From a virus, in the IMG/VR virus record IMGVR_UViG_3300042547_000361, positions 1 to 64,000 of that record: DNA of 64,000 nt. One strand, given 5' to 3'. Under the pieces are notes generated by a model. It made no database searches, had not been told where the DNA came from, and was given only the letters and a program-made list of their open reading frames with translations. Numbering within the stretch: the stretch's first letter is position 1; the number at the start of each line of letters is the position of its first letter. Shown one piece after another: positions 1 to 64,000 of the stretch. A program made the translations under genes and the position numbers.

Positions 1-250
1 TGGGGCCTTCATACACAATAGCGTCTCGTGCGGTTTCCGCTTTCCAAATCACATCATCCCAAGGCCACACACTAATCATTTCCCGCTCAATGATCGGGCC
101 ACCTTGCGCCCAGTTGGTTGAATAGTTGCCGTCGTCGGCTTCACGCATTCCGTCGATGTAGCTCTCTAATGTGTCCGGGCTTGCGCCCTCACACTTCGCC
201 ACCAGATAATTCAACTGGATCGGCGTTGTTTCACTTGTTTTGATCTGCAT
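1..250 (-). CDS. DUF2591/NinX-like phage protein, cut by the window edge
   Basis: The reading frame opens at an ATG at 248-250, directly behind an AGGAGAAAGCAA ribosome site, and runs off the left end after 83 residues. The peptide begins MQIKTSETTPIQLNYLVAKC and later reads YSTNWAQGGPIIERE. Both segments are typical of small DUF2591/NinX phage proteins, where a Ser/Thr-rich start is followed by a TDW/TNW..GPIIE block. The molecular role of that family is not settled. The start overlaps the end of the upstream gene by 20 bases, so translation is probably coupled. The C-terminus is missing, so length cannot be compared with the family. Confidence 0.6.
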   Translation of the reverse strand, partial: MQIKTSETTPIQLNYLVAKCEGASPDTLESYIDGMREADDGNYSTNWAQGGPIIEREMISVWPWDDVIWKAETARDAIVYEGP

Positions 251-386
251 TTGCTTTCTCCTCTAGTTGATAGTCTTTGTCTTGGTCGTACGCATCGGAC
301 GCTCTGTCGGCCAGCTCATCTTCTGCTTCGTCCCATGTGTAGCCTGCATCGAGCAGGCGCTGGCGCTGTAGGTACTCACTCGTCAT
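231..386 (-). CDS. Small acidic hypothetical protein (51 aa)
   Basis: Starts at ATG 384-386, which overlaps the final codons of the upstream gene (stop at 376-378), an arrangement that implies translational coupling. The product is rich in Asp and Glu (WDEAEDELADRASDAYDQD) and has no recognisable fold. A longer frame opening at 491 exists, but its extra 35 residues lie antiphase over the well-supported upstream gene, so the internal ATG is preferred. Function unknown. Confidence 0.5.
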   Translation of the reverse strand: MTSEYLQRQRLLDAGYTWDEAEDELADRASDAYDQDKDYQLEEKANADQNK

Positions 387-645
387 GGCGCGGGCAGTCG
401 TCGCTGCTGCACAGCCCATCGGCAATCTCTTGCGCATCCTCCAAGTCCCGAGCGCAGTGTGGGCAGGTCTGCGCTGGCGCGTACCGCTCAAACAGATGCC
501 CGAAGGCGTCGATCAGCAGCACTTGGTTTGTGCTGTCGGCACGGAAGTAGGCCAAGGCGATTGCCTCTGCGAACCCGCCGCCGTAGCGATCCATGTTGTG
601 CGCTGCCTTGTGCAGCTCGCTCTCGCTCATGTCATTTGCTTTCAT
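376..645 (-). CDS. Small phage protein with C-terminal zinc-ribbon-like cysteines
   Basis: An 89-residue protein started by ATG 643-645 behind AAGGAGAAAGCAA. The centre (YFRADSTNQVLLIDAFGHLF) matches a common small early phage protein type. The C-terminal third carries CPHC followed by C..DDC, four cysteines spaced like a small zinc ribbon. It overlaps the upstream 57-residue gene by 14 bases and the downstream one by 11. Metal binding is inferred from the cysteines; the role is unknown. Confidence 0.6.
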   Translation of the reverse strand: MKANDMSESELHKAAHNMDRYGGGFAEAIALAYFRADSTNQVLLIDAFGHLFERYAPAQTCPHCARDLEDAQEIADGLCSSDDCPRHDE

Positions 646-805
646 TTGCTTTCTCCTTGAAGTGGGCCTTGAACCATGCGCTGTCTACCGCCTCGCGTGC
701 TTGCTTGAGCGCCATCGGGTCGTTGTTTCTCAGGTGCTCAACGATGGGCCACGAGTTGAGCAGCACTTGCAGTGCGTCGTAAAGTTTCTTCTCAGTCTCA
801 GTCAT
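632..805 (-). CDS. Small hypothetical protein (57 aa)
   Basis: Opens at ATG 803-805 behind AAGGAGAAAGCAA and ends with TGA at 632-634. The translation starts MTETEKKLYDALQVLLNSWP and ends FKEKANESK. Those last residues are encoded by the ribosome-site cassette of the next gene, so the site doubles as coding sequence. The start overlaps the upstream stop as ATGA. The pattern is predicted helical and charged, with no recognised family. Confidence 0.6.
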   Translation of the reverse strand: MTETEKKLYDALQVLLNSWPIVEHLRNNDPMALKQAREAVDSAWFKAHFKEKANESK

Positions 806-984
806 TTGCTTTCTCCTTTCATTGCTTCTTCCACCATCTTGTGCGCTAGGTTCAGCGCCATGCCTGCGGCCACGAACGCGGCCACTCTTTCACCTCCAGT
901 GAACCGCTCGCAGTACTGCATCAGCGCCTCCATGTCCTCGGGTGTTGCGAACATGTTGTTCAGTCCTATCGGGTTCTCAGTCAT
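802..984 (-). CDS. Small hypothetical protein (60 aa)
   Basis: Two ATGs are possible, at 990 and 984. The one at 990 overlaps the upstream stop as ATGA but sits only two bases from GAGGAG; the one at 984 has normal eight-base spacing and is preferred. The product (MTENPIGLNNMFATPEDMEA...) has an alanine-rich helical middle and ends KGESK, encoded by the next gene's ribosome site. No function recognised. Confidence 0.6.
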   Translation of the reverse strand: MTENPIGLNNMFATPEDMEALMQYCERFTGGERVAAFVAAGMALNLAHKMVEEAMKGESK

Positions 985-986
985 TT

Positions 987-1151
987 TCATTGCTCCTCTT
1001 TGTAAATGTGATTGACGTACCAGTCCTTGTCGAGACTGCCTGGGTCTTTGTCTATCTCAGCCCATGCTAGGTCTTCAGCTTCGCTGGGGGTCTCGGCCTC
1101 TACCTCGATCTCAAGGAAGGCCATGCGTTTGAACTCAACGTAGTACTTCAT
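987..1151 (-). CDS. Small hypothetical protein (54 aa)
   Basis: ATG at 1149-1151 follows AAAAGGAGAAAGCAA; TGA at 987-989. The peptide begins MKYYVEFKRMAFLEIEVEAE and continues SEAEDLAWAEI. This strand-strand-helix order is typical of short early phage proteins that begin with a beta hairpin (compare the neighbour at 1165-1431, which begins MKQEYFVEVTD). The two may be distant paralogues. Function unknown. Confidence 0.6.
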   Translation of the reverse strand: MKYYVEFKRMAFLEIEVEAETPSEAEDLAWAEIDKDPGSLDKDWYVNHIYKEEQ

Positions 1152-1164
1152 TTGCTTTCTCCTT

Positions 1165-1431
1165 TTAAATAGTTTCTACGTGGAACATGCGCTCAGTTTG
1201 GTTGTCGTAGTGCTCGACGAACGCGCACACGCAGGCGTTGCGCCACGCCCACCTCTGCATATCGCCTGTGTCCCAGTCTTTGCGCACACCCCCTGCGTAG
1301 GGCAGGCGGCGCTCAACCTTACGCATCGCACCGCGCTCAGTGCTGGCGCTGACTTTGAACCGATGCACCCACGAGTAATTGGCCTCGCCGCCATAGGTGT
1401 CCGTGACCTCTACGAAATACTCTTGCTTCAT
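1165..1431 (-). CDS. Small hypothetical protein (88 aa)
   Basis: ATG at 1429-1431 is placed by an AAAGGAGAAAGCAA site. The protein has an N-terminal beta-hairpin-like stretch (EYFVEVTDTYGGEANYSWVH), a basic middle with KVERRLPYAGG, and aromatic residues near the end. No domain is recognised. It lies in the leftward small-gene series, 14 bases upstream of the next start. Confidence 0.6.
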   Translation of the reverse strand: MKQEYFVEVTDTYGGEANYSWVHRFKVSASTERGAMRKVERRLPYAGGVRKDWDTGDMQRWAWRNACVCAFVEHYDNQTERMFHVETI

Positions 1432-1447
1432 TTGCTTTCTCCTTTGG

Positions 1448-1762
1448 TTATGCTACTGAGCGCAGGGGTTGGGGGTTACTTCGGATAGCGGCGGCTGCAA
1501 TCGTTCTTCGTGCGTTGTCGCACTTGACCTCGTGGTTATCAAAGTCGGTCTGGTAGTCCGCTATATCCCGGTTAAAGGCCAGCGAGTGCGCGGCCAGCGC
1601 CTCTTTGAACTCAACTTCAGCCTTTTCTACGTCATCGGGGTGTTGGTCAAGGTCACAAACCATGCAGGTCTTGTACCAATCCAGCCCCGCAACACGCTCC
1701 AGCGACTTCTCAAAAGGCGTCAATGTGGCTTTGAATTCTTTCCATGCGATTTCGGTGTCCAT
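1448..1762 (-). CDS. Hypothetical helical protein (about 104 aa)
   Basis: A charged, helix-rich product with a CMVCD pair of cysteines and a long Glu/Ala/Lys stretch (DDVEKAEVEFKEALAAHSLA). ATGs at 1768 and 1762 are both possible. The first overlaps the upstream TGA but is three bases from GGAG; the second has normal spacing and is used here. Coiled-coil character is inferred from composition only. Confidence 0.6.
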   Translation of the reverse strand: MDTEIAWKEFKATLTPFEKSLERVAGLDWYKTCMVCDLDQHPDDVEKAEVEFKEALAAHSLAFNRDIADYQTDFDNHEVKCDNARRTIAAAAIRSNPQPLRSVA

Positions 1763-1764
1763 TT

Positions 1765-1986
1765 TCATCCTCTCCAGTAGTTGTCGAGCAGGCGCAGTGC
1801 TTCTGCCACGGTTGACGCTGCTTTGTCGAGCTGGTGGTGCACGACCTCCAGCTTGTGCTGCGCTGTGGTATTACCGGCCTCGTGCGCGGCAACGCCTTCG
1901 GTATGCACGATAGCCCTGGCTTGGTCTGCGGCTGCCCAGGCGGTGATGAGCGCCTGTGTAAGCGTCTCGTGGTTCTCCGGTGTCAT
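1765..1986 (-). CDS. Hypothetical helical protein (73 aa)
   Basis: The start is ATG 1984-1986 because an AAAAAGGAGAAAGCAA site sits right before it. A longer frame exists upstream, but it would run through two intergenic hairpins. The product (MTPENHETLTQALITAWAAA...) is Ala/His-rich and predicted as two helices. Its leader carries an 8 bp stem-loop at 2009-2035. Ends NYWRG at a TGA that overlaps the next gene start. Confidence 0.6.
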   Translation of the reverse strand: MTPENHETLTQALITAWAAADQARAIVHTEGVAAHEAGNTTAQHKLEVVHHQLDKAASTVAEALRLLDNYWRG

Positions 1987-2008
1987 TTGCTTTCTCCTTT
2001 TTACAAGT

Positions 2009-2035
2009 GCCGCACATTTGGTATGGCTGTGCGGC
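2009..2035 (-). promoter_or_regulatory. Stem-loop in the leader of the 73-aa gene
   Basis: Perfect 8 bp arms GCCGCACA (2009-2016) and TGTGCGGC (2028-2035) with an 11-base loop. It is followed in the leftward direction by TTGTAAAAAGGAGAAAGCAAATG. No U-run follows, so it is not a normal terminator. A transcript-stabilising or translation-control hairpin is more likely. The same hairpin-plus-leader arrangement recurs at 63552-63600. Confidence 0.4.
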
Positions 2036-2050
2036 TTGGCCATGTCGGGG

Positions 2051-2090
2051 ACTGGGGTGAAAAGTAACCCCAGAGAGATATCTCTCTGGG
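2051..2090. repeat. Overlapping inverted repeats, possible alternative hairpins
   Basis: ACTGGGGT (2051-2058) can pair with ACCCCAG (2067-2073). The same C-run is also the left side of a perfect 22 bp palindrome at 2069-2090 centred on AGAGAGATATCTCTCT. The two structures exclude one another. The first hairpin has a close copy at 3606-3629 and the palindrome core recurs three more times to 4239. This is the intergenic gap between two leftward genes. Confidence 0.5.
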
Positions 2091-2106
2091 ACAGAGACAC
2101 TGGTTG

Positions 2107-2844
2107 TCACAGCGACTGCCACTTAGCGGGCAGTGGCGCGTTTTTGGGTAGCCGCTCAAGGCGGTTTTTGGCTGCATGAATCTTTAATAGCTGTGCATCG
2201 ACGCGGTCAATGTCGAAGCTGTTCTTGACCAAGTTGCGCTCAACTTCGACGGTCTGCTGTGCGGTCTCCAGTTGGTTAATCAAGGCTTTGCGCCGGGCAC
2301 TGTGCGCTGCTCGGGACAGGCGGCGTTCGAACGGGGCTTTCTTCTTGCCTCGTGCTGGTGGCGGCAGCCTGTCGAACATGGCGGCAATGTCTTTGCGCTG
2401 CTTGATGGGTATGAAGTCCACCCAGAACGCGCCGTTGTTGGGTATGTGCCGCCCAAGCTCATCGTTGAGGAAGGCAACGAACTGCGCTGGCGTGTGCTCC
2501 CCGGCGTACTGCACTTTCTTTAACTTGTGTATGAGCGCAGCAATGCAGTTCTCGTACTGGCACAGCACGTTCCACCGAGCTTCGTCGTCCGGGGACTTCT
2601 TTAGCTGGGCCTTGAGTACTCGCACATTGGCCAGCTCAGTGCGAGCAGGGGCGAGCAGCTCTTTCCATGCGGCAAAGCCTATGGTCTTGTGGATCGAGAC
2701 CTTGCGCTGAGCTTCGCGCTGCTTGTAGACCTGCTGCATGATGCTCTCGGCTATGCCTTCGGGGTAGCGTAGCTTGACGGTCAGATGGGTGCGCAATCGG
2801 GCTGCGCTCATCTTCAACCACCGTGCTTTAAGGGCGTTTTCCAT
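2107..2844 (-). CDS. Hypothetical protein (245 aa)
   Basis: The largest gene of the left block. ATG 2842-2844 follows CAGGAGTTAAAGT, a good ribosome site. The product is strongly basic and helix-rich (MENALKARWLKMSAARLRTH...), with charged helices near residues 75-115 and 185-240. One segment (FVDFIPIKQRKDI-like, near residue 145) looks globular. No catalytic motif was recognised. Basic charge and early position would fit a nucleic-acid or host-takeover protein, but this is only inference. Confidence 0.65.
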   Translation of the reverse strand: MENALKARWLKMSAARLRTHLTVKLRYPEGIAESIMQQVYKQREAQRKVSIHKTIGFAAWKELLAPARTELANVRVLKAQLKKSPDDEARWNVLCQYENCIAALIHKLKKVQYAGEHTPAQFVAFLNDELGRHIPNNGAFWVDFIPIKQRKDIAAMFDRLPPPARGKKKAPFERRLSRAAHSARRKALINQLETAQQTVEVERNLVKNSFDIDRVDAQLLKIHAAKNRLERLPKNAPLPAKWQSL

Positions 2845-3073
2845 ACTTTAACTCCTGTTTTTGACCACTTTTTGGACGGATTTCAGAATCCGTCGCATAC
2901 TTTAACACATGGTTTGCGTGTCTGTGCCAGCCGCAAACCCGCATGAACACTAGCTTTGAGCCGTAGCTGCCGCAGTCATCCATGTATTTCAGAAAGGGCT
3001 TTAACCAAAGAGAATCTTTAAGAGATTTTTGCAGCACAGATTTGCAGGCGTGTGGTGTGCGCATATTAAACAT
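2828..3073 (-). CDS. Doubtful small ORF (81 aa) over a repeat region
   Basis: The frame from ATG 3071-3073 to 2828 has no good ribosome site and overlaps the start of the 245-aa gene by 17 bases. Part of it (MRVCGWHR...LKYATD) is matched by a similar peptide (MRVSGW...LKFATD) on the opposite strand at 3142. That match comes from an inverted DNA repeat, so it may reflect repeat DNA and not a gene. Kept at low confidence; otherwise 2846-3208 is non-coding. Confidence 0.25.
   Translation of the reverse strand: MFNMRTPHACKSVLQKSLKDSLWLKPFLKYMDDCGSYGSKLVFMRVCGWHRHANHVLKYATDSEIRPKSGQKQELKYGKRP
2875..2894. repeat. Small hairpin GACGGATT/AATCCGTC
   Basis: Perfect 8 bp arms with a TCAG loop, 30 bases upstream of the start of the 245-aa gene. 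It overlaps the outer end of a larger inverted repeat (2883-2945 with 3141-3204). In the leftward direction the sequence after it lacks a U-run, so a protein or RNA-structure role is likelier than termination. Confidence 0.35.
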
Positions 3074-3204
3074 TCTTTACTTACTTAATAGTTTTTTTAT
3101 AGATGGATAGATAGAGGCAAAAACGCGCCAAGCCAGCAACCATGCGGGTTAGCGGCTGGCGCTCATGTGAAAAACGGATGTTAAAGTTTGCGACGGATTT
3201 TTTT
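2883..3204. repeat. Long imperfect inverted repeat with about 195 bp between the arms
   Basis: The leftward strand of 2883-2945 and the rightward strand of 3141-3204 share CATGCGGGTT.GCGGCTGGC, then after a diverged middle TGTTAAAGT.TGCGACGGATT. By eye about two thirds of 62 positions agree. The space between holds no gene with good support. It could be an extruded structure, a divergent promoter pair or a duplicated leader; which one cannot be told from sequence alone. Confidence 0.45.
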
Positions 3205-3208
3205 GGTC

Positions 3209-3379
3209 TCATTGGTGAAACAACGGCAGTTGCTGCTGTTTGTTACGCCAAGCCTGCCATGCAAGGCGAGCTTGCCGGGCCTCGTCGATACGCCGCTGCT
3301 CTTGTGGGGGCAGCTTGGCGTACATCTCGTCCCTGATCTGGCGCAGGCGTTTGAGGTTGTGGTCTTTAATGGCGGACAT
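3209..3379 (-). CDS. Small basic hypothetical protein (56 aa)
   Basis: Chosen start ATG 3377-3379 (MSAIKDHNLKRLRQIRDEMY...) overlaps the end of the upstream gene by 14 bases. A longer frame to 3478 lies antiphase over that gene and is rejected. The product is a highly charged helix rich in Arg and Gln, ending QQQLPLF. That LPLF tail resembles a short beta-clamp-binding peptide (QLxLF type), but the match is loose. Confidence 0.5.
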   Translation of the reverse strand: MSAIKDHNLKRLRQIRDEMYAKLPPQEQRRIDEARQARLAWQAWRNKQQQLPLFHQ

Positions 3380-3587
3380 GGGTTGCCCGCATGGCGGCGT
3401 AAGCCTGCTGCTCAAGGAACCAGCGTTCCAGGGCGTTGACTGATGCCAGGGCTGTCTCCTCGCCCGTGCGGGTCTCAACGACGCGCCAGATGCAGAAGTC
3501 CGGGCGGTGCTCGCCGAGGGGCATCTCCTCGTAGAGAGAGAATTCTCTCTGGCCGATCTGAACGATGCCGGTGTGCTTGGTTGTCAT
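3366..3587 (-). CDS. Small hypothetical protein (73 aa)
   Basis: ATG 3585-3587 follows AGGAGAAACTTCC, a cassette shared with the gene at 3683-3874, which fixes the start. The product (MTTKHTGIVQIGQREFSLYE...) has a beta-rich first half and WRVVETRTGEETALASVNAL. The 16 bp palindrome at 3535-3550 is translated here as part of QREFSL. Function unknown. Confidence 0.6.
   Translation of the reverse strand: MTTKHTGIVQIGQREFSLYEEMPLGEHRPDFCIWRVVETRTGEETALASVNALERWFLEQQAYAAMRATHVRH
3535..3550. repeat. AGAGAGAATTCTCTCT palindrome, copy 2
   Basis: Perfect 16 bp palindrome inside the coding region of the 73-aa gene. Read leftward it is preceded by C like the other copies (centred near 2079, 3998 and 4231). 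It could be a binding site for a symmetric regulator. Confidence 0.5.
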
Positions 3588-3605
3588 GGAAGTTTCTCCT
3601 ATGAA

Positions 3606-3629
3606 ACTGGGGTGAAAGTTAACCCCAGT
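3606..3629. repeat. ACTGGGGT/ACCCCAGT hairpin
   Basis: Perfect 8 bp arms with an 8-base loop (GAAAGTTA), in the gap between two leftward genes. Closely matches 2051-2073 (loop GAAAAGTA). A third, partial copy (GGGGTGAAAC) lies near 3954. The loop conservation suggests a recognised element and not chance pairing. Confidence 0.45.
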
Positions 3630-3682
3630 CGGTTCGGGCAAGATTGCCCCCTGAGCCCTGCACGCAAGGCTCAGAGAGTTTC

Positions 3683-3874
3683 TTACTCCTTCTTGTGAAC
3701 GCGGGCGACCCTACGGTCGTCGCGCAGGATGCCACTCTCTGTGGCTGCAGCCTTACGTGCAAGGCCGCGCCACTCGGGCGCTAGGAACTCGAACTCATCC
3801 CCGTTGTAGGGGATGGTGATGGAAACCGTCTTGAGCGCCGGGCTGCCGATGCGGGTGAGTGTGACGTAACGCAT
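3683..3874 (-). CDS. Small hypothetical protein (63 aa)
   Basis: ATG 3872-3874 is preceded by AGGAGAAACTTCC, the same leader as the gene at 3366-3587, so the upstream in-frame ATG at 3952 is not used. The product starts MRYVTLTRIGSPALKTVSIT, looks like a small beta sheet, then has a basic helical tail ending VHKKE. No family recognised. Confidence 0.6.
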   Translation of the reverse strand: MRYVTLTRIGSPALKTVSITIPYNGDEFEFLAPEWRGLARKAAATESGILRDDRRVARVHKKE

Positions 3875-3990
3875 GGAAGTTTCTCCTGAAAATGGAAAGG
3901 TGAAGGGCGCAACGTGGGCTTTGTTGCGCTGGGTGGAAAAGTCGTTGGACAAGGGGTGAAACAGCGGGCCAGCCTGACCCGCTGTGATCG

Positions 3991-4006
3991 AGAGAGAAAT
4001 CTCTCT
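3991..4006. repeat. AGAGAGAAATCTCTCT near-palindrome, copy 3
   Basis: Arms AGAGAGA/TCTCTCT with a two-base mismatched centre, lying four bases past the stop of the 132-aa gene. Part of the four-copy family in the left region. Confidence 0.45.
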
Positions 4007-4010
4007 GAGG

Positions 4011-4409
4011 TCAGGCCACAGCCTTCAGAGCAGCTATGGCAGCAGCCAAGCTGTCGAACTGAGCAAGGTAGGCCTTGGCAGCAGCGCGGTGCTCGCGGCT
4101 GATACGAGTGCTGGCTTGCGGCTTGGCTACAGCGTCCGGTCGAACGACCATGTAGCGGAAGTCCGAAGACGCCCGGTCGATGGCCTTGATGTGCTCGGGC
4201 TTGGCACCAGCACCTTTGCCCTTAGAGAGAATTCTCTCTGGGGCTGCAAAACCCTGGCCCTCAAGGTGCCCGAGCATCCAGCGTTTGCGTAGGTCTGCCC
4301 GCTGCTCGGCGTCAGCGCCAACGTAAGCGGCATGGAAGGGGTCTGCGCCCTCCCTCATCTTGCGGGTTGTGCCTGCTACACGGGCTGCGTATTGTTCGAT
4401 GGTCAACAT
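4011..4409 (-). CDS. Hypothetical protein (132 aa), first gene of the leftward block
   Basis: ATG 4407-4409 follows CGGAGTACTTCC, close to the AGGAGAAACTTCC leader of two downstream genes; an upstream frame to 4457 is ignored. The product (MLTIEQYAARVAGTTRKMRE...) is Ala/Arg-rich and helical, ending QFDSLAAAIAALKAVA. It contains copy 4 of the palindrome (4224-4239) in frame. As first gene behind the leftward promoter it is probably expressed early. Function unknown. Confidence 0.6.
   Translation of the reverse strand: MLTIEQYAARVAGTTRKMREGADPFHAAYVGADAEQRADLRKRWMLGHLEGQGFAAPERILSKGKGAGAKPEHIKAIDRASSDFRYMVVRPDAVAKPQASTRISREHRAAAKAYLAQFDSLAAAIAALKAVA
4224..4239. repeat. AGAGAGAATTCTCTCT palindrome, copy 4
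   Basis: Perfect 16 bp palindrome within the coding region of the 132-aa gene, identical to copy 2 at 3535-3550. It translates as ERILS here but QREFSL in copy 2, so frame and peptide are not conserved while the DNA is. Confidence 0.5.
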
Positions 4410-4653
4410 GGAAGTACTCCGATCAATGGTTGAATACCGGAAGGGGCCAATCCCCAACCGATGCCTCTAGTTTACGGATGGGGACAATTTGGCACTGTCT
4501 GCAACAGCACAGCAGGGCCGTTTCTGACCCCCACCGTACCCCCACCAGCCCTTATTGACGGCGGCATGGCTACGTCACATGAACACTGTTTTGCACCCGC
4601 TACCACATCCCCCGTAATACCTACGTCTTACCTTTTACCCACCCCAAAAAATT

Positions 4654-4683
4654 TCTATAAAAATTTAGCATAATCTTTGTCTA
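4654..4683 (-). promoter_or_regulatory. Leftward sigma70-type promoter candidate
   Basis: On the leftward strand TAGACA (4678-4683) and TATAGA (4654-4659) are separated by 18 bp in an AT-rich patch. This would launch the early leftward block about 240 bases before its first gene. The -35 overlaps one arm of the inverted repeat at 4676-4695, which fits repression. The long leader (4410-4650) contains no other convincing gene. Confidence 0.4.
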
Positions 4684-4695
4684 ATGCTAGACAAA
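4676..4695. promoter_or_regulatory. Operator-like inverted repeat TTTGTCTA-ATGC-TAGACAAA
   Basis: Perfect 8 bp arms around a 4-base centre in the divergent control region, overlapping the leftward promoter candidate. The geometry suits a dimeric HTH repressor. Which protein binds is unknown; the HTH proteins at 52204 and 60241 are candidates. Confidence 0.45.
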
Positions 4696-4702
4696 TACAG
4701 GC

Positions 4703-4733
4703 AAAAAAAGACCCCGCCGGTTTCCCAGCGGGG
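4703..4733 (-). terminator. Leftward intrinsic terminator
   Basis: Read leftward: CCCCGC, then TGG, a GAAA tetraloop, CCG and GCGGGG (arms at 4712-4720 and 4725-4733 with one G-T pair), followed by TCTTTTTTT. It sits upstream of the leftward promoter candidate, so it would stop antisense transcription coming from the late region and would not end the early block. Confidence 0.6.
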
Positions 4734-4766
4734 CGCAATGGGGTTTCATTCCCAAGGAGAAAGCAA

Positions 4767-4850
4767 ATGCCTTGCGGCAACTGCCCGGCGCAGTGTATAG
4801 TATGCAGCATCGGTAAGCAAGGGCGCACGCCTAAACCCGCACATGCTTGA
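4767..4850 (+). CDS. Cys-rich microprotein (27 aa) heading the late region
   Basis: ATG 4767 follows CCAAGGAGAAAGCAA, the same cassette used by the early genes, and the frame ends TGA 4848-4850. The peptide begins MPCGNCPAQCIVCSIG and has four cysteines as C-x2-C-x3-C-x2-C, enough for one zinc or iron-sulfur site. Its last 8 bases overlap the start of the terminase small subunit gene, so it may also serve as a coupling leader. Not recognised as a known family. Confidence 0.55.
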   Translation: MPCGNCPAQCIVCSIGKQGRTPKPAHA

Positions 4851-5451
4851 TCACTTATTGGATTTTGAGCCAGATGTTGTCGCCAACAGCGACGCGGGCG
4901 CAGCCTTAGCTAAGCACACTGCAGCGCAAGTGATCGACGCGCAGGTATCCACCGCAGACTTCCTCGCCTCCTTGGGCTCCCCGGACACCGACACGGTAGT
5001 CTCAGCGCTTGAGCAGCGCACAGCCCGCGAAGCATTCAACGCTGTCGTCACCCAGGACGACGCGGCCCACCACAAGCTCGCCCAGATTGAAACCCCCGCA
5101 GCCGTGCGCCACCTTGTTGGTATGCTCACCGCATACGACTGGGAATTTGTACAGCAAGCCAAAGAACTGCGCGGGTACACGGTGGCCAAGCTGGTGGAAG
5201 AGACGCAGAACCCCAACGCAAACATCCGGCTCAAGGCGCTTGGGTTGCTTGGCAAGGTCACCGAGGTTGGGCTGTTCACAGACAAGATTGAGGTAAAGAA
5301 GACGGACCTCACGGAAGAAGAGATCGACAAAAAGCTCAAGGAGAAGCTGGCCAAGTTCATGGATATCACGGACATTGCGCCAGAAGATATAGAAGACGTA
5401 TGCCCTGTTGGGGAAAATCCTAGTGACGACCAACCCACCGCTGACGCCTGA
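4843..5451 (+). CDS. Terminase small subunit (putative)
   Basis: A 202-residue protein directly before the large terminase. The middle (residues 100-160) reads like small terminase subunits of related phages (EETQNPNANIRLKALGLLGK), followed by a Lys/Glu-rich helix and an acidic tail. It would recognise phage DNA and regulate the motor. The start ATG 4843 overlaps the microprotein stop and has no ribosome site of its own, implying reinitiation. Assignment is from position and this conserved block. Confidence 0.7.
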   Translation: MLDHLLDFEPDVVANSDAGAALAKHTAAQVIDAQVSTADFLASLGSPDTDTVVSALEQRTAREAFNAVVTQDDAAHHKLAQIETPAAVRHLVGMLTAYDWEFVQQAKELRGYTVAKLVEETQNPNANIRLKALGLLGKVTEVGLFTDKIEVKKTDLTEEEIDKKLKEKLAKFMDITDIAPEDIEDVCPVGENPSDDQPTADA

Positions 5452-6958
5452 GCAAGCCAAGGCGCTGCTCATGAATCTCTCGCAGCTTACTGCGCAGGAG
5501 AAGCTTGAGGCGTTGGAGCTGCTGGACAAGGCGACGGAGCACCGCCAGCGTGGGCTGGCCCGGGGCGACATGATCGAGTTTGCCAAGTCGGTGTATCCGG
5601 GCTTCAAAGTGGGGCCGCACCACAGAAAACTGGCTAAAATTTTCAAGGATGTGATCGACGGCAAGAAGCGCCGGGTCATCATCAACATCGCGCCAAGGAT
5701 GGGTAAGTCCGAGTTCTCGTCCTACCTGTTCCCGTCTTTCTTTCTGGGCAACTTCCCGGAAAAGAAAATCATCATGGCAACGCACACGGCGGGCCTGTCA
5801 GAAGACTTTGGACGCCGGGTCAGGAACTTGATTGAAGGCGATGATTACCAAGAACTTTTCTCCACCACTAGGGTGGCTGACGACCAAAAAGCTGCGGGTA
5901 AATGGTCCACCAGCGCAGGCGGCCAGTACTATGCTGCTGGTGTCGGTGGCGCTCTGGCTGGTCGCGGTGCTGATCTCTTTGTCATTGACGACCCTCATAG
6001 TGAGCAGGACGTAAAGGCCAACAGCCGCTTGGCGTTTGATACCGCGTGGTCGTGGTTTCAGACTGGCCCGCTACAGCGCTTGATGCCAGGGGGCGCGATC
6101 ATAATCATCATGACGCGCTGGGGCAAACTCGACCTGACCGGGCGGCTGCTGGACTACCAGACCAAAAATCCCGACGCCGATCCGTGGGAAGTGGTGGAGC
6201 TGCCAGCCATCTTGCACGAGGACACCGAGAACGAGAAAAGCCTTTGGCCAGAGCAGTGGCCGCTTGAGTCGCTCAAGCAAAAGAAGCTGTCGTTGGACCC
6301 TCAGTACTGGAACGCCCAGTACATGCAAAACCCGGTATCCAACACAGCGGCAATCATCAGCCGCAAATCATGGCGCATATGGCCAAGCGAAGAGCCGCCT
6401 AGGTGCGACTATATTATTCAGTCATGGGACACGGCGTTTGAAGCCAAAACCAGCGCCGACTATAGTGCATGCACGACCTGGGGCGTGTTCTACAACGAGG
6501 AAGAAAACGACGCCGCACAGGTTATATTGCTCGACGCATTCAAAGACAGGATGCAGTTTCCCGAGTTAAAAGCCGCAGCGCTCAAGCACTATAAAGAGTG
6601 GGAGCCAGACGCGTTTATTGTGGAGAAGAAAGCTGCCGGTGCCCCGCTGATTCAAGAACTCAGGCGCATGGGTATACCTGTGCAGGAGACAAACCCAAGC
6701 CGGGGTAACGACAAGATTGTGCGTCTGAACGCGGTTGCGGATTTGTTTGCATCAGGTACAGTGTGGGCTCCAGATACTCGCTGGGCACGCGAGGTCATCG
6801 AGGAGGTTGCGTCCTTTCCCAACGGCGAGAACGATGACTTTGTCGATACTACCTCCCAAGCGCTGCTCAGGTTCAGACAGGGCGGGTTTATCTCGCTGGC
6901 ATCCGACGAGAAGGATGAGCCGAAATTCTTCCGCAGGCGCTCTGCGGCGTACTATTAA
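5408..6958 (+). CDS. terL: Terminase large subunit
   Basis: ATP-driven packaging motor and headful or site-specific nuclease. Residues counted from the first possible start: Walker A APRMGKSE at 95-102, Walker B LFVIDDPH at 190-197, coupling motif MTRWG near 235. The RNase H-like nuclease domain has Asp341 (SWDTA), Glu406 (IVEKK) and Asp480 near NDDFVD. Length (about 510 residues) is normal for the family. The start is unsure: TTG 5408, GTG 5423 and ATG 5471 are in frame, and the first two overlap the small subunit end. Confidence 0.93.
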   Translation: MGKILVTTNPPLTPEQAKALLMNLSQLTAQEKLEALELLDKATEHRQRGLARGDMIEFAKSVYPGFKVGPHHRKLAKIFKDVIDGKKRRVIINIAPRMGKSEFSSYLFPSFFLGNFPEKKIIMATHTAGLSEDFGRRVRNLIEGDDYQELFSTTRVADDQKAAGKWSTSAGGQYYAAGVGGALAGRGADLFVIDDPHSEQDVKANSRLAFDTAWSWFQTGPLQRLMPGGAIIIIMTRWGKLDLTGRLLDYQTKNPDADPWEVVELPAILHEDTENEKSLWPEQWPLESLKQKKLSLDPQYWNAQYMQNPVSNTAAIISRKSWRIWPSEEPPRCDYIIQSWDTAFEAKTSADYSACTTWGVFYNEEENDAAQVILLDAFKDRMQFPELKAAALKHYKEWEPDAFIVEKKAAGAPLIQELRRMGIPVQETNPSRGNDKIVRLNAVADLFASGTVWAPDTRWAREVIEEVASFPNGENDDFVDTTSQALLRFRQGGFISLASDEKDEPKFFRRRSAAYY

Positions 6959-6967
6959 GGACACGAC

Positions 6968-9469
6968 ATGGCCACGAACATTGACAAAGCGCTGTACCAG
7001 CAGCCCAAAGGCATTGAGGCGCTTGCGCAGGACGAGGAGCCCATCGAGATTGAGATCATTGACCCAGAGGAGGTCAACATCCACGCAGGGGGCATGGACC
7101 TGAGTATCCGCCCAGGCGACGAGGAAGAAGACAGTTTTGATGCCAACCTTGCCGAAGAGTTGGACGAGGGGGAGCTGGCCACGCTGGCCGGGGATCTGGC
7201 CGACGACATCAAAAACGACCTTGGCTCACGCAGTGAGTGGGAGAAGTCCTACGTGCAGGGCTTAAAACTCCTGGGCTTGCAGTATGAGGAGCGCACTGAG
7301 CCGTGGGACGGCGCATGTGGTGTGTTCCACCCGATGATCACAGAAGCGGTGGTTAGGTTCCAGTCCGAGTCCATCACGGAGACTTTCCCGGCCCAAGGCC
7401 CGGTCAAGACCAAAATCTTGGGCAAGCAAACGCCTGAGAAAAACGAGGCTGCTGATCGGGTGCAGGATGACATGAATTACGAGCTGACCGAGGTCATGCG
7501 CGAGTTCCGGCCTGAGCATGAGCGCATGCTGTGGAGCCTCCCGGCCACCGGCTCGGCGTTCAAGAAGGTCTACTACGACCCCAACCTGGGCCGTCAGGTC
7601 AGCATGTTCATACCGGCAGAAGACATCATCTTGCCGTACGGGGCCACTGATCTGGACACCTGCTACCGGGTGACGCACACGCTTAGAAAAACAAAAAGCG
7701 AGATCATCAAGCTGCAGCAGGCCGGGTTCTACCGCGACATCGTGCTGCCCGACCCGGACAAGAGCAAGACCGACATCCAGCAGGCCAAGGACAAAGAAAC
7801 TGGGTTCTCGGACCTGAACGACGACCGCTACACCCTGTATGAGAGCCATGTGGACCTCGTGGTCAAGGGCGACGAGCACACTGAAGTAGACGAGGACGGC
7901 CAGCCACTGGGCATCACGCTGCCGTACGTGATGACGGTGCTAAAAGGCAGCAACGATGTGCTGGCGCTGCGCAGGAACTGGAAAGAAGACGACGATCTGT
8001 GCCTCAAGCGCCAGCACTTTGTCCATTACCAGTACATCCCCGGCTTTGGGGCCTATGGCTTCGGGCTGTTCCACCTGATCGGGGGCTATGCCAAGAGCGC
8101 AACAAGCATCATGCGCCAGTTGGTGGACGCAGGCACGCTATCTAACCTGCCGGGCGGTTTGAAAACCCGGGGTCTGAGGATCAAAGGCGACGATACGCCC
8201 ATCGCACCGGGCGAATTTAGGGATGTGGACATCGGTTCGGGCGCTCTGCGCGACAACATCCTGCCGCTGCCCTACAAGGAGCCCAGCGCGGTCCTGGCAG
8301 CGCTCATGGACAAGATCGTCGAGGAAGGCCGCAGGTTTGCCGCCACGGCAGATATGAAGGTCTCGGACATGTCGGCGCAGGCTCCGGTGGGCACCACCCT
8401 GGCGCTGCTGGAGCGCCAGCTTAAAGTTATGACGGCGGTCTCTGCGCGGCTGCACTTCTCGTTCAAGCAGGAGCTAAAGCTGCTGGCTGGGCTTATTAGG
8501 GATTACACGGATGACAGCTACGACTACGAGCCGGTCGATGCGCCCCGCAAAGCCAAAAAGGGTGACTACAGCCACGTAGAGATCATCCCGGTCAGCGACC
8601 CCAACGCAGCGACCATGAGTCAGCGCGTTGTCCAGTACCAAGCCGTGATCCAGATGGCGCAGATGGCACCGGACATTTACGACCTGCCCAAGCTACACAG
8701 AGGCATGCTGGAGGTGCTGGGCATCAAGAACGCTGCCGAGTTGGTGCCGCTGGAGGACGACCAGAAGCCCAAAGACCCGGTCTCAGAGAACATGGCTGCG
8801 CTCAAAGGCGAGCCGCTCAAGGCGTTTCAGTACCAAGACCACGAGTCCCATATTAAGGTCCACACCTCGGCCATGCAGGACCCCATCGTCATGCAGCTCA
8901 TTGGGCAGAACCCGAAAGCGCCGCAGATTCAGGCTGCGATGATGGCCCACATTGCCGAGCACGTTGGGTTTGCCTACCGCCAAAAGATCGAGCAGCAGCT
9001 TGGTATGCCCTTGCCACCGCAAGACGAGAAGCTGCCGCCGGAGATTGAAATCCAGCTCAGCGCCATGATGGCCCAAGCCGCACAGCAAGTGCTCCAGCAG
9101 AGTCAGTCAATGGCGGCCAAACAGCAGGCCCAGCAACAGCAGCAAGACCCCCTCATCCAGATGCAGCAGCAGGAGCTACAGATTCGCGCCCAGGAGGTGC
9201 AGATCAAGGCCCAAGAGGTGCAGATGAAGGCACAGGCCGCTGCTCAAGATGCTCAGCTCAAGGAAAAGCAAATGGCTGTGCAGGCGGCATCAAAAGCAGA
9301 CGAGCTGGAAATTCGCAAGCAACAGATGCAAGTAGATGCCGCGTTCAAAGCCGACAAGCTTGCTCTTGACGAGCAGCGAGAAGGTACCCGCATGGGAGTA
9401 GATATTGCCAAACACCGGGCACAAATGTTTCAGCAACGAAACCAACAACGTGGAAAGCCAACTAAATGA
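6968..9469 (+). CDS. Portal protein
   Basis: An 833-residue protein right after the large terminase, behind AAGGACACGAC. The acidic N-terminus (to about 85) precedes the portal core, with the WEKSYVQGLKLLGLQYEERT block near 95 and typical PWDGACGVFHP. After residue about 690 the sequence becomes a Gln/Ala-rich helix with heptads (QELQIRAQEVQIKAQEVQMK), fitting the barrel that protrudes into the capsid in long podovirus-type portals. It forms the dodecameric ring through which DNA is packed. Confidence 0.85.
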   Translation: MATNIDKALYQQPKGIEALAQDEEPIEIEIIDPEEVNIHAGGMDLSIRPGDEEEDSFDANLAEELDEGELATLAGDLADDIKNDLGSRSEWEKSYVQGLKLLGLQYEERTEPWDGACGVFHPMITEAVVRFQSESITETFPAQGPVKTKILGKQTPEKNEAADRVQDDMNYELTEVMREFRPEHERMLWSLPATGSAFKKVYYDPNLGRQVSMFIPAEDIILPYGATDLDTCYRVTHTLRKTKSEIIKLQQAGFYRDIVLPDPDKSKTDIQQAKDKETGFSDLNDDRYTLYESHVDLVVKGDEHTEVDEDGQPLGITLPYVMTVLKGSNDVLALRRNWKEDDDLCLKRQHFVHYQYIPGFGAYGFGLFHLIGGYAKSATSIMRQLVDAGTLSNLPGGLKTRGLRIKGDDTPIAPGEFRDVDIGSGALRDNILPLPYKEPSAVLAALMDKIVEEGRRFAATADMKVSDMSAQAPVGTTLALLERQLKVMTAVSARLHFSFKQELKLLAGLIRDYTDDSYDYEPVDAPRKAKKGDYSHVEIIPVSDPNAATMSQRVVQYQAVIQMAQMAPDIYDLPKLHRGMLEVLGIKNAAELVPLEDDQKPKDPVSENMAALKGEPLKAFQYQDHESHIKVHTSAMQDPIVMQLIGQNPKAPQIQAAMMAHIAEHVGFAYRQKIEQQLGMPLPPQDEKLPPEIEIQLSAMMAQAAQQVLQQSQSMAAKQQAQQQQQDPLIQMQQQELQIRAQEVQIKAQEVQMKAQAAAQDAQLKEKQMAVQAASKADELEIRKQQMQVDAAFKADKLALDEQREGTRMGVDIAKHRAQMFQQRNQQRGKPTK

Positions 9470-9660
9470 TCCAAGATTTCGCACGCGTACTGCGCGAGAA
9501 GATACGCATTGACATGAACAACTACGCCGATGACTTGGCAGGCGGAGCATGTCGCTCATTTGATGAGTACCAAAAACTCTGCGGGGTGATTCAGGGTCTT
9601 GCCCTTGCAGAGCGTTATGTCCTTGACCTTGCAGAGAAAGTAGAAAAAGCCGATGAGTGA
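9466..9660 (+). CDS. Small conserved-type head-region protein (64 aa)
   Basis: Start overlaps the portal stop as ATGA and the end overlaps the next gene by 8 bases. The peptide has an N-terminal helix, a central DEYQKLCGVIQGLALAER and a charged tail. Similar short helical proteins often sit behind the portal in aquatic phages. No function can be named; a capsid assembly accessory is plausible from position. Confidence 0.6.
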   Translation: MIQDFARVLREKIRIDMNNYADDLAGGACRSFDEYQKLCGVIQGLALAERYVLDLAEKVEKADE

Positions 9661-10087
9661 AATTCTCTTGCCCCCAGGCATCAGCCTGCCCCCGACCATC
9701 CAACCAAAAGCCGCGCCTGAAAAGGAAGCGCCTGCGGAAGAGAAAGCCACCAGCTTACCTCTGCCGACTGGGTGGAAATTACTCTGCATAGTGCCTGACG
9801 TTTCAGAGAAACTCGACGGCACGGAGCTGGACTTGGTCAAACCAACGTCCATACTCAAACAAGAAGAGCACGCTACTACGGTGTTGTTCGTCTTGAAAGT
9901 CGGCCCCGACGCGTACAAAGACGCGTCCAAGTTTCCCAACGGCGCTTGGTGCAAGGAAGGCGACTTTATCTTGGTGCGTACATACTCTGGCACGCGGTTC
10001 AAGATATATGGCAAGGAGTTCCGGCTGATCAATGACGATCAGGTGGACGCAGTGGTGCAAGACCCGAGAGGAATAACCCGCGCATAA
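9653..10087 (+). CDS. GroES-like co-chaperonin candidate
   Basis: A 144-residue protein. From about residue 42 it reads GWKLLCIVPDVSEK, then VLFVLKVGPDAYKD, then GDFILVRTYSGTRFKIYG and a final INDDQVDAVV. These follow the Cpn10 order: opening strand, mobile loop region, GxVxxVGP.A, GDxVL, and a closing strand. An N-terminal Pro/Glu-rich extension of 40 residues is extra. It would modify host GroEL to fold capsid proteins, as T4 gp31 does. Its place between portal and scaffold supports this. Remote similarity only. Confidence 0.6.
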   Translation: MSEILLPPGISLPPTIQPKAAPEKEAPAEEKATSLPLPTGWKLLCIVPDVSEKLDGTELDLVKPTSILKQEEHATTVLFVLKVGPDAYKDASKFPNGAWCKEGDFILVRTYSGTRFKIYGKEFRLINDDQVDAVVQDPRGITRA

Positions 10088-10096
10088 GGAGCAATC

Positions 10097-11065
10097 ATGG
10101 CAAACGACTTTAAGTTTCCAGACGAGCAAAACGACAACGACAACGACGACAAAATTGAGATTACGACCGCCGAAAGCGATGTCGAAATTGAGATTGTCGA
10201 TGACACCCCCGAGCGTGACCGGGGCCGTAAACCGTTGGATCGGGAGGTTTCAGACCCCACCGACGACGAGCTAGATACCTACACTGAGGGCGTCAAAAAA
10301 CGTCTGAAGGAGCTGACCCACGCCCGTCACGACGAGCGCCGGGCAAAAGAATCGCTGGCCCGCGAAAAAGCAGAGCTTGAGCGGCTTGCACATGCGATGG
10401 TGGACGAGAACAACCGCCTTAAACAGTATGTACAGGCGGGCACCGCCCAGTACATGACGCTTACCCAGCAGGCTGCAGAAGCCAAGTTGGAAAAAGCCCG
10501 GCGGGAACTCAAGGCGGCGCAAGAGGCGTTTGATACTGACGCCATAATTGCTGCCCAGGAAGCGCTGGCTGAAGCCAAGTGGGAATCGCAAAGTGCAAAA
10601 AATATGCGAGCACCCGCTTTACAACAGCCGCAAGAAGATGTACAAAGCTACCAACCGCAACCCCAACAGGTTCGGGCCGACGAGAAAACACTGCGCTGGC
10701 AGGCAAAAAACCAGTGGTTTGGCTCCGACGGGTTTGAGGAAATTACCAGCTACGCACTAGGGCTGCATCAAAAGCTAGTCAACAACGGGGTCGATCCCCG
10801 CACTGATGAGTATTTCGAGCAGATTGACGCTCGCGTGAAGTCCAAGTTTCCCGAAGTTTTCGGGGAGGACGACAAGCCACGGTCGCAAGGTTCCCAAGCG
10901 TCTCAGGCTAGAAAACCTGCATCTGTTGTGGCTCCCGCCAGTCGTTCGACCGGCAAGAGAAAGGTTGAGCTTACGCCATCGCAAGCCGCGCTGGTTAAAC
11001 GCTTTAATCTTGACCCGCAAAAGTATGCACAGGAAGTTTTGAAACTGGAGGCCCAAAATGGTTGA
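10097..11065 (+). CDS. Capsid scaffolding protein (putative)
   Basis: A 322-residue, highly charged protein between portal and capsid genes. The acidic, Asn/Asp-rich N-terminus is followed by a long predicted coiled coil (about 65-175), a Gln/Pro linker, then a block QWFGSDGFEEITSYALGLHQ (about 208-227) seen in scaffolds of related phages, and a basic C-terminus. It should direct prohead assembly and leave or be cleaved. Good AAGGAGCAATC site at the start. Confidence 0.7.
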   Translation: MANDFKFPDEQNDNDNDDKIEITTAESDVEIEIVDDTPERDRGRKPLDREVSDPTDDELDTYTEGVKKRLKELTHARHDERRAKESLAREKAELERLAHAMVDENNRLKQYVQAGTAQYMTLTQQAAEAKLEKARRELKAAQEAFDTDAIIAAQEALAEAKWESQSAKNMRAPALQQPQEDVQSYQPQPQQVRADEKTLRWQAKNQWFGSDGFEEITSYALGLHQKLVNNGVDPRTDEYFEQIDARVKSKFPEVFGEDDKPRSQGSQASQARKPASVVAPASRSTGKRKVELTPSQAALVKRFNLDPQKYAQEVLKLEAQNG

Positions 11066-11516
11066 ATCTCAAGATCGTACAGCTCGTGACCTGAAGTCAC
11101 GCGACAAATCCGCTCGTGCAGTGTATGTACCGCCGAGCAACCTGCCTGATCCGACACCTGAGCCGGGATGGACGTACCACTGGGTTGGTACTCACATTCT
11201 GGGACAGGCCAACCCCACAAACGTGTCCCAAAAGATGCGTGAGGGTTGGGAGCCGGTGAAAGCAACAGACCATCCAGAACTGATGCTCATGGGTAATGAG
11301 AAAACTGGCAACGTGGAAATTGGTGGGTTGATGCTTTGCAAGATGCCCGTTGAACGCTACCGTGCCCGCCAGGAGTACTACAACCGGCAAGCTCAGGGAC
11401 AGATGGACTCAGTGGATAACCACTTTTTGCGTAACAATGACCCGCGTATGCCGTTGTTCTCGGAGAAAAAATCCTCCACGACACGCGGTGCCGGGTTTGG
11501 TTCTGGTTTAAAGTAA
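11058..11516 (+). CDS. Conserved structural-module protein (152 aa)
   Basis: Starts inside the scaffold gene end (8-base overlap) behind GGAGGCCCAAA. The motif GWTYHWVGTHILGQANPTNV and EGWEPVKATDHPEL recur in aquatic phages at this position. The role is not established; it may be an assembly cofactor or minor head protein. Basic C-terminal tail ends GAGFGSGLK. Confidence 0.6.
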   Translation: MVESQDRTARDLKSRDKSARAVYVPPSNLPDPTPEPGWTYHWVGTHILGQANPTNVSQKMREGWEPVKATDHPELMLMGNEKTGNVEIGGLMLCKMPVERYRARQEYYNRQAQGQMDSVDNHFLRNNDPRMPLFSEKKSSTTRGAGFGSGLK

Positions 11517-11530
11517 CAAGGAGTCCTTAA

Positions 11531-12157
11531 ATGGCATCAGTAGCAGCCCCCTACGGGCTTAAGCCCGTAAATCAGTTGGGTGGCACCCCATATGCAGGTG
11601 CAACCCGTACTTATCTCATTGACCCCGCAGGCACCGCCGCAAACATTTTCAACGGCTCGCCCGTGTATGTAAATGCAAACGGCTACTTGGCTGTGGCAAC
11701 TGCAACCGGCGCTGACGCGACGACTAACGGCTTCCCCGTGGGTACCGCTAACACAGGTATCGTGGGCGTGTTCGTTGGCTGCTCGTTCTTCAACGCGCAA
11801 GGGCAGTTGATTTTCTCGCAGTACTACCCCACTGGCACCACCGGCGTGGTTCAGGCTCAGGTTGTTGACGATCCCAACGTCGTGTTTCAGGTCCAGTCCG
11901 CTGGCTCTGTGACGCAAGCCGCTGTGGGCGCGAACTTGTTCTTCACCACAGGCGCTGTTGCAACTGGTAGCACGAGCACTGGTAACTCTACGGCTTCTGT
12001 CGTGGCAGGTTCCTCGGCTGTGACCACCACTGCGGCCTTCCGTGTTGTGGGTTTCCCCAACGTGCAGGGATTTTCGGTTGTGGGCGACGCCTTCACTGAT
12101 GTCTATGTGAAGATCAACCCCGGCTACCACAGCTTCACCAACGCCGTTGGTCTGTAA
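11531..12157 (+). CDS. Head decoration-like structural protein
   Basis: A 208-residue, Ala/Gly/Thr/Val-rich beta protein with almost no charge, placed just before the major capsid gene behind AAGGAGTCCTTAA. It begins MASVAAPYGLKPVNQLGGTP, a start seen in capsid-associated proteins of related phages, and ends INPGYHSFTNAVGL. Low charge and beta composition suit a surface protein that stabilises the shell. Decoration versus minor capsid role cannot be separated here. Confidence 0.6.
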   Translation: MASVAAPYGLKPVNQLGGTPYAGATRTYLIDPAGTAANIFNGSPVYVNANGYLAVATATGADATTNGFPVGTANTGIVGVFVGCSFFNAQGQLIFSQYYPTGTTGVVQAQVVDDPNVVFQVQSAGSVTQAAVGANLFFTTGAVATGSTSTGNSTASVVAGSSAVTTTAAFRVVGFPNVQGFSVVGDAFTDVYVKINPGYHSFTNAVGL

Positions 12158-12170
12158 GGAGTATTGAAAA

Positions 12171-13103
12171 ATGGCTATTTCACGCGCACAACTGCTCAAA
12201 GAGCTGCTCCCAGGTCTGAACGCCCTGTTCGGCATGGAGTACGCCCGCTACGGCGAAGAGCACAAGGAAATCTACGAGACCGAGAAATCGGAGCGTAGCT
12301 TTGAAGAAGAGACCAAGCTGGCTGGCTTCTCTGCTGCACCTGTCAAGAACGAGGGCTCTGCCATCGCTTACGACAACGCACAGGAAGCGTTCACCGCCCG
12401 CTACACCCATGAGACCATTGCTCTGGGCTTCTCGATCACCGAAGAGGCGGTTGAGGACAACCTGTACGACAGCCTGTCTGCTCGTTACACCAAAGCTCTG
12501 GCCCGTGCTATGGCCTACACCAAGCAGGTTAAGGCCGCTGCCGTTATCAACAACGGCTTCAATGGCTCGTACCTCGGCGGTGACGGCGTCACCTTGTTCG
12601 GCAACAACAGCTCTAGCACCCGTGTTGGCCATCCGCTCGTCGGCGGTGGCGTCAACTTCAACAGCCCGACCACTGGCGTTGACCTGAACGAGACCGCCCT
12701 GGAAAATGCAGTGATTCAAATCGCTGCGTGGACCGATGAGCGTGGACTGCTGATCGCAGCCAAGCCCCGTAAGATGGTGATCCCTCCGGCACTGATGTTC
12801 GTTGCCAAGCGCCTGCTTGACACCGAGCTGCGCGTTCAGACTGCTGACAACGACATCAACGCGTTGAAGCAGATGGGTGCTATCCCCGAAGGCTACACCG
12901 TCAACCACTTCTTGACCGATCCGAACGGCTGGTATTTGACCACCGACGTTCCCAACGGCATGAAGCATTTCGAGCGTATGCCTCTGGCTAACTCCATGGA
13001 TGGAGACTTCGACACCGGCAACGTCCGCTATAAGGCTCGTGAGCGTTACAGCTTTGGCTGGTCTGATCCCCTGGGTATGTGGGGCTCTCAGGGTTCGTCC
13101 TGA
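12171..13103 (+). CDS. Major capsid protein
   Basis: A 310-residue protein of the Mu gpT-like HK97-fold capsid type. It has an N-terminal helix (LLKELLPGLNALFGMEYARY), an E-loop-like stretch at about 35-60, TDERGLLIAAKPRKMVIPPA (about 187-206) and the C-terminal FGWSDPLGMWGS. It follows the scaffold and is followed directly by an intrinsic terminator, typical for the most strongly made late product. AAGGAGTATTGAAAA precedes the ATG. Confidence 0.85.
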   Translation: MAISRAQLLKELLPGLNALFGMEYARYGEEHKEIYETEKSERSFEEETKLAGFSAAPVKNEGSAIAYDNAQEAFTARYTHETIALGFSITEEAVEDNLYDSLSARYTKALARAMAYTKQVKAAAVINNGFNGSYLGGDGVTLFGNNSSSTRVGHPLVGGGVNFNSPTTGVDLNETALENAVIQIAAWTDERGLLIAAKPRKMVIPPALMFVAKRLLDTELRVQTADNDINALKQMGAIPEGYTVNHFLTDPNGWYLTTDVPNGMKHFERMPLANSMDGDFDTGNVRYKARERYSFGWSDPLGMWGSQGSS

Positions 13104-13111
13104 TGAGATAG

Positions 13112-13142
13112 AAAAGGGGGCCTTGTGCCCCCTTTTCTTTTG
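13112..13142 (+). terminator. Intrinsic terminator after the capsid gene
   Basis: Arms AAAAGGGGGC (13112-13121) and GCCCCCTTTT (13127-13136) with a five-base loop, followed by CTTTT. This is a strong rho-independent terminator. Transcription of the genes beyond needs read-through or a new promoter; see 13123-13151. Confidence 0.85.
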
Positions 13143-13151
13143 AGGTATATT
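13123..13151 (+). promoter_or_regulatory. Weak promoter candidate beyond the terminator
   Basis: TTGTGC (13123-13128) and TATATT (13146-13151) are 17 bp apart. The -35 match is poor and lies within the terminator loop and arm. Given only as a possible restart for the downstream late genes. Confidence 0.25.
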
Positions 13152-13159
13152 GCTTGCAT

Positions 13160-13214
13160 CCCGGGGTCCCCGGCGTTCTGACAGTCCCGGCTGACGACAT
13201 GTAGACAGAACGCC
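13160..13214 (+). promoter_or_regulatory. Structured leader between terminator and next gene
   Basis: CCGGGGTCCCCGG (near 13161-13173) is a tight palindrome. It is followed by GGCGTTCTG (13172-13180) that pairs perfectly with CAGAACGCC (13206-13214) over a 25-base loop. The second stem ends about 25 bases before the next ATG. This suggests a folded 5' leader that could control translation or RNA decay. Confidence 0.4.
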
Positions 13215-13239
13215 CACAATACTCGCATGTGAGGAAATC

Positions 13240-13758
13240 ATGGCTAATACCACCTTCAACGGCCCAGTTCGGTCGCAAAACGGCTTTCAATCTATCACCA
13301 CCAACAGCACCACTGGCGCTGTTACCGTGGACGCCACTTTTGGCGCAACCACCAGCGTGACTAATCTGACAACCACAAATTTGGTCTTTACCGACCAAAA
13401 CCACCCCACAACCGCAGCTATCAACGCTACGGCCACCGCCACCGCAGCAGAGGTTGCAACGGGCTACATCACTTCTACCTCTGCTGCCGCAACGACCATC
13501 ACGCTGCCTACGGGCACGGCGCTTGGTGCCGCTATTGGTGCGGTCAGAGGTACCGTTCTTGACCTGTTTGTGGACAACACCGCTGGTGCTTCGACCGTGA
13601 CTATGGCTGTGAACACCAACGCAGTTCTGTCCAGCGCTGCTGCGGACACTCCCGGCTCGTTTGGCGACTTGACCATCGCATCTGGTGCCACGGGCATTGC
13701 CCGGTTCACCCTCATGTTCGCTAGTGCCACCGCCTACACGTTCACACGTACGGCTTAA
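13240..13758 (+). CDS. Structural protein, Thr/Ala-rich (172 aa)
   Basis: A weakly charged beta-type protein beginning MANTTFNGPVRSQNGFQSIT, with repeated Thr/Ala/Val strands and an ending typical of phage surface proteins (FASATAYTFTRTA). Behind GTGAGGAAATC. Likely on the virion surface (head fibre or decoration) from composition and from its place after the capsid gene. No catalytic motif. Confidence 0.6.
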   Translation: MANTTFNGPVRSQNGFQSITTNSTTGAVTVDATFGATTSVTNLTTTNLVFTDQNHPTTAAINATATATAAEVATGYITSTSAAATTITLPTGTALGAAIGAVRGTVLDLFVDNTAGASTVTMAVNTNAVLSSAAADTPGSFGDLTIASGATGIARFTLMFASATAYTFTRTA

Positions 13759-13770
13759 TAGGAGCGCATC

Positions 13771-14271
13771 ATGACGATGCAATACGACGTAAAGTCGGCA
13801 CACATGACCTCTTCGGGCGTGGCGGTGAACTACCGAACACGCCTCAAGGGGGCCGTTGTGTCGGCAAACACTAGTGCGGCGGCGCGGCACACGGTGTTTG
13901 CAAACAATGTGACGCAAACGGGCACTTACGGGCGGTCTACGACCACTGTGACGGTGACTATCACCAATCATGGCCTCACTACTGGGAACCGCGTTTGGTT
14001 GGACTTTTCTGCGGGCACAGGTGGTACGGCAACGGATAACATCTATTCGGTCACGGTTTCAGATGCCAATACGTTCACGGTAACGGACTCTGCCAGTGGC
14101 ACCATCACCGGGTCTCCTGCGGTGTCGATGTACGCTGACATTTTGATGGAAGCAGATTCGTACAACGCGACTGCGTTTCCTGTGGTGATTCCGGGCGAAG
14201 GAATTTTGGCCAAAGACGGTATTTTTGTTGGTTTGGTTGCAAACGTAACAACCACTTTGTTCTATGGCTAA
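13771..14271 (+). CDS. Structural protein with FCCH-like beta domain (166 aa)
   Basis: Residues 50-110 read TTVTVTITNHGLTTGNRVWL then a DANTFTVTDSASG block. This is the short beta domain found in many phage structural proteins and annotated in some databases as E1-FCCH-like. A related segment is embedded in the protein at 31299. AGGAGCGCATC precedes the ATG. The rest is beta-rich and unrecognised. Probably a minor virion surface protein. Confidence 0.6.
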   Translation: MTMQYDVKSAHMTSSGVAVNYRTRLKGAVVSANTSAAARHTVFANNVTQTGTYGRSTTTVTVTITNHGLTTGNRVWLDFSAGTGGTATDNIYSVTVSDANTFTVTDSASGTITGSPAVSMYADILMEADSYNATAFPVVIPGEGILAKDGIFVGLVANVTTTLFYG

Positions 14272-14518
14272 GACACCAGCATGGCAGCGCAAAGAAGGCA
14301 AGTCCGAGAAGGGCGGACTTAACGCCAAGGGGCGAGCCTCCTACAACAAGGCCAACCCCGGCAAGCCAGGGTTGAAAGCCCCTCAACCCGAGGGCGGCAG
14401 CAGGCGCGACTCTTTTTGCGCAAGAATGTCTGGGATGAAGAAGAAGTTGACCGGCGAGAAAGCCAAAAAAGACCCGAACAGTCGTATCAACAAGAGCCTG
14501 CGGGCTTGGAAATGCTGA
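14264..14518 (+). CDS. DUF6321-like small basic protein (84 aa)
   Basis: Starts within the previous gene (8-base overlap). The series WQRKEGKSEKGGLNAKGRAS, SFCARMSGMKKKL and the terminal RAWKC match what I recall of DUF6321, a small basic family common in aquatic phages and of unknown function. Lys/Arg/Gly content suggests nucleic-acid or virion association. Family name given from memory. Confidence 0.65.
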   Translation: MAKTPAWQRKEGKSEKGGLNAKGRASYNKANPGKPGLKAPQPEGGSRRDSFCARMSGMKKKLTGEKAKKDPNSRINKSLRAWKC

Positions 14519-14519
14519 C

Positions 14520-14726
14520 ATGAGCCAGAACCATGATACCGTCAAAAACGTGCTGGATGTGGTGGCAATCTTTAGCACTGTTGGCGCTTTTTTAAACATG
14601 CTCACGCCGCTGTTTGGCTTGATCGGCGCAATCGTTGGTGCCATGCGTATTTACGAGATGGCTACCGGGAAAGACTTTTACACGCTTTTCCGCAGAAAGA
14701 AAACTGACGATGCCAAGCAAGAGTAA
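14520..14726 (+). CDS. Small membrane protein (68 aa), holin-like candidate
   Basis: Residues about 8-45 form one long or two short hydrophobic segments (VLDVVAIFSTVGAFLNMLTP, then FGLIGAIVGAMRIYE) followed by a basic, then acidic tail (FRRKKTDD). Size and layout resemble small podovirus holins. A second, better holin candidate lies at 30288, so this may instead be a virion or membrane accessory. Confidence 0.5.
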   Translation: MSQNHDTVKNVLDVVAIFSTVGAFLNMLTPLFGLIGAIVGAMRIYEMATGKDFYTLFRRKKTDDAKQE

Positions 14727-15159
14727 GGCACAACACAACTTCATGGCGGCGGTGGCCAACAACCCCACGTTTGCCAAGAAGGCTGGCGTCCCACAGAGTG
14801 TTGGGCAGGAATTCGTTTCTGCTGACCGGGGCAAGAAGTTTGGGTCGGGTAGCCGTGCAAATGCGCAGGCCATCAACAAGCCCAAAACCAATCAAGGTGG
14901 ACAAGAGTTTTTTTCAAAAGGTGGTGATACTATGGCTTCCAAAATGAACGCAGGTTTTATGGCTATGATGGCCAAGAAAAAAGGCGCACCGGCTAAGAAG
15001 ATGGCTGGCGGCGGTATGACCACGGCCAAGATGGGCACCGTCAAAACGGCGGCTCCCAGCAAAGACGGCATGGCCACCAAAGGCAAGACCAAAGGCACGA
15101 TGGTCAAGATGTCCGGCAGCAAGCCCCTGGGCATGAAGTCTGGCGGAAAGACCTGCTGA
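14710..15159 (+). CDS. Small basic phage protein (149 aa), MPSKSKAQHNF type
   Basis: ATG 14710 overlaps the previous gene end by 17 bases. The first 50 residues (MPSKSKAQHNFMAAVANNPT, then VGQEFVSADRGKKFG) are a recurrent phage motif. The remainder is Met/Lys/Gly-rich (KKMAGGGMTTAKMG...) and low complexity. A second in-frame ATG at 14932 follows AAGGTGGTGATACT, so a shorter product is possible. Probably a virion-packaged basic protein; function unknown. Confidence 0.6.
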   Translation: MPSKSKAQHNFMAAVANNPTFAKKAGVPQSVGQEFVSADRGKKFGSGSRANAQAINKPKTNQGGQEFFSKGGDTMASKMNAGFMAMMAKKKGAPAKKMAGGGMTTAKMGTVKTAAPSKDGMATKGKTKGTMVKMSGSKPLGMKSGGKTC

Positions 15160-15171
15160 TAGGAGGCCGTC

Positions 15172-15453
15172 ATGGGCATTAGAATTGGCGACGTTTCTCC
15201 ATTGGCCGGTATGATGACCGGCAAAGGGGCTATGGGCAAACTCATATCCCAAGGTTTTGGTGGCGTCATACCTGCTGCAATTGCACGAGAGGCAATTAAG
15301 GAGCACGAGGCAGAAGCCGCCAAAGCTGCCCAGGCGGCTTCTGTGGGCAATGTCGGTTCCGTAGCCAAGCCTATGAAAAAGGGCGGCATGACGGCATCCA
15401 AGCGTGCTGATGGTATTGCGCAGCGGGGTAAGACTCGCGGAAAGATGTGCTGA
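15172..15453 (+). CDS. Small protein with KKGG..ASKRADGIAQRGKTRG tail (93 aa)
   Basis: ATG follows TAGGAGGCCGTC. The N-terminal part is Gly/Met/Ala-rich and hydrophobic, the middle an Ala/Glu helix. The last 27 residues (KKGGMTASKRADGIAQRGKT and RGKMC) are a motif found in small aquatic phage proteins. It ends in Cys, as does the protein before it. The role is unknown. Confidence 0.6.
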   Translation: MGIRIGDVSPLAGMMTGKGAMGKLISQGFGGVIPAAIAREAIKEHEAEAAKAAQAASVGNVGSVAKPMKKGGMTASKRADGIAQRGKTRGKMC

Positions 15454-15454
15454 C

Positions 15455-15730
15455 ATGAGGCCGAGCCGTGGGATGGGGGCGATCCTCCCGTCCAAAATGC
15501 CCGGCGGGGTTAAGAAGCCCCGTCGGGACGACACTGACTTCACGCAGTACGCCGAGGGTGGCAAGGTCAACGCGGCAGGCAACTACACCAAACCGGGTAT
15601 GCGCAAGTCGTTGTTTGAGTCGATCAAGTCGCAGGCTGTGCAGGGTACCGGCGCAGGTCAATGGAGCGCGAGAAAAGCGCAGCTTCTGGCCAAACAGTAC
15701 AAGGCCGCTGGCGGCGGGTATCGAGACTGA
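15455..15730 (+). CDS. Small basic protein, GNYTKPGMRK type (91 aa)
   Basis: ATG 15455 (MRPSRGMGAILPSKMPGG...) directly follows the previous stop. The C-terminal half NYTKPGMRKSLFESIKSQ and GQWSARKAQLLAKQYKAAGG is a strongly patterned motif seen in many marine and freshwater phages with no assigned role. Strong basic charge fits DNA contact within the virion. Confidence 0.65.
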   Translation: MRPSRGMGAILPSKMPGGVKKPRRDDTDFTQYAEGGKVNAAGNYTKPGMRKSLFESIKSQAVQGTGAGQWSARKAQLLAKQYKAAGGGYRD

Positions 15731-15731
15731 A

Positions 15732-15965
15732 ATGAAAGACCCGCAGCAGTCGCTCAAAGACTGGGGCGCTCAGAAGTGGCGCACTAAGTCCGGTAGGCCA
15801 TCATCTAAGACGGGTGAGCGGTATCTGCCTGAGAATGCCATCAAGGCGCTATCACCCGCTGAGTACGCTGCCACAACACGGGCTAAGCGGGCGGGCAAGA
15901 AGGCGGGCAAACAATTCGTTGCGCAGCCCAAGGGCATAGCTAAGAAAACGGCAGGGTATAGGTAA
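15732..15965 (+). CDS. DUF5872-like small basic protein (77 aa)
   Basis: ATG 15732 sits one base after the previous stop. The order KWRTKSGRPSSKTGERYLPE, ALSPAEYAATTRAKRAGKKA and a final AKKTAGYR is what I recall for DUF5872. The protein is Lys/Arg-rich. It completes a run of five tiny basic proteins between the capsid and neck genes. Confidence 0.65.
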   Translation: MKDPQQSLKDWGAQKWRTKSGRPSSKTGERYLPENAIKALSPAEYAATTRAKRAGKKAGKQFVAQPKGIAKKTAGYR

Positions 15966-16909
15966 TGGCAACCACATCCGGCGCAGCAGGTTTCAACCTC
16001 GATTTGACTGAGATCGTCGAGGAGGCGTTTGAGCGCGTGGGCTCTGAGATGCGCACGGGCTACGACCTGCGCACGGCCCGCCGTTCCATGAACCTGATGT
16101 TTGCCGACTGGGCCAACCGTGGCATCAACATGTGGACGTTTGAGCAGGGCACCATCCCGCTCATTCAAGGCTTAAACACCTACGCGCTGCCTACCGACAC
16201 GGTGGACCTGCTCGATCATGTGATTCGCACCCAGCCCAACCAGCAGTCCAATCAGGCTGACCTGACCATCACGCGTATCAGTGTTTCTACCTACGCAACA
16301 ATCCCAAATAAGCTGACGCAAGACCGGCCTATACAGCTCTGGGTGCAGCGGTTGGACGGTCAGATTTCTCCCACGGGATACACCTACCAGAGCGCGGACA
16401 CCGGAGCGCAGACCCTGACGCTCTCGTCTACGGCCAACTTGCCAACGCTGGGCTACCTAAACATCGGCACCGAGACGATCTACTACGGCTGGATCAACAG
16501 CAGCACGCAGCTTGGCGGCGTCTTCCGGGCGCAGAACGGCACCAGTCAGACCACCCCCGCTGTTGGCACTGCGGCGTACCTCAACAACACACCACGTATT
16601 ACGGTCTGGCCAACGCCGGATCAGGGCACTGTGGGCAACCCCACGTATCAGTTTGTGTACTGGCGCATGCGTCGGGTTCAGGATGCCGGTGGCGGTGTCA
16701 ACGTCATGGACGTTCCGTTCAGGTTCATCCCCTGCATGGTTGCGGGGCTGTCGTACTACATGGCGCTCAAGGTGCCCGGTGCACTGGATCGAATTCAGCT
16801 TCTCAAGCAGCAGTATGACGAGGCTTGGGACTTGGCCTCGCAGGAAGATCATGAGAAGGCGGCGGTGCGGTTTGTGCCGCGTAGGCAGTACATCGCTGGG
16901 GCGTTCTAA
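15965..16909 (+). CDS. Virion neck/tail structural protein (314 aa)
   Basis: Start overlaps the previous stop (TAATG). It begins with helices (DLTEIVEEAFERVGSEMRTG, DLRTARRSMNLMFADWANRG) typical of a conserved family in podovirus-like phages. Then comes a beta region, and a C-terminal helical part (LKVPGALDRIQLLKQQYDEA). An adaptor or tail-tube-type role in the neck is inferred from position and family recurrence. Confidence 0.6.
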   Translation: MATTSGAAGFNLDLTEIVEEAFERVGSEMRTGYDLRTARRSMNLMFADWANRGINMWTFEQGTIPLIQGLNTYALPTDTVDLLDHVIRTQPNQQSNQADLTITRISVSTYATIPNKLTQDRPIQLWVQRLDGQISPTGYTYQSADTGAQTLTLSSTANLPTLGYLNIGTETIYYGWINSSTQLGGVFRAQNGTSQTTPAVGTAAYLNNTPRITVWPTPDQGTVGNPTYQFVYWRMRRVQDAGGGVNVMDVPFRFIPCMVAGLSYYMALKVPGALDRIQLLKQQYDEAWDLASQEDHEKAAVRFVPRRQYIAGAF

Positions 16910-17337
16910 TGCCCAATCGGTTTTCATCCGGCAAGTATGCGATTGCACAGTGTGACCGCTGCAACTTTCGCTTCAAGCTCAAGGAGCTCAAGACCTACAC
17001 GCTCAAGACGAAGAACGTGAACATGTTGGTGTGCCCGGCTTGCTGGGACCCAGACCATCCACAGCTTCAGTTGGGTATGTACCCGGTGGAGGACCCGCAG
17101 GCAGTGCGCAACCCAAGGCCAGATATTACGTACCGGCTGGGCGGCAACAGTGGTTTGCAGATTTCAAACGTCAGCGGCACGGACCCAGATGAGGATGGTA
17201 CAGCCACCGGCGGCAGTCGGATATTTCAGTGGGGGTGGAACCCAGTGGGCGGATCAAGCTTTTTTGATGCTGCACTCACCCCAAACAACTTGGTTTTGAC
17301 TGTGAACCTTGGTACAGTTACGGTAGCAACGACATAA
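16909..17337 (+). CDS. Zinc-ribbon structural-module protein (142 aa)
   Basis: N-terminal CDRC (15-18) and CPAC (42-45) form a four-cysteine ribbon (CDRCNFRFKLKEL...VCPACWDPDHPQLQLGMYP). The rest, after DPQAVRNPRPD, is beta-rich and variable, ending in Val/Thr strands. This N-terminal half is common in aquatic phages beside neck genes. Zinc binding is inferred. TAATG overlap with the gene before. Confidence 0.65.
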   Translation: MPNRFSSGKYAIAQCDRCNFRFKLKELKTYTLKTKNVNMLVCPACWDPDHPQLQLGMYPVEDPQAVRNPRPDITYRLGGNSGLQISNVSGTDPDEDGTATGGSRIFQWGWNPVGGSSFFDAALTPNNLVLTVNLGTVTVATT

Positions 17338-17347
17338 GGAGTCAATC

Positions 17348-17512
17348 ATGGACGCGAAAAAAGCGGTGCATAAGCACGAGAAAGCCAAACACCCCGGTCA
17401 GCCGCTGACTAAAATGCGTGCTGGCGGCAAGACCAACAGCGACATGCTCAAGATGGGACGCAATATGGCCAAGATCGCCAACCAGAAATCCCCTGGCCGC
17501 AAAGGAGCCTGA
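17348..17512 (+). CDS. Very small basic protein (54 aa)
   Basis: ATG 17348 follows AAGGAGTCAATC; TGA at 17510-17512. Reads MDAKKAVHKHEKAKHPGQPL then KMRAGGKTNSDMLKMGRNMA. This Lys/His-rich pattern is known from small phage proteins next to neck genes. Function unknown. Confidence 0.6.
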   Translation: MDAKKAVHKHEKAKHPGQPLTKMRAGGKTNSDMLKMGRNMAKIANQKSPGRKGA

Positions 17513-17513
17513 A

Positions 17514-17714
17514 ATGGCTACATACAAGTCTCCTAAAAAGGTCGCCAATGTTGTGGTGGGTGAAGAGCCTGCCAAGACGACCATGCGCAAGGCCAACGTG
17601 TCTGTGGCCAACATCCGCAGCCAGGACTATCCGCCTATGAAAACCAGCGGCATCAAAATCCGTGGCACGGGCTGTGCCACTAAGGGCGTCATGGCTAGGG
17701 GCCCGATGGCATGA
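17514..17714 (+). CDS. Very small protein with RGTGCATKGVMARGPMA tail (66 aa)
   Basis: ATG 17514, two bases after the previous stop, uses the AAAGGAGCCTGAA in the end of that gene. It ends with IKIRGTGCATKGVMARGPMA, a tail repeatedly seen in tiny proteins of aquatic phage structural modules. The C-terminal GPMA overlaps the next start as ATGA. Confidence 0.6.
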   Translation: MATYKSPKKVANVVVGEEPAKTTMRKANVSVANIRSQDYPPMKTSGIKIRGTGCATKGVMARGPMA

Positions 17715-18433
17715 CCTACAACGAGTTGATCGCTGCGATCCAGTCGTACACGGAAAACACATTTCCAGATACGTACCTTGCCAGTGGAAGTGCGGTGTCT
17801 TCAACGACACAGCTCAATACTTTCATCAAGCAGGCGGAGCAGCGCATCTACAACACGGTCCAATTTCCCTCGCTGCGCAAGAACGTCACCGGCTCAACAT
17901 CACAGAACAACAAATATCTGTCTTGCCCCGGTGATTTTCTGGCTACGTACTCTTTGGCGGTGATTGATGCTTTGGGGTCGTACGAATACTTGCTCAACAA
18001 GGATGTGAACTTCATCCGGCAGGCGTACCCGCAACCCACGGACACGGCGATCCCCAAGTACTATGCGCTGTTTGGCCCGACTACGGCAGGGGCTGTAATC
18101 ACTGATGAACTGTCGTTCTTGCTTGGACCGACGCCGGATGCTGTTTACAGTGTCGAGCTGCACTACTATTACTACCCCGAGTCGATCACGACGGCATCCA
18201 GCGGTCAGACTTGGCTGGGTGACAACTTTGACTCCGTCTTGCTTTACGGTTCGCTGGTCGAGGCATATACGTTTATGAAGGGCGAAACTGACATGGTTGC
18301 GCTCTACGATGGCAAGTACAAAGAAGCGCTTGCGTTGGCCAAACGACTGGGTGATGGGCTGGAGCGCAGCGATGCGTACCGCAGCGGGCAGGCGCGTGTT
18401 ATGCCCTTGCCACAGAATAACGGGGTTCAGTGA
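17711..18433 (+). CDS. Adaptor-like neck protein (240 aa)
   Basis: Helical N-terminus (YNELIAAIQSYTENTFP, QLNTFIKQAEQRIYNTVQFP), a beta core with DFLATYSLAVIDALGSYEYL and NKDVNFIRQAYP, and a C-terminal helix (GKYKEALALAKRLGDGLERS). This order fits the phage adaptor family of the SU10 type that joins portal and tail. The name is given from memory of the family; position supports it. Confidence 0.6.
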   Translation: MTYNELIAAIQSYTENTFPDTYLASGSAVSSTTQLNTFIKQAEQRIYNTVQFPSLRKNVTGSTSQNNKYLSCPGDFLATYSLAVIDALGSYEYLLNKDVNFIRQAYPQPTDTAIPKYYALFGPTTAGAVITDELSFLLGPTPDAVYSVELHYYYYPESITTASSGQTWLGDNFDSVLLYGSLVEAYTFMKGETDMVALYDGKYKEALALAKRLGDGLERSDAYRSGQARVMPLPQNNGVQ

Positions 18434-18855
18434 TGGCCTTTACAGGCAACTACTCCTGCAACACGCTGCGGTCGGGCCTTGCCAACGGCACGATCAACTT
18501 CGCCACAGACACGTTCTATCTGGCGCTGTATACCAACACGGCTACGCTGGATCAGACGACTACCGCATACACCACGGTGGGCGAAGCCACGGGCGGCAAC
18601 TACGTTGCTGGGGGGCAGCTTGTTACGGCTACGATTGCAAGCCAGACCGCCGCTACGGGCAGCACCACGTATATCAACTTTTCGTCCCCTGCGTGGACGG
18701 GGAACATCACGGCTCGCGGCGCGTTGATCTACACTCCCGGCGACAACGGTGCGGTGTGTGTTCTTGACTTTGGGTCTGACAAAACCTCAACGACAACTTT
18801 TACTGTGCAGATGCCCGCAAACACAAGTACATCTGCTTTAATCCGCGTAACTTAA
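18433..18855 (+). CDS. Beta-rich virion surface protein (140 aa)
   Basis: ATG 18433 overlaps the previous TGA. Residues 1-45 (NYSCNTLRSGLANGTINFAT, FYLALYTNTATLD) and the C-terminal FTVQMPANTSTSALIRVT are typical of short Thr/Ala-rich phage surface or fibre-base proteins. Few charges. Role inferred only from composition and context. Confidence 0.55.
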   Translation: MAFTGNYSCNTLRSGLANGTINFATDTFYLALYTNTATLDQTTTAYTTVGEATGGNYVAGGQLVTATIASQTAATGSTTYINFSSPAWTGNITARGALIYTPGDNGAVCVLDFGSDKTSTTTFTVQMPANTSTSALIRVT

Positions 18856-18865
18856 GGAGCATCTC

Positions 18866-19441
18866 ATGTCTTACGAAATTGCAAAAGCCTCTGACTCCAT
18901 CTCTGGCGGTCTGATTGCTGGCACAAAAAACACCGAGGTGGCAAAAGCCACTGGCCGCTTCCGCATGGAATGCTATGACAAAGACGGCATCCTGAAATGG
19001 ACCGCTGAGTCCCAGAACCTTGTGGTCAACGTAGGTCTTCAGTACATGGCAGGCACGGCCCTGACCAGCACGACTCAGATCACCACTTGGTACATCGGCC
19101 TGTATGGCGCTGGTGCATCTAACACACCAGCCGCTGGTGACACCATGGCCTCCCACGCTGGCTGGACTGAAGTCACTCCGTACGCAGGCAATCGCCCAAC
19201 AGCTACCTTTGCCGCTGCTACCAACGCCAACCCCTCGGTAGTGACCAACACCGCATCCCCCGCTTCGTTTAGCATTAACGCTACTCAGACGGTGGGCGGT
19301 GCGTTCTTGACCAGCAACAACACCGCTGGTGGTTCCACTGGAACCCTGTTCTCGGCTGCTGATTTTCAATCGCCCGGTGACAGGAGTGTGGTGTCCGGAG
19401 ATACATTGAATGTTACCTACCAGTTTTCACTTGCAGGATGA
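18866..19441 (+). CDS. Beta-rich tail/fibre-associated protein (191 aa)
   Basis: AAGGAGCATCTC precedes the ATG. The sequence carries ECYDKDGILKWTAESQNLVV, GLQYMAGTALTSTTQITTWY and a Thr/Ala-rich end. The middle segment recurs in phage proteins near tail fibres. Probably a fibre-network or surface component. It shares with its neighbour a short hydrophobic end typical of oligomerising beta proteins. Confidence 0.55.
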   Translation: MSYEIAKASDSISGGLIAGTKNTEVAKATGRFRMECYDKDGILKWTAESQNLVVNVGLQYMAGTALTSTTQITTWYIGLYGAGASNTPAAGDTMASHAGWTEVTPYAGNRPTATFAAATNANPSVVTNTASPASFSINATQTVGGAFLTSNNTAGGSTGTLFSAADFQSPGDRSVVSGDTLNVTYQFSLAG

Positions 19442-19452
19442 TGGAGTAGGGG

Positions 19453-19635
19453 ATGCTCAAAATTGACTTCGAGTTTGACTCCCAGTACGGCGTCTTTCGG
19501 GACGCCCTTCATCTGCCTGAGAACCACGGCATGACCGACGCTGAGATTCAAGCAATGAAGCAGCAGCGGTTTGATAACTGGATTGCCATCGTCACTGCCC
19601 CGCCTGTTGAAGAAACTCCTCCAACTGAGGAGTAA
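19453..19635 (+). CDS. Small acidic protein before the giant adhesin (60 aa)
   Basis: ATG 19453 follows GGAGTAGGGG. The peptide (MLKIDFEFDSQYGVFRDALH...) ends with a Pro/Glu tail (PPVEETPPTEE). It resembles the short proteins that precede fibres in related phages; no function known. Confidence 0.55.
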   Translation: MLKIDFEFDSQYGVFRDALHLPENHGMTDAEIQAMKQQRFDNWIAIVTAPPVEETPPTEE

Positions 19636-19637
19636 AC

Positions 19638-22600
19638 ATGGATCGCTATTGGGTTGGTGGTACTGGCACTTGGAATACAAGCAGCACTACAAACTGGTCT
19701 GCTACCTCCGGCGGGGGTAGCGGTGCGTCTGTCCCGACCGTAGCGGATAGCGTTTTCTTTGACCAAGCGGGAACCTATACCGTTACCATGACGGGCGCAT
19801 TGGCCTGTCTGGACATCACGGTGTCAGCAGGTACAGTGACGTTTGCTACAGGTACAACCCCCACACTGAACGTTCGCGGCTCCATGTCACTGTTGGCCGG
19901 GACGGTTTGGAGCAGTACAGGAACGATCACTTTTAGCTCTACCACAACAGGCCGCACAGTTACGACTAACGGCGTAACAATTTCTGGGGTAATTGATTTC
20001 AATGGAGTTGGTGGTGGCTGGACGCTTGGCAGTGCGTTGTCTACATCTGCACTTGCTAATATCGGTGTAACAGTCACGGCAGGAACATTTGATACTGGAA
20101 ATTACAATTTAACTGCAAGGTTTTTTTCCTCTAGTAATTCAAATACTCGTACTGTTAATCTTGGTTCTAGCACGATAACCCTCAACAACGATACTGCAAC
20201 AAGTATAAGCTTTTTAACTTCTACAGGGTTGACTTTTAATGCGGGCACATCAAGTTTTGTTATAACCACCCCCGGAACAGTAAATGGTGGCGGACAAACT
20301 TTTTACAATATAAGTTTTACCAGTACAAGTTCGGCGAACGTCAGAGCAATTACCGGTGCAAACACGTTCAACAATCTTGCCATAACCGGACCCTCATCCG
20401 CTGGCGTAGTCAACGTCACTTTCGCCGCCCAACAAACCATCAACGGCACACTGTCCACCACAGGCACAGCAGGTAACAGGCGCGTTTTCTTTGCTTCTGC
20501 CACTTACGGCATCTCACAAGACCTTGTGGTCAACTCTACCCCCAGCCTGACAGACGCAGATTTCCGTGGCCTGTACGTCCGTGGCACAGCAGCCCCCATC
20601 AGCGGAACACGCATCGGCAATCGCGGTGAGTGCAGGGGCATCACGTTTGATGCGCCTAAGATTGTTTACGCAAACTTAGTTTTGAGTTCATTTTATGAAA
20701 ACATTTGGGCAACGTCATCTGGCGGAACTCCCTCACTTGTTAATTTCCCTTTGCCGCAAGATACTGCCATTATAAACAATGCTAGTGGTAACTCAGGCTT
20801 TTCAATTGGCTTTAACATTAACTATATTCCAACACTGGATATGTCTTTGCGTACAACGGCATTGTCCTTTAGTTTTGGCAATACAACTACAGCATATGGA
20901 AATTTTGTAGCGGGGTCTGGTGTAACTTTTAGCGGTTCTAACTCTGTCACCTTCTCCGGCGGCACAACCCAAACCATCACCAGCGCAGGTAAAACATTTT
21001 CCTGCCCCATCACCGTAGATACCTACGGCGGCACAGTACAGCTTGCTGATGCGTTAAACATTGGGTCAAGCTCGCTGACGGTGACAAACGGTACGTTTAC
21101 TACGGCGGGGTATGCGGTAACAGCGGGAACTTTATCGTCTAGCAACAGCAACGTCAGAACAATTAACCTTGGCGCGAGTGTGTTGACATTAACGCTAAGT
21201 GGCGGTTCGCCAGTAAACTTTACTACATCAACAAATTTAACTTTAAATACTGGAACGTCTCAAGTCACACTAACTTCATCATCAGCGTTTAATTTTCATG
21301 GTGGAGGATTGATTTTTTACAATGTGGCGCTTACAGGAACATCCTCAGTAACACACAATTTCACTGGCGCAAATACGTTTAACAATCTTACTTATACAGC
21401 ACCAGCATCTGTTGGCCTGACGGGATGCAATTTTTCCGCCAACCAAACCATCAACGGCACACTGACCTGTGCTGGCGCATCAGCAGTACGGCGCATCTTC
21501 TTGCGGTCTGAAACAATAGGCACTCCGCGCACCCTGACGGTCAACGCCATCTCTGCCACTGACTGCGACTTCCGCGACATTATTCTTGCTGGCACAGCAT
21601 CAGGTGCATCACCCACTCGGGCTGGTAACTGCGGCGGCAATACGGGCATCACATTCCCTGCTGCCAAGACGGTGTACTGGAACCTTGCAGGCGCTCAAAA
21701 CTGGAGTGCAACAGCATGGGCACCGGGGTCTGGTGGATTGCCTGACATCAACAACTTCCCACTGGCACAAGACACTGCTGTGTTTGATGAAGCCGCTGGC
21801 AGCGTAACCGGAACCATCACAATTAACGCCGCATGGAACATCGGCACGTTTGACGCTTCACTGCGTACCAGTGCAATGACGCTGAGTACCAGCACAAACG
21901 CCCCCGTTGTTTACGGCGACTGGAAGTTTGGCACCGGCGTTACGTCATCCAGCACCACAGGCACAATTAATTTTGTCAAAAACGGCACCCAAACCATCAC
22001 CAGCAACGGCGTTCAGTTTGGCTGTCCTGTAACAATCAACCACCCACTTGCAAACGTCCAGCTTGCTGATGCGCTGTCTTTTGCTGCAACAAGAACATTG
22101 ACGTTAAACGCAGGGACGTTTGATGCTGTCACTTACAACGTGACAACAAGCCAGTTTGCCAATAATTCCTCATCCAACACGGTAAGAATGGGTTCAGGTA
22201 CTTGGACATTATTTGGTTCTGGAACTGTTTGGAATATGAATGGCTCGCCAACACTTATTGTTGGCACATCAACAATTGTTCTTTCAGACACATCAACATC
22301 GTCAAGAACTTTTGTTGGAGGTAGTCTTTACTACAACAAATTAACCATTGGTGGCGCAACAGGAACATCAACGCTTACTATCAATAACAACAATACATTT
22401 GGGGAACTTGCCGCCACCAAAACGGTGGCGCACACAATTGATTTTGGAACAACCATACAGACCTTTGGCAAATGGTCTGTAACAGGCACAGCGGGTAACG
22501 TAGTAACAATTACAGGTACAAGCACCACAAACGTCATTGCTGGCCCTGCTGTTACTGGTGTTGATTACTTGGCAATGGGTACTTGGGGTATTTCCACAAC

Positions 22601-25600
22601 AAGCCCCGGTGAGTTTTACGCTGGAGCCAACAGCACAGGCACAGCCGCTGCCCCTGTATTCAGAACAGCCGCACCAGCACCTCGCACTCTTTATTGGGTA
22701 GGCGGCACAGGCAACTGGTCATCCACAACCAAGTGGTCTACTTCATCAGGGGGCGGCTCTGGTGCGGCTATCCCAACATCTTTAGACGCAGTCAATTTTG
22801 ATTCGCTGTCTAACGCTACAGCCTACACAGCCACGATTGACGCTGGTGTAACGCTTGCCCGATGCGCATCATTCACAATGGCTGGTCCTGCATCTGGCAA
22901 CGTGACCTTTGCAGGCTCAGTGGGCATTGCCTTCCACGGCAACGTGAGTTTTGCTGCTACGGGCATTACCCGGACTTACAATGGCGCAATGCAATGGGCT
23001 GGAAACAGCAGCTACACGTTTACGACCAACGGGGTGGCGCTAACAAGCTCAATAACTGTTGTTGGTGTTGGCTCTACATGGACACTTGGTAGCGCATTAA
23101 ATAATGGAACATTTTCAATTAGTGTGGATAGCGCAAGTTTTAGCACATCCCCAAGCAATTACTCAGTTTCCGCTTCTGCTTTAGGTTCTGGTGGTTCAAG
23201 CGTAAGATCAATTGTATTAAACGCAAGTACATTAACTTTTACCTCATCACCAATTGATTTCAACGGAGCAAACTTAACTTTTAATTCTGGAACATCATCA
23301 ATTATAGGCACGGGTGGATCATTTAGTTTTTTTGGTAACAATCAAACTTTTAATAACGTCAGCTTTACAAACGTTGCCGCAACATCTATCAGTGTTAATG
23401 GCGCAAACACATTCAACACACTGTCGTTTGCTGGCCGCACATCAGTTGGCATCAACGCAGTCACATTTAACGCCAATCAAACCATCAGCACCCTGACGCT
23501 CAACGCCGGAACAGCCGCTGCCTTCCGCACGTTCTTGGCGTCTGACACCATCGGCACAACCAGAACTTTAACCGTAACCACCCTGACCGCAGGTGCTGCT
23601 GACATTGACTTTCGTGACATCACCATTGCTGGCGCTGCTGCTCCGATCTCAGGCACTCGGTTTGGTGATGCCAAGGGTAACAGCGGGATTACATTTGATG
23701 CGGCAAAGACGGTTTACTACCGACAGACAGGTTCGGCAAACTGGGGCACAACAGGTACAGGCTCTTGGTCTGCTACGTCTGGCGGTGGTTTTGATGCAAC
23801 TCAATTTCCGCTTGCCCAAGATACAGCCATTTTCCCCGCTGCAACGTATCCAGCATCCGGATCAACAACCACAATCAACGCCAACTACAACATTGGCACG
23901 ATTGATATGTCGCTGCGTACCGGCAACACAATGACGCTGGCAACGGGTACTACCACACCTCAAATCTACGGCAACTGGATCAATGGGACGGGGACAACGC
24001 TGACGGGTACGGGGGCAATGACCTTTGCTGGACGAGGAAGTCAGACGATTACGAGTGCAGGGAAGACGTTTACACAAGGGTTCACAATCAACACCCCCAG
24101 TGGCTCTGTAACATTGCAGGACGCGTTTGTAACGAGTGCAGCTTCTAATTTTGCTCACACACAAGGTACTTTTGATGCAAACGGGTTTAATTTCACACTC
24201 AGCAGTTCCGGTTCCGCTGCATATGGCGTTTCTGGTACAACTACGAGAACAATTGCTATTGGCTCTGGAACATGGTCTATTGCCACATCTGGAACTGCGT
24301 TCAATGCAGTGACAGCCACAAATTTAACCGTCACCGGCACGGGCACAATCAGTTTAACCAGCGCATCGGCCAAGACATTTGCAGGCGGCGGCATATCCTA
24401 CTCCGGCATCACCCTCAACCAAGGCGGTGCAGGTGCGCTGACCATCACAGGCAACAACACTTTTAAAGACATCACCAACACTTACAGTGCAACGGGTGCA
24501 ACGTCAATCACCCTTGGCGCTACAACCCAGACCCTGACAAACCCTTGGACAGCAACAGGCGCAGCAACACGGGTTCTCACGGTAAGTGGTACATCTGCCG
24601 CATCTCCGGGCACTTTGATCTTCTCTGGCTCAGGTACAGCCGCCAATGTGGACTACCTGACCGTCTCAAACGTCCGTGCTTACCCTTTGGTCGATGACTG
24701 GTATGCAGGGCCAAACTCTACCAACAGCGGGTCACTGGGCTGGTACTTTGTAGCCGCAGGCGGCACAGTCTATTCCGTCACCATTACCGAGACTGGCACA
24801 GGTACAGACAGCATCACAGCCAGGGTAACACTGCTTGGCACAATTTCAGAAACCGGCACGGGCACGGATTCAGTTTCGGCTGGCTTACAGTACCTTGGTG
24901 CCATCACCGAGACTGGCACGGGAACAGACTCTATATCGGGCACATTCCGGCCCAGCGCAACCATTACAGAGACAGCTACTGGATCGGATGTAGAGTCTGC
25001 CATCCTTGCAGCAATAGCTCGGATAAACGAAACCGCTACCGGCTCTGATGCTGACAGTGCACAGTACACCACTAACCCCAGTGTTAGTGAATCGGCAACG
25101 GGAACGGACACGGACAGCGCCAAAATGACGGCAAAGTCCACGATCAGTGAAAACGCTACCGTAACAGATGCAGCATCGGCATTGGCAACGCTTTTAGCTG
25201 CTGTCTCAGAGGCTGCAACAGCAACCGATCTTATCTCTGCAATTCAGGGGTTGTTTGCTGCGATTCTTGAATCTGCCACTGGCACAGACAGCGTTGACGC
25301 ACCTGGGAGTACCTACAACCCATCATTGAGTGAGCTTGCTACAGGAACAGACAGCGTATCGGCTTTGGTTGTCTTGGTATCTCAAGTTGCCGAGTCTGCC
25401 ACTATCAATGACGTAACGGCTGCGTTTAAAGCGTATTTGGCGGAAATCATCGAAGCCGCTTCCGGTGCCGATACTGTTTTTTCGCAGTTTGTTGCCCGTT
25501 CTGTCATCAGTGAAGCTGCCACTGGCACAGACACAGACTCTGCAAAATTTACCGCGCAGGCATCCATTGCTGAGACAGCCACTGGAACTGATACGGAGTC

Positions 25601-26531
25601 TCCCCGGTATATTGCAAACCCTGTGATAGCCGAGACTGCCACTGGCACAGACACAGACTCTGCCAAATACACCGCCCGGTCAAACATAGCCGAGACTACC
25701 ACAGGCACGGACACCCTCAATACAAACGCTACGCTCAACTCCAGTGTTGACGAAACCGCAATTGCTCAAGAGATTGTGCGTGGTTTTATGGTGGCGGCTG
25801 TACAGATTTCAGAGTCTGCCACTGGAACGGATCAAATCAGTGCCCTTCGCGCTCTTGCGGCTGCGGTTGTAGAAACGGCAACAGTAACTGATTCCCTGTC
25901 TGCCCAAGCTATCTTCAGGGGTATCCTGCAAGAAATTGCCACCCTGACTGATTCTGTTAATGCTCCGGGGTCAACGTACAGCGCTCCGATCATAGAGCTA
26001 GCTACGCTACAGGATGTGGTGCGGGCAGCAGCTACCTTCCCAGCATCTTTGACAGAGACGGCCACAGGCACCCAGACCAACAGCGCAGCATTTATTCCCT
26101 CTGCCCAAGTCTTTGAGACTGCCACAATCACTGATGTAAACAGCGCCTTGGTTGCTTTTGCTGCGCGGGTAGCAGAAAACGCAGTCATCACAGATCAAGT
26201 ATCTCCTCCGGGAAGTATCTACAACCCAGTGGTTCTGGCTGTTGCCCAACTTGTGGACAATGTCAGCCCAGCGGGGAGCATCTACAACGCCCCCGTCTTA
26301 GAGTCAGCAGCAATCACAGATGCCCTGATAGGGGCGTTCCTGTGGAACTTGATCGACGATAGCCAGAACCCGAACTGGGCCAATATAACCGACAGCCAGA
26401 CACCGGGTTGGGTAGAAGTCGGTACATCCCAAGGCACGGGCTGGGTAACGATCCCAACGCCGCAGAATCCCGGTTGGTCAAACATAGATGACAGCCAGCC
26501 CCCGAACTGGCAAAATATCACTAACGTGTAA
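19638..26531 (+). CDS. Giant repeat adhesin / tail fibre protein (2297 aa)
   Basis: Three repeat scales are visible. Residues 4-1700 hold five modules of about 340 residues, each opening with a tyrosine of a YW..-G..NW type motif (Tyr at 4, 344, 680, 1019, 1360) and filled with Thr/Ser/Gly-rich strands (TLTVNA, TFNNL, NQTINGTL), a beta-solenoid pattern. From residue 1716 there are about 26 tandem 20-residue units of the form ETATGTDSxSA. The last 57 residues carry an 11-residue Trp repeat (W.NI.DSQ.PG). AT-rich patches alternate with GC-richer ones inside the modules. It is most likely a surface fibre that contacts the host. Confidence 0.75.
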   Translation: MDRYWVGGTGTWNTSSTTNWSATSGGGSGASVPTVADSVFFDQAGTYTVTMTGALACLDITVSAGTVTFATGTTPTLNVRGSMSLLAGTVWSSTGTITFSSTTTGRTVTTNGVTISGVIDFNGVGGGWTLGSALSTSALANIGVTVTAGTFDTGNYNLTARFFSSSNSNTRTVNLGSSTITLNNDTATSISFLTSTGLTFNAGTSSFVITTPGTVNGGGQTFYNISFTSTSSANVRAITGANTFNNLAITGPSSAGVVNVTFAAQQTINGTLSTTGTAGNRRVFFASATYGISQDLVVNSTPSLTDADFRGLYVRGTAAPISGTRIGNRGECRGITFDAPKIVYANLVLSSFYENIWATSSGGTPSLVNFPLPQDTAIINNASGNSGFSIGFNINYIPTLDMSLRTTALSFSFGNTTTAYGNFVAGSGVTFSGSNSVTFSGGTTQTITSAGKTFSCPITVDTYGGTVQLADALNIGSSSLTVTNGTFTTAGYAVTAGTLSSSNSNVRTINLGASVLTLTLSGGSPVNFTTSTNLTLNTGTSQVTLTSSSAFNFHGGGLIFYNVALTGTSSVTHNFTGANTFNNLTYTAPASVGLTGCNFSANQTINGTLTCAGASAVRRIFLRSETIGTPRTLTVNAISATDCDFRDIILAGTASGASPTRAGNCGGNTGITFPAAKTVYWNLAGAQNWSATAWAPGSGGLPDINNFPLAQDTAVFDEAAGSVTGTITINAAWNIGTFDASLRTSAMTLSTSTNAPVVYGDWKFGTGVTSSSTTGTINFVKNGTQTITSNGVQFGCPVTINHPLANVQLADALSFAATRTLTLNAGTFDAVTYNVTTSQFANNSSSNTVRMGSGTWTLFGSGTVWNMNGSPTLIVGTSTIVLSDTSTSSRTFVGGSLYYNKLTIGGATGTSTLTINNNNTFGELAATKTVAHTIDFGTTIQTFGKWSVTGTAGNVVTITGTSTTNVIAGPAVTGVDYLAMGTWGISTTSPGEFYAGANSTGTAAAPVFRTAAPAPRTLYWVGGTGNWSSTTKWSTSSGGGSGAAIPTSLDAVNFDSLSNATAYTATIDAGVTLARCASFTMAGPASGNVTFAGSVGIAFHGNVSFAATGITRTYNGAMQWAGNSSYTFTTNGVALTSSITVVGVGSTWTLGSALNNGTFSISVDSASFSTSPSNYSVSASALGSGGSSVRSIVLNASTLTFTSSPIDFNGANLTFNSGTSSIIGTGGSFSFFGNNQTFNNVSFTNVAATSISVNGANTFNTLSFAGRTSVGINAVTFNANQTISTLTLNAGTAAAFRTFLASDTIGTTRTLTVTTLTAGAADIDFRDITIAGAAAPISGTRFGDAKGNSGITFDAAKTVYYRQTGSANWGTTGTGSWSATSGGGFDATQFPLAQDTAIFPAATYPASGSTTTINANYNIGTIDMSLRTGNTMTLATGTTTPQIYGNWINGTGTTLTGTGAMTFAGRGSQTITSAGKTFTQGFTINTPSGSVTLQDAFVTSAASNFAHTQGTFDANGFNFTLSSSGSAAYGVSGTTTRTIAIGSGTWSIATSGTAFNAVTATNLTVTGTGTISLTSASAKTFAGGGISYSGITLNQGGAGALTITGNNTFKDITNTYSATGATSITLGATTQTLTNPWTATGAATRVLTVSGTSAASPGTLIFSGSGTAANVDYLTVSNVRAYPLVDDWYAGPNSTNSGSLGWYFVAAGGTVYSVTITETGTGTDSITARVTLLGTISETGTGTDSVSAGLQYLGAITETGTGTDSISGTFRPSATITETATGSDVESAILAAIARINETATGSDADSAQYTTNPSVSESATGTDTDSAKMTAKSTISENATVTDAASALATLLAAVSEAATATDLISAIQGLFAAILESATGTDSVDAPGSTYNPSLSELATGTDSVSALVVLVSQVAESATINDVTAAFKAYLAEIIEAASGADTVFSQFVARSVISEAATGTDTDSAKFTAQASIAETATGTDTESPRYIANPVIAETATGTDTDSAKYTARSNIAETTTGTDTLNTNATLNSSVDETAIAQEIVRGFMVAAVQISESATGTDQISALRALAAAVVETATVTDSLSAQAIFRGILQEIATLTDSVNAPGSTYSAPIIELATLQDVVRAAATFPASLTETATGTQTNSAAFIPSAQVFETATITDVNSALVAFAARVAENAVITDQVSPPGSIYNPVVLAVAQLVDNVSPAGSIYNAPVLESAAITDALIGAFLWNLIDDSQNPNWANITDSQTPGWVEVGTSQGTGWVTIPTPQNPGWSNIDDSQPPNWQNITNV
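24783..26340 (+). repeat. 60 bp coding tandem repeat, about 26 units
   Basis: Encodes 20-residue units with consensus ISETATGTDSxSAxxxxxxx. Units differ strongly at DNA level, so the array is old or recoded. A few units contain an extra residue (APGSTYNP type). It forms a long regular stalk within the adhesin. Confidence 0.7.
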
Positions 26532-26540
26532 GGAGCCCCC

Positions 26541-28913
26541 ATGTCTACCTACTCCCCCGACCTGCGTATTGAGCTGATCACCACGGGTGATCAAGCCGGT
26601 ACCTGGGGCACCACCACCAACACCAACCTCGGCACCCTCATTGAAGGTGCGATTGCAGGGTACGACACGGTCAGTGTGACTTCGGCCAATCAGGCGTTCA
26701 CCGCTCTCAACGGTGCGGCAGATCAAGCTCGGCTGGCGATGATCCAGTTGACCACTACAACAGCAGCCAACTTCGCCGTCTACGCTCCACCGAACTCCAA
26801 GCAGTACATCATCTGGAACAACAGCGCGTACACCGCCACGATCTACAACTCCACGGTCATCGGCAACACTACGGCTGCGGGTACTGGGGTTGCTATTGCC
26901 AGCGGGGACCGTGTTGTGGTGTTCTCCAACGGCACCAACTTCTACGATGTCAAGGCCAACAGCATTACTGGGACGCTGGCAATTGCCAACGGCGGTACCG
27001 GCCAGACCACAGCCAACGCAGCGTTCAACGCACTGGCTCCCAGCCAGACGGGTAACAGCGGTAAGTACCTGACCACCAACGGCACCGACACAAGCTGGGA
27101 CGCTATCGACATCAGCACTGCGGACATCACGGGTGTCTTGCCTGCGGCCAACGGCGGTACTGGGGTCAACAACTCTACCCGAACCATCACGCTTGGCGGC
27201 AACTTGACCACCTCGGGCGCGTTCAATACCACACTGACCGCCACCAACACCACCTCTATTACGCTGCCCACCACGGGCACTCTGGCTACTCTGGCAGGTG
27301 CTGAGACGCTGACCAACAAAACAATCAGCGGATCAAACAACACACTGTCGAACATCGCCAACGCAAGCTTGACAAACAGTGCGGTCACCATCAACGGCAA
27401 CAGCGTCTCGTTGGGCGGCTCCACGACAGTAACGGCTACTGCATCCAACGCTTTGACCATCAGCACGGGCTTGTCAGGCACTAGCTACAACGGCTCGTCG
27501 GCAGTGACTATCGCTATCGACTCCACAGTCGCCACCCTTACTGGCACTCAGACACTGACCAACAAAACGCTGACCAGCCCGATACTGACGACCCCTGCTC
27601 TTGGCACTCCGTCCTCTGGCACCCTGACTAACTGTACTGGCCTGCCCAATGGTGGGCTGGTAAATAGCGCAATCACCATCAACGGCAACAGTGTATCTTT
27701 GGGTGGCTCTACAACGGTGACGGCTACGGCGTCCAACGCGCTGACCATTGGCACTGGGCTTTCGGGTGGTAGCTACAACGGTAGTTCTGCGGTAACGGTT
27801 GCGATTGACTCCACAGTTGTTACGCTGACCGACACTCAAACGCTGACCAACAAGACGCTGACAAGCCCGACAATGACTGCCCCTGTTCTGGGCACACCTG
27901 CTTCTGGCACGTTGACCAACTGCACTTTCCCCACACTGAACCAGAACACCAGCGGCACTGCTGCGGGGCTGTCTGTCACGTTGGTTGTCGGCTCTGGCGG
28001 TACTGGGGCTACATCCTTTACCTCGGGCGCACTGCTCAAAGGCAATGGGGCGTCGGCAATTCAAGTTGCAAGTGCAGCGGACATTGTGAGTCAGATTGGG
28101 TCTACTGCTGTCACAAACGCCACAAACGCCACAAACGCCACGAACGCTACCAACGCGACCACTGCCACAAACGCTACCAATGCAACGACAGCGGCAACGG
28201 TTTCTACAACAATCTCTTCGGGCGCTGTAGCAACAACCCAAGCCGCTGGAGATAACAGCACCAAAGTTGCCACCACGGCGTATGTACAAACGGCTGCACC
28301 CGGTGCCAGAGGTCAAGCGTTTACATCAAATGGCACATTCACAATCCCAACAGGTGTTACTGCGCTAAAGATTACCGTGGTTGGCGGTGGTGGCGGTGGT
28401 GGTGGCGGTTTTTATTCTGTTGACGGAAATGCGGGAGCCGGTGGCGGCGGTGGAAGTACGGCTATTTCTTTTTTAACTGGTTTAACCTCTGGAAACACTT
28501 TGGCTGTGACTATTGGCGGGGCCGGTTCTGGAGGGGCTTCAGGTGGCGGCGCTGGTGGGGCCGGTGGTAATTCAACTGTTGCGTCTGGCACTCAAACAAT
28601 TACAACTATTACAGGCGGCGGCGGTGCTGGCGCAGCTGGAGCAGGAGCTTCTGGCGGTGCTGGTGGAACTGCTACTAATGGCACAATTAATTTAAGTGGT
28701 GGCGGTGGTGGTTCTGGCATGACGTTGGCGGGATCAACTTTGTTTTATTCTGGCATGGGTGGATCCTCAAGTTATGGCGGCGGGGCCGCTGGTGTTGTTA
28801 ATAATAATGGCAGTGCTGGCGGTGTATATGGTGGCGGTGGTAGTGGTGGAAGTGGTGATACAAGCCGATCAGGCGGCGCAGGTGCGGCTGGTGTTGTTAT
28901 ATTTGAATGGTGA
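26541..28913 (+). CDS. Tail fibre with glycine-rich tip (790 aa)
   Basis: The N-terminal 140 residues ([34 protein letters not shown], ...[11 protein letters not shown]) are a conserved fibre base. The shaft has LANGGTG-type repeats and two near-identical 96-residue units ([20 protein letters not shown]). From about residue 600 the tip is built of Gly runs ([14 protein letters not shown]..., [11 protein letters not shown]) and ends GVVIFEW. Gly-rich tips in phage adhesins such as S16 gp38 fold as packed polyglycine-II helices with receptor-binding loops. Good AAGGAG site. Likely the receptor-binding fibre. Confidence 0.75.
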
Positions 28914-28918
28914 TTAAC

Positions 28919-29188
28919 ATGACTGTACAAAACTATTTGATGGTCAATGAATCTACAAATGTGGTGGACAACATTTGTTTATGGGATGGCAATACAACTA
29001 CATGGCAACCCCCGGCGGGGTATTTAGTGCTTGTGCAAGCCGCCACAATGTCTTTAGTTTGGGTTTGGGATGCCGCAATTACTGACTGGGTTTTGGCCCA
29101 GGAAATGGGGCTGGCGCAAATTGGTTTTACATGGAATGGCACGGAGTGCATAACCAATGCCCCAAAGCCACCTGCTCCTAAGGAGTAA
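28919..29188 (+). CDS. Small protein following the fibre (89 aa), fibre-assembly candidate
   Basis: ATGs at 28907 and 28919 are both possible; the first overlaps the fibre stop. The product (MTVQNYLMVNESTNVVDNIC...) contains several Trp residues and a Pro-rich end (APKPPAPKE). A short protein directly behind a fibre often helps fold or attach it, which is the only basis for the suggestion. Composition is AT-richer, like the fibre tip. Confidence 0.5.
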   Translation: MTVQNYLMVNESTNVVDNICLWDGNTTTWQPPAGYLVLVQAATMSLVWVWDAAITDWVLAQEMGLAQIGFTWNGTECITNAPKPPAPKE

Positions 29189-29194
29189 TAAAAA

Positions 29195-29677
29195 GTGATC
29201 GACCCCATCACCGCTCTTGCAGCCGTATCTTCGGCGGTTAACCTTGTCAAGAAAGCTGTAGCCACCGTTCAGGATGTGCAGAGTCTTGGGCCGGTGCTGG
29301 GTAAATACTTTGATGCCAAGGCTCAGGCCATCGAGGTGGTTGAGAAGTCAAAGTCGGGCGGGTTTGCTGGGTCGGCTATGGGCAAAGCGCTTGAGCTTGA
29401 GATGGCGCTTGAGCAGGCTCGTGAGTTTGAAGAGCAGGTCAAGATGTTGTTCTTCCAGAGCAACAAGATGGATGTGTGGCAGCGGATTGTCAACCGTGCC
29501 CAGCATATGGAAGTTGAAGCGGCTCATGCTGCCAGACGCAAGAAAGAAGCAGATAAGAAACGCGCAGAGGAAATGGAAGAGATAATCACCTTGGTTGTTG
29601 GCGGCGTCGTTGCTATTGCCTCTGCTGGTGTGATTGCCTGGGTCGTGATACAGATCGTTACTGGGCAAGTGCGATGA
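29195..29677 (+). CDS. Coiled-coil protein with C-terminal membrane anchor (160 aa)
   Basis: Starts at GTG 29195 behind AAGGAGTAATAAAAA. The type opening IDPITALAAVSSAVNLVKKA is followed by a charged helix (about 55-125, EAAHAARRKKEADKKRAEEM) and one hydrophobic segment near 131-155. The same architecture occurs in aquatic phages near lysis genes. It may be a membrane or ejection accessory; the role is not known. Confidence 0.6.
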   Translation: MIDPITALAAVSSAVNLVKKAVATVQDVQSLGPVLGKYFDAKAQAIEVVEKSKSGGFAGSAMGKALELEMALEQAREFEEQVKMLFFQSNKMDVWQRIVNRAQHMEVEAAHAARRKKEADKKRAEEMEEIITLVVGGVVAIASAGVIAWVVIQIVTGQVR

Positions 29678-30288
29678 CCGAGAAGCTCAACGCCAACACC
29701 ACCCTTGACAAAGTTCTTGGGTATGTGGATTCGCCGTTTAAACTCTTTGCGGTAATCTTGATGGCGGTGATTGCTTTTGCTGGCTATGCCTTGTACGAGA
29801 GCCAGGACTTCATCCGTGACGCATACAAGGAGTCACAGAAGCTGCCGGAGATACGAACAGAGCGTGCCGATGATGCGGCGACCATGTTGTTCAAGCAGAC
29901 CGGCGCAACGGTAGTGGCGATCTTCAAAGTCAACCCGCTGTTCAACTCCCGGACGCTCTACAGAGCCTACACCAAGGAGGGGCGAGACAAGACGATTGAG
30001 GACATCGACGTCGGCCTGTTCACGCACAACTCGTCGAATAACGCGGATGTGGTCAAGCTGATGACCAACGAGATTCCGTGCGGCGAGTATCGCTACGCTC
30101 AATCAGAGGTCGGGCTTTGGTATCTTGAGAAGGGCGTGACGTACACTTGTCGCGTCAGCGTCCCGCCAGACTCGCACCGTTTTGTAGGGCAGGTTACGGT
30201 TGGCTGGGCAGCTCAGCCTGCGAATATAGAGCAGACCAAGTTCATGCTGGAGATTGCCAGCGCAATGTTAACTAAAAGGGGTGGGTAA
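29674..30288 (+). CDS. Single-pass membrane protein with extracytoplasmic domain (204 aa)
   Basis: A short cytoplasmic start is followed by one transmembrane helix at about 22-42 (LFAVILMAVIAFAGYALYES). The domain of about 155 residues beyond it has two cysteines that could pair outside the cytoplasm (IPCGEY, YTCRV). ATGA overlap with the gene before. Its place in the lysis block suggests a spanin-like or envelope role, but no lipobox or known spanin pattern is seen. Confidence 0.55.
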   Translation: MTEKLNANTTLDKVLGYVDSPFKLFAVILMAVIAFAGYALYESQDFIRDAYKESQKLPEIRTERADDAATMLFKQTGATVVAIFKVNPLFNSRTLYRAYTKEGRDKTIEDIDVGLFTHNSSNNADVVKLMTNEIPCGEYRYAQSEVGLWYLEKGVTYTCRVSVPPDSHRFVGQVTVGWAAQPANIEQTKFMLEIASAMLTKRGG

Positions 30289-30791
30289 TGCTTTCACTAA
30301 TTTCGACTCTCGGTGGCCTGCTGATCAGCGGCCTGCCCAAACTGCTTGAGTTCTTCCAAAACAAAGCAGACCAAAAGCACGAGCTTGCACTGGCCCGCCT
30401 GCAAAACGAGCGCGAACTTGCTCTGGCTGCTCAGGGCTACGCCGCCCAGCAGAAGATCGAGGAAATCCGCACCGATCAGGTTGCGATGCAGACCGAGGCG
30501 CAGATGACCGAGGCGGCACTCAAGCACGACGAGAAGGTGCTGGATAAGGCCAGCCAATGGGTCGCCAACTACGTCGGCACCGTGCGCCCGACAGTGACCT
30601 ATATTTTCGTCATTGAGTTGGTAGTGATCAATGGCTTCATGGCCGCATACCTGTGGAACCACCCAGAACTGATCAAAAGCATTGACGATGTGGTCAAGTA
30701 CTCTGGCCTGATCTTCTCCAGTGACGAGATGGCAATGCTGGGCGGTATCATTGGTTTCTGGTTCGGTTCTCGTCAGTGGAGCAAGAAGTGA
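30288..30791 (+). CDS. 3TM holin-like protein (167 aa)
   Basis: N-terminal hydrophobic helix (MLSLISTLGGLLISGLPKLL), a charged helical middle (25-95), then two membrane helices (about 100-125 with YIFVIELVVINGFMAAYLW and 143-163 with LGGIIGFWFGSRQW). This is the layout of the 3TM holin family found in gene transfer agents and phages. It lies directly before the endolysin, which it would release across the inner membrane. Confidence 0.65.
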   Translation: MLSLISTLGGLLISGLPKLLEFFQNKADQKHELALARLQNERELALAAQGYAAQQKIEEIRTDQVAMQTEAQMTEAALKHDEKVLDKASQWVANYVGTVRPTVTYIFVIELVVINGFMAAYLWNHPELIKSIDDVVKYSGLIFSSDEMAMLGGIIGFWFGSRQWSKK

Positions 30792-31291
30792 AACTAAGCA
30801 AGGCCGCCGCTGCGATGATGCACAAGTACGAGGGGTACAGAAACCGCCCGTATTTGTGCCCAGCGCACATGTGGACTATAGGATACGGCCATGTGCTGTA
30901 CCAAGACCAGATTCGCCTGCCGATGGCACGAGTGGACAAGCCTGTGCTGATGATCCGAAAAGAAATGCCGTTACGACCGGAGGACAATCGTGTCTGGGCC
31001 AAGCAAGAAACTGATGATCTATTCGACGCTGACATCGCATCTTTTGAACGCGGTGTTCTTCGTCTTGTTCCCGGCGTTGTTGGGCATCAAGGCCGCTTTG
31101 ACGCTCTGGTCTCTTTTGCATACAACGTAGGGCTGGGCAATCTCCAGCGCAGCACGGTGCGGATCAAGGCAAACCGTGGAGAGTGGGAAGGGGCGGCAGA
31201 CGCCTTATTGCTTTGGAACAAGGCCGGGGGTAAAGTGTTTGTAGGGCTGGACAGGCGTCGGAAAGACGAACGCGCTTTATTTCTGTCGTAG
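30788..31291 (+). CDS. Endolysin, GH24 lysozyme
   Basis: GTG 30788 overlaps the holin-like stop as GTGA and follows GGAGCAAGAA. The active-site region KYEGYRNRPYLCPAHMWTIG then YGH gives catalytic Glu15 and Thr30. At the position of T4 lysozyme Asp20 there is Cys24, a known natural variant in this family. About 167 residues, no signal peptide visible, so export depends on the holin. It cuts the MurNAc-GlcNAc bond in peptidoglycan. Confidence 0.9.
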   Translation: MKLSKAAAAMMHKYEGYRNRPYLCPAHMWTIGYGHVLYQDQIRLPMARVDKPVLMIRKEMPLRPEDNRVWAKQETDDLFDADIASFERGVLRLVPGVVGHQGRFDALVSFAYNVGLGNLQRSTVRIKANRGEWEGAADALLLWNKAGGKVFVGLDRRRKDERALFLS

Positions 31292-31298
31292 GATTACT

Positions 31299-33302
31299 AT
31301 GCCGCTTCAAAAACTTGAGTTCAGGCCGGGCGTCAACCGTGAATCGACCACGCTGGCCAATGAAGGCGGCTGGTTTGAATCCGACAAGGTGCGCTTTCGT
31401 TCGGGCTTTCCCGAGAAAATCGGCGGCTGGACCAAGGATACAGGCTCGCAATTTAACACGGGGACAAGCCTTCAGCCCACTACTGGCTCTTTCTGGGGTG
31501 TCTGCCGTTCGTTGTGGAACTGGCTTAACTTGGCGGGCTACAACCTGCTGGGTGTTGGCACCAACCTGAAGTACTATATTCAGAGCACGGGGGGTGGTAA
31601 CTTTTACGACATCACCCCGATCCGCAGCACAGACACAGTAGGTTCTAACGCTTTTACCACTAACGGCACCACGACCGTACAGGTCAACGACAACGCGCAT
31701 GGTGCGCAGGCTGGGGATTTTGTCACCATCTCTGGTGTGGCGGGGCCTATCAACGGCATCCCGGCGGCTGATCTGAACCGAGAGTTTCAGATTGTCAGCA
31801 TCGTCAGCAACAACGCCTACACCATCGTCGTTAGTACCGCCGCAACATCTTCCGGCACCACTGGTGCAGCCACGTTCACATATCAGCTTGGCACAGGCTC
31901 GGATATCTACACGGTCGGCGTGGGCTGGGGTGCTGGCGGTTGGGGCGGCGCTACCACGGGGTACGCAAGTACAGGTTGGGGCTCGCCTTCTGCGTCGGGT
32001 CTTGGTGTTGGCATCCAGCTTCGTATATGGACCGAGCACAATTTTGGCGAAAACCTGATCATCAACCCCCGTGGCGGTTCAATGTTTTTTTGGGCGGTTA
32101 ACCCCAACCCCACCCTTTTTGATCGGGCGCAATACCTTGGCCCCTCTGCGGTCATCACGCAAAAGAACTACGTTACAGGCTCGGGCACCACAACGGTGAC
32201 GGTGGATGCGACATGCCCAACAATAGTCAATCAGGTGCTGGTCTCCGACTCGTCGCGGTTTGTCATTGCGTTTGGCTGTAACGACCCAACCGGCGTGTAC
32301 GCCACGATTGCTCAAGACCCCATGCAAGTTCGCTGGTCAGATCAAGAGTCGTACAGCATATGGACCCCGGCCATCACCAACCAAGCGGGCGGTTACCGGC
32401 TTAGCTCCGGTTCACAAATTGTCACCGCGCTGCAAACCCGGCAAGAGATTCTTGTGTGGACCGACGCGGCTATCTACTCCATGCAGTTTCTGGGCGCTCC
32501 GTACGTCTGGGGCTTTCAGATCATGGGCGACAACTTGTCCATCATCAGCCCCAACTCTCCGGTCACGGTCAACAACATTACGTACTGGATGGGCACGGAC
32601 AAGTTCTACATGTATTCAGGCCGTGTAGAGACGCTGCCCTGCGCTTTGCGCCAGTACGTGTTTGATGACATCAACCTTGAGCAAGGCTACCAAGTCTTTG
32701 GCGGTACCAACGAGGGCTACAACGAAATCTGGTGGTACTACTGCTCAGCCAACAGCACGACGGTGGACAAGTACGTCATTTACAACCACCTTGAGCGCAC
32801 CTGGGCGTACGGCTCACTTGCACGCACGGCTTGGCTGGACAGCCCGCTCCGAGTCTCGCCTATGGCTACCGGCTACGGGGGCAACCTTGTGTATCACGAG
32901 CAAGGTAACGACGATGGCACAACCAACCCGCCAAGCCCGATCTACTCGTACGTGCGGTCCTCCGACTTTGACATCGGTGACGGCCACAACTTTGGTCTGG
33001 TCTGGCGCATCATCCCCGACGTTACGTTTGATGGCTCCACGGTCAATGCTCCTGCGGTGAACTTTACCGTCCTGCCCCGCCAAAACCCTGGTGCCAACTA
33101 CGGTACTTCAGATAACCCTTCTGTGGCCAGCACGCAAAACTACGCTACGCAACGCACGTACGCGGTACAGCAGTTTGACCAATATGCATATGTGCGGATT
33201 CGCGGTCGTCAGATGGCGTTTCAGATCAGCTCCAGTAACCTTGGGGTGGCCTGGCAGTTGGGCGCTCCCAGGCTCGATGTACGTCCTGACGGAAGGCGTT
33301 GA
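31299..33302 (+). CDS. Tail/neck structural protein (667 aa), P22 gp10-like candidate
   Basis: It begins MPLQKLEFRPGVNREST and has EGGWFESDKVRFRSGFPEKI, a start common to large neck proteins of podovirus-like phages. Repeated blade-like strands follow (YLGPSAVIT..., ILVWTDAAIYSMQFLG, TYWMGTDKFYMYSG), suggesting a beta-propeller as in P22 gp10. An inserted FCCH-like domain lies at about 120-190. No enzyme motif. Probably part of the short tail hub. Confidence 0.55.
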   Translation: MPLQKLEFRPGVNRESTTLANEGGWFESDKVRFRSGFPEKIGGWTKDTGSQFNTGTSLQPTTGSFWGVCRSLWNWLNLAGYNLLGVGTNLKYYIQSTGGGNFYDITPIRSTDTVGSNAFTTNGTTTVQVNDNAHGAQAGDFVTISGVAGPINGIPAADLNREFQIVSIVSNNAYTIVVSTAATSSGTTGAATFTYQLGTGSDIYTVGVGWGAGGWGGATTGYASTGWGSPSASGLGVGIQLRIWTEHNFGENLIINPRGGSMFFWAVNPNPTLFDRAQYLGPSAVITQKNYVTGSGTTTVTVDATCPTIVNQVLVSDSSRFVIAFGCNDPTGVYATIAQDPMQVRWSDQESYSIWTPAITNQAGGYRLSSGSQIVTALQTRQEILVWTDAAIYSMQFLGAPYVWGFQIMGDNLSIISPNSPVTVNNITYWMGTDKFYMYSGRVETLPCALRQYVFDDINLEQGYQVFGGTNEGYNEIWWYYCSANSTTVDKYVIYNHLERTWAYGSLARTAWLDSPLRVSPMATGYGGNLVYHEQGNDDGTTNPPSPIYSYVRSSDFDIGDGHNFGLVWRIIPDVTFDGSTVNAPAVNFTVLPRQNPGANYGTSDNPSVASTQNYATQRTYAVQQFDQYAYVRIRGRQMAFQISSSNLGVAWQLGAPRLDVRPDGRR

Positions 33303-33305
33303 CTT

Positions 33306-33632
33306 ATGGCTCAAAAAATCTCAGTTGCCCCACGCTTACCTGCGGCACCCGTTGAGTACGACCAGCGGTTTATAGATCAGCTCACAAACATTTTGCGGTT
33401 GTATTTTGCGCAACTTGACAACCCGTCGCCCATGCTTGTTTCATCGCAAGGTGTTGGCACTACGGACGTGATTAGCGCGATGTCGTGCGCACAGCCAGAC
33501 CCAGCCAGCCCTGGGCAAGTGGTCATAAGCCTGCCAACTCAGGCAGACTTCGTAAATTTGCGCTCTGGTGACATCTACTACGACACTTCTGGTGGCGCTG
33601 CCACTAGCTACCCTTTGCGCATAAAGGCATAA
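33306..33632 (+). CDS. Small conserved structural-module protein (108 aa)
   Basis: Starts three bases after the previous stop. The N-terminal helix (FIDQLTNILRLYFAQLDNPS) followed by strands (GDIYYDTSGGAATSYPLRIK) is a recurrent pair in aquatic phage tail modules. Possibly a fibre-attachment or tail accessory. No further inference. Confidence 0.55.
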   Translation: MAQKISVAPRLPAAPVEYDQRFIDQLTNILRLYFAQLDNPSPMLVSSQGVGTTDVISAMSCAQPDPASPGQVVISLPTQADFVNLRSGDIYYDTSGGAATSYPLRIKA

Positions 33633-33662
33633 TATGATCAACCCCTTTCTCGTGAGGCAAAC

Positions 33663-34973
33663 ATGAGCCTTCAACAGCTTGCCGCCAACCACCTTGCTGC
33701 GCAAGGGCGCGGTCCCGATTCACAGCTTGTCCACATGTCTCCCCGCGAAGTCGCTGGGTTGCAGGCTTTGGCCAAAGCTAGTGGGGGCTCACTCACCGTT
33801 AATCCCCAGACAGGTCTGCCCGAAGCTGGCTTTTTGGACAAGATTCTGCCGATGCTGATCGGCGTCGGGATCACCGCCGCTACTGGCGGCGCTGCCACTC
33901 CGTTGATGGTTGGGTTGGGAATTGGCGGGCTTGAAGCAGCGCGTACTGGCAACTTGGGCAAAGGTCTCATGGCCGGTCTCGGTGCTTACGGCGGCGCAGG
34001 TATTGGCGCAGGTTTGATGGGCGCGGGCGCGGAGACGCTTGGCGCGACCGCCAACGCAATGGGTGTCCCCGCAGCAACAGGGGCCGGATCGCAAGCAGCA
34101 ATGCTAGCCGCACAGAACCAGGGTTTTGGTCAAGCCGGTTTAGAAGCTCTTGGGCAAAGCGCCGCTACAGCGCCGGGTGCATTTACCGGTTTTGTTAACA
34201 CGCCTGTGCAGTCCATGACTTCTGGCGCAATGGGGTTGACAGAAGCTCCGGGGCGCTCAGCGTTTATGAACGCTGTTGGTGGGGGTAAAGGAGCGCTCAA
34301 ACTTGGGGCAGCCGCCGCAGCACCTATGCTCATGCCGGAACCGCCCAAACCCCTCGATATCCCCATGAGCGGACCCAACCCGTACCGCTACCGCTTTGAA
34401 TCAGGGCAAATTGCGGACCCCGAAGCAGGCTACACCGGCCCCGTCTCTGGCCAGCGTCAATACTTTGATCCGCGCTACATAGCGCTTGCTGGCGGCGGCC
34501 CGGTCGAGCAGATGTCCAATGCCAACGCAGTGGGGGCCAACACCGGCTACCCGATGGCCAACGTGCAACGCAATGCGTACGCAGTTCCGTACCAACAACC
34601 AATGTCTCAAAACGTGGTTACTGGACCTCAAGATACGGGCGTTGATACTTTTACGGGTGAACCCCGTATGGCGGGCGGCGGCATCTCCCACCTTGGCGAT
34701 TACTCCGACGGTGGCCGTCTGCTCAAAGGCCCTGGTGACGGCGTCTCTGATAGCATCCCCGCCATGATCGGCAACAAGCAGCCCGCACGCCTTGCCGATG
34801 GTGAGTTTGTGGTGCCCGCTCGCATTGTCTCTGAGCTAGGCAACGGCTCGACCGAAGCCGGTGCACGTAAGCTTTACGCCATGATGGACCGCATCCAAAG
34901 CGCTCGCGGCAAAACCACCGGCAAGAACAAAGTGGCGGCTAACTCCCGCGCCGACAAATACCTGCCAGCATGA
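33663..34973 (+). CDS. Gly/Ala-rich internal virion protein candidate (436 aa)
   Basis: Residues 55-125 are strongly hydrophobic, Gly/Ala-rich stretches (MLIGVGITAATGGAATPLMV, GKGLMAGLGAYGGAGIGAGL), as in ejected podovirus proteins that insert into membranes. The C-terminus carries the conserved GEFVVPARIVSELGNGSTEA and ARKLYAMMDRIQSAR block. Start by GTGAGGCAAAC. Ejection role is inferred from composition and context. Confidence 0.55.
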   Translation: MSLQQLAANHLAAQGRGPDSQLVHMSPREVAGLQALAKASGGSLTVNPQTGLPEAGFLDKILPMLIGVGITAATGGAATPLMVGLGIGGLEAARTGNLGKGLMAGLGAYGGAGIGAGLMGAGAETLGATANAMGVPAATGAGSQAAMLAAQNQGFGQAGLEALGQSAATAPGAFTGFVNTPVQSMTSGAMGLTEAPGRSAFMNAVGGGKGALKLGAAAAAPMLMPEPPKPLDIPMSGPNPYRYRFESGQIADPEAGYTGPVSGQRQYFDPRYIALAGGGPVEQMSNANAVGANTGYPMANVQRNAYAVPYQQPMSQNVVTGPQDTGVDTFTGEPRMAGGGISHLGDYSDGGRLLKGPGDGVSDSIPAMIGNKQPARLADGEFVVPARIVSELGNGSTEAGARKLYAMMDRIQSARGKTTGKNKVAANSRADKYLPA

Positions 34974-35419
34974 ACATCCAAGAAGGCAAGCTTGAGTGGT
35001 TTGGAGGGAACCAAGACGCCCTGAACATGTATCGGGCGTTTATTTTTCTTGCGCACACTTGGGACGATTTGGTTGACAAAGACAAGGACGTACCGGAAGA
35101 CGCCATCAACCAAGCCTTCTTAACCGCGCTTGTGTACTTGCCTGCAAACCCTTTTTACCGCAGCATCCAAAATGACATTTTGCCCATGTGGCTTGTTGTC
35201 GTGTCGTCGTTCCAGACGGCCAATGCCTATGAGCGAAGCAAAGATGCGCACGGTATTGAGATCGCACACGGGCTGCGCTACGCCGCAGGCAACATCATTG
35301 CGTATGCAATTCATGTCTGTGTGGGCGCTGAACAAGCTAAGCTACATTTACCAGAGATGTGGAAGGCTATTTTCCATGAGCGGTTTGATGCTTACCGCGA
35401 GGAGCACTTAGATGTTTAA
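34970..35419 (+). CDS. Helical protein with DDLVD motif (149 aa)
   Basis: ATGA overlap with the gene before and 8-base overlap with the next. All-helical: residues 22-34 read RAFIFLAHTWDDL and continue VDKDK. The DDLVD resembles the first Asp-rich motif of class I isoprenoid synthases, but no clear second motif is present and the protein is half the usual length. Since it sits among virion genes, a structural role is at least as likely. Confidence 0.5.
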   Translation: MNIQEGKLEWFGGNQDALNMYRAFIFLAHTWDDLVDKDKDVPEDAINQAFLTALVYLPANPFYRSIQNDILPMWLVVVSSFQTANAYERSKDAHGIEIAHGLRYAAGNIIAYAIHVCVGAEQAKLHLPEMWKAIFHERFDAYREEHLDV

Positions 35420-37430
35420 TGTTTTTAAATGGCTGTTTAACCCCGATTGGTACATTTTACGTTTTGCCCAAGGCGGTAGCGGCGGCGGCGCTCCTGCGCA
35501 GCAGACCAGCATCGCGGACCTGCCCGAATGGGCCAAGCCGTATGCGCAGCAGACGCTGGCAAAGACGCAGGCGCTGACCGACGTTACTAAGTTCCCCACC
35601 TACACTGGCGGTGAGCGCATTCAGGGGTTTGATCCGCTGCAACAGCGGGCTTACGAAGGTGTTGGCCAGATGCAAGTTCCTGGGCAGACCGGGATGGCGT
35701 CCAATATTGCAGAAGCCGCTGCCATGCGCGGCCTCAATACGCAGTACCAGCCGGGCTATTTTGGCAATCAGTTCCGCGCTCCGGGGCAGTACCAGCCCGG
35801 GCAGTTTGGCATGATGTCGGCAGAAGCGCCTGAGCTGCAACAGTACCAGATGGGCCCTGCCGAGCGTGTGCAGGGCGGGCAGTACAACGCCCCTATGATG
35901 GACACGGCGCAGACCGGATACCGCCCAGATATCCAGGCGTTTCAAATGGGCCCTGCCGAGCGTGTGCAGGGCGGGCAGTACAACACGCCTGAAATGCAAG
36001 CTGCGCAGACTGGGTATCGGCCCGACTTGCAGCAGTACCAGATGGGGCCAGCACAGCAAGTTGGCACGCAAGACTACACGGGCGGCAATGTTGCCAAGTA
36101 CATGGACCCCTACATGCAGCAGGTGGTCGGTGTTCAGCAGCGTGAAGCGCAGCGCCAGTCGGATATTGCTGGTACGCAAGAAGCTGGGCAGGCGGTTAAG
36201 CAAGGCGCTTTTGGTGGCTCCCGTGCGGGTCTGCTTGAGGCAGAGCGTCAGCGCAATCTGGCTACTCAACTGGGCAACATCCAAGCTACTGGTAGCCAAG
36301 CCGCGTTCCAAAACGCGCAGCAGCAGTTCAATACGCAGCAGCAAAGAGAGCTGGCTGCGCAGCAGGCAAATCAAGCTGCCGGTCTTACTGTCGGCGGTCA
36401 GAACCTTGCCGCACAACTTGGCATACAGCAGCTTGGCGCACAGACGGGGGTTCAGACCGCGCTGGCTAACCTAAGCTCTGAGCAACAAGCCAATGTGCAA
36501 AACCAAGCCGCACAACTGCAAACACAGGGCCTCAGTGCAGGTCAGGCTATGCAGGCGGCGCTTGCAAATCAGCAGGCAGGGCTCACTGTTGGCCAACAAA
36601 ACTTGGCCTCGCAACAACAAGCGCAGCAGCTCGGTACACAGACTGGGCTGCAAACATCGCTGGCCAATCTCAGCGCAGAACAGCAGGCCAACGTACAGAA
36701 CCAAGCCGCACAGCTTCAGACCCAGGGTCTTACCGCTGGCCAAGCCATGCAGGCGGCGCTGGCCAACCAACAAGCCGGACTCACCACCGGACAGCAAAAC
36801 TTGGCGGCTCAGCTTGGCATTCAGCAGCTAGGCGCGGGGCAAAACCTGCAAGCACAGCTTGCCAACCAGCAGGCGTTCCAGCAGGCACAGGCTCAGCGGG
36901 AAGCGTCGCGTCAATTTGGTGCGGGACAGGCAATGACTGCCGCGCAGGCACGCGCCCAGTACGGTCTGGCAGGTCAGCAGCTTGGTGAGCAGTCTCGCCA
37001 GTACGGCGCTGGTTACGGGCTACAGGGTTTAGGCACTGCCCTTCAAGGCGCAGGACAATTGGGGCAACTTGGACAGCAGCAGTTCGGGCAGCAAAAAGAC
37101 ATCTACGGTCTGCAAAACCAGTTTGGTGCGCAGCAGCAAGCGCTGGAGCAGCAACGCCTGTCACAGCGGTACCAAGACTTCCTTAATGAGCAGCGCTACC
37201 CGTACCAGCAGTTGGAGTTCATGTCGAACATCTTGCGCGGCACGCCGATGGGTACGGTCAATACAATGTACGCCCAGCAGCCCAGCGTCGCTTCGCAGCT
37301 TGCAGGTCTGGGTGTTGCAGGCGCGGGCGCATACGGGCTGGCCAACCGCAAAAAAGGCGGCGCGATCAAGGACAAAGAAAAGACACGCGCAGGCTTGAAC
37401 GAGCTGGCACTGATGAAGATGGGGGCTTGA
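35412..37430 (+). CDS. Gln/Ala-rich internal virion protein (672 aa)
   Basis: Residues 140-230 contain two full and one partial 32-residue repeat (YQMGPAERVQGGQYN). Residues 315-460 contain two 66-residue repeats (QQANVQNQAAQLQTQGL...GQAMQAALANQQ) within a very Gln-rich helix. The C-terminus has a short hydrophobic, then basic tail (GAYGLANRKKGG). Long Gln/Ala helices suit a rod or ejected protein threaded through the tail. No enzyme motif. Confidence 0.6.
   Translation: MFNVFKWLFNPDWYILRFAQGGSGGGAPAQQTSIADLPEWAKPYAQQTLAKTQALTDVTKFPTYTGGERIQGFDPLQQRAYEGVGQMQVPGQTGMASNIAEAAAMRGLNTQYQPGYFGNQFRAPGQYQPGQFGMMSAEAPELQQYQMGPAERVQGGQYNAPMMDTAQTGYRPDIQAFQMGPAERVQGGQYNTPEMQAAQTGYRPDLQQYQMGPAQQVGTQDYTGGNVAKYMDPYMQQVVGVQQREAQRQSDIAGTQEAGQAVKQGAFGGSRAGLLEAERQRNLATQLGNIQATGSQAAFQNAQQQFNTQQQRELAAQQANQAAGLTVGGQNLAAQLGIQQLGAQTGVQTALANLSSEQQANVQNQAAQLQTQGLSAGQAMQAALANQQAGLTVGQQNLASQQQAQQLGTQTGLQTSLANLSAEQQANVQNQAAQLQTQGLTAGQAMQAALANQQAGLTTGQQNLAAQLGIQQLGAGQNLQAQLANQQAFQQAQAQREASRQFGAGQAMTAAQARAQYGLAGQQLGEQSRQYGAGYGLQGLGTALQGAGQLGQLGQQQFGQQKDIYGLQNQFGAQQQALEQQRLSQRYQDFLNEQRYPYQQLEFMSNILRGTPMGTVNTMYAQQPSVASQLAGLGVAGAGAYGLANRKKGGAIKDKEKTRAGLNELALMKMGA
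35850..36060 (+). repeat. 96 bp coding direct repeat
   Basis: The 39 bases from 35850 recur exactly at 35946, 96 bases later. A decayed third copy begins at 36042. They encode the MGPAERVQGGQYN unit in the Gln-rich virion protein. Exact identity points to recent duplication. Confidence 0.75.
36375..36800 (+). repeat. 198 bp coding tandem repeat
   Basis: Two and a part copies encoding a 66-residue Gln/Ala unit (GLTVG.QNLA...QTQGL.AGQAMQAALANQQA). The copies differ at many third codon positions while the peptide is almost constant, unlike the 96 bp repeat upstream. Confidence 0.65.
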
Positions 37431-37431
37431 G

Positions 37432-39159
37432 ATGATTAACGTCAACCAAATCACCTCGCAGCTTGCACGGATGCCTGATCAGGCGCTGCAGCAGTATGCG
37501 CAGATGCACAAACATGACCCCTACATCATGTCGTTAGCTGTGACCGAGTCCAATCGCCGCAAGACAATCCGCACTGCTGCGCAGATGGACGCGCCTGAAG
37601 AACTTGAAGTAAACGACCAAGAGCTGCAGGACATGGCCGCCCCCATGCCCGAGGACGTCGGCATCGCTCAGCTCCCAACAGGCAATATGAACTTTGCCGA
37701 TGGCGGCATCGTTGCGTTTGGCTCTGGCGGTGATGTGCCGAGGTACCAGAGTCAGGGGTTGGTACAAAACCCCAGAGGTATACAGTATGGTGGCGTCTAT
37801 CAGGACCAGCCTGGAGCGCCTGCTGGAAGTTCCGGATTTCTTGGCGGCAAAACCGGCTACGAGGGCATGGGGCCGGGAGAATTTCTCCAGGCAATTTACG
37901 AAGACCTAAAACGTAAAATAGGTCCGGGGCTGTCGCCCACAGATCGCGCTAAAGCCGAACGCGAGGCGCAAAGACAAGCTAACATGATTGCTGCTGGCCA
38001 TGTTGCGCCAGACCCACGGGGTTCGACGTACTCACCGGAAAAATACGGCGTGACCAAATCTGCGCCCTTGGTTCCGGGTGCTCGGGGTGCTTTCTTTCAA
38101 GAAGCAACGCCGCCTGTCGATGCCGTTGCCGCGCCCGATGGCGGCACTGCCGCCCCACGCCAACGTACCCTTGCTGGTGGCCCCGAGTTTCTTGGAGGTC
38201 CTGGCCCCGGCGCAGCGCCTGCTGCCGGGCTGACTGCGGCTGCACCCAACTTGGACGTTTCCAAGATGATGTCCACCGCGCTTCAGGGCGCTGCAGCAGC
38301 CAAGCACCCGTACGAATCCGAGCTTAAGGGTATTGGGCAGGAGCGCGTTGCAGCCAAAGAAGCGGAAGTTACTGGACTGGAAGCCATCCAGAAACAGTTC
38401 TCCGACATATACAAAGGGCGCAAAGAGCGGCTGGATACCAAGGAAGCCGAGCTGAGCAAACTCAAAGACCAAGGTATGGGCTTGGCGCTGCTGCAAGCAG
38501 GCGCAGCCATGATGACCACGCCGGGCGGGTTTGGTACAGCGCTGGGCAGGGGCGTCAGGGTGGGCACAGAGCAGTACGCTGCGGGACTTGATAAGCTGCA
38601 AGCGGCCAAAGACAAGCTATCCGATGCGCGTGACCGTCTGGAAGAGATTGAAGCACAGCGCGGCGAGCTGTCTGCTCGGGAGTTGTTCAAGGCCCGCAAC
38701 GCGGTGAAAGACACCAGCATTGGTGCCCGCGAAGACTTGGTAAAAGCCAACATGCAGATGTATGGCCTCAAGCGCGAAGAAGCGCTTAAGCTGGTGGAGC
38801 AGCAAGTCAAGGTCGGACTGTCGCAGTTTGAGCAGGGCGAAGCAACCAGACGGTCGGCCTTTGAGCAGGGCGAAGCAACCAAGCGCACCCAGATCACGGC
38901 AGGCGCACAGCTTGGGTTGCTCAGAGCCGTTGCCAACGACCCCAAGTTGCAGGCTATCTACGGCAAAGGGCAGGGCCAGAACAAAATCATGGACGAGTAC
39001 ACGGATTTTGTAAAAGCAAACCCGCAGTACCTTGCAAACGAGAGCGCAGGGCTCCAGGCGTTCCTGCGAGCCAAAGGTGTGCTGTCTTCGCTGGGCGCTG
39101 CAAGCGCAGCACCGGGCGCAGGCGCGGCACCGGGGCCGGTACTTCCAAGGAAAGACTGA
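37432..39159 (+). CDS. Internal virion / ejection protein candidate (575 aa)
   Basis: It begins MINVNQITSQLARMPDQALQ and then QYAQMHKHDPYIMSLAVTES, a start typical of a large aquatic-phage protein family next to ejected proteins. NFADGGIVAFGSGGD (about 87-101) is a Gly turn motif of the same family. Residues 290-480 form long coiled coils with Glu/Lys/Ala/Gln. Two adjacent copies of FEQGEAT occur near 465-485. Probably part of the DNA ejection apparatus. Confidence 0.6.
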   Translation: MINVNQITSQLARMPDQALQQYAQMHKHDPYIMSLAVTESNRRKTIRTAAQMDAPEELEVNDQELQDMAAPMPEDVGIAQLPTGNMNFADGGIVAFGSGGDVPRYQSQGLVQNPRGIQYGGVYQDQPGAPAGSSGFLGGKTGYEGMGPGEFLQAIYEDLKRKIGPGLSPTDRAKAEREAQRQANMIAAGHVAPDPRGSTYSPEKYGVTKSAPLVPGARGAFFQEATPPVDAVAAPDGGTAAPRQRTLAGGPEFLGGPGPGAAPAAGLTAAAPNLDVSKMMSTALQGAAAAKHPYESELKGIGQERVAAKEAEVTGLEAIQKQFSDIYKGRKERLDTKEAELSKLKDQGMGLALLQAGAAMMTTPGGFGTALGRGVRVGTEQYAAGLDKLQAAKDKLSDARDRLEEIEAQRGELSARELFKARNAVKDTSIGAREDLVKANMQMYGLKREEALKLVEQQVKVGLSQFEQGEATRRSAFEQGEATKRTQITAGAQLGLLRAVANDPKLQAIYGKGQGQNKIMDEYTDFVKANPQYLANESAGLQAFLRAKGVLSSLGAASAAPGAGAAPGPVLPRKD

Positions 39160-39177
39160 CCCTTATATACTCAAGGC

Positions 39178-39213
39178 ACCGTCTGGATTCGGCCCGGACG
39201 GTGACTCTTTTCT
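39178..39213 (+). terminator. Weak terminator-like hairpin before the giant protein
   Basis: ACCGTCTGG (39178-39186) pairs with CCGGACGGT (39194-39202) with one G-T pair and a 7-base loop, followed by GACTCTTTTC. The short broken T-run makes it weak. TTATATA just upstream (39163-39169) could be a -10 box. Either attenuator or leader structure. Confidence 0.35.
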
Positions 39214-39234
39214 AAGCCGACACAATTTGCAGCT

Positions 39235-42200
39235 ATGGCACAGTACCTCACGCTCCCCAACGGAAGTCAGTTTGAAATTCGACAGGGCGAAACGCGAGAA
39301 CAAGCGCTGTCCAAAGCTTTGCAACAGTACCCAGAAGCCTTTGGGTTCGGGCAAGCAGCGCCCACAGAAACGCCCGAGTCTGGGTTTGTGCCAGCGCTCA
39401 AGTCTGGCATCTCCTCGCTCAAGTCTGACGTAGCCGCGCTGGCCGGTCGTACCGGCATCATGGATCAGGCTGCGGCAGAAAAGTATATCCAAGAGCAGGC
39501 GGACTACCAAAAGCGTACGTTCAAGCCCACCGCCACGTTTGGCGAAGCGCCGGTTACTAAAACCCTGGAGCTGCTTGGCGGCTCCTTTCCCTACATGGCC
39601 GCGCCCATCGCCGCTGGTGCCCTTGCACCGGCAGGCGCTCTTGCACTGGGGGCAGCAGGCGCAGCGTCAGCGGCGCAGTTCACGGGTTCCAACCTATCCC
39701 GGCAGATGGGCGAGGGCAAGGCGCTCGGTGAGACCGACATCACGGCTGCCGCCCTTGCGGCTGTTCCCCAGGCTGCGCTCGATGCGCTCAGTCTCAAGAT
39801 GCTGCCCGGTATTCGCAGTATTTTTGGCCAAGCAGGCAAGGAAATTTCCAAAGACGTTGCCCAGGCAATTGCCCAGCAGAGCGTCAAAGAAGTTGCCAAG
39901 GACTACGCGGTTGCCACCGGCAAGGCAATGGGCACTGAGGGTTTGACCGAGGTCGGGCAGCAGGCGCTTGAGCGTTTGCAAGCCAGTTTGTCGTTGACCG
40001 ACGAGAAGGCTCGGGACGAATACCTTGAGAGCCTGATCGGCGGCGCGGTGTTGGGCGGCGTGCTGTCCCCTGCCGGTCGCTACGTCGAGCGTGGTCGCCA
40101 AGCCAAGAAGGAAGAGGCAGACACCCTTGCTGCGGCAATGAAGCAGCGCGAGGCTGACGCCAAGCAGCGCGAAGCAGCACTGACTTCCCCCGAGGGGCGG
40201 CTTGCGTTTGTTGAGGACTACGAGGCTCGGCAGGCCCGGTTCCAAGAACTCAAAGACATAGCCAAGCCCGGCAAGGACGCCACGCCGCTGCAGCAGGCCG
40301 AGTACACCGAGATCAAGAAGGAAAAGAATGACCTGGGCAGGAGCCTGTACCGCGACAGCGCCGAGTACAAAAAGGCGGTGCCCATAGCCCAGCAGCTCAG
40401 AGAGCAGCGCCGCGTCGATGCGATGACGCCCCAAGAGTATCAAATGGAGCAGCTCGGGCTTGCCCCAGGACTTGCCGCCCCGCCAGCAGCACCGACACCG
40501 CCCTCGGCAACGGACGAGCTGTTCAGCTTGTACACCCAGGGTGCGCCTGCTACTACTGCGCCCAAAGCTGAACCTGTTTCACCCGTCAATCAGTACGTAG
40601 CGCAGCAACTTAATCTGGCCAGCCAAAGTTCGTACCTTAAACCGGAGGCGGCTGACTACGCTGCGTACCTGTTGCAAAACCCCGAGATGGCTGCGCAGAT
40701 AACAACGGAGACGCCCATGCCGGGGCTAGCCCGTGCCGAGCGCAACGCCGTTGCTGGCATGGTTAAGCTGCAACTTCAAACGCAAGCGAAGGAGGCGCTG
40801 CAGCCTCGCGTTGAAGACTTGGCCGGGCAAGTACCCAAGAAGGCTGTTGGCAAGCGCAAAGCCCCTGATTACGAGGCGTACCTGCAAGACTTGGAGGCCA
40901 TCGACTTTGATCGCCGCGAGGGCCAGACAGCCGAAGACATTGCCAACATGGAGAAGCTGCAACGTCCTACCGACGTTACCGCTCAAGGCGAGATGTTTGG
41001 TCAACCTGCGCAGCAGACGGTATTGGGAGAAGCGCCAAAGACACGCCGCGAGCTGCTTGCTGATTTGCGTGTTGCGCGTGTTGCGGGCGACCGCAACGCC
41101 GCCGAAGCCATCATCAACAGCCTGCGAGCAGTAGACAAACGAGACGAAGCCGACGCAGCACGCGTTGCGGGCGGCCAGCAAAAGTTTGTTCTCAATGGTG
41201 AGCAGCGCGAAGAACTCAGTGCTCAAGGCTACAGCGAAGAGCAAATTGACGAAGTAGAAGCCAAGGCGCAAAAGTCGCTAGGCCAAGCAATCGGCGCAGG
41301 CCAGACGCCGCTGTCCACAGCCATTCAACAAGTTGCATCTGAAAGCCGTGCTGATGCGTTTTCTGAAGTCGTGGACTTGGTCAATCGCTTTAACAAGGGG
41401 GCGGCAAAGCAAGAGCAGTTAGATGCCGCTAAAGAGCGGGTTGTGTCCGGGCTGCTCACAGACATCCGGCAATCACGCCAAGAGCCGTTGACCGAGGAAG
41501 AAACGCGTGACATTACGCGCAATGCAAACGAGTTGCTGCGCGAGCTGACCGAACGCTTTGGCGACACGCGCTCGCTGTCTCAAAAGGGCAAAGACCTTTT
41601 TGTACCCGCCCAAACTCGCACAGGCGAATTTCGTACCGATGAAGTGCCCGGCACAGGCTATCCGACAGTTGAGTCTCGTGTTCCGGGTCGGCAGACTTTT
41701 AGCAGCCCATTTGCGGCGGCGCAATCTATTCGTGAAGGGCTTGAGGAGCTGCGCACCCGCGCCATCACCTCGGCGCAAGCACCAAGCTATACACGCACGT
41801 TTACGCCCCGCGAAGTCAGTGTTGATGCCGCAGAGGCGCAGCTTAGCCGTGAGTTAGCCAAAGACCCGCAGACGCACAGCCCCGAGCAGCGCCGCTTGCT
41901 GGAAGCAATTGGCGACAACGTGCGCATGATGATGCGCCCTGAGACCCGGCAGGACGTTTCAAGCTGGCTTTACGACTTGGCGCGTGATCCCGCTACTGTG
42001 CCCACAGACAAAACGCAGGCCGTACGCGATGCGTTGCAGATGGTCGAGCAAGCCAAGTTGTCGGATCAAGAGCAGCTTGGGTTGCCGTTAGGCCCGGGCA
42101 AGAAGCTGCGGCAAGAAGCGCCGCAAGTGTTGAATAAACCAACGCCCGTGCAGCCAGGGTCGTTCAGCCAAGTCAGCTTTGAGCCTGAGTACGAGGCCGC

Positions 42201-45200
42201 TACGCCGACCGTTTTCAACAGCTACGCAGAACTCAAGCGATACCTTGCATCAGACGCGCTGCAAGAGATGCGGTCTGCCATTGGTTTGGCGCGGCCAACA
42301 ATAGATCGACTTGAGCAGCGGGTCAAACCGTTTGCGTTTCGTGTAGCGCTGTACCTGTCAAAGCTTGACGCACTCAAAGCCCGAGTTGTTGCGCTTGACA
42401 AGCGTGTGCAGGACATGCACGTTACTAAGCGCGAGGAACTTGAAACGCTCAAGAAAATGTCTGCGGCGGATGCGGCGGCAGAGACCCGTGCGCTCAATGA
42501 AGCGCAGCGCAATCTTCAAGAGCTGCGCAAACGTATGGCGGAGTTGGAAGCGCCGCTGCGCAAAGAATTGGAGCCGTTGCTCAAAGAATTTGACACAGCG
42601 CAAAAGCAGTTTGATAAAGCAGTTGCAGCAGAAGAAGCGTTGACGGCAGCAATGCTCAGCAACAACCAACTGTTTGGAGATCGTGAGCTTTTCGCAATCC
42701 AGAAGCTGCACAACGTGCAGCAACGGATGAAGAACGCTCGCAGCAAACTGCACAAAGAGTTTCAAGAAGATTTTGGCAACGATCCCCGCAACCTTGCGCG
42801 GACGATGCGGGAGTTTAAAGAAAGCGGGAAACAAGGCGCGTTTAACGAGCAGCTTGCAAAAGCGCACAAAGAGTTGTACGACGTATTTTTTGATACGCGC
42901 AAAGACGACGTTGCCATACAACAGTACTTGAAAACAGCCGCCAAACTGGACGCGCAGATTCAAGAGCAGGCGGGCAAGATTGACGCGCTGGGGGAGAAGC
43001 TACTTAACGCAGGTGTTGCACTTGAGGAAGCGCGTAGCAGCCAACTGGAAGCTGCGGAAAACCGCGACGAAATTCTTGATGCACGGCAACAGTCGCAAGA
43101 AGCGCAGCAGATACTCAGGGAGCTGGAAGCCAAACAACAAGCGCGTCTGGACGCGCTTGAAAAGCTGGAAGTAGAGCTTGGCCTTACACGCACGGAGATT
43201 CCGCATCGCGTTAGCGAAACGACAACCGTGGCTGAAGTGCTGCGGGCATCGACCGCGTCAGAGAAAGCGCTTATACGGCAACGCAACGAAGCCGAAGCCA
43301 AACTTAACGAGGCGGCCGCCCCGGTAAAAGCGCTTTTCGCGTTTGACCGTCAGCGCACGGAAACACGTACCAAAAAACCCGAGACCGCTGCGCAAACCCA
43401 GGAACGGGATGCTCAGCGGCAACGCCTGCTTGAAGCAATCGGGCGTGATCCGGCCAGCTTTGATGGCGAGCGCGTCTCGTTTGAAAAACGCCGGGGATTG
43501 ATAGAAGAACTTGGTACGGCAGAAGAAACGCGTGGAGAACTTGAAGCGCTGATTGCTGCGGCAGATGAAGCCGTTCCCTATTTGCAACAGCAGATTGCGG
43601 AAGCCGAGAAAGCGCTCAAGAGCATCGACAAAGAAATTGCGCAAGTAGAAGCGGCCAACAAGAAACGTCCGCGTAGCTTCCAAGCCAAACTGGAACAGCA
43701 GTCGGCAATGGTGGCGCTGGGGCCACTGCGCGAGGTGCGGGATCGACTGGCTAAGAGTTTGCAGCCGTACCCACCAAACAGCCGCCCGAAAGACCGTACG
43801 GTTCGCAGTCTGGTCGAAGACTTGGCCGCACACGAGCGTGAGAAAGCCACAGCGCAAAGCAACTTGGCCACGCTTGAAGAACGCAAAGCTGATTTGGAAG
43901 CGCTGTTTTCTGACGACCCAGAAGTGCAGAAGGCGCGTACGCAAGCCATTGACAAGCGCATTGCCAAGGTCGAGAAAAACATTGAGAACCAAAAAGCTTC
44001 GCTCAAAGAAAAGGGGATCAAAGCGAGCACGCTCGACTCAAGGAAGCGCGAGCTGCGTAAGTCCTTTAAAGAACTGCAACGCCTTATGGCGCAGCGTTCG
44101 GCCAAGTTTGGTATCACCCGCAAAGCACTGGCAGATGTTGGCAGGCCCGAGACCGCTGCGGCGGAAGAAGGCGAGCGCTTGGGCGCTCGCAAAGTGGGCC
44201 CTATTGTCAGGCCCGTACGCACCGCAGGCAACATACGCACAGGTGTGGCGGAGACTACCGAAGAGCGCAAGCTCAGCACACGCTCCAAAATAACTCAGGG
44301 CGGTAAGACGAAGACGGAAACGTCCAAGCAGGCTCAAGCCGCTGGCAATGTCGCTGCTGAAGCGCGTGCAGCTCAGCAGCCAGAAAAAACTGCAACGCAG
44401 TTGGCAGTAGAAGAGCTGCAACAGCAGCAGCAAATACTGGCGGCTAAAGAGCGCCTTGAAACAAGTATCAGGGTGCAGCTTGCTGACCTTGACATCCGGC
44501 TCAATGCGCTGCGGCGCAGCCAACGCCCCAACGTGCTTTTGATTCGTGATTTGGAAGCACAGAAAAGTGTGTTGCAGCGCGATTTGGTTGCCGCACGTAT
44601 GGATGTGGAGCGCGAAGGTGCGTTGGCGGCAGAAGCTCAAAATATTGTTGACACCCAGTCCACGGTTGGCGGAATTTTAAGTGCGAGCTTCCCCGACGCT
44701 GCTGCGCAAACGCCCGAAGAAACCGTGCCCGACGACACCGCAGAGGCGTTGCAGACCGGGCTCAAGTCTCTAAGCAAAGACGAAGTTAAAACACTTGAAA
44801 CTGCGTACGGCGCTAAAAAGCGCACGGACACTTTCTTGTCCAAGCTGCAAAAAGACGTTGTTGATATGGTCAACAACGGCGGTAAAGCCGTGGCCAAGGG
44901 CATCCGCAACATCATCAAAAAGCTGTCAGAAGGTGTGCTTGCAGTAGCGATGATTTTCAACCCGCAGTTCAACGCTACTAACTTTAGCTTTGATCTGCCC
45001 AAGGCGTACAGCCAAACTATCACCGAGAAGGTCAGCATAAAGGCGCAGGTGCCCGCATCTGCGCGGGAGCAGATGAGCCCGCTGGCACAAATGGTCTACG
45101 AGAACATGGCCCCCACCGCCAAGGCGTCCGGCAAAGGCTTTGGTATTGTGGACAAGGTCAACGGCTCAATCCACTTCTTTAACAACGACGGTAGTGTGTT

Positions 45201-48200
45201 GGTGCAAGGCCCCGCGCTTATGGGCAAAGATGTGGGCGATGTATTGGGCAAGTCGTCGCTTGAGGGCGGCCCCAAGATCACCCCTGCCGGACGCTTTACG
45301 TTGGAAGTCTCTAAGGATGATTTCTACGGCACTTCGTTCAATTTGCTTGAGACGTTTGACAGCACGGGGTACGTTGCCATACATCCGGTGTATCTAGGCA
45401 ACCTGAAAGAAAATCGGCTTGGGCGGCTGCAATCGCCAGAAGCTACGGACAACCGCGTCAGCTACGGCTGCATCAACACCACAAAAGAAATGTTTGTGGA
45501 CAAGTTGGCCCCCAATGCCGACGCGCTAAATGGTGGCATGCTGTTTGTGTTGCCCGATGCAACTGAGCGTACTGCGGAAATGTTCCCGGAAAAAGTTGAG
45601 ACGGTGACCAAGACCATCTCCGGCACCGAGCAAACTGCCAAGGCCGAAAGTCGCTCGATTGTTGGACGGGAAGAAAAGCTGTTCGAAGGCAAGACGCTGT
45701 TCCAAGTTGCGACGGAGATCAACAACTCACCACGCGTTGAAGTTGATCCGCAAAAGAGCGCCGCTACGCTGATGGCCAGCATTGCCGCTACTTCTAAGAC
45801 CCCCCTGAACAGGGTGGTGGCGGAGCGGCTCAAAGGTCTGCTTGGCGTGACCGAAGTTCGGATTGCCAAAGATTTGCGCAACGACCAAGGCGGCGCTGTG
45901 TACGGCTCCGCTGCGATTGATGGTTCGCGTATTACGCTTGATGCTGACAGCGGCCTGAACGAGCAGACCATTCTTCACGAGGGCGTTCACGCGGCAATCG
46001 AAAGGGTGTTGCGTGCGCCTGAAAACATCATCACACCAAACCAGCGCAAGGCAAAACGCGAACTAGAAGCGCTGTACAAAGCGTACGCTGCCGACGCTGC
46101 TGCGCCAAACGACAACGCCAAAGAAAGCATAAGCGAGTTTGTAGCTGATGCCCTGTCTGACCCCGCAGTTCAACTGTACATGCAGGGCAAGAAGTGGACG
46201 CTCAAGCACATGTGGGAGTCGTTTAAAAACAGCATACTCAGCATGCTGGGGATTGAAACCCCTTCTACCATGCTGGAAGCTACCTTGGCGGCAGCAGACA
46301 GGTTGATGCTGACGGTGCCGCGTCCGACAGCCAGGACTACAGAAAGCCTGTCTAGGAAAAAACCGAAGTACGCTTCGCCTGAGTGGGCCAGTGCCGGGGA
46401 GGACATCGGCAAAGTTGTGGCGCGGCAGCGCACCTGGGGTGACAAGATCAAGGCCAACGCCACTGGGCTGGCCTTTGAGACCCAGCTTGTGGATCGCTTT
46501 GCTGCGTTTGAACGGTTGCGCAAGTACATGCCCGAGCAGATGGGCACCCAGATGATGTACTACCTGCGCATGTACGACCAGCGCATGAACTTTGTCTCGC
46601 AGGCTGTGAGCAACGGCGCTCTGCGGTTGGCTGAAAAGACACGCCCTGACGGCAAGACCGAGTACCTCATTGAGAGCAAAGAGGGGGCCAACATCGGCAA
46701 TGTTGTGCAGATTCTGCGCGATGCGCAGCCGTTTGTCGGAAACGCCGAGGCTGTGAACCAAGCCTTTACGACCTACCTTGCCGCGCTGCGTGCCGACCGT
46801 GTGGGGCTGGCCAAGCTCAACTTTGGCGGCAGCGTCACGCAAGAGATGCTGGACCGCACTATGCGGATGGTCAACGGCAACGACAAGCTCAAGGATGTCT
46901 TTGAGAAAGCCCGCCGCGAGTACAACGCATACAACCGCGATCAGATCGCAATGGTTGCCGCCACGGGCGCTATCTCCAAAGAGACGGAAGCAGCGCTAAC
47001 TCGCACCGAGGACTACATCCCGTTCTACCGTGCGCAAAACGGTGTCGTGGAGCTGCTCATTGGCGGCGAAGCGCCCATGCGTATTGGCAGCATTGCTGAC
47101 CAGCCGTACCTGCAAGAGCTTGTTGGCGGCGACCAACCAATCTTGGACTTCATGACCAGCTCAGTGCAAAACACCAACATGCTGGTGGATATGGCGCTGC
47201 GCAATCTGGCGACCAAGAACGCTGTGTTTGAGCTGGTTAACCTGGGCGCTGCCAAGATCGTGGCTGGCAAACCGGCTGGCCGGGATGTGGTGCAGTTCAA
47301 GGTGGACGGCCAGGACCGCTACGCTGTGATCTCGTCGGAGAAGGTCACCATTGGCGGCAAGACGTTTGAGACGGGCGTGCCCGCTGACATCTTGGTCAAG
47401 GGCATGGAGGGCATCCCTACGCAGATGCCGTTCCTGTTCCGCGCTATGGCGATGCCTGCGCAGCTTCTGCGCAAGGCCGTGACGCTCAGCCCCCTGTACA
47501 TGGCCAAGCAGTTGTTCCGCGACTCACTGGCCGCTCCGATTACCTCCGGTGCCAACTTTACACCCGTCATGGGGGCGCTGCGGCAGATCGGCAAAGAGTC
47601 TGGCAAAGCGCTGGAGACACGCGGCATTACTGGTGGGCAGTACATGACCGGCAGTGCCGACGACATCACCAAGATTTTGCGTGACATATCGGATGGCAAG
47701 CCGGGCTGGATGTCGGCACTGAGCAAGGCCGAGGCTATCGGTATGAAGGCTGACGCTCTGACGCGCCGGGCACAGTACAACAGCTACATTGAGCAGGGCA
47801 TGTCGGAGATGGAGGCCACGCTCATGGCGCTGGAGTCCATGAACTTTAACAAGCGCGGTGCCAGCCCCAGCATCCACGTAGCCAACGCACTGATCCCGTT
47901 CTTCAACGCCCAGATACAGGGCTTGAACGTGCTGTACAAGGCGATGAGCGGCAAGATGCCGTTCAACGACAAGCTCAAGATTCAGCAAAAACTCTTGATG
48001 CGTGGCGGCATGATGGCGGCAGCATCGCTGCTCTACGCCGCGCTGATGGACGATGATGAGGCTTACAAGAACGCTACGCCGGACCAGAAGTACGGCAACT
48101 GGTTTGTGCGCGTGCCCGGTGTTGACCAGCCGATCCGCGTGCCGGTGCCGTTTGAGATTGGCTACATCTTCAAGGCGCTGCCCGAGGCGCTGTACAACAG

Positions 48201-48948
48201 CATGACCGACAAGCACGGCAACGAAGATGCGGTCAAGGCGTTCAAGCAAATACTGCTGCAAAGCGTTCCTGGCGGCTCCAGCTACGGCATACCGCAGATC
48301 ATGAAGCCTGCCATCGAGGCGGGCCTGGGCAAGTCGTTCTACACCGGGCGTGACATCCTGTCTGCGCGTGAGAAAGAGCTGCTGCCTGAAGATCAGTTCC
48401 GCGCCAACACCGCCGAGATTTCCAAGGTGGTGGGCAAGGCGATGGGCGTATCCCCCATCGTCATGGAGAACCTGGTGCGCGGCTACACCGGCACGATGGG
48501 CTTGGCGTTCCTGCACGCACTGAGCCTGGGCGCTCCCAAGTCGGAGTCCCCCGAAGCTGCGGTCAAGCGCCTGTCTGACTACCCGATCATTGGCGGCTCG
48601 TTCCAGCCCAACGATGCCGGGGGCATAACCAACGCTGTGTACGAGCGCTTCAACGAAGACATCAAGGTGCGCAACAGCTACAAGAAGATGGTCGAAGAGG
48701 GCCGGTCAGCCGAAGCCAAGGAGCTGCTCCAGCGCCGGGGCAACGAGATCATGGAGGCCGAGATTGCCGATGTGTTCAAGCAGAACATGAACAAGCTCAC
48801 CCAGGCCGAGCGAGCGATTGCGGCGTCCAGCCTAACCCCCGATCAAAAGCGCAAGCAGCTTGACGAGCTGCGCAAACTCAAGACGGCCATCTCCCAGACG
48901 ATGCGCGAGACCGCCGACAAGACGGTCAAGCTGTCATCCCCCCTTTGA
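39235..48948 (+). CDS. Giant polyvalent virion protein with L,D-transpeptidase-like and HExxH domains (3237 aa)
   Basis: The largest gene in the window. Residues 60-260 are Gly/Ala helices; 300-1900 are mostly charged coiled coil. At about 1966-2105 there is a YkuD-type L,D-transpeptidase domain with His2050 (AIHPVY) and SYGCIN with Cys2079. At 2245-2305 there is a zinc peptidase motif HEGVH (His2248, Glu2249, His2252), with SEFVAD Glu2301 as possible third ligand. The last 850 residues resemble phage polyvalent-protein tails (LPD38-like, PIRVPVPFEIGYIFKALPEA). It is probably ejected into the host and remodels peptidoglycan or cuts proteins there. The start has only a weak ribosome site. Confidence 0.75.
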   Translation: MAQYLTLPNGSQFEIRQGETREQALSKALQQYPEAFGFGQAAPTETPESGFVPALKSGISSLKSDVAALAGRTGIMDQAAAEKYIQEQADYQKRTFKPTATFGEAPVTKTLELLGGSFPYMAAPIAAGALAPAGALALGAAGAASAAQFTGSNLSRQMGEGKALGETDITAAALAAVPQAALDALSLKMLPGIRSIFGQAGKEISKDVAQAIAQQSVKEVAKDYAVATGKAMGTEGLTEVGQQALERLQASLSLTDEKARDEYLESLIGGAVLGGVLSPAGRYVERGRQAKKEEADTLAAAMKQREADAKQREAALTSPEGRLAFVEDYEARQARFQELKDIAKPGKDATPLQQAEYTEIKKEKNDLGRSLYRDSAEYKKAVPIAQQLREQRRVDAMTPQEYQMEQLGLAPGLAAPPAAPTPPSATDELFSLYTQGAPATTAPKAEPVSPVNQYVAQQLNLASQSSYLKPEAADYAAYLLQNPEMAAQITTETPMPGLARAERNAVAGMVKLQLQTQAKEALQPRVEDLAGQVPKKAVGKRKAPDYEAYLQDLEAIDFDRREGQTAEDIANMEKLQRPTDVTAQGEMFGQPAQQTVLGEAPKTRRELLADLRVARVAGDRNAAEAIINSLRAVDKRDEADAARVAGGQQKFVLNGEQREELSAQGYSEEQIDEVEAKAQKSLGQAIGAGQTPLSTAIQQVASESRADAFSEVVDLVNRFNKGAAKQEQLDAAKERVVSGLLTDIRQSRQEPLTEEETRDITRNANELLRELTERFGDTRSLSQKGKDLFVPAQTRTGEFRTDEVPGTGYPTVESRVPGRQTFSSPFAAAQSIREGLEELRTRAITSAQAPSYTRTFTPREVSVDAAEAQLSRELAKDPQTHSPEQRRLLEAIGDNVRMMMRPETRQDVSSWLYDLARDPATVPTDKTQAVRDALQMVEQAKLSDQEQLGLPLGPGKKLRQEAPQVLNKPTPVQPGSFSQVSFEPEYEAATPTVFNSYAELKRYLASDALQEMRSAIGLARPTIDRLEQRVKPFAFRVALYLSKLDALKARVVALDKRVQDMHVTKREELETLKKMSAADAAAETRALNEAQRNLQELRKRMAELEAPLRKELEPLLKEFDTAQKQFDKAVAAEEALTAAMLSNNQLFGDRELFAIQKLHNVQQRMKNARSKLHKEFQEDFGNDPRNLARTMREFKESGKQGAFNEQLAKAHKELYDVFFDTRKDDVAIQQYLKTAAKLDAQIQEQAGKIDALGEKLLNAGVALEEARSSQLEAAENRDEILDARQQSQEAQQILRELEAKQQARLDALEKLEVELGLTRTEIPHRVSETTTVAEVLRASTASEKALIRQRNEAEAKLNEAAAPVKALFAFDRQRTETRTKKPETAAQTQERDAQRQRLLEAIGRDPASFDGERVSFEKRRGLIEELGTAEETRGELEALIAAADEAVPYLQQQIAEAEKALKSIDKEIAQVEAANKKRPRSFQAKLEQQSAMVALGPLREVRDRLAKSLQPYPPNSRPKDRTVRSLVEDLAAHEREKATAQSNLATLEERKADLEALFSDDPEVQKARTQAIDKRIAKVEKNIENQKASLKEKGIKASTLDSRKRELRKSFKELQRLMAQRSAKFGITRKALADVGRPETAAAEEGERLGARKVGPIVRPVRTAGNIRTGVAETTEERKLSTRSKITQGGKTKTETSKQAQAAGNVAAEARAAQQPEKTATQLAVEELQQQQQILAAKERLETSIRVQLADLDIRLNALRRSQRPNVLLIRDLEAQKSVLQRDLVAARMDVEREGALAAEAQNIVDTQSTVGGILSASFPDAAAQTPEETVPDDTAEALQTGLKSLSKDEVKTLETAYGAKKRTDTFLSKLQKDVVDMVNNGGKAVAKGIRNIIKKLSEGVLAVAMIFNPQFNATNFSFDLPKAYSQTITEKVSIKAQVPASAREQMSPLAQMVYENMAPTAKASGKGFGIVDKVNGSIHFFNNDGSVLVQGPALMGKDVGDVLGKSSLEGGPKITPAGRFTLEVSKDDFYGTSFNLLETFDSTGYVAIHPVYLGNLKENRLGRLQSPEATDNRVSYGCINTTKEMFVDKLAPNADALNGGMLFVLPDATERTAEMFPEKVETVTKTISGTEQTAKAESRSIVGREEKLFEGKTLFQVATEINNSPRVEVDPQKSAATLMASIAATSKTPLNRVVAERLKGLLGVTEVRIAKDLRNDQGGAVYGSAAIDGSRITLDADSGLNEQTILHEGVHAAIERVLRAPENIITPNQRKAKRELEALYKAYAADAAAPNDNAKESISEFVADALSDPAVQLYMQGKKWTLKHMWESFKNSILSMLGIETPSTMLEATLAAADRLMLTVPRPTARTTESLSRKKPKYASPEWASAGEDIGKVVARQRTWGDKIKANATGLAFETQLVDRFAAFERLRKYMPEQMGTQMMYYLRMYDQRMNFVSQAVSNGALRLAEKTRPDGKTEYLIESKEGANIGNVVQILRDAQPFVGNAEAVNQAFTTYLAALRADRVGLAKLNFGGSVTQEMLDRTMRMVNGNDKLKDVFEKARREYNAYNRDQIAMVAATGAISKETEAALTRTEDYIPFYRAQNGVVELLIGGEAPMRIGSIADQPYLQELVGGDQPILDFMTSSVQNTNMLVDMALRNLATKNAVFELVNLGAAKIVAGKPAGRDVVQFKVDGQDRYAVISSEKVTIGGKTFETGVPADILVKGMEGIPTQMPFLFRAMAMPAQLLRKAVTLSPLYMAKQLFRDSLAAPITSGANFTPVMGALRQIGKESGKALETRGITGGQYMTGSADDITKILRDISDGKPGWMSALSKAEAIGMKADALTRRAQYNSYIEQGMSEMEATLMALESMNFNKRGASPSIHVANALIPFFNAQIQGLNVLYKAMSGKMPFNDKLKIQQKLLMRGGMMAAASLLYAALMDDDEAYKNATPDQKYGNWFVRVPGVDQPIRVPVPFEIGYIFKALPEALYNSMTDKHGNEDAVKAFKQILLQSVPGGSSYGIPQIMKPAIEAGLGKSFYTGRDILSAREKELLPEDQFRANTAEISKVVGKAMGVSPIVMENLVRGYTGTMGLAFLHALSLGAPKSESPEAAVKRLSDYPIIGGSFQPNDAGGITNAVYERFNEDIKVRNSYKKMVEEGRSAEAKELLQRRGNEIMEAEIADVFKQNMNKLTQAERAIAASSLTPDQKRKQLDELRKLKTAISQTMRETADKTVKLSSPL

Positions 48949-49140
48949 TGTAGCGCGGTAGAACCACACGCCAATCTTGCCGTCCTTGATGCGGACGCTG
49001 GCTTGAGCGTCGAAGACACGGCAGCGCAGGGCTTCCTTGAGCCCTGCTTGCCGCACTTCTTCTGTGTTCAGGCACGGGATGAAGAACCCGTGCTTGCGGT
49101 CAACCGACCGCCACGGGAACAAGCGGCTGTAGGATGGCAT
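48934..49140 (-). CDS. Small basic protein after the primase-helicase (68 aa)
   Basis: ATG 49138-49140 lies 41 bases inside the end of the primase-helicase gene. The stop overlaps the end of the giant late gene by 15 bases, so the two transcription units meet here with no visible terminator. HGFFIPCLNTEEVRQAGLKE and IGVWFYRA recall a small protein often found next to phage primases. Function unknown. Confidence 0.6.
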   Translation of the reverse strand: MPSYSRLFPWRSVDRKHGFFIPCLNTEEVRQAGLKEALRCRVFDAQASVRIKDGKIGVWFYRATSKGG

Positions 49141-52057
49141 CTTCTATGTCGTCTGCGCGTCTGGTGATCTTGACGGCATTGACCCGCATGGGCGGGCCGT
49201 CCGTCTTGGCCATCATGTCCTTGCGCTGCATGAAGTTGGTAATGAACAGCTTGGATATCTGCTCGCGGAAGGTGTTGTAGCTAAAGCTCATGGCCGAGCA
49301 GTACGACCGCAGCAATCGCTCTTCGATGTAGAAGTCCACACCGCCACCACCGACGCCGTGCTCGACCCGGCCCATAACCTCCGAGCGCGTGGTGTTCTTG
49401 CCAACGATAGAGCCGTCGCTGAACACCGCCGACACGCCGGCCTTCTCGCCAAACTTGACCACCACGAACTTGCCCTGGAACTCCTGAATGTAGGCGTTGA
49501 GCACATCCTCGGCGGTGCGCTTGCCACTGGCGATGCTTTGGCGCTGGCTCTCAAATGTGTCTCTGAGCACGTTGATGATCTCCTGCATGGGAATCTCGGC
49601 CAGCCCCGTGTGCTGGCTATTGCACAGGATGCCAGCGGCAACGATGATCCCAGCCCCCGCCATCCAGAAGCGCTCATCGTTGGGGGCGTTGAACTCCTTG
49701 TACATCTGCGCCACGGTCTGCGGCACGAGCTTCTTGAGGTAGTCCACGTTGTTCACAAAGTACCGCGCCAGCACATCGCCTGCCAAGCCGTAGTTGCCCT
49801 GCAAGGACTTGATGATCTCGATCTCCTGCGCATCCCAGTCCAGCTTCTCGTCCATCGACATCTCGATCAGGCGGCGCAGCTCGCCCTCAGATGAGTGCTG
49901 GCGCACGCTTGTCAGGTAGTCCACCGCTGGCCGGTTCGATGACATCAGCGCCAGGGCTGCCCAGATCGACAGGTTCAACCGCTCGCGGTTGGTGCCAGAC
50001 TCCATCCTCTCTTTGCCGCGACCCTCGGACATACTGAAGAGGAAGGCAGGGAACCACTCAAAGTCGTTGCGGTTGTTGGTGGTGATCTCGTCGGTGACAA
50101 GCGGCAAGCTGCGCAGGTGCCCCAGGCGCTGCTGCATGGCCACGGCAGATGTGCCAGAGCCTGTGCGGTAGTGGATCGGGTGGCCCCAGACAGAGGCGGC
50201 GGTGTCGAGCGCCAGGGACTTGCCAGTACCCGACTCAGCCGAGGCGCAGTGGACGGTGAGACCGAAGAGGCCCGTAAAGCGCATGAGGGGCGACGCCACG
50301 CCTGCCAGGAAGATCGTCAGGTGCTTCCACAGCTTGCGGCGCACCATCATGTTGATGACCGCCTGCCACGCCTCCAGCGTCCCGGCAGGTTTGGTGTTGT
50401 TGACGATGTTCTCCAGCCCCGCCATAGGCACAAAGATGGGCTCGGCACCGGCCTTGTAGATGGAGCTGTTGAAGACGAAGCTGTCGTCGTCTTGCCAGCC
50501 GTACGCTGACGGGATGCGGATGGGGGATTTTTCGGTGCTCATTTTCTCAACGCTTGCGCGTACGTACTCGTACAGGTTCTTGTCATTGCCCGAGCCGAAC
50601 GCGGCCAGGATGTTCTGGGTGGCCAGATGCTTGAGCGCATCGTCTCTGGCAGCCATGCTTTTTTGCGGCAGCAGGACTTCTTGAATCTGGTCTTTGCGCA
50701 CAGCCAGCAGGTGCACCTCGTGGGTGCCGTTGTTGTTCAGGATGTCCACGGGGAATAGGTCGTAGGGCAGCAGCATGTGCTGGCGCTTGATGGTGTTGCC
50801 GTCGCCGTCTTCCTCTTCCTTCTCGATGAACACGCCGCCGTACCGGCCAAACGCATAGCCCCGAGGTGGCTCTGGGCGGTAAATCTTCTGCGGTGGTGCA
50901 TCTTCTACAGGCACCTCAAGCTCGACGGCCTCGGTCACCGCGTTGATCTTGCGGCCCCAGCCCAGCGGGTTGGTGATCTTGCCCCTGTGCGGGCACTTGG
51001 TACACACGCCGGGGTTGGCATCGTTCATGGCCTCGCACGAGTACGGCCCTTTGATCTCGTGCAGCTTCCTGTACATCCGGTCGTGATCGTACGGGTGCAT
51101 GTCGCTCAGCCAGATGCCAGCCTTGTCGCCGTCTATGCAGACCTTGGTCCAGCTCAGCAGCCCACGCCACAGCGGCTCCATGCCGTCCTCGGACGCGTTC
51201 TCGATGTAGTGCGCAATCTGACCGCAGCCGGTGCCGTCCTTGGTCTTGAGCAGGATTTTTTTGAAGCGCGTGATGCTGTTGCCGATGATGGCCTGCGCAG
51301 TGGGCGAAAGAGAAGAGACACTGGTTGGTCTCTGCCCTGGCAGGGCAAGGGAGGTAGTCCTCTGAACTACTACGTCTTTGTTAAAGCCTTCAGCCGTCAA
51401 GATAGCATCGAGGTCGTCCACGGCAAAGCGGTTGCCCTCAGAGATGAAGCGCACCTTGGTGACCTCACGTACGCGCTTGCCGTTCTTGACCCCGGTATTG
51501 ATCGTGTCGAACACGCGCAAGACCCTGGACGCATCGCCGGTCACAGCGTTGTCGATCTTCAGCTCGTGCTTGTGGCACAGCTCCTTGAACCGCTTGGCCA
51601 GGGGGAACCAGTCCTCCTTGAACAGCATCTCATTGAGCGGCCAGTACGCGTGTATGCCGCCGCCTGAGTGCACAAGCCAGGGGTCACCCAGGCCAGACAG
51701 CCCTGTGTCCTCACAGAACTTTTGCAGTGCAGCCGCCGCAGCCTTGGCGCTGGGGTACGACTTCGGTTTGATGACGCCATCGGCGTCGGGGATGTCTTTG
51801 GTGTGGTTGCAGTCCAGATCAACGGCCAGCACTTGGCTGGCGTGCATGTTGTCCTTGGTGCGGTCTTTGTTGGTGCCGAACGTGGCCAGCGCGAAATATG
51901 TGTCGTAACCCTTCTTGGCCCACTTCTCAACCGTGGGCATGATCTCTTCCAGCGTCTCCCCGAAAACGTGTTCTTTCTTGTTTGTAAGCTCTGCCGCGCA
52001 GTAATACCCATTACCCGGCGACGGCAGAACCTCCGCTAGAAACTCAAGCGGTGTCAT
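49100..52057 (-). CDS. Primase-polymerase and SF3-type helicase fusion (985 aa)
   Basis: The N-terminal AEP-type primase has VLAVDLDC (Asp80, Asp82), SGGGIHAYW (His136) and DASRVLRV (Asp175, Arg178). A Cys cluster (CEAMNDANPGVCTKCPH, about 345-362) may bind zinc. The C-terminal helicase of the DUF927-like kind has Walker A SAESGTGKS (Lys near 612), Walker B LPLVTDE, and a sensor-like SEGRGKERM. It would prime and unwind phage DNA for the family A polymerase. Length is normal for such fusions. Confidence 0.8.
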   Translation of the reverse strand: MTPLEFLAEVLPSPGNGYYCAAELTNKKEHVFGETLEEIMPTVEKWAKKGYDTYFALATFGTNKDRTKDNMHASQVLAVDLDCNHTKDIPDADGVIKPKSYPSAKAAAAALQKFCEDTGLSGLGDPWLVHSGGGIHAYWPLNEMLFKEDWFPLAKRFKELCHKHELKIDNAVTGDASRVLRVFDTINTGVKNGKRVREVTKVRFISEGNRFAVDDLDAILTAEGFNKDVVVQRTTSLALPGQRPTSVSSLSPTAQAIIGNSITRFKKILLKTKDGTGCGQIAHYIENASEDGMEPLWRGLLSWTKVCIDGDKAGIWLSDMHPYDHDRMYRKLHEIKGPYSCEAMNDANPGVCTKCPHRGKITNPLGWGRKINAVTEAVELEVPVEDAPPQKIYRPEPPRGYAFGRYGGVFIEKEEEDGDGNTIKRQHMLLPYDLFPVDILNNNGTHEVHLLAVRKDQIQEVLLPQKSMAARDDALKHLATQNILAAFGSGNDKNLYEYVRASVEKMSTEKSPIRIPSAYGWQDDDSFVFNSSIYKAGAEPIFVPMAGLENIVNNTKPAGTLEAWQAVINMMVRRKLWKHLTIFLAGVASPLMRFTGLFGLTVHCASAESGTGKSLALDTAASVWGHPIHYRTGSGTSAVAMQQRLGHLRSLPLVTDEITTNNRNDFEWFPAFLFSMSEGRGKERMESGTNRERLNLSIWAALALMSSNRPAVDYLTSVRQHSSEGELRRLIEMSMDEKLDWDAQEIEIIKSLQGNYGLAGDVLARYFVNNVDYLKKLVPQTVAQMYKEFNAPNDERFWMAGAGIIVAAGILCNSQHTGLAEIPMQEIINVLRDTFESQRQSIASGKRTAEDVLNAYIQEFQGKFVVVKFGEKAGVSAVFSDGSIVGKNTTRSEVMGRVEHGVGGGGVDFYIEERLLRSYCSAMSFSYNTFREQISKLFITNFMQRKDMMAKTDGPPMRVNAVKITRRADDIEDAILQPLVPVAVG

Positions 52058-52078
52058 AAGGCTCCTTGGCGCTGGGGG

Positions 52079-52231
52079 TTAGTGTGTCAGTTGGGCTTTG
52101 AGTTCGGCGTTCTCGTCGATCAGTTGGGCAATGCGCATGCACAGCTCCTGCACAAGCTCGTCGTTCTTCTCCATGTACGCATGGCGCAGGAGTTCCTCAT
52201 TGGTCATGTTGGCAAGTTGTACTCGTGACAT
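52079..52231 (-). CDS. Small leucine-zipper-like protein (50 aa)
   Basis: ATG 52229-52231 follows GGAGAAGAAT and overlaps the HTH gene end by 28 bases; TAA at 52079-52081. It begins MSRVQLANMTNEELLRHAYM and ends with a heptad-like IAQLIDENAELKAQL, which suggests a dimerising coiled coil. It might be a partner of the HTH protein encoded just upstream. Confidence 0.6.
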   Translation of the reverse strand: MSRVQLANMTNEELLRHAYMEKNDELVQELCMRIAQLIDENAELKAQLTH

Positions 52232-52482
52232 ATTCTTCTCCATGCCTCATCGGCTGTGCGTGAGGACTTCATGATTATTAGTAGCAGCTCCACGCGATTT
52301 TGATACGCAACGAAAACGTCTTTACCCATGAACCAATTATATACGGTCTGCCGGGTGACGCCAAGGGCTTGCGCAATCTTGGTCACTGGAAAGTCGAGGT
52401 GGACAGCCCATCGCCCAAGCTGATTGCCTGGGGTCTTGGGCGCTGATAGAACAGCGTCGATTGTTTTTTGAGAGTAGGACAT
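52204..52482 (-). CDS. HTH DNA-binding protein (92 aa)
   Basis: Residues 32-52 (PVTKIAQALGVTRQTVYNWF) form a clear helix-turn-helix of the transposase/Cro-like kind. The remainder is helical with a conserved-looking VELLLIIMKSSRTADEAWRR. The gene precedes the primase-helicase in the leftward unit. A palindrome 38 bases upstream (52520-52533) could be its operator. Likely a transcription regulator or replication-origin binder. Confidence 0.7.
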   Translation of the reverse strand: MSYSQKTIDAVLSAPKTPGNQLGRWAVHLDFPVTKIAQALGVTRQTVYNWFMGKDVFVAYQNRVELLLIIMKSSRTADEAWRRICHEYNLPT

Positions 52483-52519
52483 TGTTGTATTGGGTGGGGG
52501 TACTCGCTGCGTCTGCGGC

Positions 52520-52533
52520 TATAGCTGGCTATA
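52520..52533. promoter_or_regulatory. TATAGC-TG-GCTATA inverted repeat
   Basis: Perfect 6 bp arms around two bases, 38 bases before the HTH gene start and in the only non-coding gap of this part (52483-52614). Suitable in size for a small HTH dimer. No good -35/-10 pair was found beside it. Confidence 0.4.
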
Positions 52534-52614
52534 CGGCTGCTTCTTTATCCAGCTAAGTGAGCATCCTTGCGGTCTGGCCGACCCGCCGCAGCATCCGCTT
52601 TCCCCCCGAACTCC

Positions 52615-53589
52615 TTACTCGTCGTCCCAGTCGCTGACGATGTCAGCGAGCTTGGACTTCTTGGCGGGTACCGCAGTCTCCTTAGAAGGAGCCTTGCGCA
52701 CTTCTGGCTCGTCGTCCTCGGCTGCCGCTGGCTTGGTCTTGGGAGCCTTGGCCTTCGGTGCTGGGGCTTCCTCTTCCTCGGCTTCAGGCTCGACCTTGGG
52801 CGCGGCCTTGGCCTGCGTCGGCTTGCCGGGGATATCCATCGGCGCTGCCTTGGGCTTGACGCCATCGGCCTGGGCAACGGTCATAACCACTGCCCGCTTG
52901 GCATCGTCGCTCTCAGCCTGCCGGGTAACAACGTCGTACTCGGCGTCCTCCAGCCAGCGCACGGGCGTGAAGAACAGCTTGGGGCTCTCGGCCTTGGTGT
53001 CGAACTTCATGCGGGTGACGATCTGCTCGGGGTTGACCGGAGGCGTCTGCGCAGCCAGGAACCGTGCATAGGCTTGCAGCGGGCGCTTGTCGCCATCTTC
53101 CTTGCCGAAGATTGAGGTCGCGGGCAGCGTAAGCTGCAGCACATCGCCGTCGGGGTTGTTGGCCAGCACCACAGCCAAGCGCTGTTGGAAGCGGCAGGCG
53201 CGGCTGTTGCCGTTGCCAGACCCTGCTTCGTTCTGGGGGCAGCCCATGCAGGTCTTGTTCTGCGGCTCCTTGAGGGAGGCGTCGGGCTTCTCGCCGTCAT
53301 TGCTCCAGCAGTCCGGGCCTGCGATCTTGTCTGGGTCGTACGCACCTGCGTAGAAGATGCGGCTGACTTTGGGCGCTGCCTTGACGACAACCACATCGAG
53401 GTGACGGTCATCAATGGATGCGATCTCCTTGCCACCAGAGACAAGGCGGAACACACCGCCCTTGATGGAGATGCGCTTGGTCGAGGCACCAGCACTGCCG
53501 CCCGTCAGGGCTTTGGCAGTTTCAGACAGCTCGTTGTTGCGAGCGAAGGCGGGGACATTGGATGCGTTAAAAAGCGTGATGTTGCTCAT
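52615..53589 (-). CDS. Single-strand DNA-binding-like protein (324 aa)
   Basis: The N-terminal 220 residues are globular. They include CWSNDG (about 94-99) and CMGCPQNEAGSGNG then ACRF (about 114-133), a Cys pattern seen in phage ssDNA-binding proteins and able to hold zinc. A long Pro/Ala/Lys/Glu linker leads to an acidic end, SDWDDE, the hallmark of SSB tails that recruit partners. It would coat replication intermediates. Start follows GAGTTAACC, only modest. Confidence 0.6.
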   Translation of the reverse strand: MSNITLFNASNVPAFARNNELSETAKALTGGSAGASTKRISIKGGVFRLVSGGKEIASIDDRHLDVVVVKAAPKVSRIFYAGAYDPDKIAGPDCWSNDGEKPDASLKEPQNKTCMGCPQNEAGSGNGNSRACRFQQRLAVVLANNPDGDVLQLTLPATSIFGKEDGDKRPLQAYARFLAAQTPPVNPEQIVTRMKFDTKAESPKLFFTPVRWLEDAEYDVVTRQAESDDAKRAVVMTVAQADGVKPKAAPMDIPGKPTQAKAAPKVEPEAEEEEAPAPKAKAPKTKPAAAEDDEPEVRKAPSKETAVPAKKSKLADIVSDWDDE

Positions 53590-53596
53590 GGTTAAC

Positions 53597-54007
53597 TCAC
53601 TTGGACTTGGTTACACGAATTTCGAACTCGGTGTGCGAGTTCAGACCTGGGGGTACGACCCCTGGGTTCTCTTCCAGAAAGGTCGCCATGTTCGACTGGG
53701 CGATGCGCTTTTCCAGCAGGTCAACGACTTGGTGGTCAAGAATGAACTTCTTGAACGAGTCCCAGTCCTGCGTGTTGTAGCGCGTCTTGGTCGAGAGGGA
53801 GACCGTCCCGTAGGAGGTGTTGACAGACTTCAGGCCGAGCGCCTTCATCTTGTCTTTGATGGCAAAGCGCACCTCGTCTTGCTGAGCCTTGAGCTGCTCC
53901 ACCGCAGTGTCGTACTCTTTGGTCAGCGCGTCGATGCGCGACTTGATCTTGGTATGTATCTTCACGAGGAGGTCGATTGGGACCACCTCATCTTCAGTTT
54001 CCGTCAT
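53597..54007 (-). CDS. Coiled-coil recombination-associated protein (136 aa), Gp157-like
   Basis: ATG follows AGGAGAAAGCAC. N-terminal coiled coil (IKSRIDALTKEYDTAVEQLK and on to 60), then a beta part with KALGLKSVNTSYGTVSLSTK and TRYNTQDWDSFKKF. This order is like the Gp157/Gam-type proteins found beside SSB genes in phage recombination modules. Specific function (host nuclease inhibition or annealing aid) is inferred from context. Confidence 0.55.
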   Translation of the reverse strand: MTETEDEVVPIDLLVKIHTKIKSRIDALTKEYDTAVEQLKAQQDEVRFAIKDKMKALGLKSVNTSYGTVSLSTKTRYNTQDWDSFKKFILDHQVVDLLEKRIAQSNMATFLEENPGVVPPGLNSHTEFEIRVTKSK

Positions 54008-54025
54008 GTGCTTTCTCCTGTTGTT

Positions 54026-54042
54026 TTGTCAAGCGTTGGACA
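54026..54042 (-). promoter_or_regulatory. TGTCCAACGCTTGACAA repeat, copy 1
   Basis: Identical to 63595-63611 and located about 20 bases upstream of the Gp157-like gene start. TTGACA is embedded. May be a phage-specific promoter element or a regulator site. Confidence 0.4.
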
Positions 54043-54079
54043 GTTTACACGGGTTTTTGGCTTTTGCAAGTGCCTCCTT

Positions 54080-54586
54080 TCATGTCTTTGGTGCGTGGGT
54101 GTGTAGGCGCTTTTCTGCGGCTTTGCGTGCCGTTACTGCTTGTTGCACACTGCTAAAAAACCCAACAAGGATTACTCTGTTCTCGTGCTGTATGCGCACG
54201 CGCCACATGTTTCTGCGGGCGTACCAGCCCACACCTTTGTGCCCACTGGCGTTGTTTCTGTACACCTGTTTGTTTTGGTTACTTTGTCCGTCTGATACCA
54301 CGCGTAAGTTGGCAAGACGGTTGTTTGACGGGTTCCTGTCTTTGTGGTCGATCAGCCCCGCAGGATCAACGCCGTAAGCGTACGCCCAGGCAAGCCTGTG
54401 TGCTTTGTAGCTCTTGCCATGCAACCCGATGTACACGTAGCCAGACTTATGTAGCCAGCCTGCACGGTCCCCGGCGCGTACAGTGCCCTTACTAATGCGC
54501 CACGTAAATAACCCGCTGTTGGGGTCGTAGTCAAGTAGCGTGTGCAGCGCTGACTGTGTCGGCAGCGATATAATTTTTCGAGTCAT
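54080..54586 (-). CDS. HNH homing endonuclease with AP2 domain
   Basis: A 168-residue free-standing endonuclease. The HNH motif spans about 60-95 (KAHRLAWAYAYG, GLIDHKDRNPSNNRLANLR with Asp80-His81 and Asn88). An AP2 DNA-binding domain follows at about 113-160 (SGHKGVGWYARRNMWRVRIQ). Such genes are selfish inserts. This one splits the leftward unit between the Gp157-like and helicase genes and has unusual flanking gaps on both sides (72 and 65 bases). Confidence 0.88.
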   Translation of the reverse strand: MTRKIISLPTQSALHTLLDYDPNSGLFTWRISKGTVRAGDRAGWLHKSGYVYIGLHGKSYKAHRLAWAYAYGVDPAGLIDHKDRNPSNNRLANLRVVSDGQSNQNKQVYRNNASGHKGVGWYARRNMWRVRIQHENRVILVGFFSSVQQAVTARKAAEKRLHTHAPKT

Positions 54587-54611
54587 ACGAAGCGCCTTTC
54601 GTGTTGATTAG

Positions 54612-54644
54612 AAGCCCTGTGCGCATTCCCGTGCCACAGGGCTT
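54612..54644 (-). terminator. Hairpin after the helicase gene
   Basis: Perfect 10 bp arms AAGCCCTGTG (54612-54621) and CACAGGGCTT (54635-54644) with a 13-base loop, 8 bases past the helicase stop. Read leftward it is followed by CTAATCAACA, without a U-run. It may be an attenuator or a decay barrier and not a full terminator. Confidence 0.45.
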
Positions 54645-54651
54645 TGCCATT

Positions 54652-56211
54652 CTAGCTTTTGATCTCGGCCTCAAACATGGCAGTGAGCATGTCGTTGTCA
54701 GTGACGCGAGCCGTCAGTGCCTTGAACATCTTGCGCTCGATGGGCGAGCCTTGGATGTGCACCACGGTGACCTTGTCGCTGTTCTGGCCCTTGCGATCAG
54801 CCCGAGCGATGCATTGTATGTACTGCTCCACGGACATCAAGGGGCCGTAGAACACCACGGTGTCAGCAGCAGTCAGGGTAATCCCGTGTGCAGTTGCCTG
54901 CGGCTGCATGATAAGCAGCCGGGGGTCGGGCTGCGTTTGAAAGCGCTGGATGATGTCGGCGCGTTTGGTTGCACTCACACCGCCGTGGATGACCTCGGCC
55001 TTCAAACCCTTTTTGGTCAGGTGCGTGTGGATGGCGTCGATGGTTGAGCGAAACATCGCAAAGACGATGACCTTGCGATTCGTCTCCTCCAAAATCTCCT
55101 CCAGCACGCCCAGGCGCGGGGCAGCATCGAACTCAACAACTTCCTTGGAGTCTGTGTAGGCCGCGCCGCACGAAATCTGCAGCAACTTGCTCACACCAGC
55201 AGCGGCGTTGACAGCGGTAATGGTCTCTCCTGCGGCGTGGGCCAGCATCTGATCTTTGAGCAAGTTGTAGTACTTGGTCTGCTGCGGCGTGAGCGGCACC
55301 TCGCGCACCATCGTCATGACCGGCGGCAGGTCCAGGCACTGCTCCTTGGTGAACCTGATCGCGGGCTGCAGCGCGTTGAACACATCGTCCTTGGCTGTGG
55401 CCTTGGGTGCCCACTTGAACATGGTCACCTTGTACATGACCTGATCGCGCCACGCTGTTTGGAACTGCGGCACCCCCTGCGGGTTGACCAGCTTGGCCAG
55501 CCCGTACGCATCAGCAGGCGACTGCGATGCGGGTGTCCCCGTCATCATCCACAGGTACGTGTCGGGCTTGATGATGGACTTGAGCGTCTTCCACCGCTTG
55601 GTGGTCATGGTCTTGTATGCGTTGGCCTCATCGACGATGACAAGGTCGAACCTGCCGTCTGCGTTGATCTCATCTGCGATCAGGTTAAGCCCGTCGTAGT
55701 TGCAGATCACAAACTCGTAGTCCGACTGAACCATCTCGATGCGCCGAGCAGCCTGGGGGTGGTGCGCGACAATGGCCGAGCGATGGATGATTGAGTTGTT
55801 GAGGTCGCTCATCCACGCTGCATGCATGATCGACAGCGGGCACAGGATCAAAGCGCGGCGCACAAGACCACGGCTCATCAGGTAGTCCGCTGCCCACAGC
55901 GCTGACAGTGTTTTGCCCGTGCCGGGATCGTTGAACACAAACGCCTTGCGGTGGACCGTCAGGAACGAGGCAGTATCGACTTGGTGCGCCATAGGCTTGT
56001 AGCGCCCTGGCCAGTTGTAGCGGCGCGTGATGGGCGAGGGCACATCTTTGACGCCCAGGTTGCGCAGCACCCGCACCTCTTCAAGCCCCCAGTACACCGC
56101 GACCTTGTACGTGTCGCCCTCTCGGGCAAGAATCTTGTGCTTGGGGATTAAGTTGTATCTCTGCGGGTTGCGCGTTCGAAAGACAAGCGCCTTGTCCTCT
56201 ACTATCTCCAT
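54652..56211 (-). CDS. SF2 (SNF2-type) DNA helicase/translocase (519 aa)
   Basis: ATG 56209-56211 behind AAGGAGAAAGCAG. Residues: YKPMAHQ at 71-77 (Q motif), NDPGTGKT at 94-101 (motif I), VDEANAY at 193-199 (motif II), MTGTP near 223-227 (motif III), and QCIARADRKGQ near the end (motif VI). The last pattern is typical of SNF2-like proteins. It likely remodels replication forks or removes bound proteins. Lies between two HNH genes. Confidence 0.88.
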   Translation of the reverse strand: MEIVEDKALVFRTRNPQRYNLIPKHKILAREGDTYKVAVYWGLEEVRVLRNLGVKDVPSPITRRYNWPGRYKPMAHQVDTASFLTVHRKAFVFNDPGTGKTLSALWAADYLMSRGLVRRALILCPLSIMHAAWMSDLNNSIIHRSAIVAHHPQAARRIEMVQSDYEFVICNYDGLNLIADEINADGRFDLVIVDEANAYKTMTTKRWKTLKSIIKPDTYLWMMTGTPASQSPADAYGLAKLVNPQGVPQFQTAWRDQVMYKVTMFKWAPKATAKDDVFNALQPAIRFTKEQCLDLPPVMTMVREVPLTPQQTKYYNLLKDQMLAHAAGETITAVNAAAGVSKLLQISCGAAYTDSKEVVEFDAAPRLGVLEEILEETNRKVIVFAMFRSTIDAIHTHLTKKGLKAEVIHGGVSATKRADIIQRFQTQPDPRLLIMQPQATAHGITLTAADTVVFYGPLMSVEQYIQCIARADRKGQNSDKVTVVHIQGSPIERKMFKALTARVTDNDMLTAMFEAEIKS

Positions 56212-56230
56212 CTGCTTTCTCCTTGTGTTT

Positions 56231-56494
56231 TTAAAACCGCTCGTTGAAGAACTCGTTGACCGCGTCTTCAAACTCCTTGAGGCTGAACCTGCCGCCTTCG
56301 CCGTCGCTGGGCCCGCTGCTGCGCATGATGATTAACTCATCGCCAGAGCGGCACAGTTGAAAGCTGTCGAGGAACAAGACGCTGGGCGCTTGCCTTCGCG
56401 CCTCGTTCCACACAAACACGGCGTTGTTCATGCCGATGAGCTTTTGCTCTGCGGCAGACAGCTTGGCCCACCAGTCGTCAAACGATCCAATCAC
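56231..56494 (-). CDS. Hypothetical protein (87 aa)
   Basis: Overlaps the HNH stop upstream as ATGA and carries an acidic, beta-rich middle (NAVFVWNEARRQAPSVLFLD, DELIIMRSSGPSDGEGGRFS) and a helical C-terminus (LKEFEDAVNEFFNERF). No family recognised. Short gap of 19 bases to the helicase. Confidence 0.55.
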   Translation of the reverse strand: MIGSFDDWWAKLSAAEQKLIGMNNAVFVWNEARRQAPSVLFLDSFQLCRSGDELIIMRSSGPSDGEGGRFSLKEFEDAVNEFFNERF

Positions 56495-56727
56495 TTGTTG
56501 TCTCCTTGGTTGGCGCTCTTGCTGCGCAGCCGCAGGTTGCCCGGCGATGTCTTGCCGCCCTTGCGAAGCGGCACCTTGTGGTCGATGTCTTTGCCTGCGC
56601 GGTCGATGCCCTTCTTGTCGTAGAGCCTGCGAGCTTTCTGCCGCTCCAGTTGGTCTTCGGTCTCGCCAGTTTTCTTTTGCAGTTTGTAGGCGTGCTTGTA
56701 ATCACGCTTGCCGTTTACTTGCGTCAT
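56491..56727 (-). CDS. Small HNH endonuclease (78 aa)
   Basis: The C-terminal half contains GKDIDHKVPLRKGGKTSPGN then LRLRSKSANQGDNK. This is the Asp-His pair, the GG loop, an Asn and a closing Asn..Lys of the HNH fold. The N-terminal half is a basic helix. Starts at ATG 56725-56727; a GTG at 56733 overlapping the previous stop is the alternative. It may cut at packaging or act as a homing nuclease. Confidence 0.72.
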   Translation of the reverse strand: MTQVNGKRDYKHAYKLQKKTGETEDQLERQKARRLYDKKGIDRAGKDIDHKVPLRKGGKTSPGNLRLRSKSANQGDNK

Positions 56728-56729
56728 GG

Positions 56730-57398
56730 TCACCCTCTCTTTCGGTTATGTTCACACGTTGCCACAGGACACCAGCCGCAAAGCGGTGTCGGTTTGGGGT
56801 TCCACACCCCGCTTGAATGCGCCTGCTCGATGCGGGCTACACGCTGGCGGTAGTCCCACCAGTACTCCTCGGTCTCGCCCACCATGAAGCTGGCCTTGGC
56901 GATGTCTTCCTTGACCACGAACAGCAGCGCCCCAGAGACGCGCCGGATGTGGGGGAAGTGGGCGAACACCATCAGCGCCATGAGCTTGAGCTGCTCGCGG
57001 TCTGGGTACTTGTTGTTGCCCGACTTGTAGTCCACCACCTTGGCCGTGAGGTTCTCGTCGTCGATGATGAGCAGGTCGGCAATGCCGCGCACCCATACAT
57101 CTTTGGCCATGAACCCGCACGGCTTCAGATCGGTGGTCACGCCCATCTGATACTCGCACAGCTTCCTGCCCGGCTTGTCCTTGAGCGCGTCAAGGGTAGC
57201 CTGCAAGAACGAGAACTGCGGCGGCAGGGGCGTGCCGTCCTTGATGTGCAACTCAGCCGCCGTGTGCAGCTCCTTGCCGTAGATCGTTGCGTCGGTGTCC
57301 TTGAACGGGTAGTTCTTGAGCACCTTGACCTCGTGGTACCGGCGGGGGCAGCCCTCGTAGTCCTTGAGGGAGCTGTGCGACCAAGTTACTGCTTTCAT
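56730..57398 (-). CDS. Cas4/RecB-like PD-(D/E)XK nuclease with Fe-S cysteines (222 aa)
   Basis: Asp108, Asp123 and Lys125 (VRGIADLL, VVDYKSG) form the nuclease centre, with His45 as in Cas4/AddB types. Cys17 (YEGCPRRY) and the C-terminal Cys207, Cys210 and Cys215 (CGWCPVATCEH) give the four ligands of an iron-sulfur cluster. It would act as a 5' or 3' exonuclease that prepares ends for annealing. ATG 57398 overlaps the previous stop as TGATG. No cas genes or CRISPR array are nearby, so it is a phage recombination nuclease. Confidence 0.82.
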   Translation of the reverse strand: MKAVTWSHSSLKDYEGCPRRYHEVKVLKNYPFKDTDATIYGKELHTAAELHIKDGTPLPPQFSFLQATLDALKDKPGRKLCEYQMGVTTDLKPCGFMAKDVWVRGIADLLIIDDENLTAKVVDYKSGNNKYPDREQLKLMALMVFAHFPHIRRVSGALLFVVKEDIAKASFMVGETEEYWWDYRQRVARIEQAHSSGVWNPKPTPLCGWCPVATCEHNRKRG

Positions 57399-57706
57399 CA
57401 AAACCTCGCTGTGCGTATTGCTCGGGCCAGTCGGCGGGCAAAGTCCTCGACGAAACTCTCGCGGTTGTTCAGGACATGCTCGCCCATCTCGTGCAAGATG
57501 GCGTGCGTCAGCTCGTGCCAGAAGGTCTCCTCCAGCGCCGTCAGCTTGAACGGTATGCCGTGATGCGTGCGCCGTGCAAGCTCGATCTTCTGCGTGTCGT
57601 ATGTCACACGCCCGATCTCACTCTTTCTGCGCATCGACTCCACGATGTCAACGCTGTACCACTTGCTGCCCACCTGTATCTTCTTGGGCAGTACCAGTTG
57701 CTTCAT
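57398..57706 (-). CDS. Small HExxH metallopeptidase-like protein (102 aa)
   Basis: ATG behind AAGGAGAAAGC. The motif HELTHAILHEM (His64, Glu65, His68) is followed by Glu83 and Glu87 in a helix (NRESFVEDFARRL), matching the gluzincin arrangement of small SprT/ImmA-like phage proteins. The N-terminal 50 residues form strands. The target is unknown; such proteins sometimes cleave regulators. About 100 residues is typical. Confidence 0.72.
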   Translation of the reverse strand: MKQLVLPKKIQVGSKWYSVDIVESMRRKSEIGRVTYDTQKIELARRTHHGIPFKLTALEETFWHELTHAILHEMGEHVLNNRESFVEDFARRLARAIRTARF

Positions 57707-57715
57707 GCTTTCTCC

Positions 57716-59686
57716 TTAGTTCTTAGCTAACCCATACCTACGGTGAGCACCACCGTCAGCGGCCAGGGGAATCCCCGGCATGTACTTGGGCACAACGGTC
57801 ATCTGCGCCAAGACCCAAGTCTTAGCGTCTGCAGCCTCCTCGTCGGGCACCACCACAATCTGCTCGTCATGCACTGTGCCTGCCACGAAGTACTTCTTCG
57901 AAGTACGTAGCATGCCGTCGGTCATCACGATCCTTGCCAACGCCTGCGTCACATTGTTTGTGATCTTGCCAGCATAGAGCTTGGTCGCGTCCTCTCCATA
58001 CACCCAGTTCTTTTGCTTGGTCACCTTGTCGGTGACTTGGCGCAGGTTCGGGTATAGAAGAGACATGCCGTTGGGTAGCACGATCTCTTCCTTGCGGAAG
58101 GTCACACATTTATACACGAACTCTTCGCCCCCCGCAAGGGCGGACACCATCAGCCTGCTGCACATATCCCAGAAGGTAACCACGGGGTATGCCGTGGCGC
58201 GGTAGATGTCGATGATCTTCTTGGCTGCCACGCAGTGGATGAGAAGCTGCTCCTCGGTGCAGGTGTGTGGAATGTCCTGCATCTTGATGACGTTGTCATC
58301 CCAGTCCATGAACCGCTGCACGTAGTCCTGCGTGGCCCCGAGCTTCTTGGCAAACGCTTTGTCGTAGCGCACGGGCGGTGCGCCCAGGAACCCCACCAGA
58401 AGCTGCGATGCGAAGCTCGCCCACCCCAGGCCATACCCACACCCCAGCAACGCGCTCTTGGCGCTCTGGCGCAGGTCTGGGTGGCTCTCCTTGGTCATGC
58501 CGGGTATGCCGAACATCTGCGCACCGAACTGTGCATACGCATCCTGGCCCGAACGGAAGATGTCCAGCAGATCGTCGTAGTCCGCCAGCCACGCCAACAC
58601 ACGCGGCTCAATCTGCGAGAGGTCACCCACCACCAACTGATGGCCTTCTGGGGCCATGATGGCTTTGCGCAGGAAGCTGCCGCGCTTTAAGTTCTGCATG
58701 TTGATAGCAGAGCCCTTGGCAGCGGTCCAGCGGCCCGACTTGGCACCGTAGTAGGACAGCGGCACGGGCAGCTTGCCGCGCTGGGAGATGTCCAGAAACC
58801 GCTGCGCACGGGTGCGCTCGGTGGTGGACTTGACCTTAAGCCTTGCTTCGCACAGTGCTGCCACATCCTCGTTGCTGCCGTTGAGCAGCGCTTGGAACAT
58901 AGCGTCGTTCTTGGCCAGGGCCAGCGTTGGTTTGCCGGTGGTCTTGCTCACCTTCGTCGGCGCTTCCACGCCCAGGCTGCGCAGTACCTCGGCAAACTTG
59001 GGGTTCGATGCCAGCTCTGCCTCGTCGATGCCCACACGCTCCAGCAGCTTGGCCCTGTGCGCACCCTCCTCAGACAACGCCTGGATGAGCATCTTCTGGT
59101 CAAGCTCAAGCACCGGGCGGGTGTACATCTTGAGCGTCATGTCGATCAGGCGCAGCTCTGACTTGGGGTAGCCCTCAATGAGACGCTCAAAGATTTGCTC
59201 GCACAGGTATACGTCATGCTTGCAGTAGTCGGCAAGCTCCTTTTCTATCTGTGCGTCGATCTCCTCCAGGCCATCGGTGCTGTGCACCGCCCGGCCCTTC
59301 TCGGGCAGGCCGAAGTCTGCAGCCAGCTTGGCAAGTCTGTTGCCAACCTCCACGCCGCGTAGAGCACGCGCCATTGATAGGGTGTCGAAGATGAACGCGG
59401 GCCGTACCCCGTAGCGCCACTCAAGGATCGACACATCGAACTGTGCGTTATGGGCGAGCACAGCGGTCTTGCTCCAATCGTAGGTCGCCAAGATGCGCGG
59501 CAGCTCGTCGCCCCTGTACCACTGCACGGCAGTCTCGCTGCCGTACTCATGGATGCAAGCGCCAAACGCTTTGAAGCGCTTGTCGCGTATGTACTCCTCG
59601 GTGGTCAGCTTCGACAGTGTGTAGTCCGCCTTGTCCCAGCGGGTTTCAAAATCAATACTGACAATACGTTGGTATGGTGCGCTCAA
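57716..59686 (-). CDS. polA: DNA polymerase, family A, with 3'-5' exonuclease
   Basis: The exonuclease domain has SIDFET (Asp12, Glu14), AHNAQFD (Asp84) and YCKHD (Asp158). The polymerase domain has motif A GDLSQIEPR (Asp355), motif B RQSAKSALLGCGYG (Arg406, Lys410, Leu414, Tyr418) and motif C VHDE (His606, Asp607). No 5'-3' nuclease domain. Leu414 is at the place of E. coli Phe762. Start is TTG 59686, overlapping the previous stop as TTGA and behind AAGGAG. It replicates phage DNA with the primase-helicase. Confidence 0.95.
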   Translation of the reverse strand: MSAPYQRIVSIDFETRWDKADYTLSKLTTEEYIRDKRFKAFGACIHEYGSETAVQWYRGDELPRILATYDWSKTAVLAHNAQFDVSILEWRYGVRPAFIFDTLSMARALRGVEVGNRLAKLAADFGLPEKGRAVHSTDGLEEIDAQIEKELADYCKHDVYLCEQIFERLIEGYPKSELRLIDMTLKMYTRPVLELDQKMLIQALSEEGAHRAKLLERVGIDEAELASNPKFAEVLRSLGVEAPTKVSKTTGKPTLALAKNDAMFQALLNGSNEDVAALCEARLKVKSTTERTRAQRFLDISQRGKLPVPLSYYGAKSGRWTAAKGSAINMQNLKRGSFLRKAIMAPEGHQLVVGDLSQIEPRVLAWLADYDDLLDIFRSGQDAYAQFGAQMFGIPGMTKESHPDLRQSAKSALLGCGYGLGWASFASQLLVGFLGAPPVRYDKAFAKKLGATQDYVQRFMDWDDNVIKMQDIPHTCTEEQLLIHCVAAKKIIDIYRATAYPVVTFWDMCSRLMVSALAGGEEFVYKCVTFRKEEIVLPNGMSLLYPNLRQVTDKVTKQKNWVYGEDATKLYAGKITNNVTQALARIVMTDGMLRTSKKYFVAGTVHDEQIVVVPDEEAADAKTWVLAQMTVVPKYMPGIPLAADGGAHRRYGLAKN

Positions 59687-59976
59687 TTAAACATCTCCTT
59701 TGGTGGTGCGTCTTTTGTGTTTAGGTATCCCAAAAAATCATTGGCCCCTTGCAGCAACTGCGCCGCTACCATGCTGTCGCAGTTGAGCGATACATAGCTG
59801 TCGATGGATGCGTCGCTGCCCAGGACGATCACAGCGCAGTCGCTGGTGTCTTTGTCGTAGCACTTGGTGATGGCGTACAGCAGTGAGCGCAGGTGCATGC
59901 GCTCAAGATCGGACATCTTGGCAACGATGCGCTCGATCTCTTCTTCTATCTGCTTGCCGGTCATGGCAGTGTTCAT
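59683..59976 (-). CDS. Hypothetical protein (97 aa)
   Basis: ATG 59974-59976 behind AAAAGGAGTTGAC. N-terminal charged helix (GKQIEEEIERIVAKMSDLER), then strands (DCAVIVLGSDASIDSYVSLN) and a short tail ending PPKEMFN. Translationally coupled to the polymerase. No family recognised; a polymerase accessory is possible from position alone. Confidence 0.55.
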   Translation of the reverse strand: MNTAMTGKQIEEEIERIVAKMSDLERMHLRSLLYAITKCYDKDTSDCAVIVLGSDASIDSYVSLNCDSMVAAQLLQGANDFLGYLNTKDAPPKEMFN

Positions 59977-60257
59977 GTCAACTCCTTTTGTAGTAGGTCC
60001 ATGTTGGTCTCGTTGATCACAAGGGCGATGCCGCCAGCGGCGCGGATGCGCGCCAGATGCAGCTCTTGTAGTGCGGTGGGTTTGTTGCTGCCTGCCTTGG
60101 CTTCGACGGCGATGAAGCGCCCCTTGTGGCAGATCAGAAAGTCGGGCACCCCTGAGTTGCCGTAGCCTGTACCGATGGGCATGGCGTAGTACGCGCCAGC
60201 GTCATCGAGCAGCTTGCGAATTTTCTTCTTGACTTTTACTTCAGGGGTGCTCGCCAT
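59973..60257 (-). CDS. VRR-NUC domain nuclease (94 aa)
   Basis: The stand-alone VRR-NUC core is complete: SGVPDFLI (Asp39), FIAVEAKAG (Glu52, Lys54) and LQELHLARIRAAGGIALVI with Gln64. The basic N-terminus may bind DNA. In related phages it acts as a structure-specific or Holliday-junction-type nuclease. It sits in the replication unit directly behind a LuxR-type HTH gene. Confidence 0.85.
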   Translation of the reverse strand: MASTPEVKVKKKIRKLLDDAGAYYAMPIGTGYGNSGVPDFLICHKGRFIAVEAKAGSNKPTALQELHLARIRAAGGIALVINETNMDLLQKELT

Positions 60258-60459
60258 GCTGGCTCCTTGTTTGTCTGTCCCAGGCCAGCGCCAGGGTCAG
60301 TCGGTTGGGGTACTTCAGTTTCCTGATTAGCCGACCAAGATACTCCTCCACTGTCCTCTCGGTCAAGCCAGTCTTTCGTGCCACCAGATCAGTCTCCCCC
60401 AGCTCGCACAGGGCATCCAGCAGCTTGGCTTCTGGCGGCGTGACGTTAAGTTTTTTCAC
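60241..60459 (-). CDS. LuxR-type HTH regulator (72 aa)
   Basis: Residues 7-58 (TPPEAKLLDALCELGETDLV, ARKTGLTERTVEEYLGRLIR, LKYPNRLTLALAW) match the LuxR/FixJ C-terminal DNA-binding domain with its VE..L..I..K helix. No sensor domain is present, so it is a bare DNA-binding unit. It may switch early gene expression. Overlaps the next gene by 17 bases. Confidence 0.7.
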   Translation of the reverse strand: MKKLNVTPPEAKLLDALCELGETDLVARKTGLTERTVEEYLGRLIRKLKYPNRLTLALAWDRQTRSQHGEHP

Positions 60460-60640
60460 GTTTCTCCTTCAGCCTGTCTATTGCGTAAGCCATCACTTGC
60501 TCAAACGTCCAGCGGTTGTTCGGCTCAATCTCGTTGACTGCTGTGTAAATCTTCTCCAACAACTGCCACAGTTCATCTCTTTGGGCCATCGCACAAATAG
60601 GGCGCTGGCAGTGGAAGCTGCATGAGTGGATGTCGTTCAT
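60446..60640 (-). CDS. Small hypothetical protein (64 aa)
   Basis: ATG 60638-60640 shares a base with the upstream TAA (TAATG). It begins MNDIHSCSFHCQRPIC, with three Cys and two His that could bind a metal, followed by helical RDELWQLLEKIYTAVNEIEP and a basic end. No family recognised. Confidence 0.55.
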   Translation of the reverse strand: MNDIHSCSFHCQRPICAMAQRDELWQLLEKIYTAVNEIEPNNRWTFEQVMAYAIDRLKEKREKT

Positions 60641-60819
60641 TACCACGCCCCCTCATCAAACTCACTTTCATTTGCCATCGCAAACTCCAGCAGTTGTTTA
60701 ACCGCGCTCGGCGTGATCTTCACCGCCGCCCCCTCGCCGTCTGTGAATTTGATCCAGTCGCCGTAAACCTCAAAGTCTTTTGCGCTGTCAATCTCAGCGC
60801 CATCATCAGTAACAATCAT
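60640..60819 (-). CDS. Small hypothetical protein (59 aa)
   Basis: ATG 60817-60819 behind AAAGGAGAAGAA; TAA at 60640-60642. Starts MIVTDDGAEIDSAKDFEVYG, continues DWIKFTDGEGAAVKITPSAV and ends with a helix and ESEFDEGAW. Acidic with a beta-rich front half. ATGA overlap with the gene upstream. Function unknown. Confidence 0.6.
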   Translation of the reverse strand: MIVTDDGAEIDSAKDFEVYGDWIKFTDGEGAAVKITPSAVKQLLEFAMANESEFDEGAW

Positions 60820-60959
60820 TTCTTCTCCTTTGCTGGGCAGTCTCTGCCCTGGTTGCAGTCATAGTTGCACTCGTCACAGGCGTCAAAGTTTGCCGTCCTG
60901 GCCCACCAGATAGCGCCAGCGAACAGGCCGATGGTGATAAGGATTTCAGAAAGGTTCAT
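60816..60959 (-). CDS. Small Cys-rich membrane protein (47 aa)
   Basis: ATG 60957-60959; TGA 60816-60818. One transmembrane helix (SEILITIGLFAGAIWWA, about 4-20) followed by a soluble tail ACDECNYDCNQGRDCPAKEK with four cysteines. Similar membrane-plus-Cys tails occur in tiny phage proteins. Its job is unknown; metal binding or disulfides are both possible. Confidence 0.65.
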   Translation of the reverse strand: MNLSEILITIGLFAGAIWWARTANFDACDECNYDCNQGRDCPAKEKK

Positions 60960-61180
60960 TTCTCATCCCTCCATGTGCCATCCTTAAAGATGAACCGTGT
61001 AAACAGTAGGTTGCCACCCAGGTCGTAGTGTGCTGCCATGCAAGGCAGTTTGTTGAGCGCAGGTGATCGGGACTGAAGACCCACGCTGCTCTTGTACTCG
61101 TGCGGGAAGTAGTACATGGTTGAGTGGGCTTCCTTGGGTGTGTCTGGTGGTATGGTGAAGTCGTACAGATCGCGTTTCAT
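60956..61180 (-). CDS. Hypothetical protein (74 aa)
   Basis: ATGA overlaps at both ends. It begins MKRDLYDFTIPPDTPKEAHS and contains aromatic-rich TMYYFPHEYKSSVG and a beta-like end (LLFTRFIFKDGTWRDEK). No family recognised. Confidence 0.55.
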   Translation of the reverse strand: MKRDLYDFTIPPDTPKEAHSTMYYFPHEYKSSVGLQSRSPALNKLPCMAAHYDLGGNLLFTRFIFKDGTWRDEK

Positions 61181-61347
61181 GCCTGCCCCTTTGCTCGACG
61201 GGCCTCGATCTTCGCTTCAATTTGTGGTATTTGGCGTCCGTCAATTTCTGTTATCTCCTCACCACACTCAAAGCATCTGTAACAAATTCGCCCGTCAAAC
61301 CAAAAACGGTTATAACGCGCCCAATTGTGGTTGCAATGATCTGTCAT
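61177..61347 (-). CDS. Small zinc-ribbon-like protein (56 aa)
   Basis: ATG 61345-61347; TGA 61177-61179. Cys5, Cys22, Cys25 and Cys28 with several His and aromatic residues (HCNHNWARYNRFWF, ICYRCFECGEEI) suggest one zinc site. A charged helix follows (IEAKIEARRAKG). ATGA overlaps on both sides. Function unknown. Confidence 0.6.
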   Translation of the reverse strand: MTDHCNHNWARYNRFWFDGRICYRCFECGEEITEIDGRQIPQIEAKIEARRAKGQA

Positions 61348-61559
61348 TCTTGCCCCCTTTCCCTGATTGCGTCAGCACACTCCATTGCGTTGCCACCGTT
61401 GAGCCAATGCTCACAGCATATCTTCACGCATTGCTCACGCTCGGCATTGACAGCAGCGCACCAACCCTCCCAGGCCCAGTAAGCCGGGGTGTATATGCGA
61501 TACGGGTTGTCCTTCAACAACTCGTCAGAGTTCCACCAATTGTTAAATTCTTCTTTCAT
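61344..61559 (-). CDS. Tandem small-gene family member 3 (71 aa)
   Basis: Contains NAEREQCVKICCEHWLNGGN and ends AIRERGQE. The same order (ADEREACA.V... AIRARGQE) is seen in the two genes upstream, so the three look like diverged copies. Trp-rich N-terminus (FNNWWNSDELL). ATGA overlap at each junction. Proteins with an EREACA block are common in phages; the function is unknown. Confidence 0.62.
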   Translation of the reverse strand: MKEEFNNWWNSDELLKDNPYRIYTPAYWAWEGWCAAVNAEREQCVKICCEHWLNGGNAMECADAIRERGQE

Positions 61560-61780
61560 TCTTGCCCCCTTGCTCGGATGGCGGCGGCGAGTACTGCACC
61601 CGCATCTGCGTCGGTGTCGCTTTCAAACGCATCGCACACTTTCGCACACGCCTCGCGCTCGTCAGCACGGACAAGGTCGGCAAAGTCTTGTAATCGAATC
61701 ATTGCTTCATCGTTCGTTTCTTTTAAAAAAAACGGGACAACCAAAGCCTCCCGCGCCATTGCAATAATGTCTTCTTTCAT
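61556..61780 (-). CDS. Tandem small-gene family member 2 (74 aa)
   Basis: MAREALVVPFFLKETND then LQDFADLVRADEREACAKVC and a final AAAIRARGQE. The front half matches the next copy upstream (LAREAG..., LERFAALVAADEREACA). The two share length, gene order and ATGA coupling, which indicates duplication. Function unknown. Confidence 0.65.
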   Translation of the reverse strand: MKEDIIAMAREALVVPFFLKETNDEAMIRLQDFADLVRADEREACAKVCDAFESDTDADAGAVLAAAIRARGQE

Positions 61781-62001
61781 TCTTGCCCCCTTGCCCTGAT
61801 TGCTTGTGGCACTCCGGTCACAGCCTGGGTGTAGAACCTAAGCATATCCTCTGCTACCTGGGCACACGCCTCGCGCTCGTCAGCAGCGACAAGAGCGGCA
61901 AAGCGTTCAAGCCGGTGCATGTCTTCGGTTCCGGGCAAGTTGTCCAATGCCACGCTCGGCCACCCCGCCTCCCGCGCCAGCTTCATGGTTTCAATAGTCA
62001 T
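61777..62001 (-). CDS. Tandem small-gene family member 1 (74 aa)
   Basis: Begins MTIETMKLAREAGWPSVALD and has LERFAALVAADEREACAQVA, ending AIRARGQE like its two downstream relatives. Overlaps the upstream gene by 11 bases. This copy has the most typical form of the ADEREACA family. Confidence 0.65.
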   Translation of the reverse strand: MTIETMKLAREAGWPSVALDNLPGTEDMHRLERFAALVAADEREACAQVAEDMLRFYTQAVTGVPQAIRARGQE

Positions 62002-62227
62002 AGCTCACGCCCTCCTTCAAGGCCACCGCATCAGGGTAGTAGTGGTTAAACCTACCCCAGTATTCTTCCCGCTCATCACGGGCCTCGCACCACTGGAATA
62101 GGGAATACCACATAGGTATGTCTTGCCCACATTCAAACATGTAAAGCACATTGCTCATTTGAATCGCCACATCCATTTGAGCGCGATAAAAATCGACCAG
62201 CAGGCCCAGCATTTGTCTGTCAGTCAT
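61991..62227 (-). CDS. Hypothetical protein (78 aa)
   Basis: Helical and aromatic-rich (MTDRQMLGLLVDFYRAQMDV, YSLFQWCEARDEREEYWGRF). DEREEYW recalls the DEREACA of the neighbouring family, so a remote relationship is possible. ATGA overlap with the gene upstream. Confidence 0.58.
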   Translation of the reverse strand: MTDRQMLGLLVDFYRAQMDVAIQMSNVLYMFECGQDIPMWYSLFQWCEARDEREEYWGRFNHYYPDAVALKEGVSYDY

Positions 62228-62418
62228 TGCCCCCTCGCTTTCAGCATGTCATCGGCCATCGCATAAGCTGCGTCTGCAATCTCTGGCATGGGCATCGCCG
62301 CATCCATCAGCCCCTGCATCGCCTTAGCCGCGAAGTAGTCGCGCAGGGTCATGCCTGTTCTGTGCCAGTTGTTTGCCACCAGGGGAAACGCTGGCCCTCC
62401 ACCTGTATCTGTACTCAT
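62224..62418 (-). CDS. Small phage protein, MSTDTGGGPAFP type (64 aa)
   Basis: ATG 62416-62418 follows GGAGGATCGA and overlaps the previous TGA; an in-frame ATG at 62433 is less well placed. The order GGGPAFPL...MTLRDYFAAKAMQGLMDA is a very common short phage protein of unknown function. It ends LKARGQ, similar to the downstream family. Confidence 0.65.
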   Translation of the reverse strand: MSTDTGGGPAFPLVANNWHRTGMTLRDYFAAKAMQGLMDAAMPMPEIADAAYAMADDMLKARGQ

Positions 62419-62615
62419 TCGATCCTCCAGCATCTAAAGGTTTTGTCGGCTACCTGACGCACGGTGAATTTCATCCCGTGTTTCAGGCCAAAGCGCATCG
62501 CTGCCACAGACACCGCCGGGCGTTTAACGTCTGGCGGCACAGCGAAGCTGTCGCCCACCTGCATCCCCGCAAAGGGGAACTTGGCGGGTATGGGGATGTT
62601 CTTTTCTACTTTCAT
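62415..62615 (-). CDS. Small hypothetical protein (66 aa)
   Basis: ATG behind GGGGAGGTGCA, ATGA overlap with the gene before. It contains PFAGMQVGDSFAVPPDVKRP, a GDSF turn typical of a compact beta-rich phage protein family, and ends with KFTVRQVADKTFRCWRIE. Function unknown. Confidence 0.6.
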   Translation of the reverse strand: MKVEKNIPIPAKFPFAGMQVGDSFAVPPDVKRPAVSVAAMRFGLKHGMKFTVRQVADKTFRCWRIE

Positions 62616-63391
62616 TGCACCTCCCCAAAAAGTTTCTTCAGCTCCCTGTACACAGCAACGGCTTGCTTCACATCAAGGTTCTCCAGAATCTCATCCGTTG
62701 ACCAGCCAAGCACAGGCACAAGCGGACGGGCAGGCGCTGGCGCTGGCGCTGGCGCTGGCGCTGGCGTAGGGGCCGGGGTAGTAACGAGGTGCAGCGCGGC
62801 AATGCCTTCGCTCTTGGTGTCTTTCTTCTGCTGCTTGTGCTTGCGCAGGGCCCTTATGGCGACTTGGTTGATTGGGGTGTACTCATCCATGAGCGCGTAG
62901 TACTTGTCGCCCCTAAGTTCGAGCTGGCTGGTTCTGCGCAACTGGCTGACAAGTGAAGTCACGGAGCTGGCCTTATACCCTTCTGCCACCAGTCGCTTAC
63001 AGATTTCCCCTTTGGTCAGGCCGGGGTTGGCGCGTACGAAGTAGAAGGTGGCGCGTGAGACGTTGTTGGTGATGTTCAGTGGGGGGTTCTTCATGGTTTG
63101 TTTCTCCTGGGGTTGTGGTTGTGCTTCTGGTGTGGGCTCGTCGTCTTCCCACGCGTCAATGATCTGGGTCAGCGCGGCTTGTTGGTTTCTTTGGACTGCG
63201 GCTTGCAGCGCTTCTTGCAAAGAGGGCATGGCGTGTATTTCCTTTCTTGATTCAGCCAATCTTTTCTCTGTGTGCATATCCGGCAGTGGGGCACCGTAGA
63301 GAATCTTCTCAACAGTGCTTGTGGTCAGCGGCTTGACGTTGCCTGTGGGGTTGTGGTTTCGATGGGGGTGACGCTTCTTACGATACGACAC
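62612..63391 (-). CDS. Winged-helix-like protein with a possible internal start (259 aa)
   Basis: GTG 63389-63391 follows AAGGAAGGAGCCCTGCC. The front third is basic and low complexity. From residue about 100 there is a winged-helix-like domain (VSRATFYFVRANPGLTKGEI, CKRLVAEGYKASSVTSLVSQ, LRRTSQLELRGDKYYAL). Then follow a Lys-rich stretch, a Pro-Ala repeat (62733-62762) and a C-terminal helix. A second ATG at 63094 has the strong AGGAGAAACAAACC leader, so a 160-residue form may also be made. Likely DNA binding. Confidence 0.6.
   Translation of the reverse strand: MSYRKKRHPHRNHNPTGNVKPLTTSTVEKILYGAPLPDMHTEKRLAESRKEIHAMPSLQEALQAAVQRNQQAALTQIIDAWEDDEPTPEAQPQPQEKQTMKNPPLNITNNVSRATFYFVRANPGLTKGEICKRLVAEGYKASSVTSLVSQLRRTSQLELRGDKYYALMDEYTPINQVAIRALRKHKQQKKDTKSEGIAALHLVTTPAPTPAPAPAPAPAPARPLVPVLGWSTDEILENLDVKQAVAVYRELKKLFGEVQ
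62733..62762 (+). repeat. GGCGCT hexanucleotide repeat, five units
   Basis: Five perfect tandem copies followed by a partial one, translated on the leftward strand as a Pro-Ala linker in the winged-helix-like protein. The repeat is in units of two codons, so slippage would change linker length without shifting the frame. Confidence 0.8.
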
Positions 63392-63551
63392 GGCAGGGCT
63401 CCTTCCTTTCAATGTGCTTGGCCAACAACCACTTGTCGCCCAGGAGGCGCACCGACCTGACCCACTTGCGCTGGTTGGCGCGATTGATATCCTGCGAAAC
63501 GTGAGATACGTTCCACATCTGGCGCACATGGCGCAGCATATTTACTTTCAT
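63378..63551 (-). CDS. Small basic protein (57 aa)
   Basis: ATG 63549-63551 behind AAAAAGGAGAAAGCAAA; TAA at 63378-63380, overlapping the GTG of the next gene by 14 bases. It begins MKVNMLRHVRQMWNVSHVSQ and contains NRANQRKWVRSVRLLGDKWL then LAKHIER. A helix-turn-helix-like basic peptide of a type common in freshwater phages. Likely nucleic-acid binding. Confidence 0.62.
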   Translation of the reverse strand: MKVNMLRHVRQMWNVSHVSQDINRANQRKWVRSVRLLGDKWLLAKHIERKEPCRVVS

Positions 63552-63580
63552 TTTGCTTTCTCCTTTTTACAAATGTTGCC

Positions 63581-63600
63581 TGACAACCCGAAGGTTGTCA
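63581..63600 (-). promoter_or_regulatory. UUCG-capped leader hairpin
   Basis: Read leftward, TGACAACC-TTCG-GGTTGTCA forms a perfect 8 bp stem with the very stable C(UUCG)G tetraloop, 30 bases before the ATG at 63551. It is followed by TTTGTAAAAAGGAGAAAGC. The same downstream leader follows the hairpin at 2009-2035. No U-run, so RNA stability or processing is the likely role. Confidence 0.5.
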
Positions 63601-63611
63601 AGCGTTGGACA
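63595..63611 (-). promoter_or_regulatory. TGTCCAACGCTTGACAA repeat, copy 2
   Basis: An exact 17 bp copy of 54026-54042. Read leftward it contains TTGACA, a perfect -35 box, but no good -10 follows at 17 bases. Both copies lie in the short gap before a gene with the AGGAGAAAGC leader. Confidence 0.4.
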
Positions 63612-63614
63612 CAG

Positions 63615-64000
63615 TTAAATTTCTGCGTATGCCTCATCGAACAGGCTGGCAAGCACGGAGCCAGCGCCGTAGGTGTGCAGCGCATCGAGGTGATCCTTGA
63701 GTACCTTGGCGTCGCGCAGCTTCTTGTAGCTGATATACCGCTTGGCAAGCTCGGGCTCCTCGGGGTGCACGGACTCACAGATCAGCTCCACAAGGTAGCC
63801 AGGGTAGCCAGCCATCGCGTCGTAGATCGCTTCCTGTACGTCGTCCTCCTCGGTCCAGCCATCGGCAAACTTGCGCTCGCCCTCGGGGAAAGAGGAGACA
63901 CTGGTTGTTGCCCAGTGGTCCGCCCAGGCATCCTCCCACCTGCTCTCGACAGCCTTGGGGTCACGCGATGTAGGCAGCGCGTCCCACTTGATCTGCACCA
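63615..64000 (-). CDS. Hypothetical acidic protein, possibly cut by the window edge
   Basis: The frame is open from 63615 to the window end. The first possible start inside is GTG 63998, without a visible ribosome site, so the true start may lie beyond. The product is acidic and helical (WDALPTSRDPKAVESRWEDA, DDVQEAIYDAMAGYPGYLVE, DHLDALHTYGAGSVLASLFD). It contains TTSVSS, encoded by a repeat shared with the primase-helicase gene. No family recognised. Confidence 0.55.
   Translation of the reverse strand, partial: VQIKWDALPTSRDPKAVESRWEDAWADHWATTSVSSFPEGERKFADGWTEEDDVQEAIYDAMAGYPGYLVELICESVHPEEPELAKRYISYKKLRDAKVLKDHLDALHTYGAGSVLASLFDEAYAEI

Follow-up and report, generated by a model that had tools for sequence, protein, structure and literature searches.

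A divergent L,D-transpeptidase-fold domain lies behind a signal-peptide-like segment in a giant polyvalent phage protein

What could an L,D-transpeptidase-like domain be doing inside a phage protein of 3,237 residues? We addressed this question in a window of 64,000 nucleotides (positions 1 to 64,000 of IMG/VR record IMGVR_UViG_3300042547_000361), whose source is an uncultured short-tailed (podovirus-like) bacterial virus. An original prediction had placed an L,D-transpeptidase-like (YkuD) and a zinc-peptidase-like domain at 45100-46160, both acting from one ejected protein, and had proposed that the former might reseal or mark the wall or block a competing phage. We found both domains there, although YkuD begins upstream of that range, at about nt 45010-45055. 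The residues named in the prediction, His2050, Ser2076-Tyr-Gly-Cys2079-Ile-Asn, His2248-Glu-Gly-Val-His2252 and Glu2301, are at the predicted positions of the ORF (Table 1).

Table 1. Features of the giant protein locus, in window coordinates.
Feature	Position	Strand	Basis or detail
Tail stabilization / virion structural protein, adjoining	31299..33302	+	phrog_3287, E 4e-52
Polyvalent-type protein with YkuD and zincin	39235..48948	+	3,237 aa
Signal-peptide-like segment, residues 1886-1926	44890..45012	+	basic AKGIRNIIKK, hydrophobic core LSEGVLAVAMIF, NPQFNAT
YkuD / L,D-transpeptidase-fold domain, residues 1941-2112	45055..45570	+	Pfam, alignment, AF2, Foldseek, hhalign
Catalytic-type His2050 (in IHPVYLG)	45382..45384	+	invariant; aligned to canonical His
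S-Y-G-C-I-N, catalytic-type Cys2079	45460..45477	+	Cys and Asn invariant
Zincin-like metallopeptidase domain, residues 2181-2345, HEGVH (2248-2252) and Glu2301 (SEFVAD)	45775..46269	+	motif, homologues, model
LPD38 domain, residues 2941-3119	48055..48591	+	Pfam PF18857, E 6e-31

The late/structural block of the window ends in the giant ORF, its last long gene. The tail stabilization gene, whose tblastn matches are phage 'stabilization protein' genes, is by its sequence a marker of a podovirus-type late region, and an endolysin gene (30776-31291) lies in the same window. Residues 2557-3220 of the giant protein match phrog_9854 (E 5e-32), and LPD38 is combined with several unrelated domains in this single late ORF, as is characteristic of the LPD38 class. 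Likewise, the LPD38 polyvalent proteins (PMC5512222), the 'DarB-like' proteins of JC1 and Bcep22, and Parlo gp81 are giant multidomain late proteins with LPD38 near the C-terminus. Parlo gp81 shares the zincin of the window protein, and the JC1 homologue is packaged in the virion: for gp69 of this podovirus, an LPD38 'DarB-like' protein, mass spectrometry found 51 unique peptides and places it among the virion proteins (PMC9144972). A DarB-type antirestriction identity was rejected for the window protein, in which DNA methylase and helicase domains have no Pfam match. Because of the LPD38 domain, the late-gene context and the JC1 proteomics, we infer from a family member's location that the window protein is probably packaged in the capsid and ejected.

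The domain recurs in large viral proteins: of the 30 viral contigs with this YkuD, 28 encode it within ORFs of 1,454-5,524 aa. In an E. coli phage-plasmid, the protein with the same YkuD resembles at its N-terminus the family of virion RNA polymerases (phrog_2206, E 4e-14) and is encoded next to an internal virion protein. A search of pSTEC648_2 DNA against E. coli RefSeq genomes gave no match. T7 gp16 (PMC8954989) is likewise large, part of the virion and ejected, and combines a domain that acts on the wall with putative transmembrane segments; its lytic transglycosylase is N-terminal, whereas YkuD is internal in the window protein. The late position of the giant gene and the endolysin in the window would also fit a protein that is not ejected and has a late role in the cell that makes it, for example alongside the endolysin at lysis. 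This is the least probable reading we considered, as the LPD38 relative is abundant in virions (PMC9144972) and the E. coli version matches, at its N-terminus, a family of ejected RNA polymerases.

We found that Pfam YkuD (PF03734) matches residues 1941-2132 with E 6.3e-4 and 20.8 bits, under the gathering cut-off of 23.4, and that the best E of any relative against this family is 9e-6. Residues 2017-2089 also match phrog_38499 (E 1e-4), a family with no annotated function. An hhalign comparison with canonical YkuD paralogues gave a probability of 97.3 and E 2.3e-11, with His2050 and Cys2079 in register. The AF2 model of the single domain has a pLDDT of 96.2 and a pTM of 0.91, and in a Foldseek search of the PDB its matches at ranks 1-24 all belong to the L,D-transpeptidase/YkuD family (best E 2.3e-5; TM-scores of 0.36-0.45 when normalised by query length). 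The predicted YkuD catalytic order is supported by Pfam (below cut-off), hhalign register and structure prediction, which agree on the YkuD site. His2050 and Cys2079 are invariant across 86 relatives (alignment rows), the Cys lying in an [ST]-x-G-C context, and all phage copies keep the His, the Cys, three Arg and the Asn. The dN/dS of YkuD is among the lowest in the protein (0.06-0.09 in the two nearest comparisons, 0.06-0.17 overall). The match is well above chance, and the fold, the invariant His and Cys and purifying selection are established.

Several searches were uninformative. A phmmer search of PDB sequences with the YkuD domain gave zero matches, and a profile search of genome contigs with a narrow first profile gave none. 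Profile searches with the domain returned mainly beta-propellers, a repeat artefact that we discarded. Foldseek matches of a two-domain model were mostly noise (top 8da2, an L,D-transpeptidase, E 0.09), a problem that the single-domain model fixed.

The phage domain shares its fold and its catalytic His and Cys columns with LdtMt1/2, Pgp2 and B. subtilis YkuD. Unlike these enzymes, it is embedded in a phage protein, has SYGC in place of SHGC, and has about 8-11 extra residues, with an invariant Arg, between His and Ser, so that the gap from His2050 to Ser2076 is 25 residues rather than the canonical 14-17. The strict motif HX14-17[S/T]HGC (PMC9638812) does not occur in the phage domain. This is a divergent subfamily whose catalytic residues are intact. 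The LDTGo 1,3-cross-linking subfamily of Alpha- and Betaproteobacteria (PMC10864386) is also divergent and YkuD-like and occurs in overlapping taxa, but membership was rejected on the His245-Cys264 spacing of 19, against 29 in the phage domain; the LDTGo structure 8QZG is absent among the best 50 fold matches listed.

The true cross-linking enzymes LdtMt1, LdtMt2 and M. abscessus Ldt2 are among the best fold matches, as might be expected if the domain sealed or marked the wall, or blocked superinfection, by making 3-3 or other cross-links after entry. We consider this quite unlikely: there is no sign of action timed after entry, the virion wall enzymes in the literature found act in penetration, and a few ejected copies would change bulk cross-linking little. 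Nothing favours the predicted resealing, marking or rival blocking over cleavage, exchange or tethering chemistry. Cleavage, exchange and tethering are each already known for the YkuD fold.

Among the viral fold matches of the YkuD model is a phage Tlde1-domain protein. The type VI secretion effector Tlde1 (PMC9638812) is a delivered enzyme of the same fold that acts on target-cell peptidoglycan, so the phage domain might similarly be an injected poison whose LD-carboxypeptidase or D-amino-acid exchange activity upsets how the infected cell builds its wall. The likeness is limited to the general fold; Tlde1, unlike the phage domain, is a small toxin in its own right, paired with an immunity gene, and has the strict HX14-17[S/T]HGC motif and a different route of delivery. 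A benefit to the phage early in infection is not evident either, and we regard this explanation as highly improbable.

What is new here is a conserved signal-peptide-like segment preceding YkuD in phage giant proteins. In the window protein its conserved stretch (1893-1909) sits about 60 residues ahead of the YkuD core. We found the segment in all 30 giant phage proteins, 51-65 aa ahead of the DK motif (90 in one case); the median distance is 61 aa. In 61 secreted relatives from bacteria the signal peptide has its core at a median of 64 aa from the motif, and the net N-side charge is +2 in both sets. In the window protein the segment is the mid-protein hydrophobicity maximum, equalled by 0 of 175 windows. 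The segment was not found ahead of the zincin in two relatives that lack YkuD. Judged from these sequences, YkuD and the segment travel together as a module.

The hydrophobic core of the segment is short, about 11-13 residues, and it may simply form a buried helix, or be what is left of a captured gene's signal peptide. Its resemblance to the bacterial gene's signal peptide remaining in frame would suit a version in which segment and YkuD, captured with a secreted gene, are no longer catalytic and persist as a remnant or as a structural spacer that aids folding or packaging. The invariant catalytic-type residues and the low dN/dS of YkuD argue against this, as does the conservation of the segment across divergent phages (its dN/dS is 0.03-0.08, among the lowest values in the protein, for the two nearest comparisons and 0.18 for the third), and we give a non-catalytic module very little credence.

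The zincin behaves differently from YkuD. Its homologues keep HExxH and the downstream Glu, and in the two-domain model the two zincin motif helices are predicted with medium confidence (pLDDT 52-87). Structure prediction supports the expected YkuD fold; the gluzincin fold with its metal site is putative. Pfam gave no significant family match in this region, and matches to ATLF, SprT-like and DUF6261, at chance level or under the cut-off, were left aside. In sister phages the zincin position is taken by unrelated domains of HExxH, HExxxH or RadC/JAB type, and among close relatives the zincin is replaced in L003 and L012 while the YkuD module is retained. Zincins of this class occur throughout phage polyvalent proteins and are proposed to process their own polypeptide (PMC5512222). 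Because sister phages swap unrelated domains into its place, a role in processing is more likely for this zincin than one on the wall. The prediction of two domains in one protein therefore holds for their order, YkuD then zincin, and for a protein that is very likely packaged and ejected, but is not supported for a pair of wall enzymes acting together.

Since YkuD stays intact behind an export-signal-like stretch while the neighbouring metal-protease domain keeps changing, our data suggest that entry of these phages involves reworking the host wall from inside. Our preferred reading, to which we give somewhat better than even standing, is that an ejected polyvalent protein uses an intact cysteine enzyme of the L,D-transpeptidase fold, placed behind a signal-like segment, to rework the wall at entry. 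YkuD would have been captured from, or share ancestry with, a secreted proteobacterial enzyme family. During genome entry the segment would engage the inner membrane or be translocated, N-in/C-out, and the YkuD domain would thereby face the periplasm. Its cysteine would attack a meso-DAP carbonyl, either in a stem peptide or in a protein-peptidoglycan link, and pass it to water or another amine. The wall and the outer-membrane tethers would be loosened or remodelled around the entry channel, and the adjacent zincin would most likely trim the polyprotein. Within this reading we lean slightly to cleavage or exchange over net bond formation by tethering or cross-linking.

The virion-borne wall enzymes in the literature found are hydrolases (lysozymes and transglycosylases among them), and the main text of PMC5512222 mentions lysozyme, transglycosylase and DD-peptidase wall domains and no transpeptidase or YkuD domain. 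If true, an ejected protein with bond-exchanging activity would widen the options of phages on the wall at entry. The signal-like segment also gives a giant ejection protein a testable topology, since it predicts which part ends up periplasmic.

The bacterial relatives bear on which bonds might be involved. A tblastn search with YkuD found secreted bacterial proteins (E 1e-12 to 1e-15), two of them annotated as L,D-transpeptidases. Directly upstream of 46 of 56 bacterial relatives lies a gene for a protein with the C-terminal tail [KR]x[PDYA]R[NHG], compared with 1 of 56 in a downstream window of the same size and 9 of 5,480 other ORFs. These partner genes encode Lpp/OprI-type lipoproteins or haemagglutinin-type secreted proteins. 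L,D-transpeptidases tether or release such proteins (PMC12729407, PMC8263019). Because the lipoprotein and haemagglutinin-like partners share the C-terminal tail, gene context points to a putative protein-wall tethering role for the bacterial YkuD relatives. A shared tail on such unlike partners is a concrete hypothesis of protein-to-wall anchoring that can be tested without the phage.

These tail-bearing partners raise a narrower form of our preferred reading, in which the phage YkuD acts mainly where lipoproteins or surface proteins of the outer membrane are covalently joined to peptidoglycan. It would cut these links or re-use the tail-bearing proteins of the host, and so let the envelope be crossed or reshaped. 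The cutting would resemble that of DpaA (LdtF), an enzyme of YkuD-type fold whose substrate is the protein-peptidoglycan link and which detaches Braun's lipoprotein from peptidoglycan (PMC8263019, PMC10653827). DpaA is among the fold matches, at Foldseek rank 24, but overall similarity to the phage domain is weak (E 0.017). Identity of about 30% between phage and bacterial YkuD need not keep the substrate, and the bacterial chemistry itself comes from gene context. A focus on such links is possible but on the doubtful side. The fuller proposal is that phages inject the enzyme via an internal signal segment to edit outer-membrane-wall tethers, and that it stems from a bacterial tethering system not described before. 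There, lipoproteins and haemagglutinin-like surface proteins would be recognised by a dedicated YkuD enzyme through their C-terminal [KR]x[PDYA]R[N/H/G] tail. This proposal is speculative and we hold it unlikely.

At the phage giant-protein loci examined, no ORF gave a credible case of the [KR]x[PDYA]R[NHG] tail, which speaks against the narrower form. The search of these loci did return spurious frames and, in L044, a single cassette of bacterial appearance.

The giant protein lies in a podovirus-type late region, since the window also encodes terminase, portal, tail-stabilization, tail-fibre and endolysin genes; the virus record that holds it comprises 68,326 bases. No near-identical match was found when a phage collection was searched with the window DNA. 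The original prediction placed His2050, Cys2079 (in S-Y-G-C-I-N), an HEGVH motif and Glu2301 in this protein, and each residue was found at its position in the translated ORF.

In an alignment of 25 viral sequences, including the window, and 61 bacterial sequences of the domain that contains His2050 and Cys2079, the residues His2050, Cys2079, Asn2081 and three Arg were invariant. The Pfam YkuD match fell 2.6 bits short of the cut-off (E 6.3e-4), and the PHROG match was a family of unknown function, phrog_38499, which can be named YkuD-like. The predicted YkuD-type domain was borne out by profile comparison with canonical YkuD paralogues, which placed the His and Cys columns in register (probability 97.3, E 2.3e-11), and by an AlphaFold2 model built from the alignment (pLDDT 96.2, pTM 0.91). 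Each of the best 24 PDB fold matches of this model was an L,D-transpeptidase or a related carboxypeptidase or amidase (E 2.3e-5 to 9e-4 for ranks 1-21). Normalised by query length, the TM-scores were modest (0.36-0.45), which is consistent with a divergent YkuD subfamily; the top-ranked viral structural match was an LPD-containing phage protein (TM 0.86). The strict L,D-transpeptidase motif HX14-17[S/T]HGC (PMC9638812) is absent from the window domain, where the His-to-Ser gap is 25 residues and the second His is Tyr, so that we class it among divergent enzymes of the YkuD fold and not as a proven L,D-transpeptidase.

We found a basic stretch followed by a hydrophobic core approximately 60 residues ahead of the conserved DK motif in 30/30 giant phage proteins examined. 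The core usually ends in N-P, as in AKGIRNIIKK-LSEGVLAVAMIF-NP. Compared with the signal peptides of 61 secreted bacterial relatives, the distance to the DK motif (phage median 61, bacterial median 64), the N-side charge (+2 in both) and the hydrophobicity (phage 2.1, bacterial 2.5) were equal or similar. The segment is the hydrophobicity maximum of the middle region of the window protein (0/175 windows equal it) and is less prominent in a few relatives. Two relatives that carry the zincin and lack YkuD also lack the segment. Its dN/dS was 0.03-0.08 against relatives L003 and L011 and 0.18 against relative L012, and that of the YkuD domain was 0.06-0.09 and 0.17; the constraint on the two is equal. 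The segment may insert into a membrane or be translocated; it could also be a mere relic of a bacterial signal peptide, but its conservation argues against this last reading.

HEGVH and Glu2301 are kept in homologues; in Parlo gp81 this holds for the HExxH part. When the window is compared with L003, identity is 83% in YkuD, 91% in the C-terminal part and only 26% in the intervening zincin, a clean domain swap. Across relatives this slot holds HEGVH, HELVH, HELFH, HEVxGH, HE[IV]GH, HHELGH, HEVGVH or a RadC/JAB domain (E 2e-7 in L041); in some no recognised motif was found. In a two-domain structure model the zincin reached only medium confidence. Zincins of this kind have been proposed to process polyvalent proteins (Iyer et al., PMC5512222), and we take the window zincin as a putative processing peptidase. 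The relative in L015 (4,424 aa) appears by eye to have DarB-like methylase/helicase parts; it also has an HESLGH far downstream, and its C-terminal region resembles that of the window protein. The relative in L039 (5,524 aa) has four separate HExxH sites.

The giant protein contains LPD38, a phage-type polyvalent domain (PMC5512222), and a 4,515-aa LPD38 protein of podovirus JC1 is a virion protein (51 unique peptides; PMC9144972). In the E. coli phage-plasmid pSTEC648_2 (CP061838.1), a 2,318-aa protein with the same YkuD domain (phrog_38499, E 2.5e-18) resembles the virion RNA polymerase family ahead of that domain (phrog_2206, E 3.7e-14); its gene adjoins a GH104 wall enzyme, and an internal-virion-protein gene is near. 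Together these strongly suggest that the window protein is packaged.

The best supported mechanism builds on what was established: the domain with its fold and its catalytic residues, the selection, the signal-like segment and the swapped peptidase. The ejected protein would present a cysteine enzyme of the YkuD type to the periplasm, where this enzyme would remodel stem peptides, or the links between proteins and the wall, around the site of entry; we infer its activity, ejection, topology, substrate and reaction direction. Wall enzymes inside polyvalent proteins are already known, and so are delivered effectors with the L,D-transpeptidase fold (Tlde1). L,D-peptidase domains have also been listed for polymorphic toxins (PMC3482391), and automatic annotation has already assigned an L,D-TPase domain to one or more large podovirus proteins. 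Three things are new: a YkuD module recurs together with an internal signal-like segment, domains are swapped next to it, and its bacterial relatives have tail-bearing partners.

At least 595 bacterial stretches encode YkuD relatives, small proteins with N-terminal signal-type segments. In a tree 18 phage copies formed a single clade with full SH-aLRT support, and all 24 giant-protein copies may have a single origin. In 46/56 bacterial loci a gene immediately upstream has a product with the C-terminal tail [KR]-x-[PDYA]-R-[N/H/G], compared with 1/56 in a downstream stretch of the same size and 9/5,480 other ORFs (Fisher P 4e-20, which overstates independence as loci are partly related; the matches may include a few spurious frames). 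Beyond the tail these partners are unrelated: Lpp/OprI-type alanine-zipper lipoproteins, haemagglutinin-type secreted proteins and small low-complexity proteins. This arrangement fits tethering of proteins to peptidoglycan by L,D-transpeptidases (reviewed in PMC12729407), with the tail as recognition signal. No description of the tail was found in the open-access literature searched, and a possible reading is an undescribed system that anchors proteins to peptidoglycan. In L044, a contig classed viral, an apparent bacterial cassette of a tail-bearing lipoprotein and a stand-alone YkuD is probably flanking host DNA.

Residues 1216-1591 of the giant protein form a long coiled-coil, likely a helical spacer; their match to an SMC-like profile (E 1e-6) lies far under the curated cut-off. 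The 144-aa protein encoded just after the portal gene gave a GroES-like match (phrog_3188, E 7e-8), and a 2,297-aa protein had 0 matches in Pfam or PHROG.

Coordinates of the features described, in the window and in compared loci
Feature	Locus	Position	Strand
Giant protein ORF, 3,237 residues	window	39235-48948	+
Coiled-coil region	window	42880-44007	
GroES-like protein	window	9653-10087	+
2,297-aa protein	window	19638-26531	+
RadC/JAB metalloprotein domain in zincin slot	L041	10553-11407	
4,424-aa relative	L015	6905-20176	
pSTEC648_2 YkuD protein	L016	11755-18711	
Two-gene cassette	L044	6672-8130	
Tail-bearing gene just upstream of YkuD relative	L048, L050, L073, L082 and others
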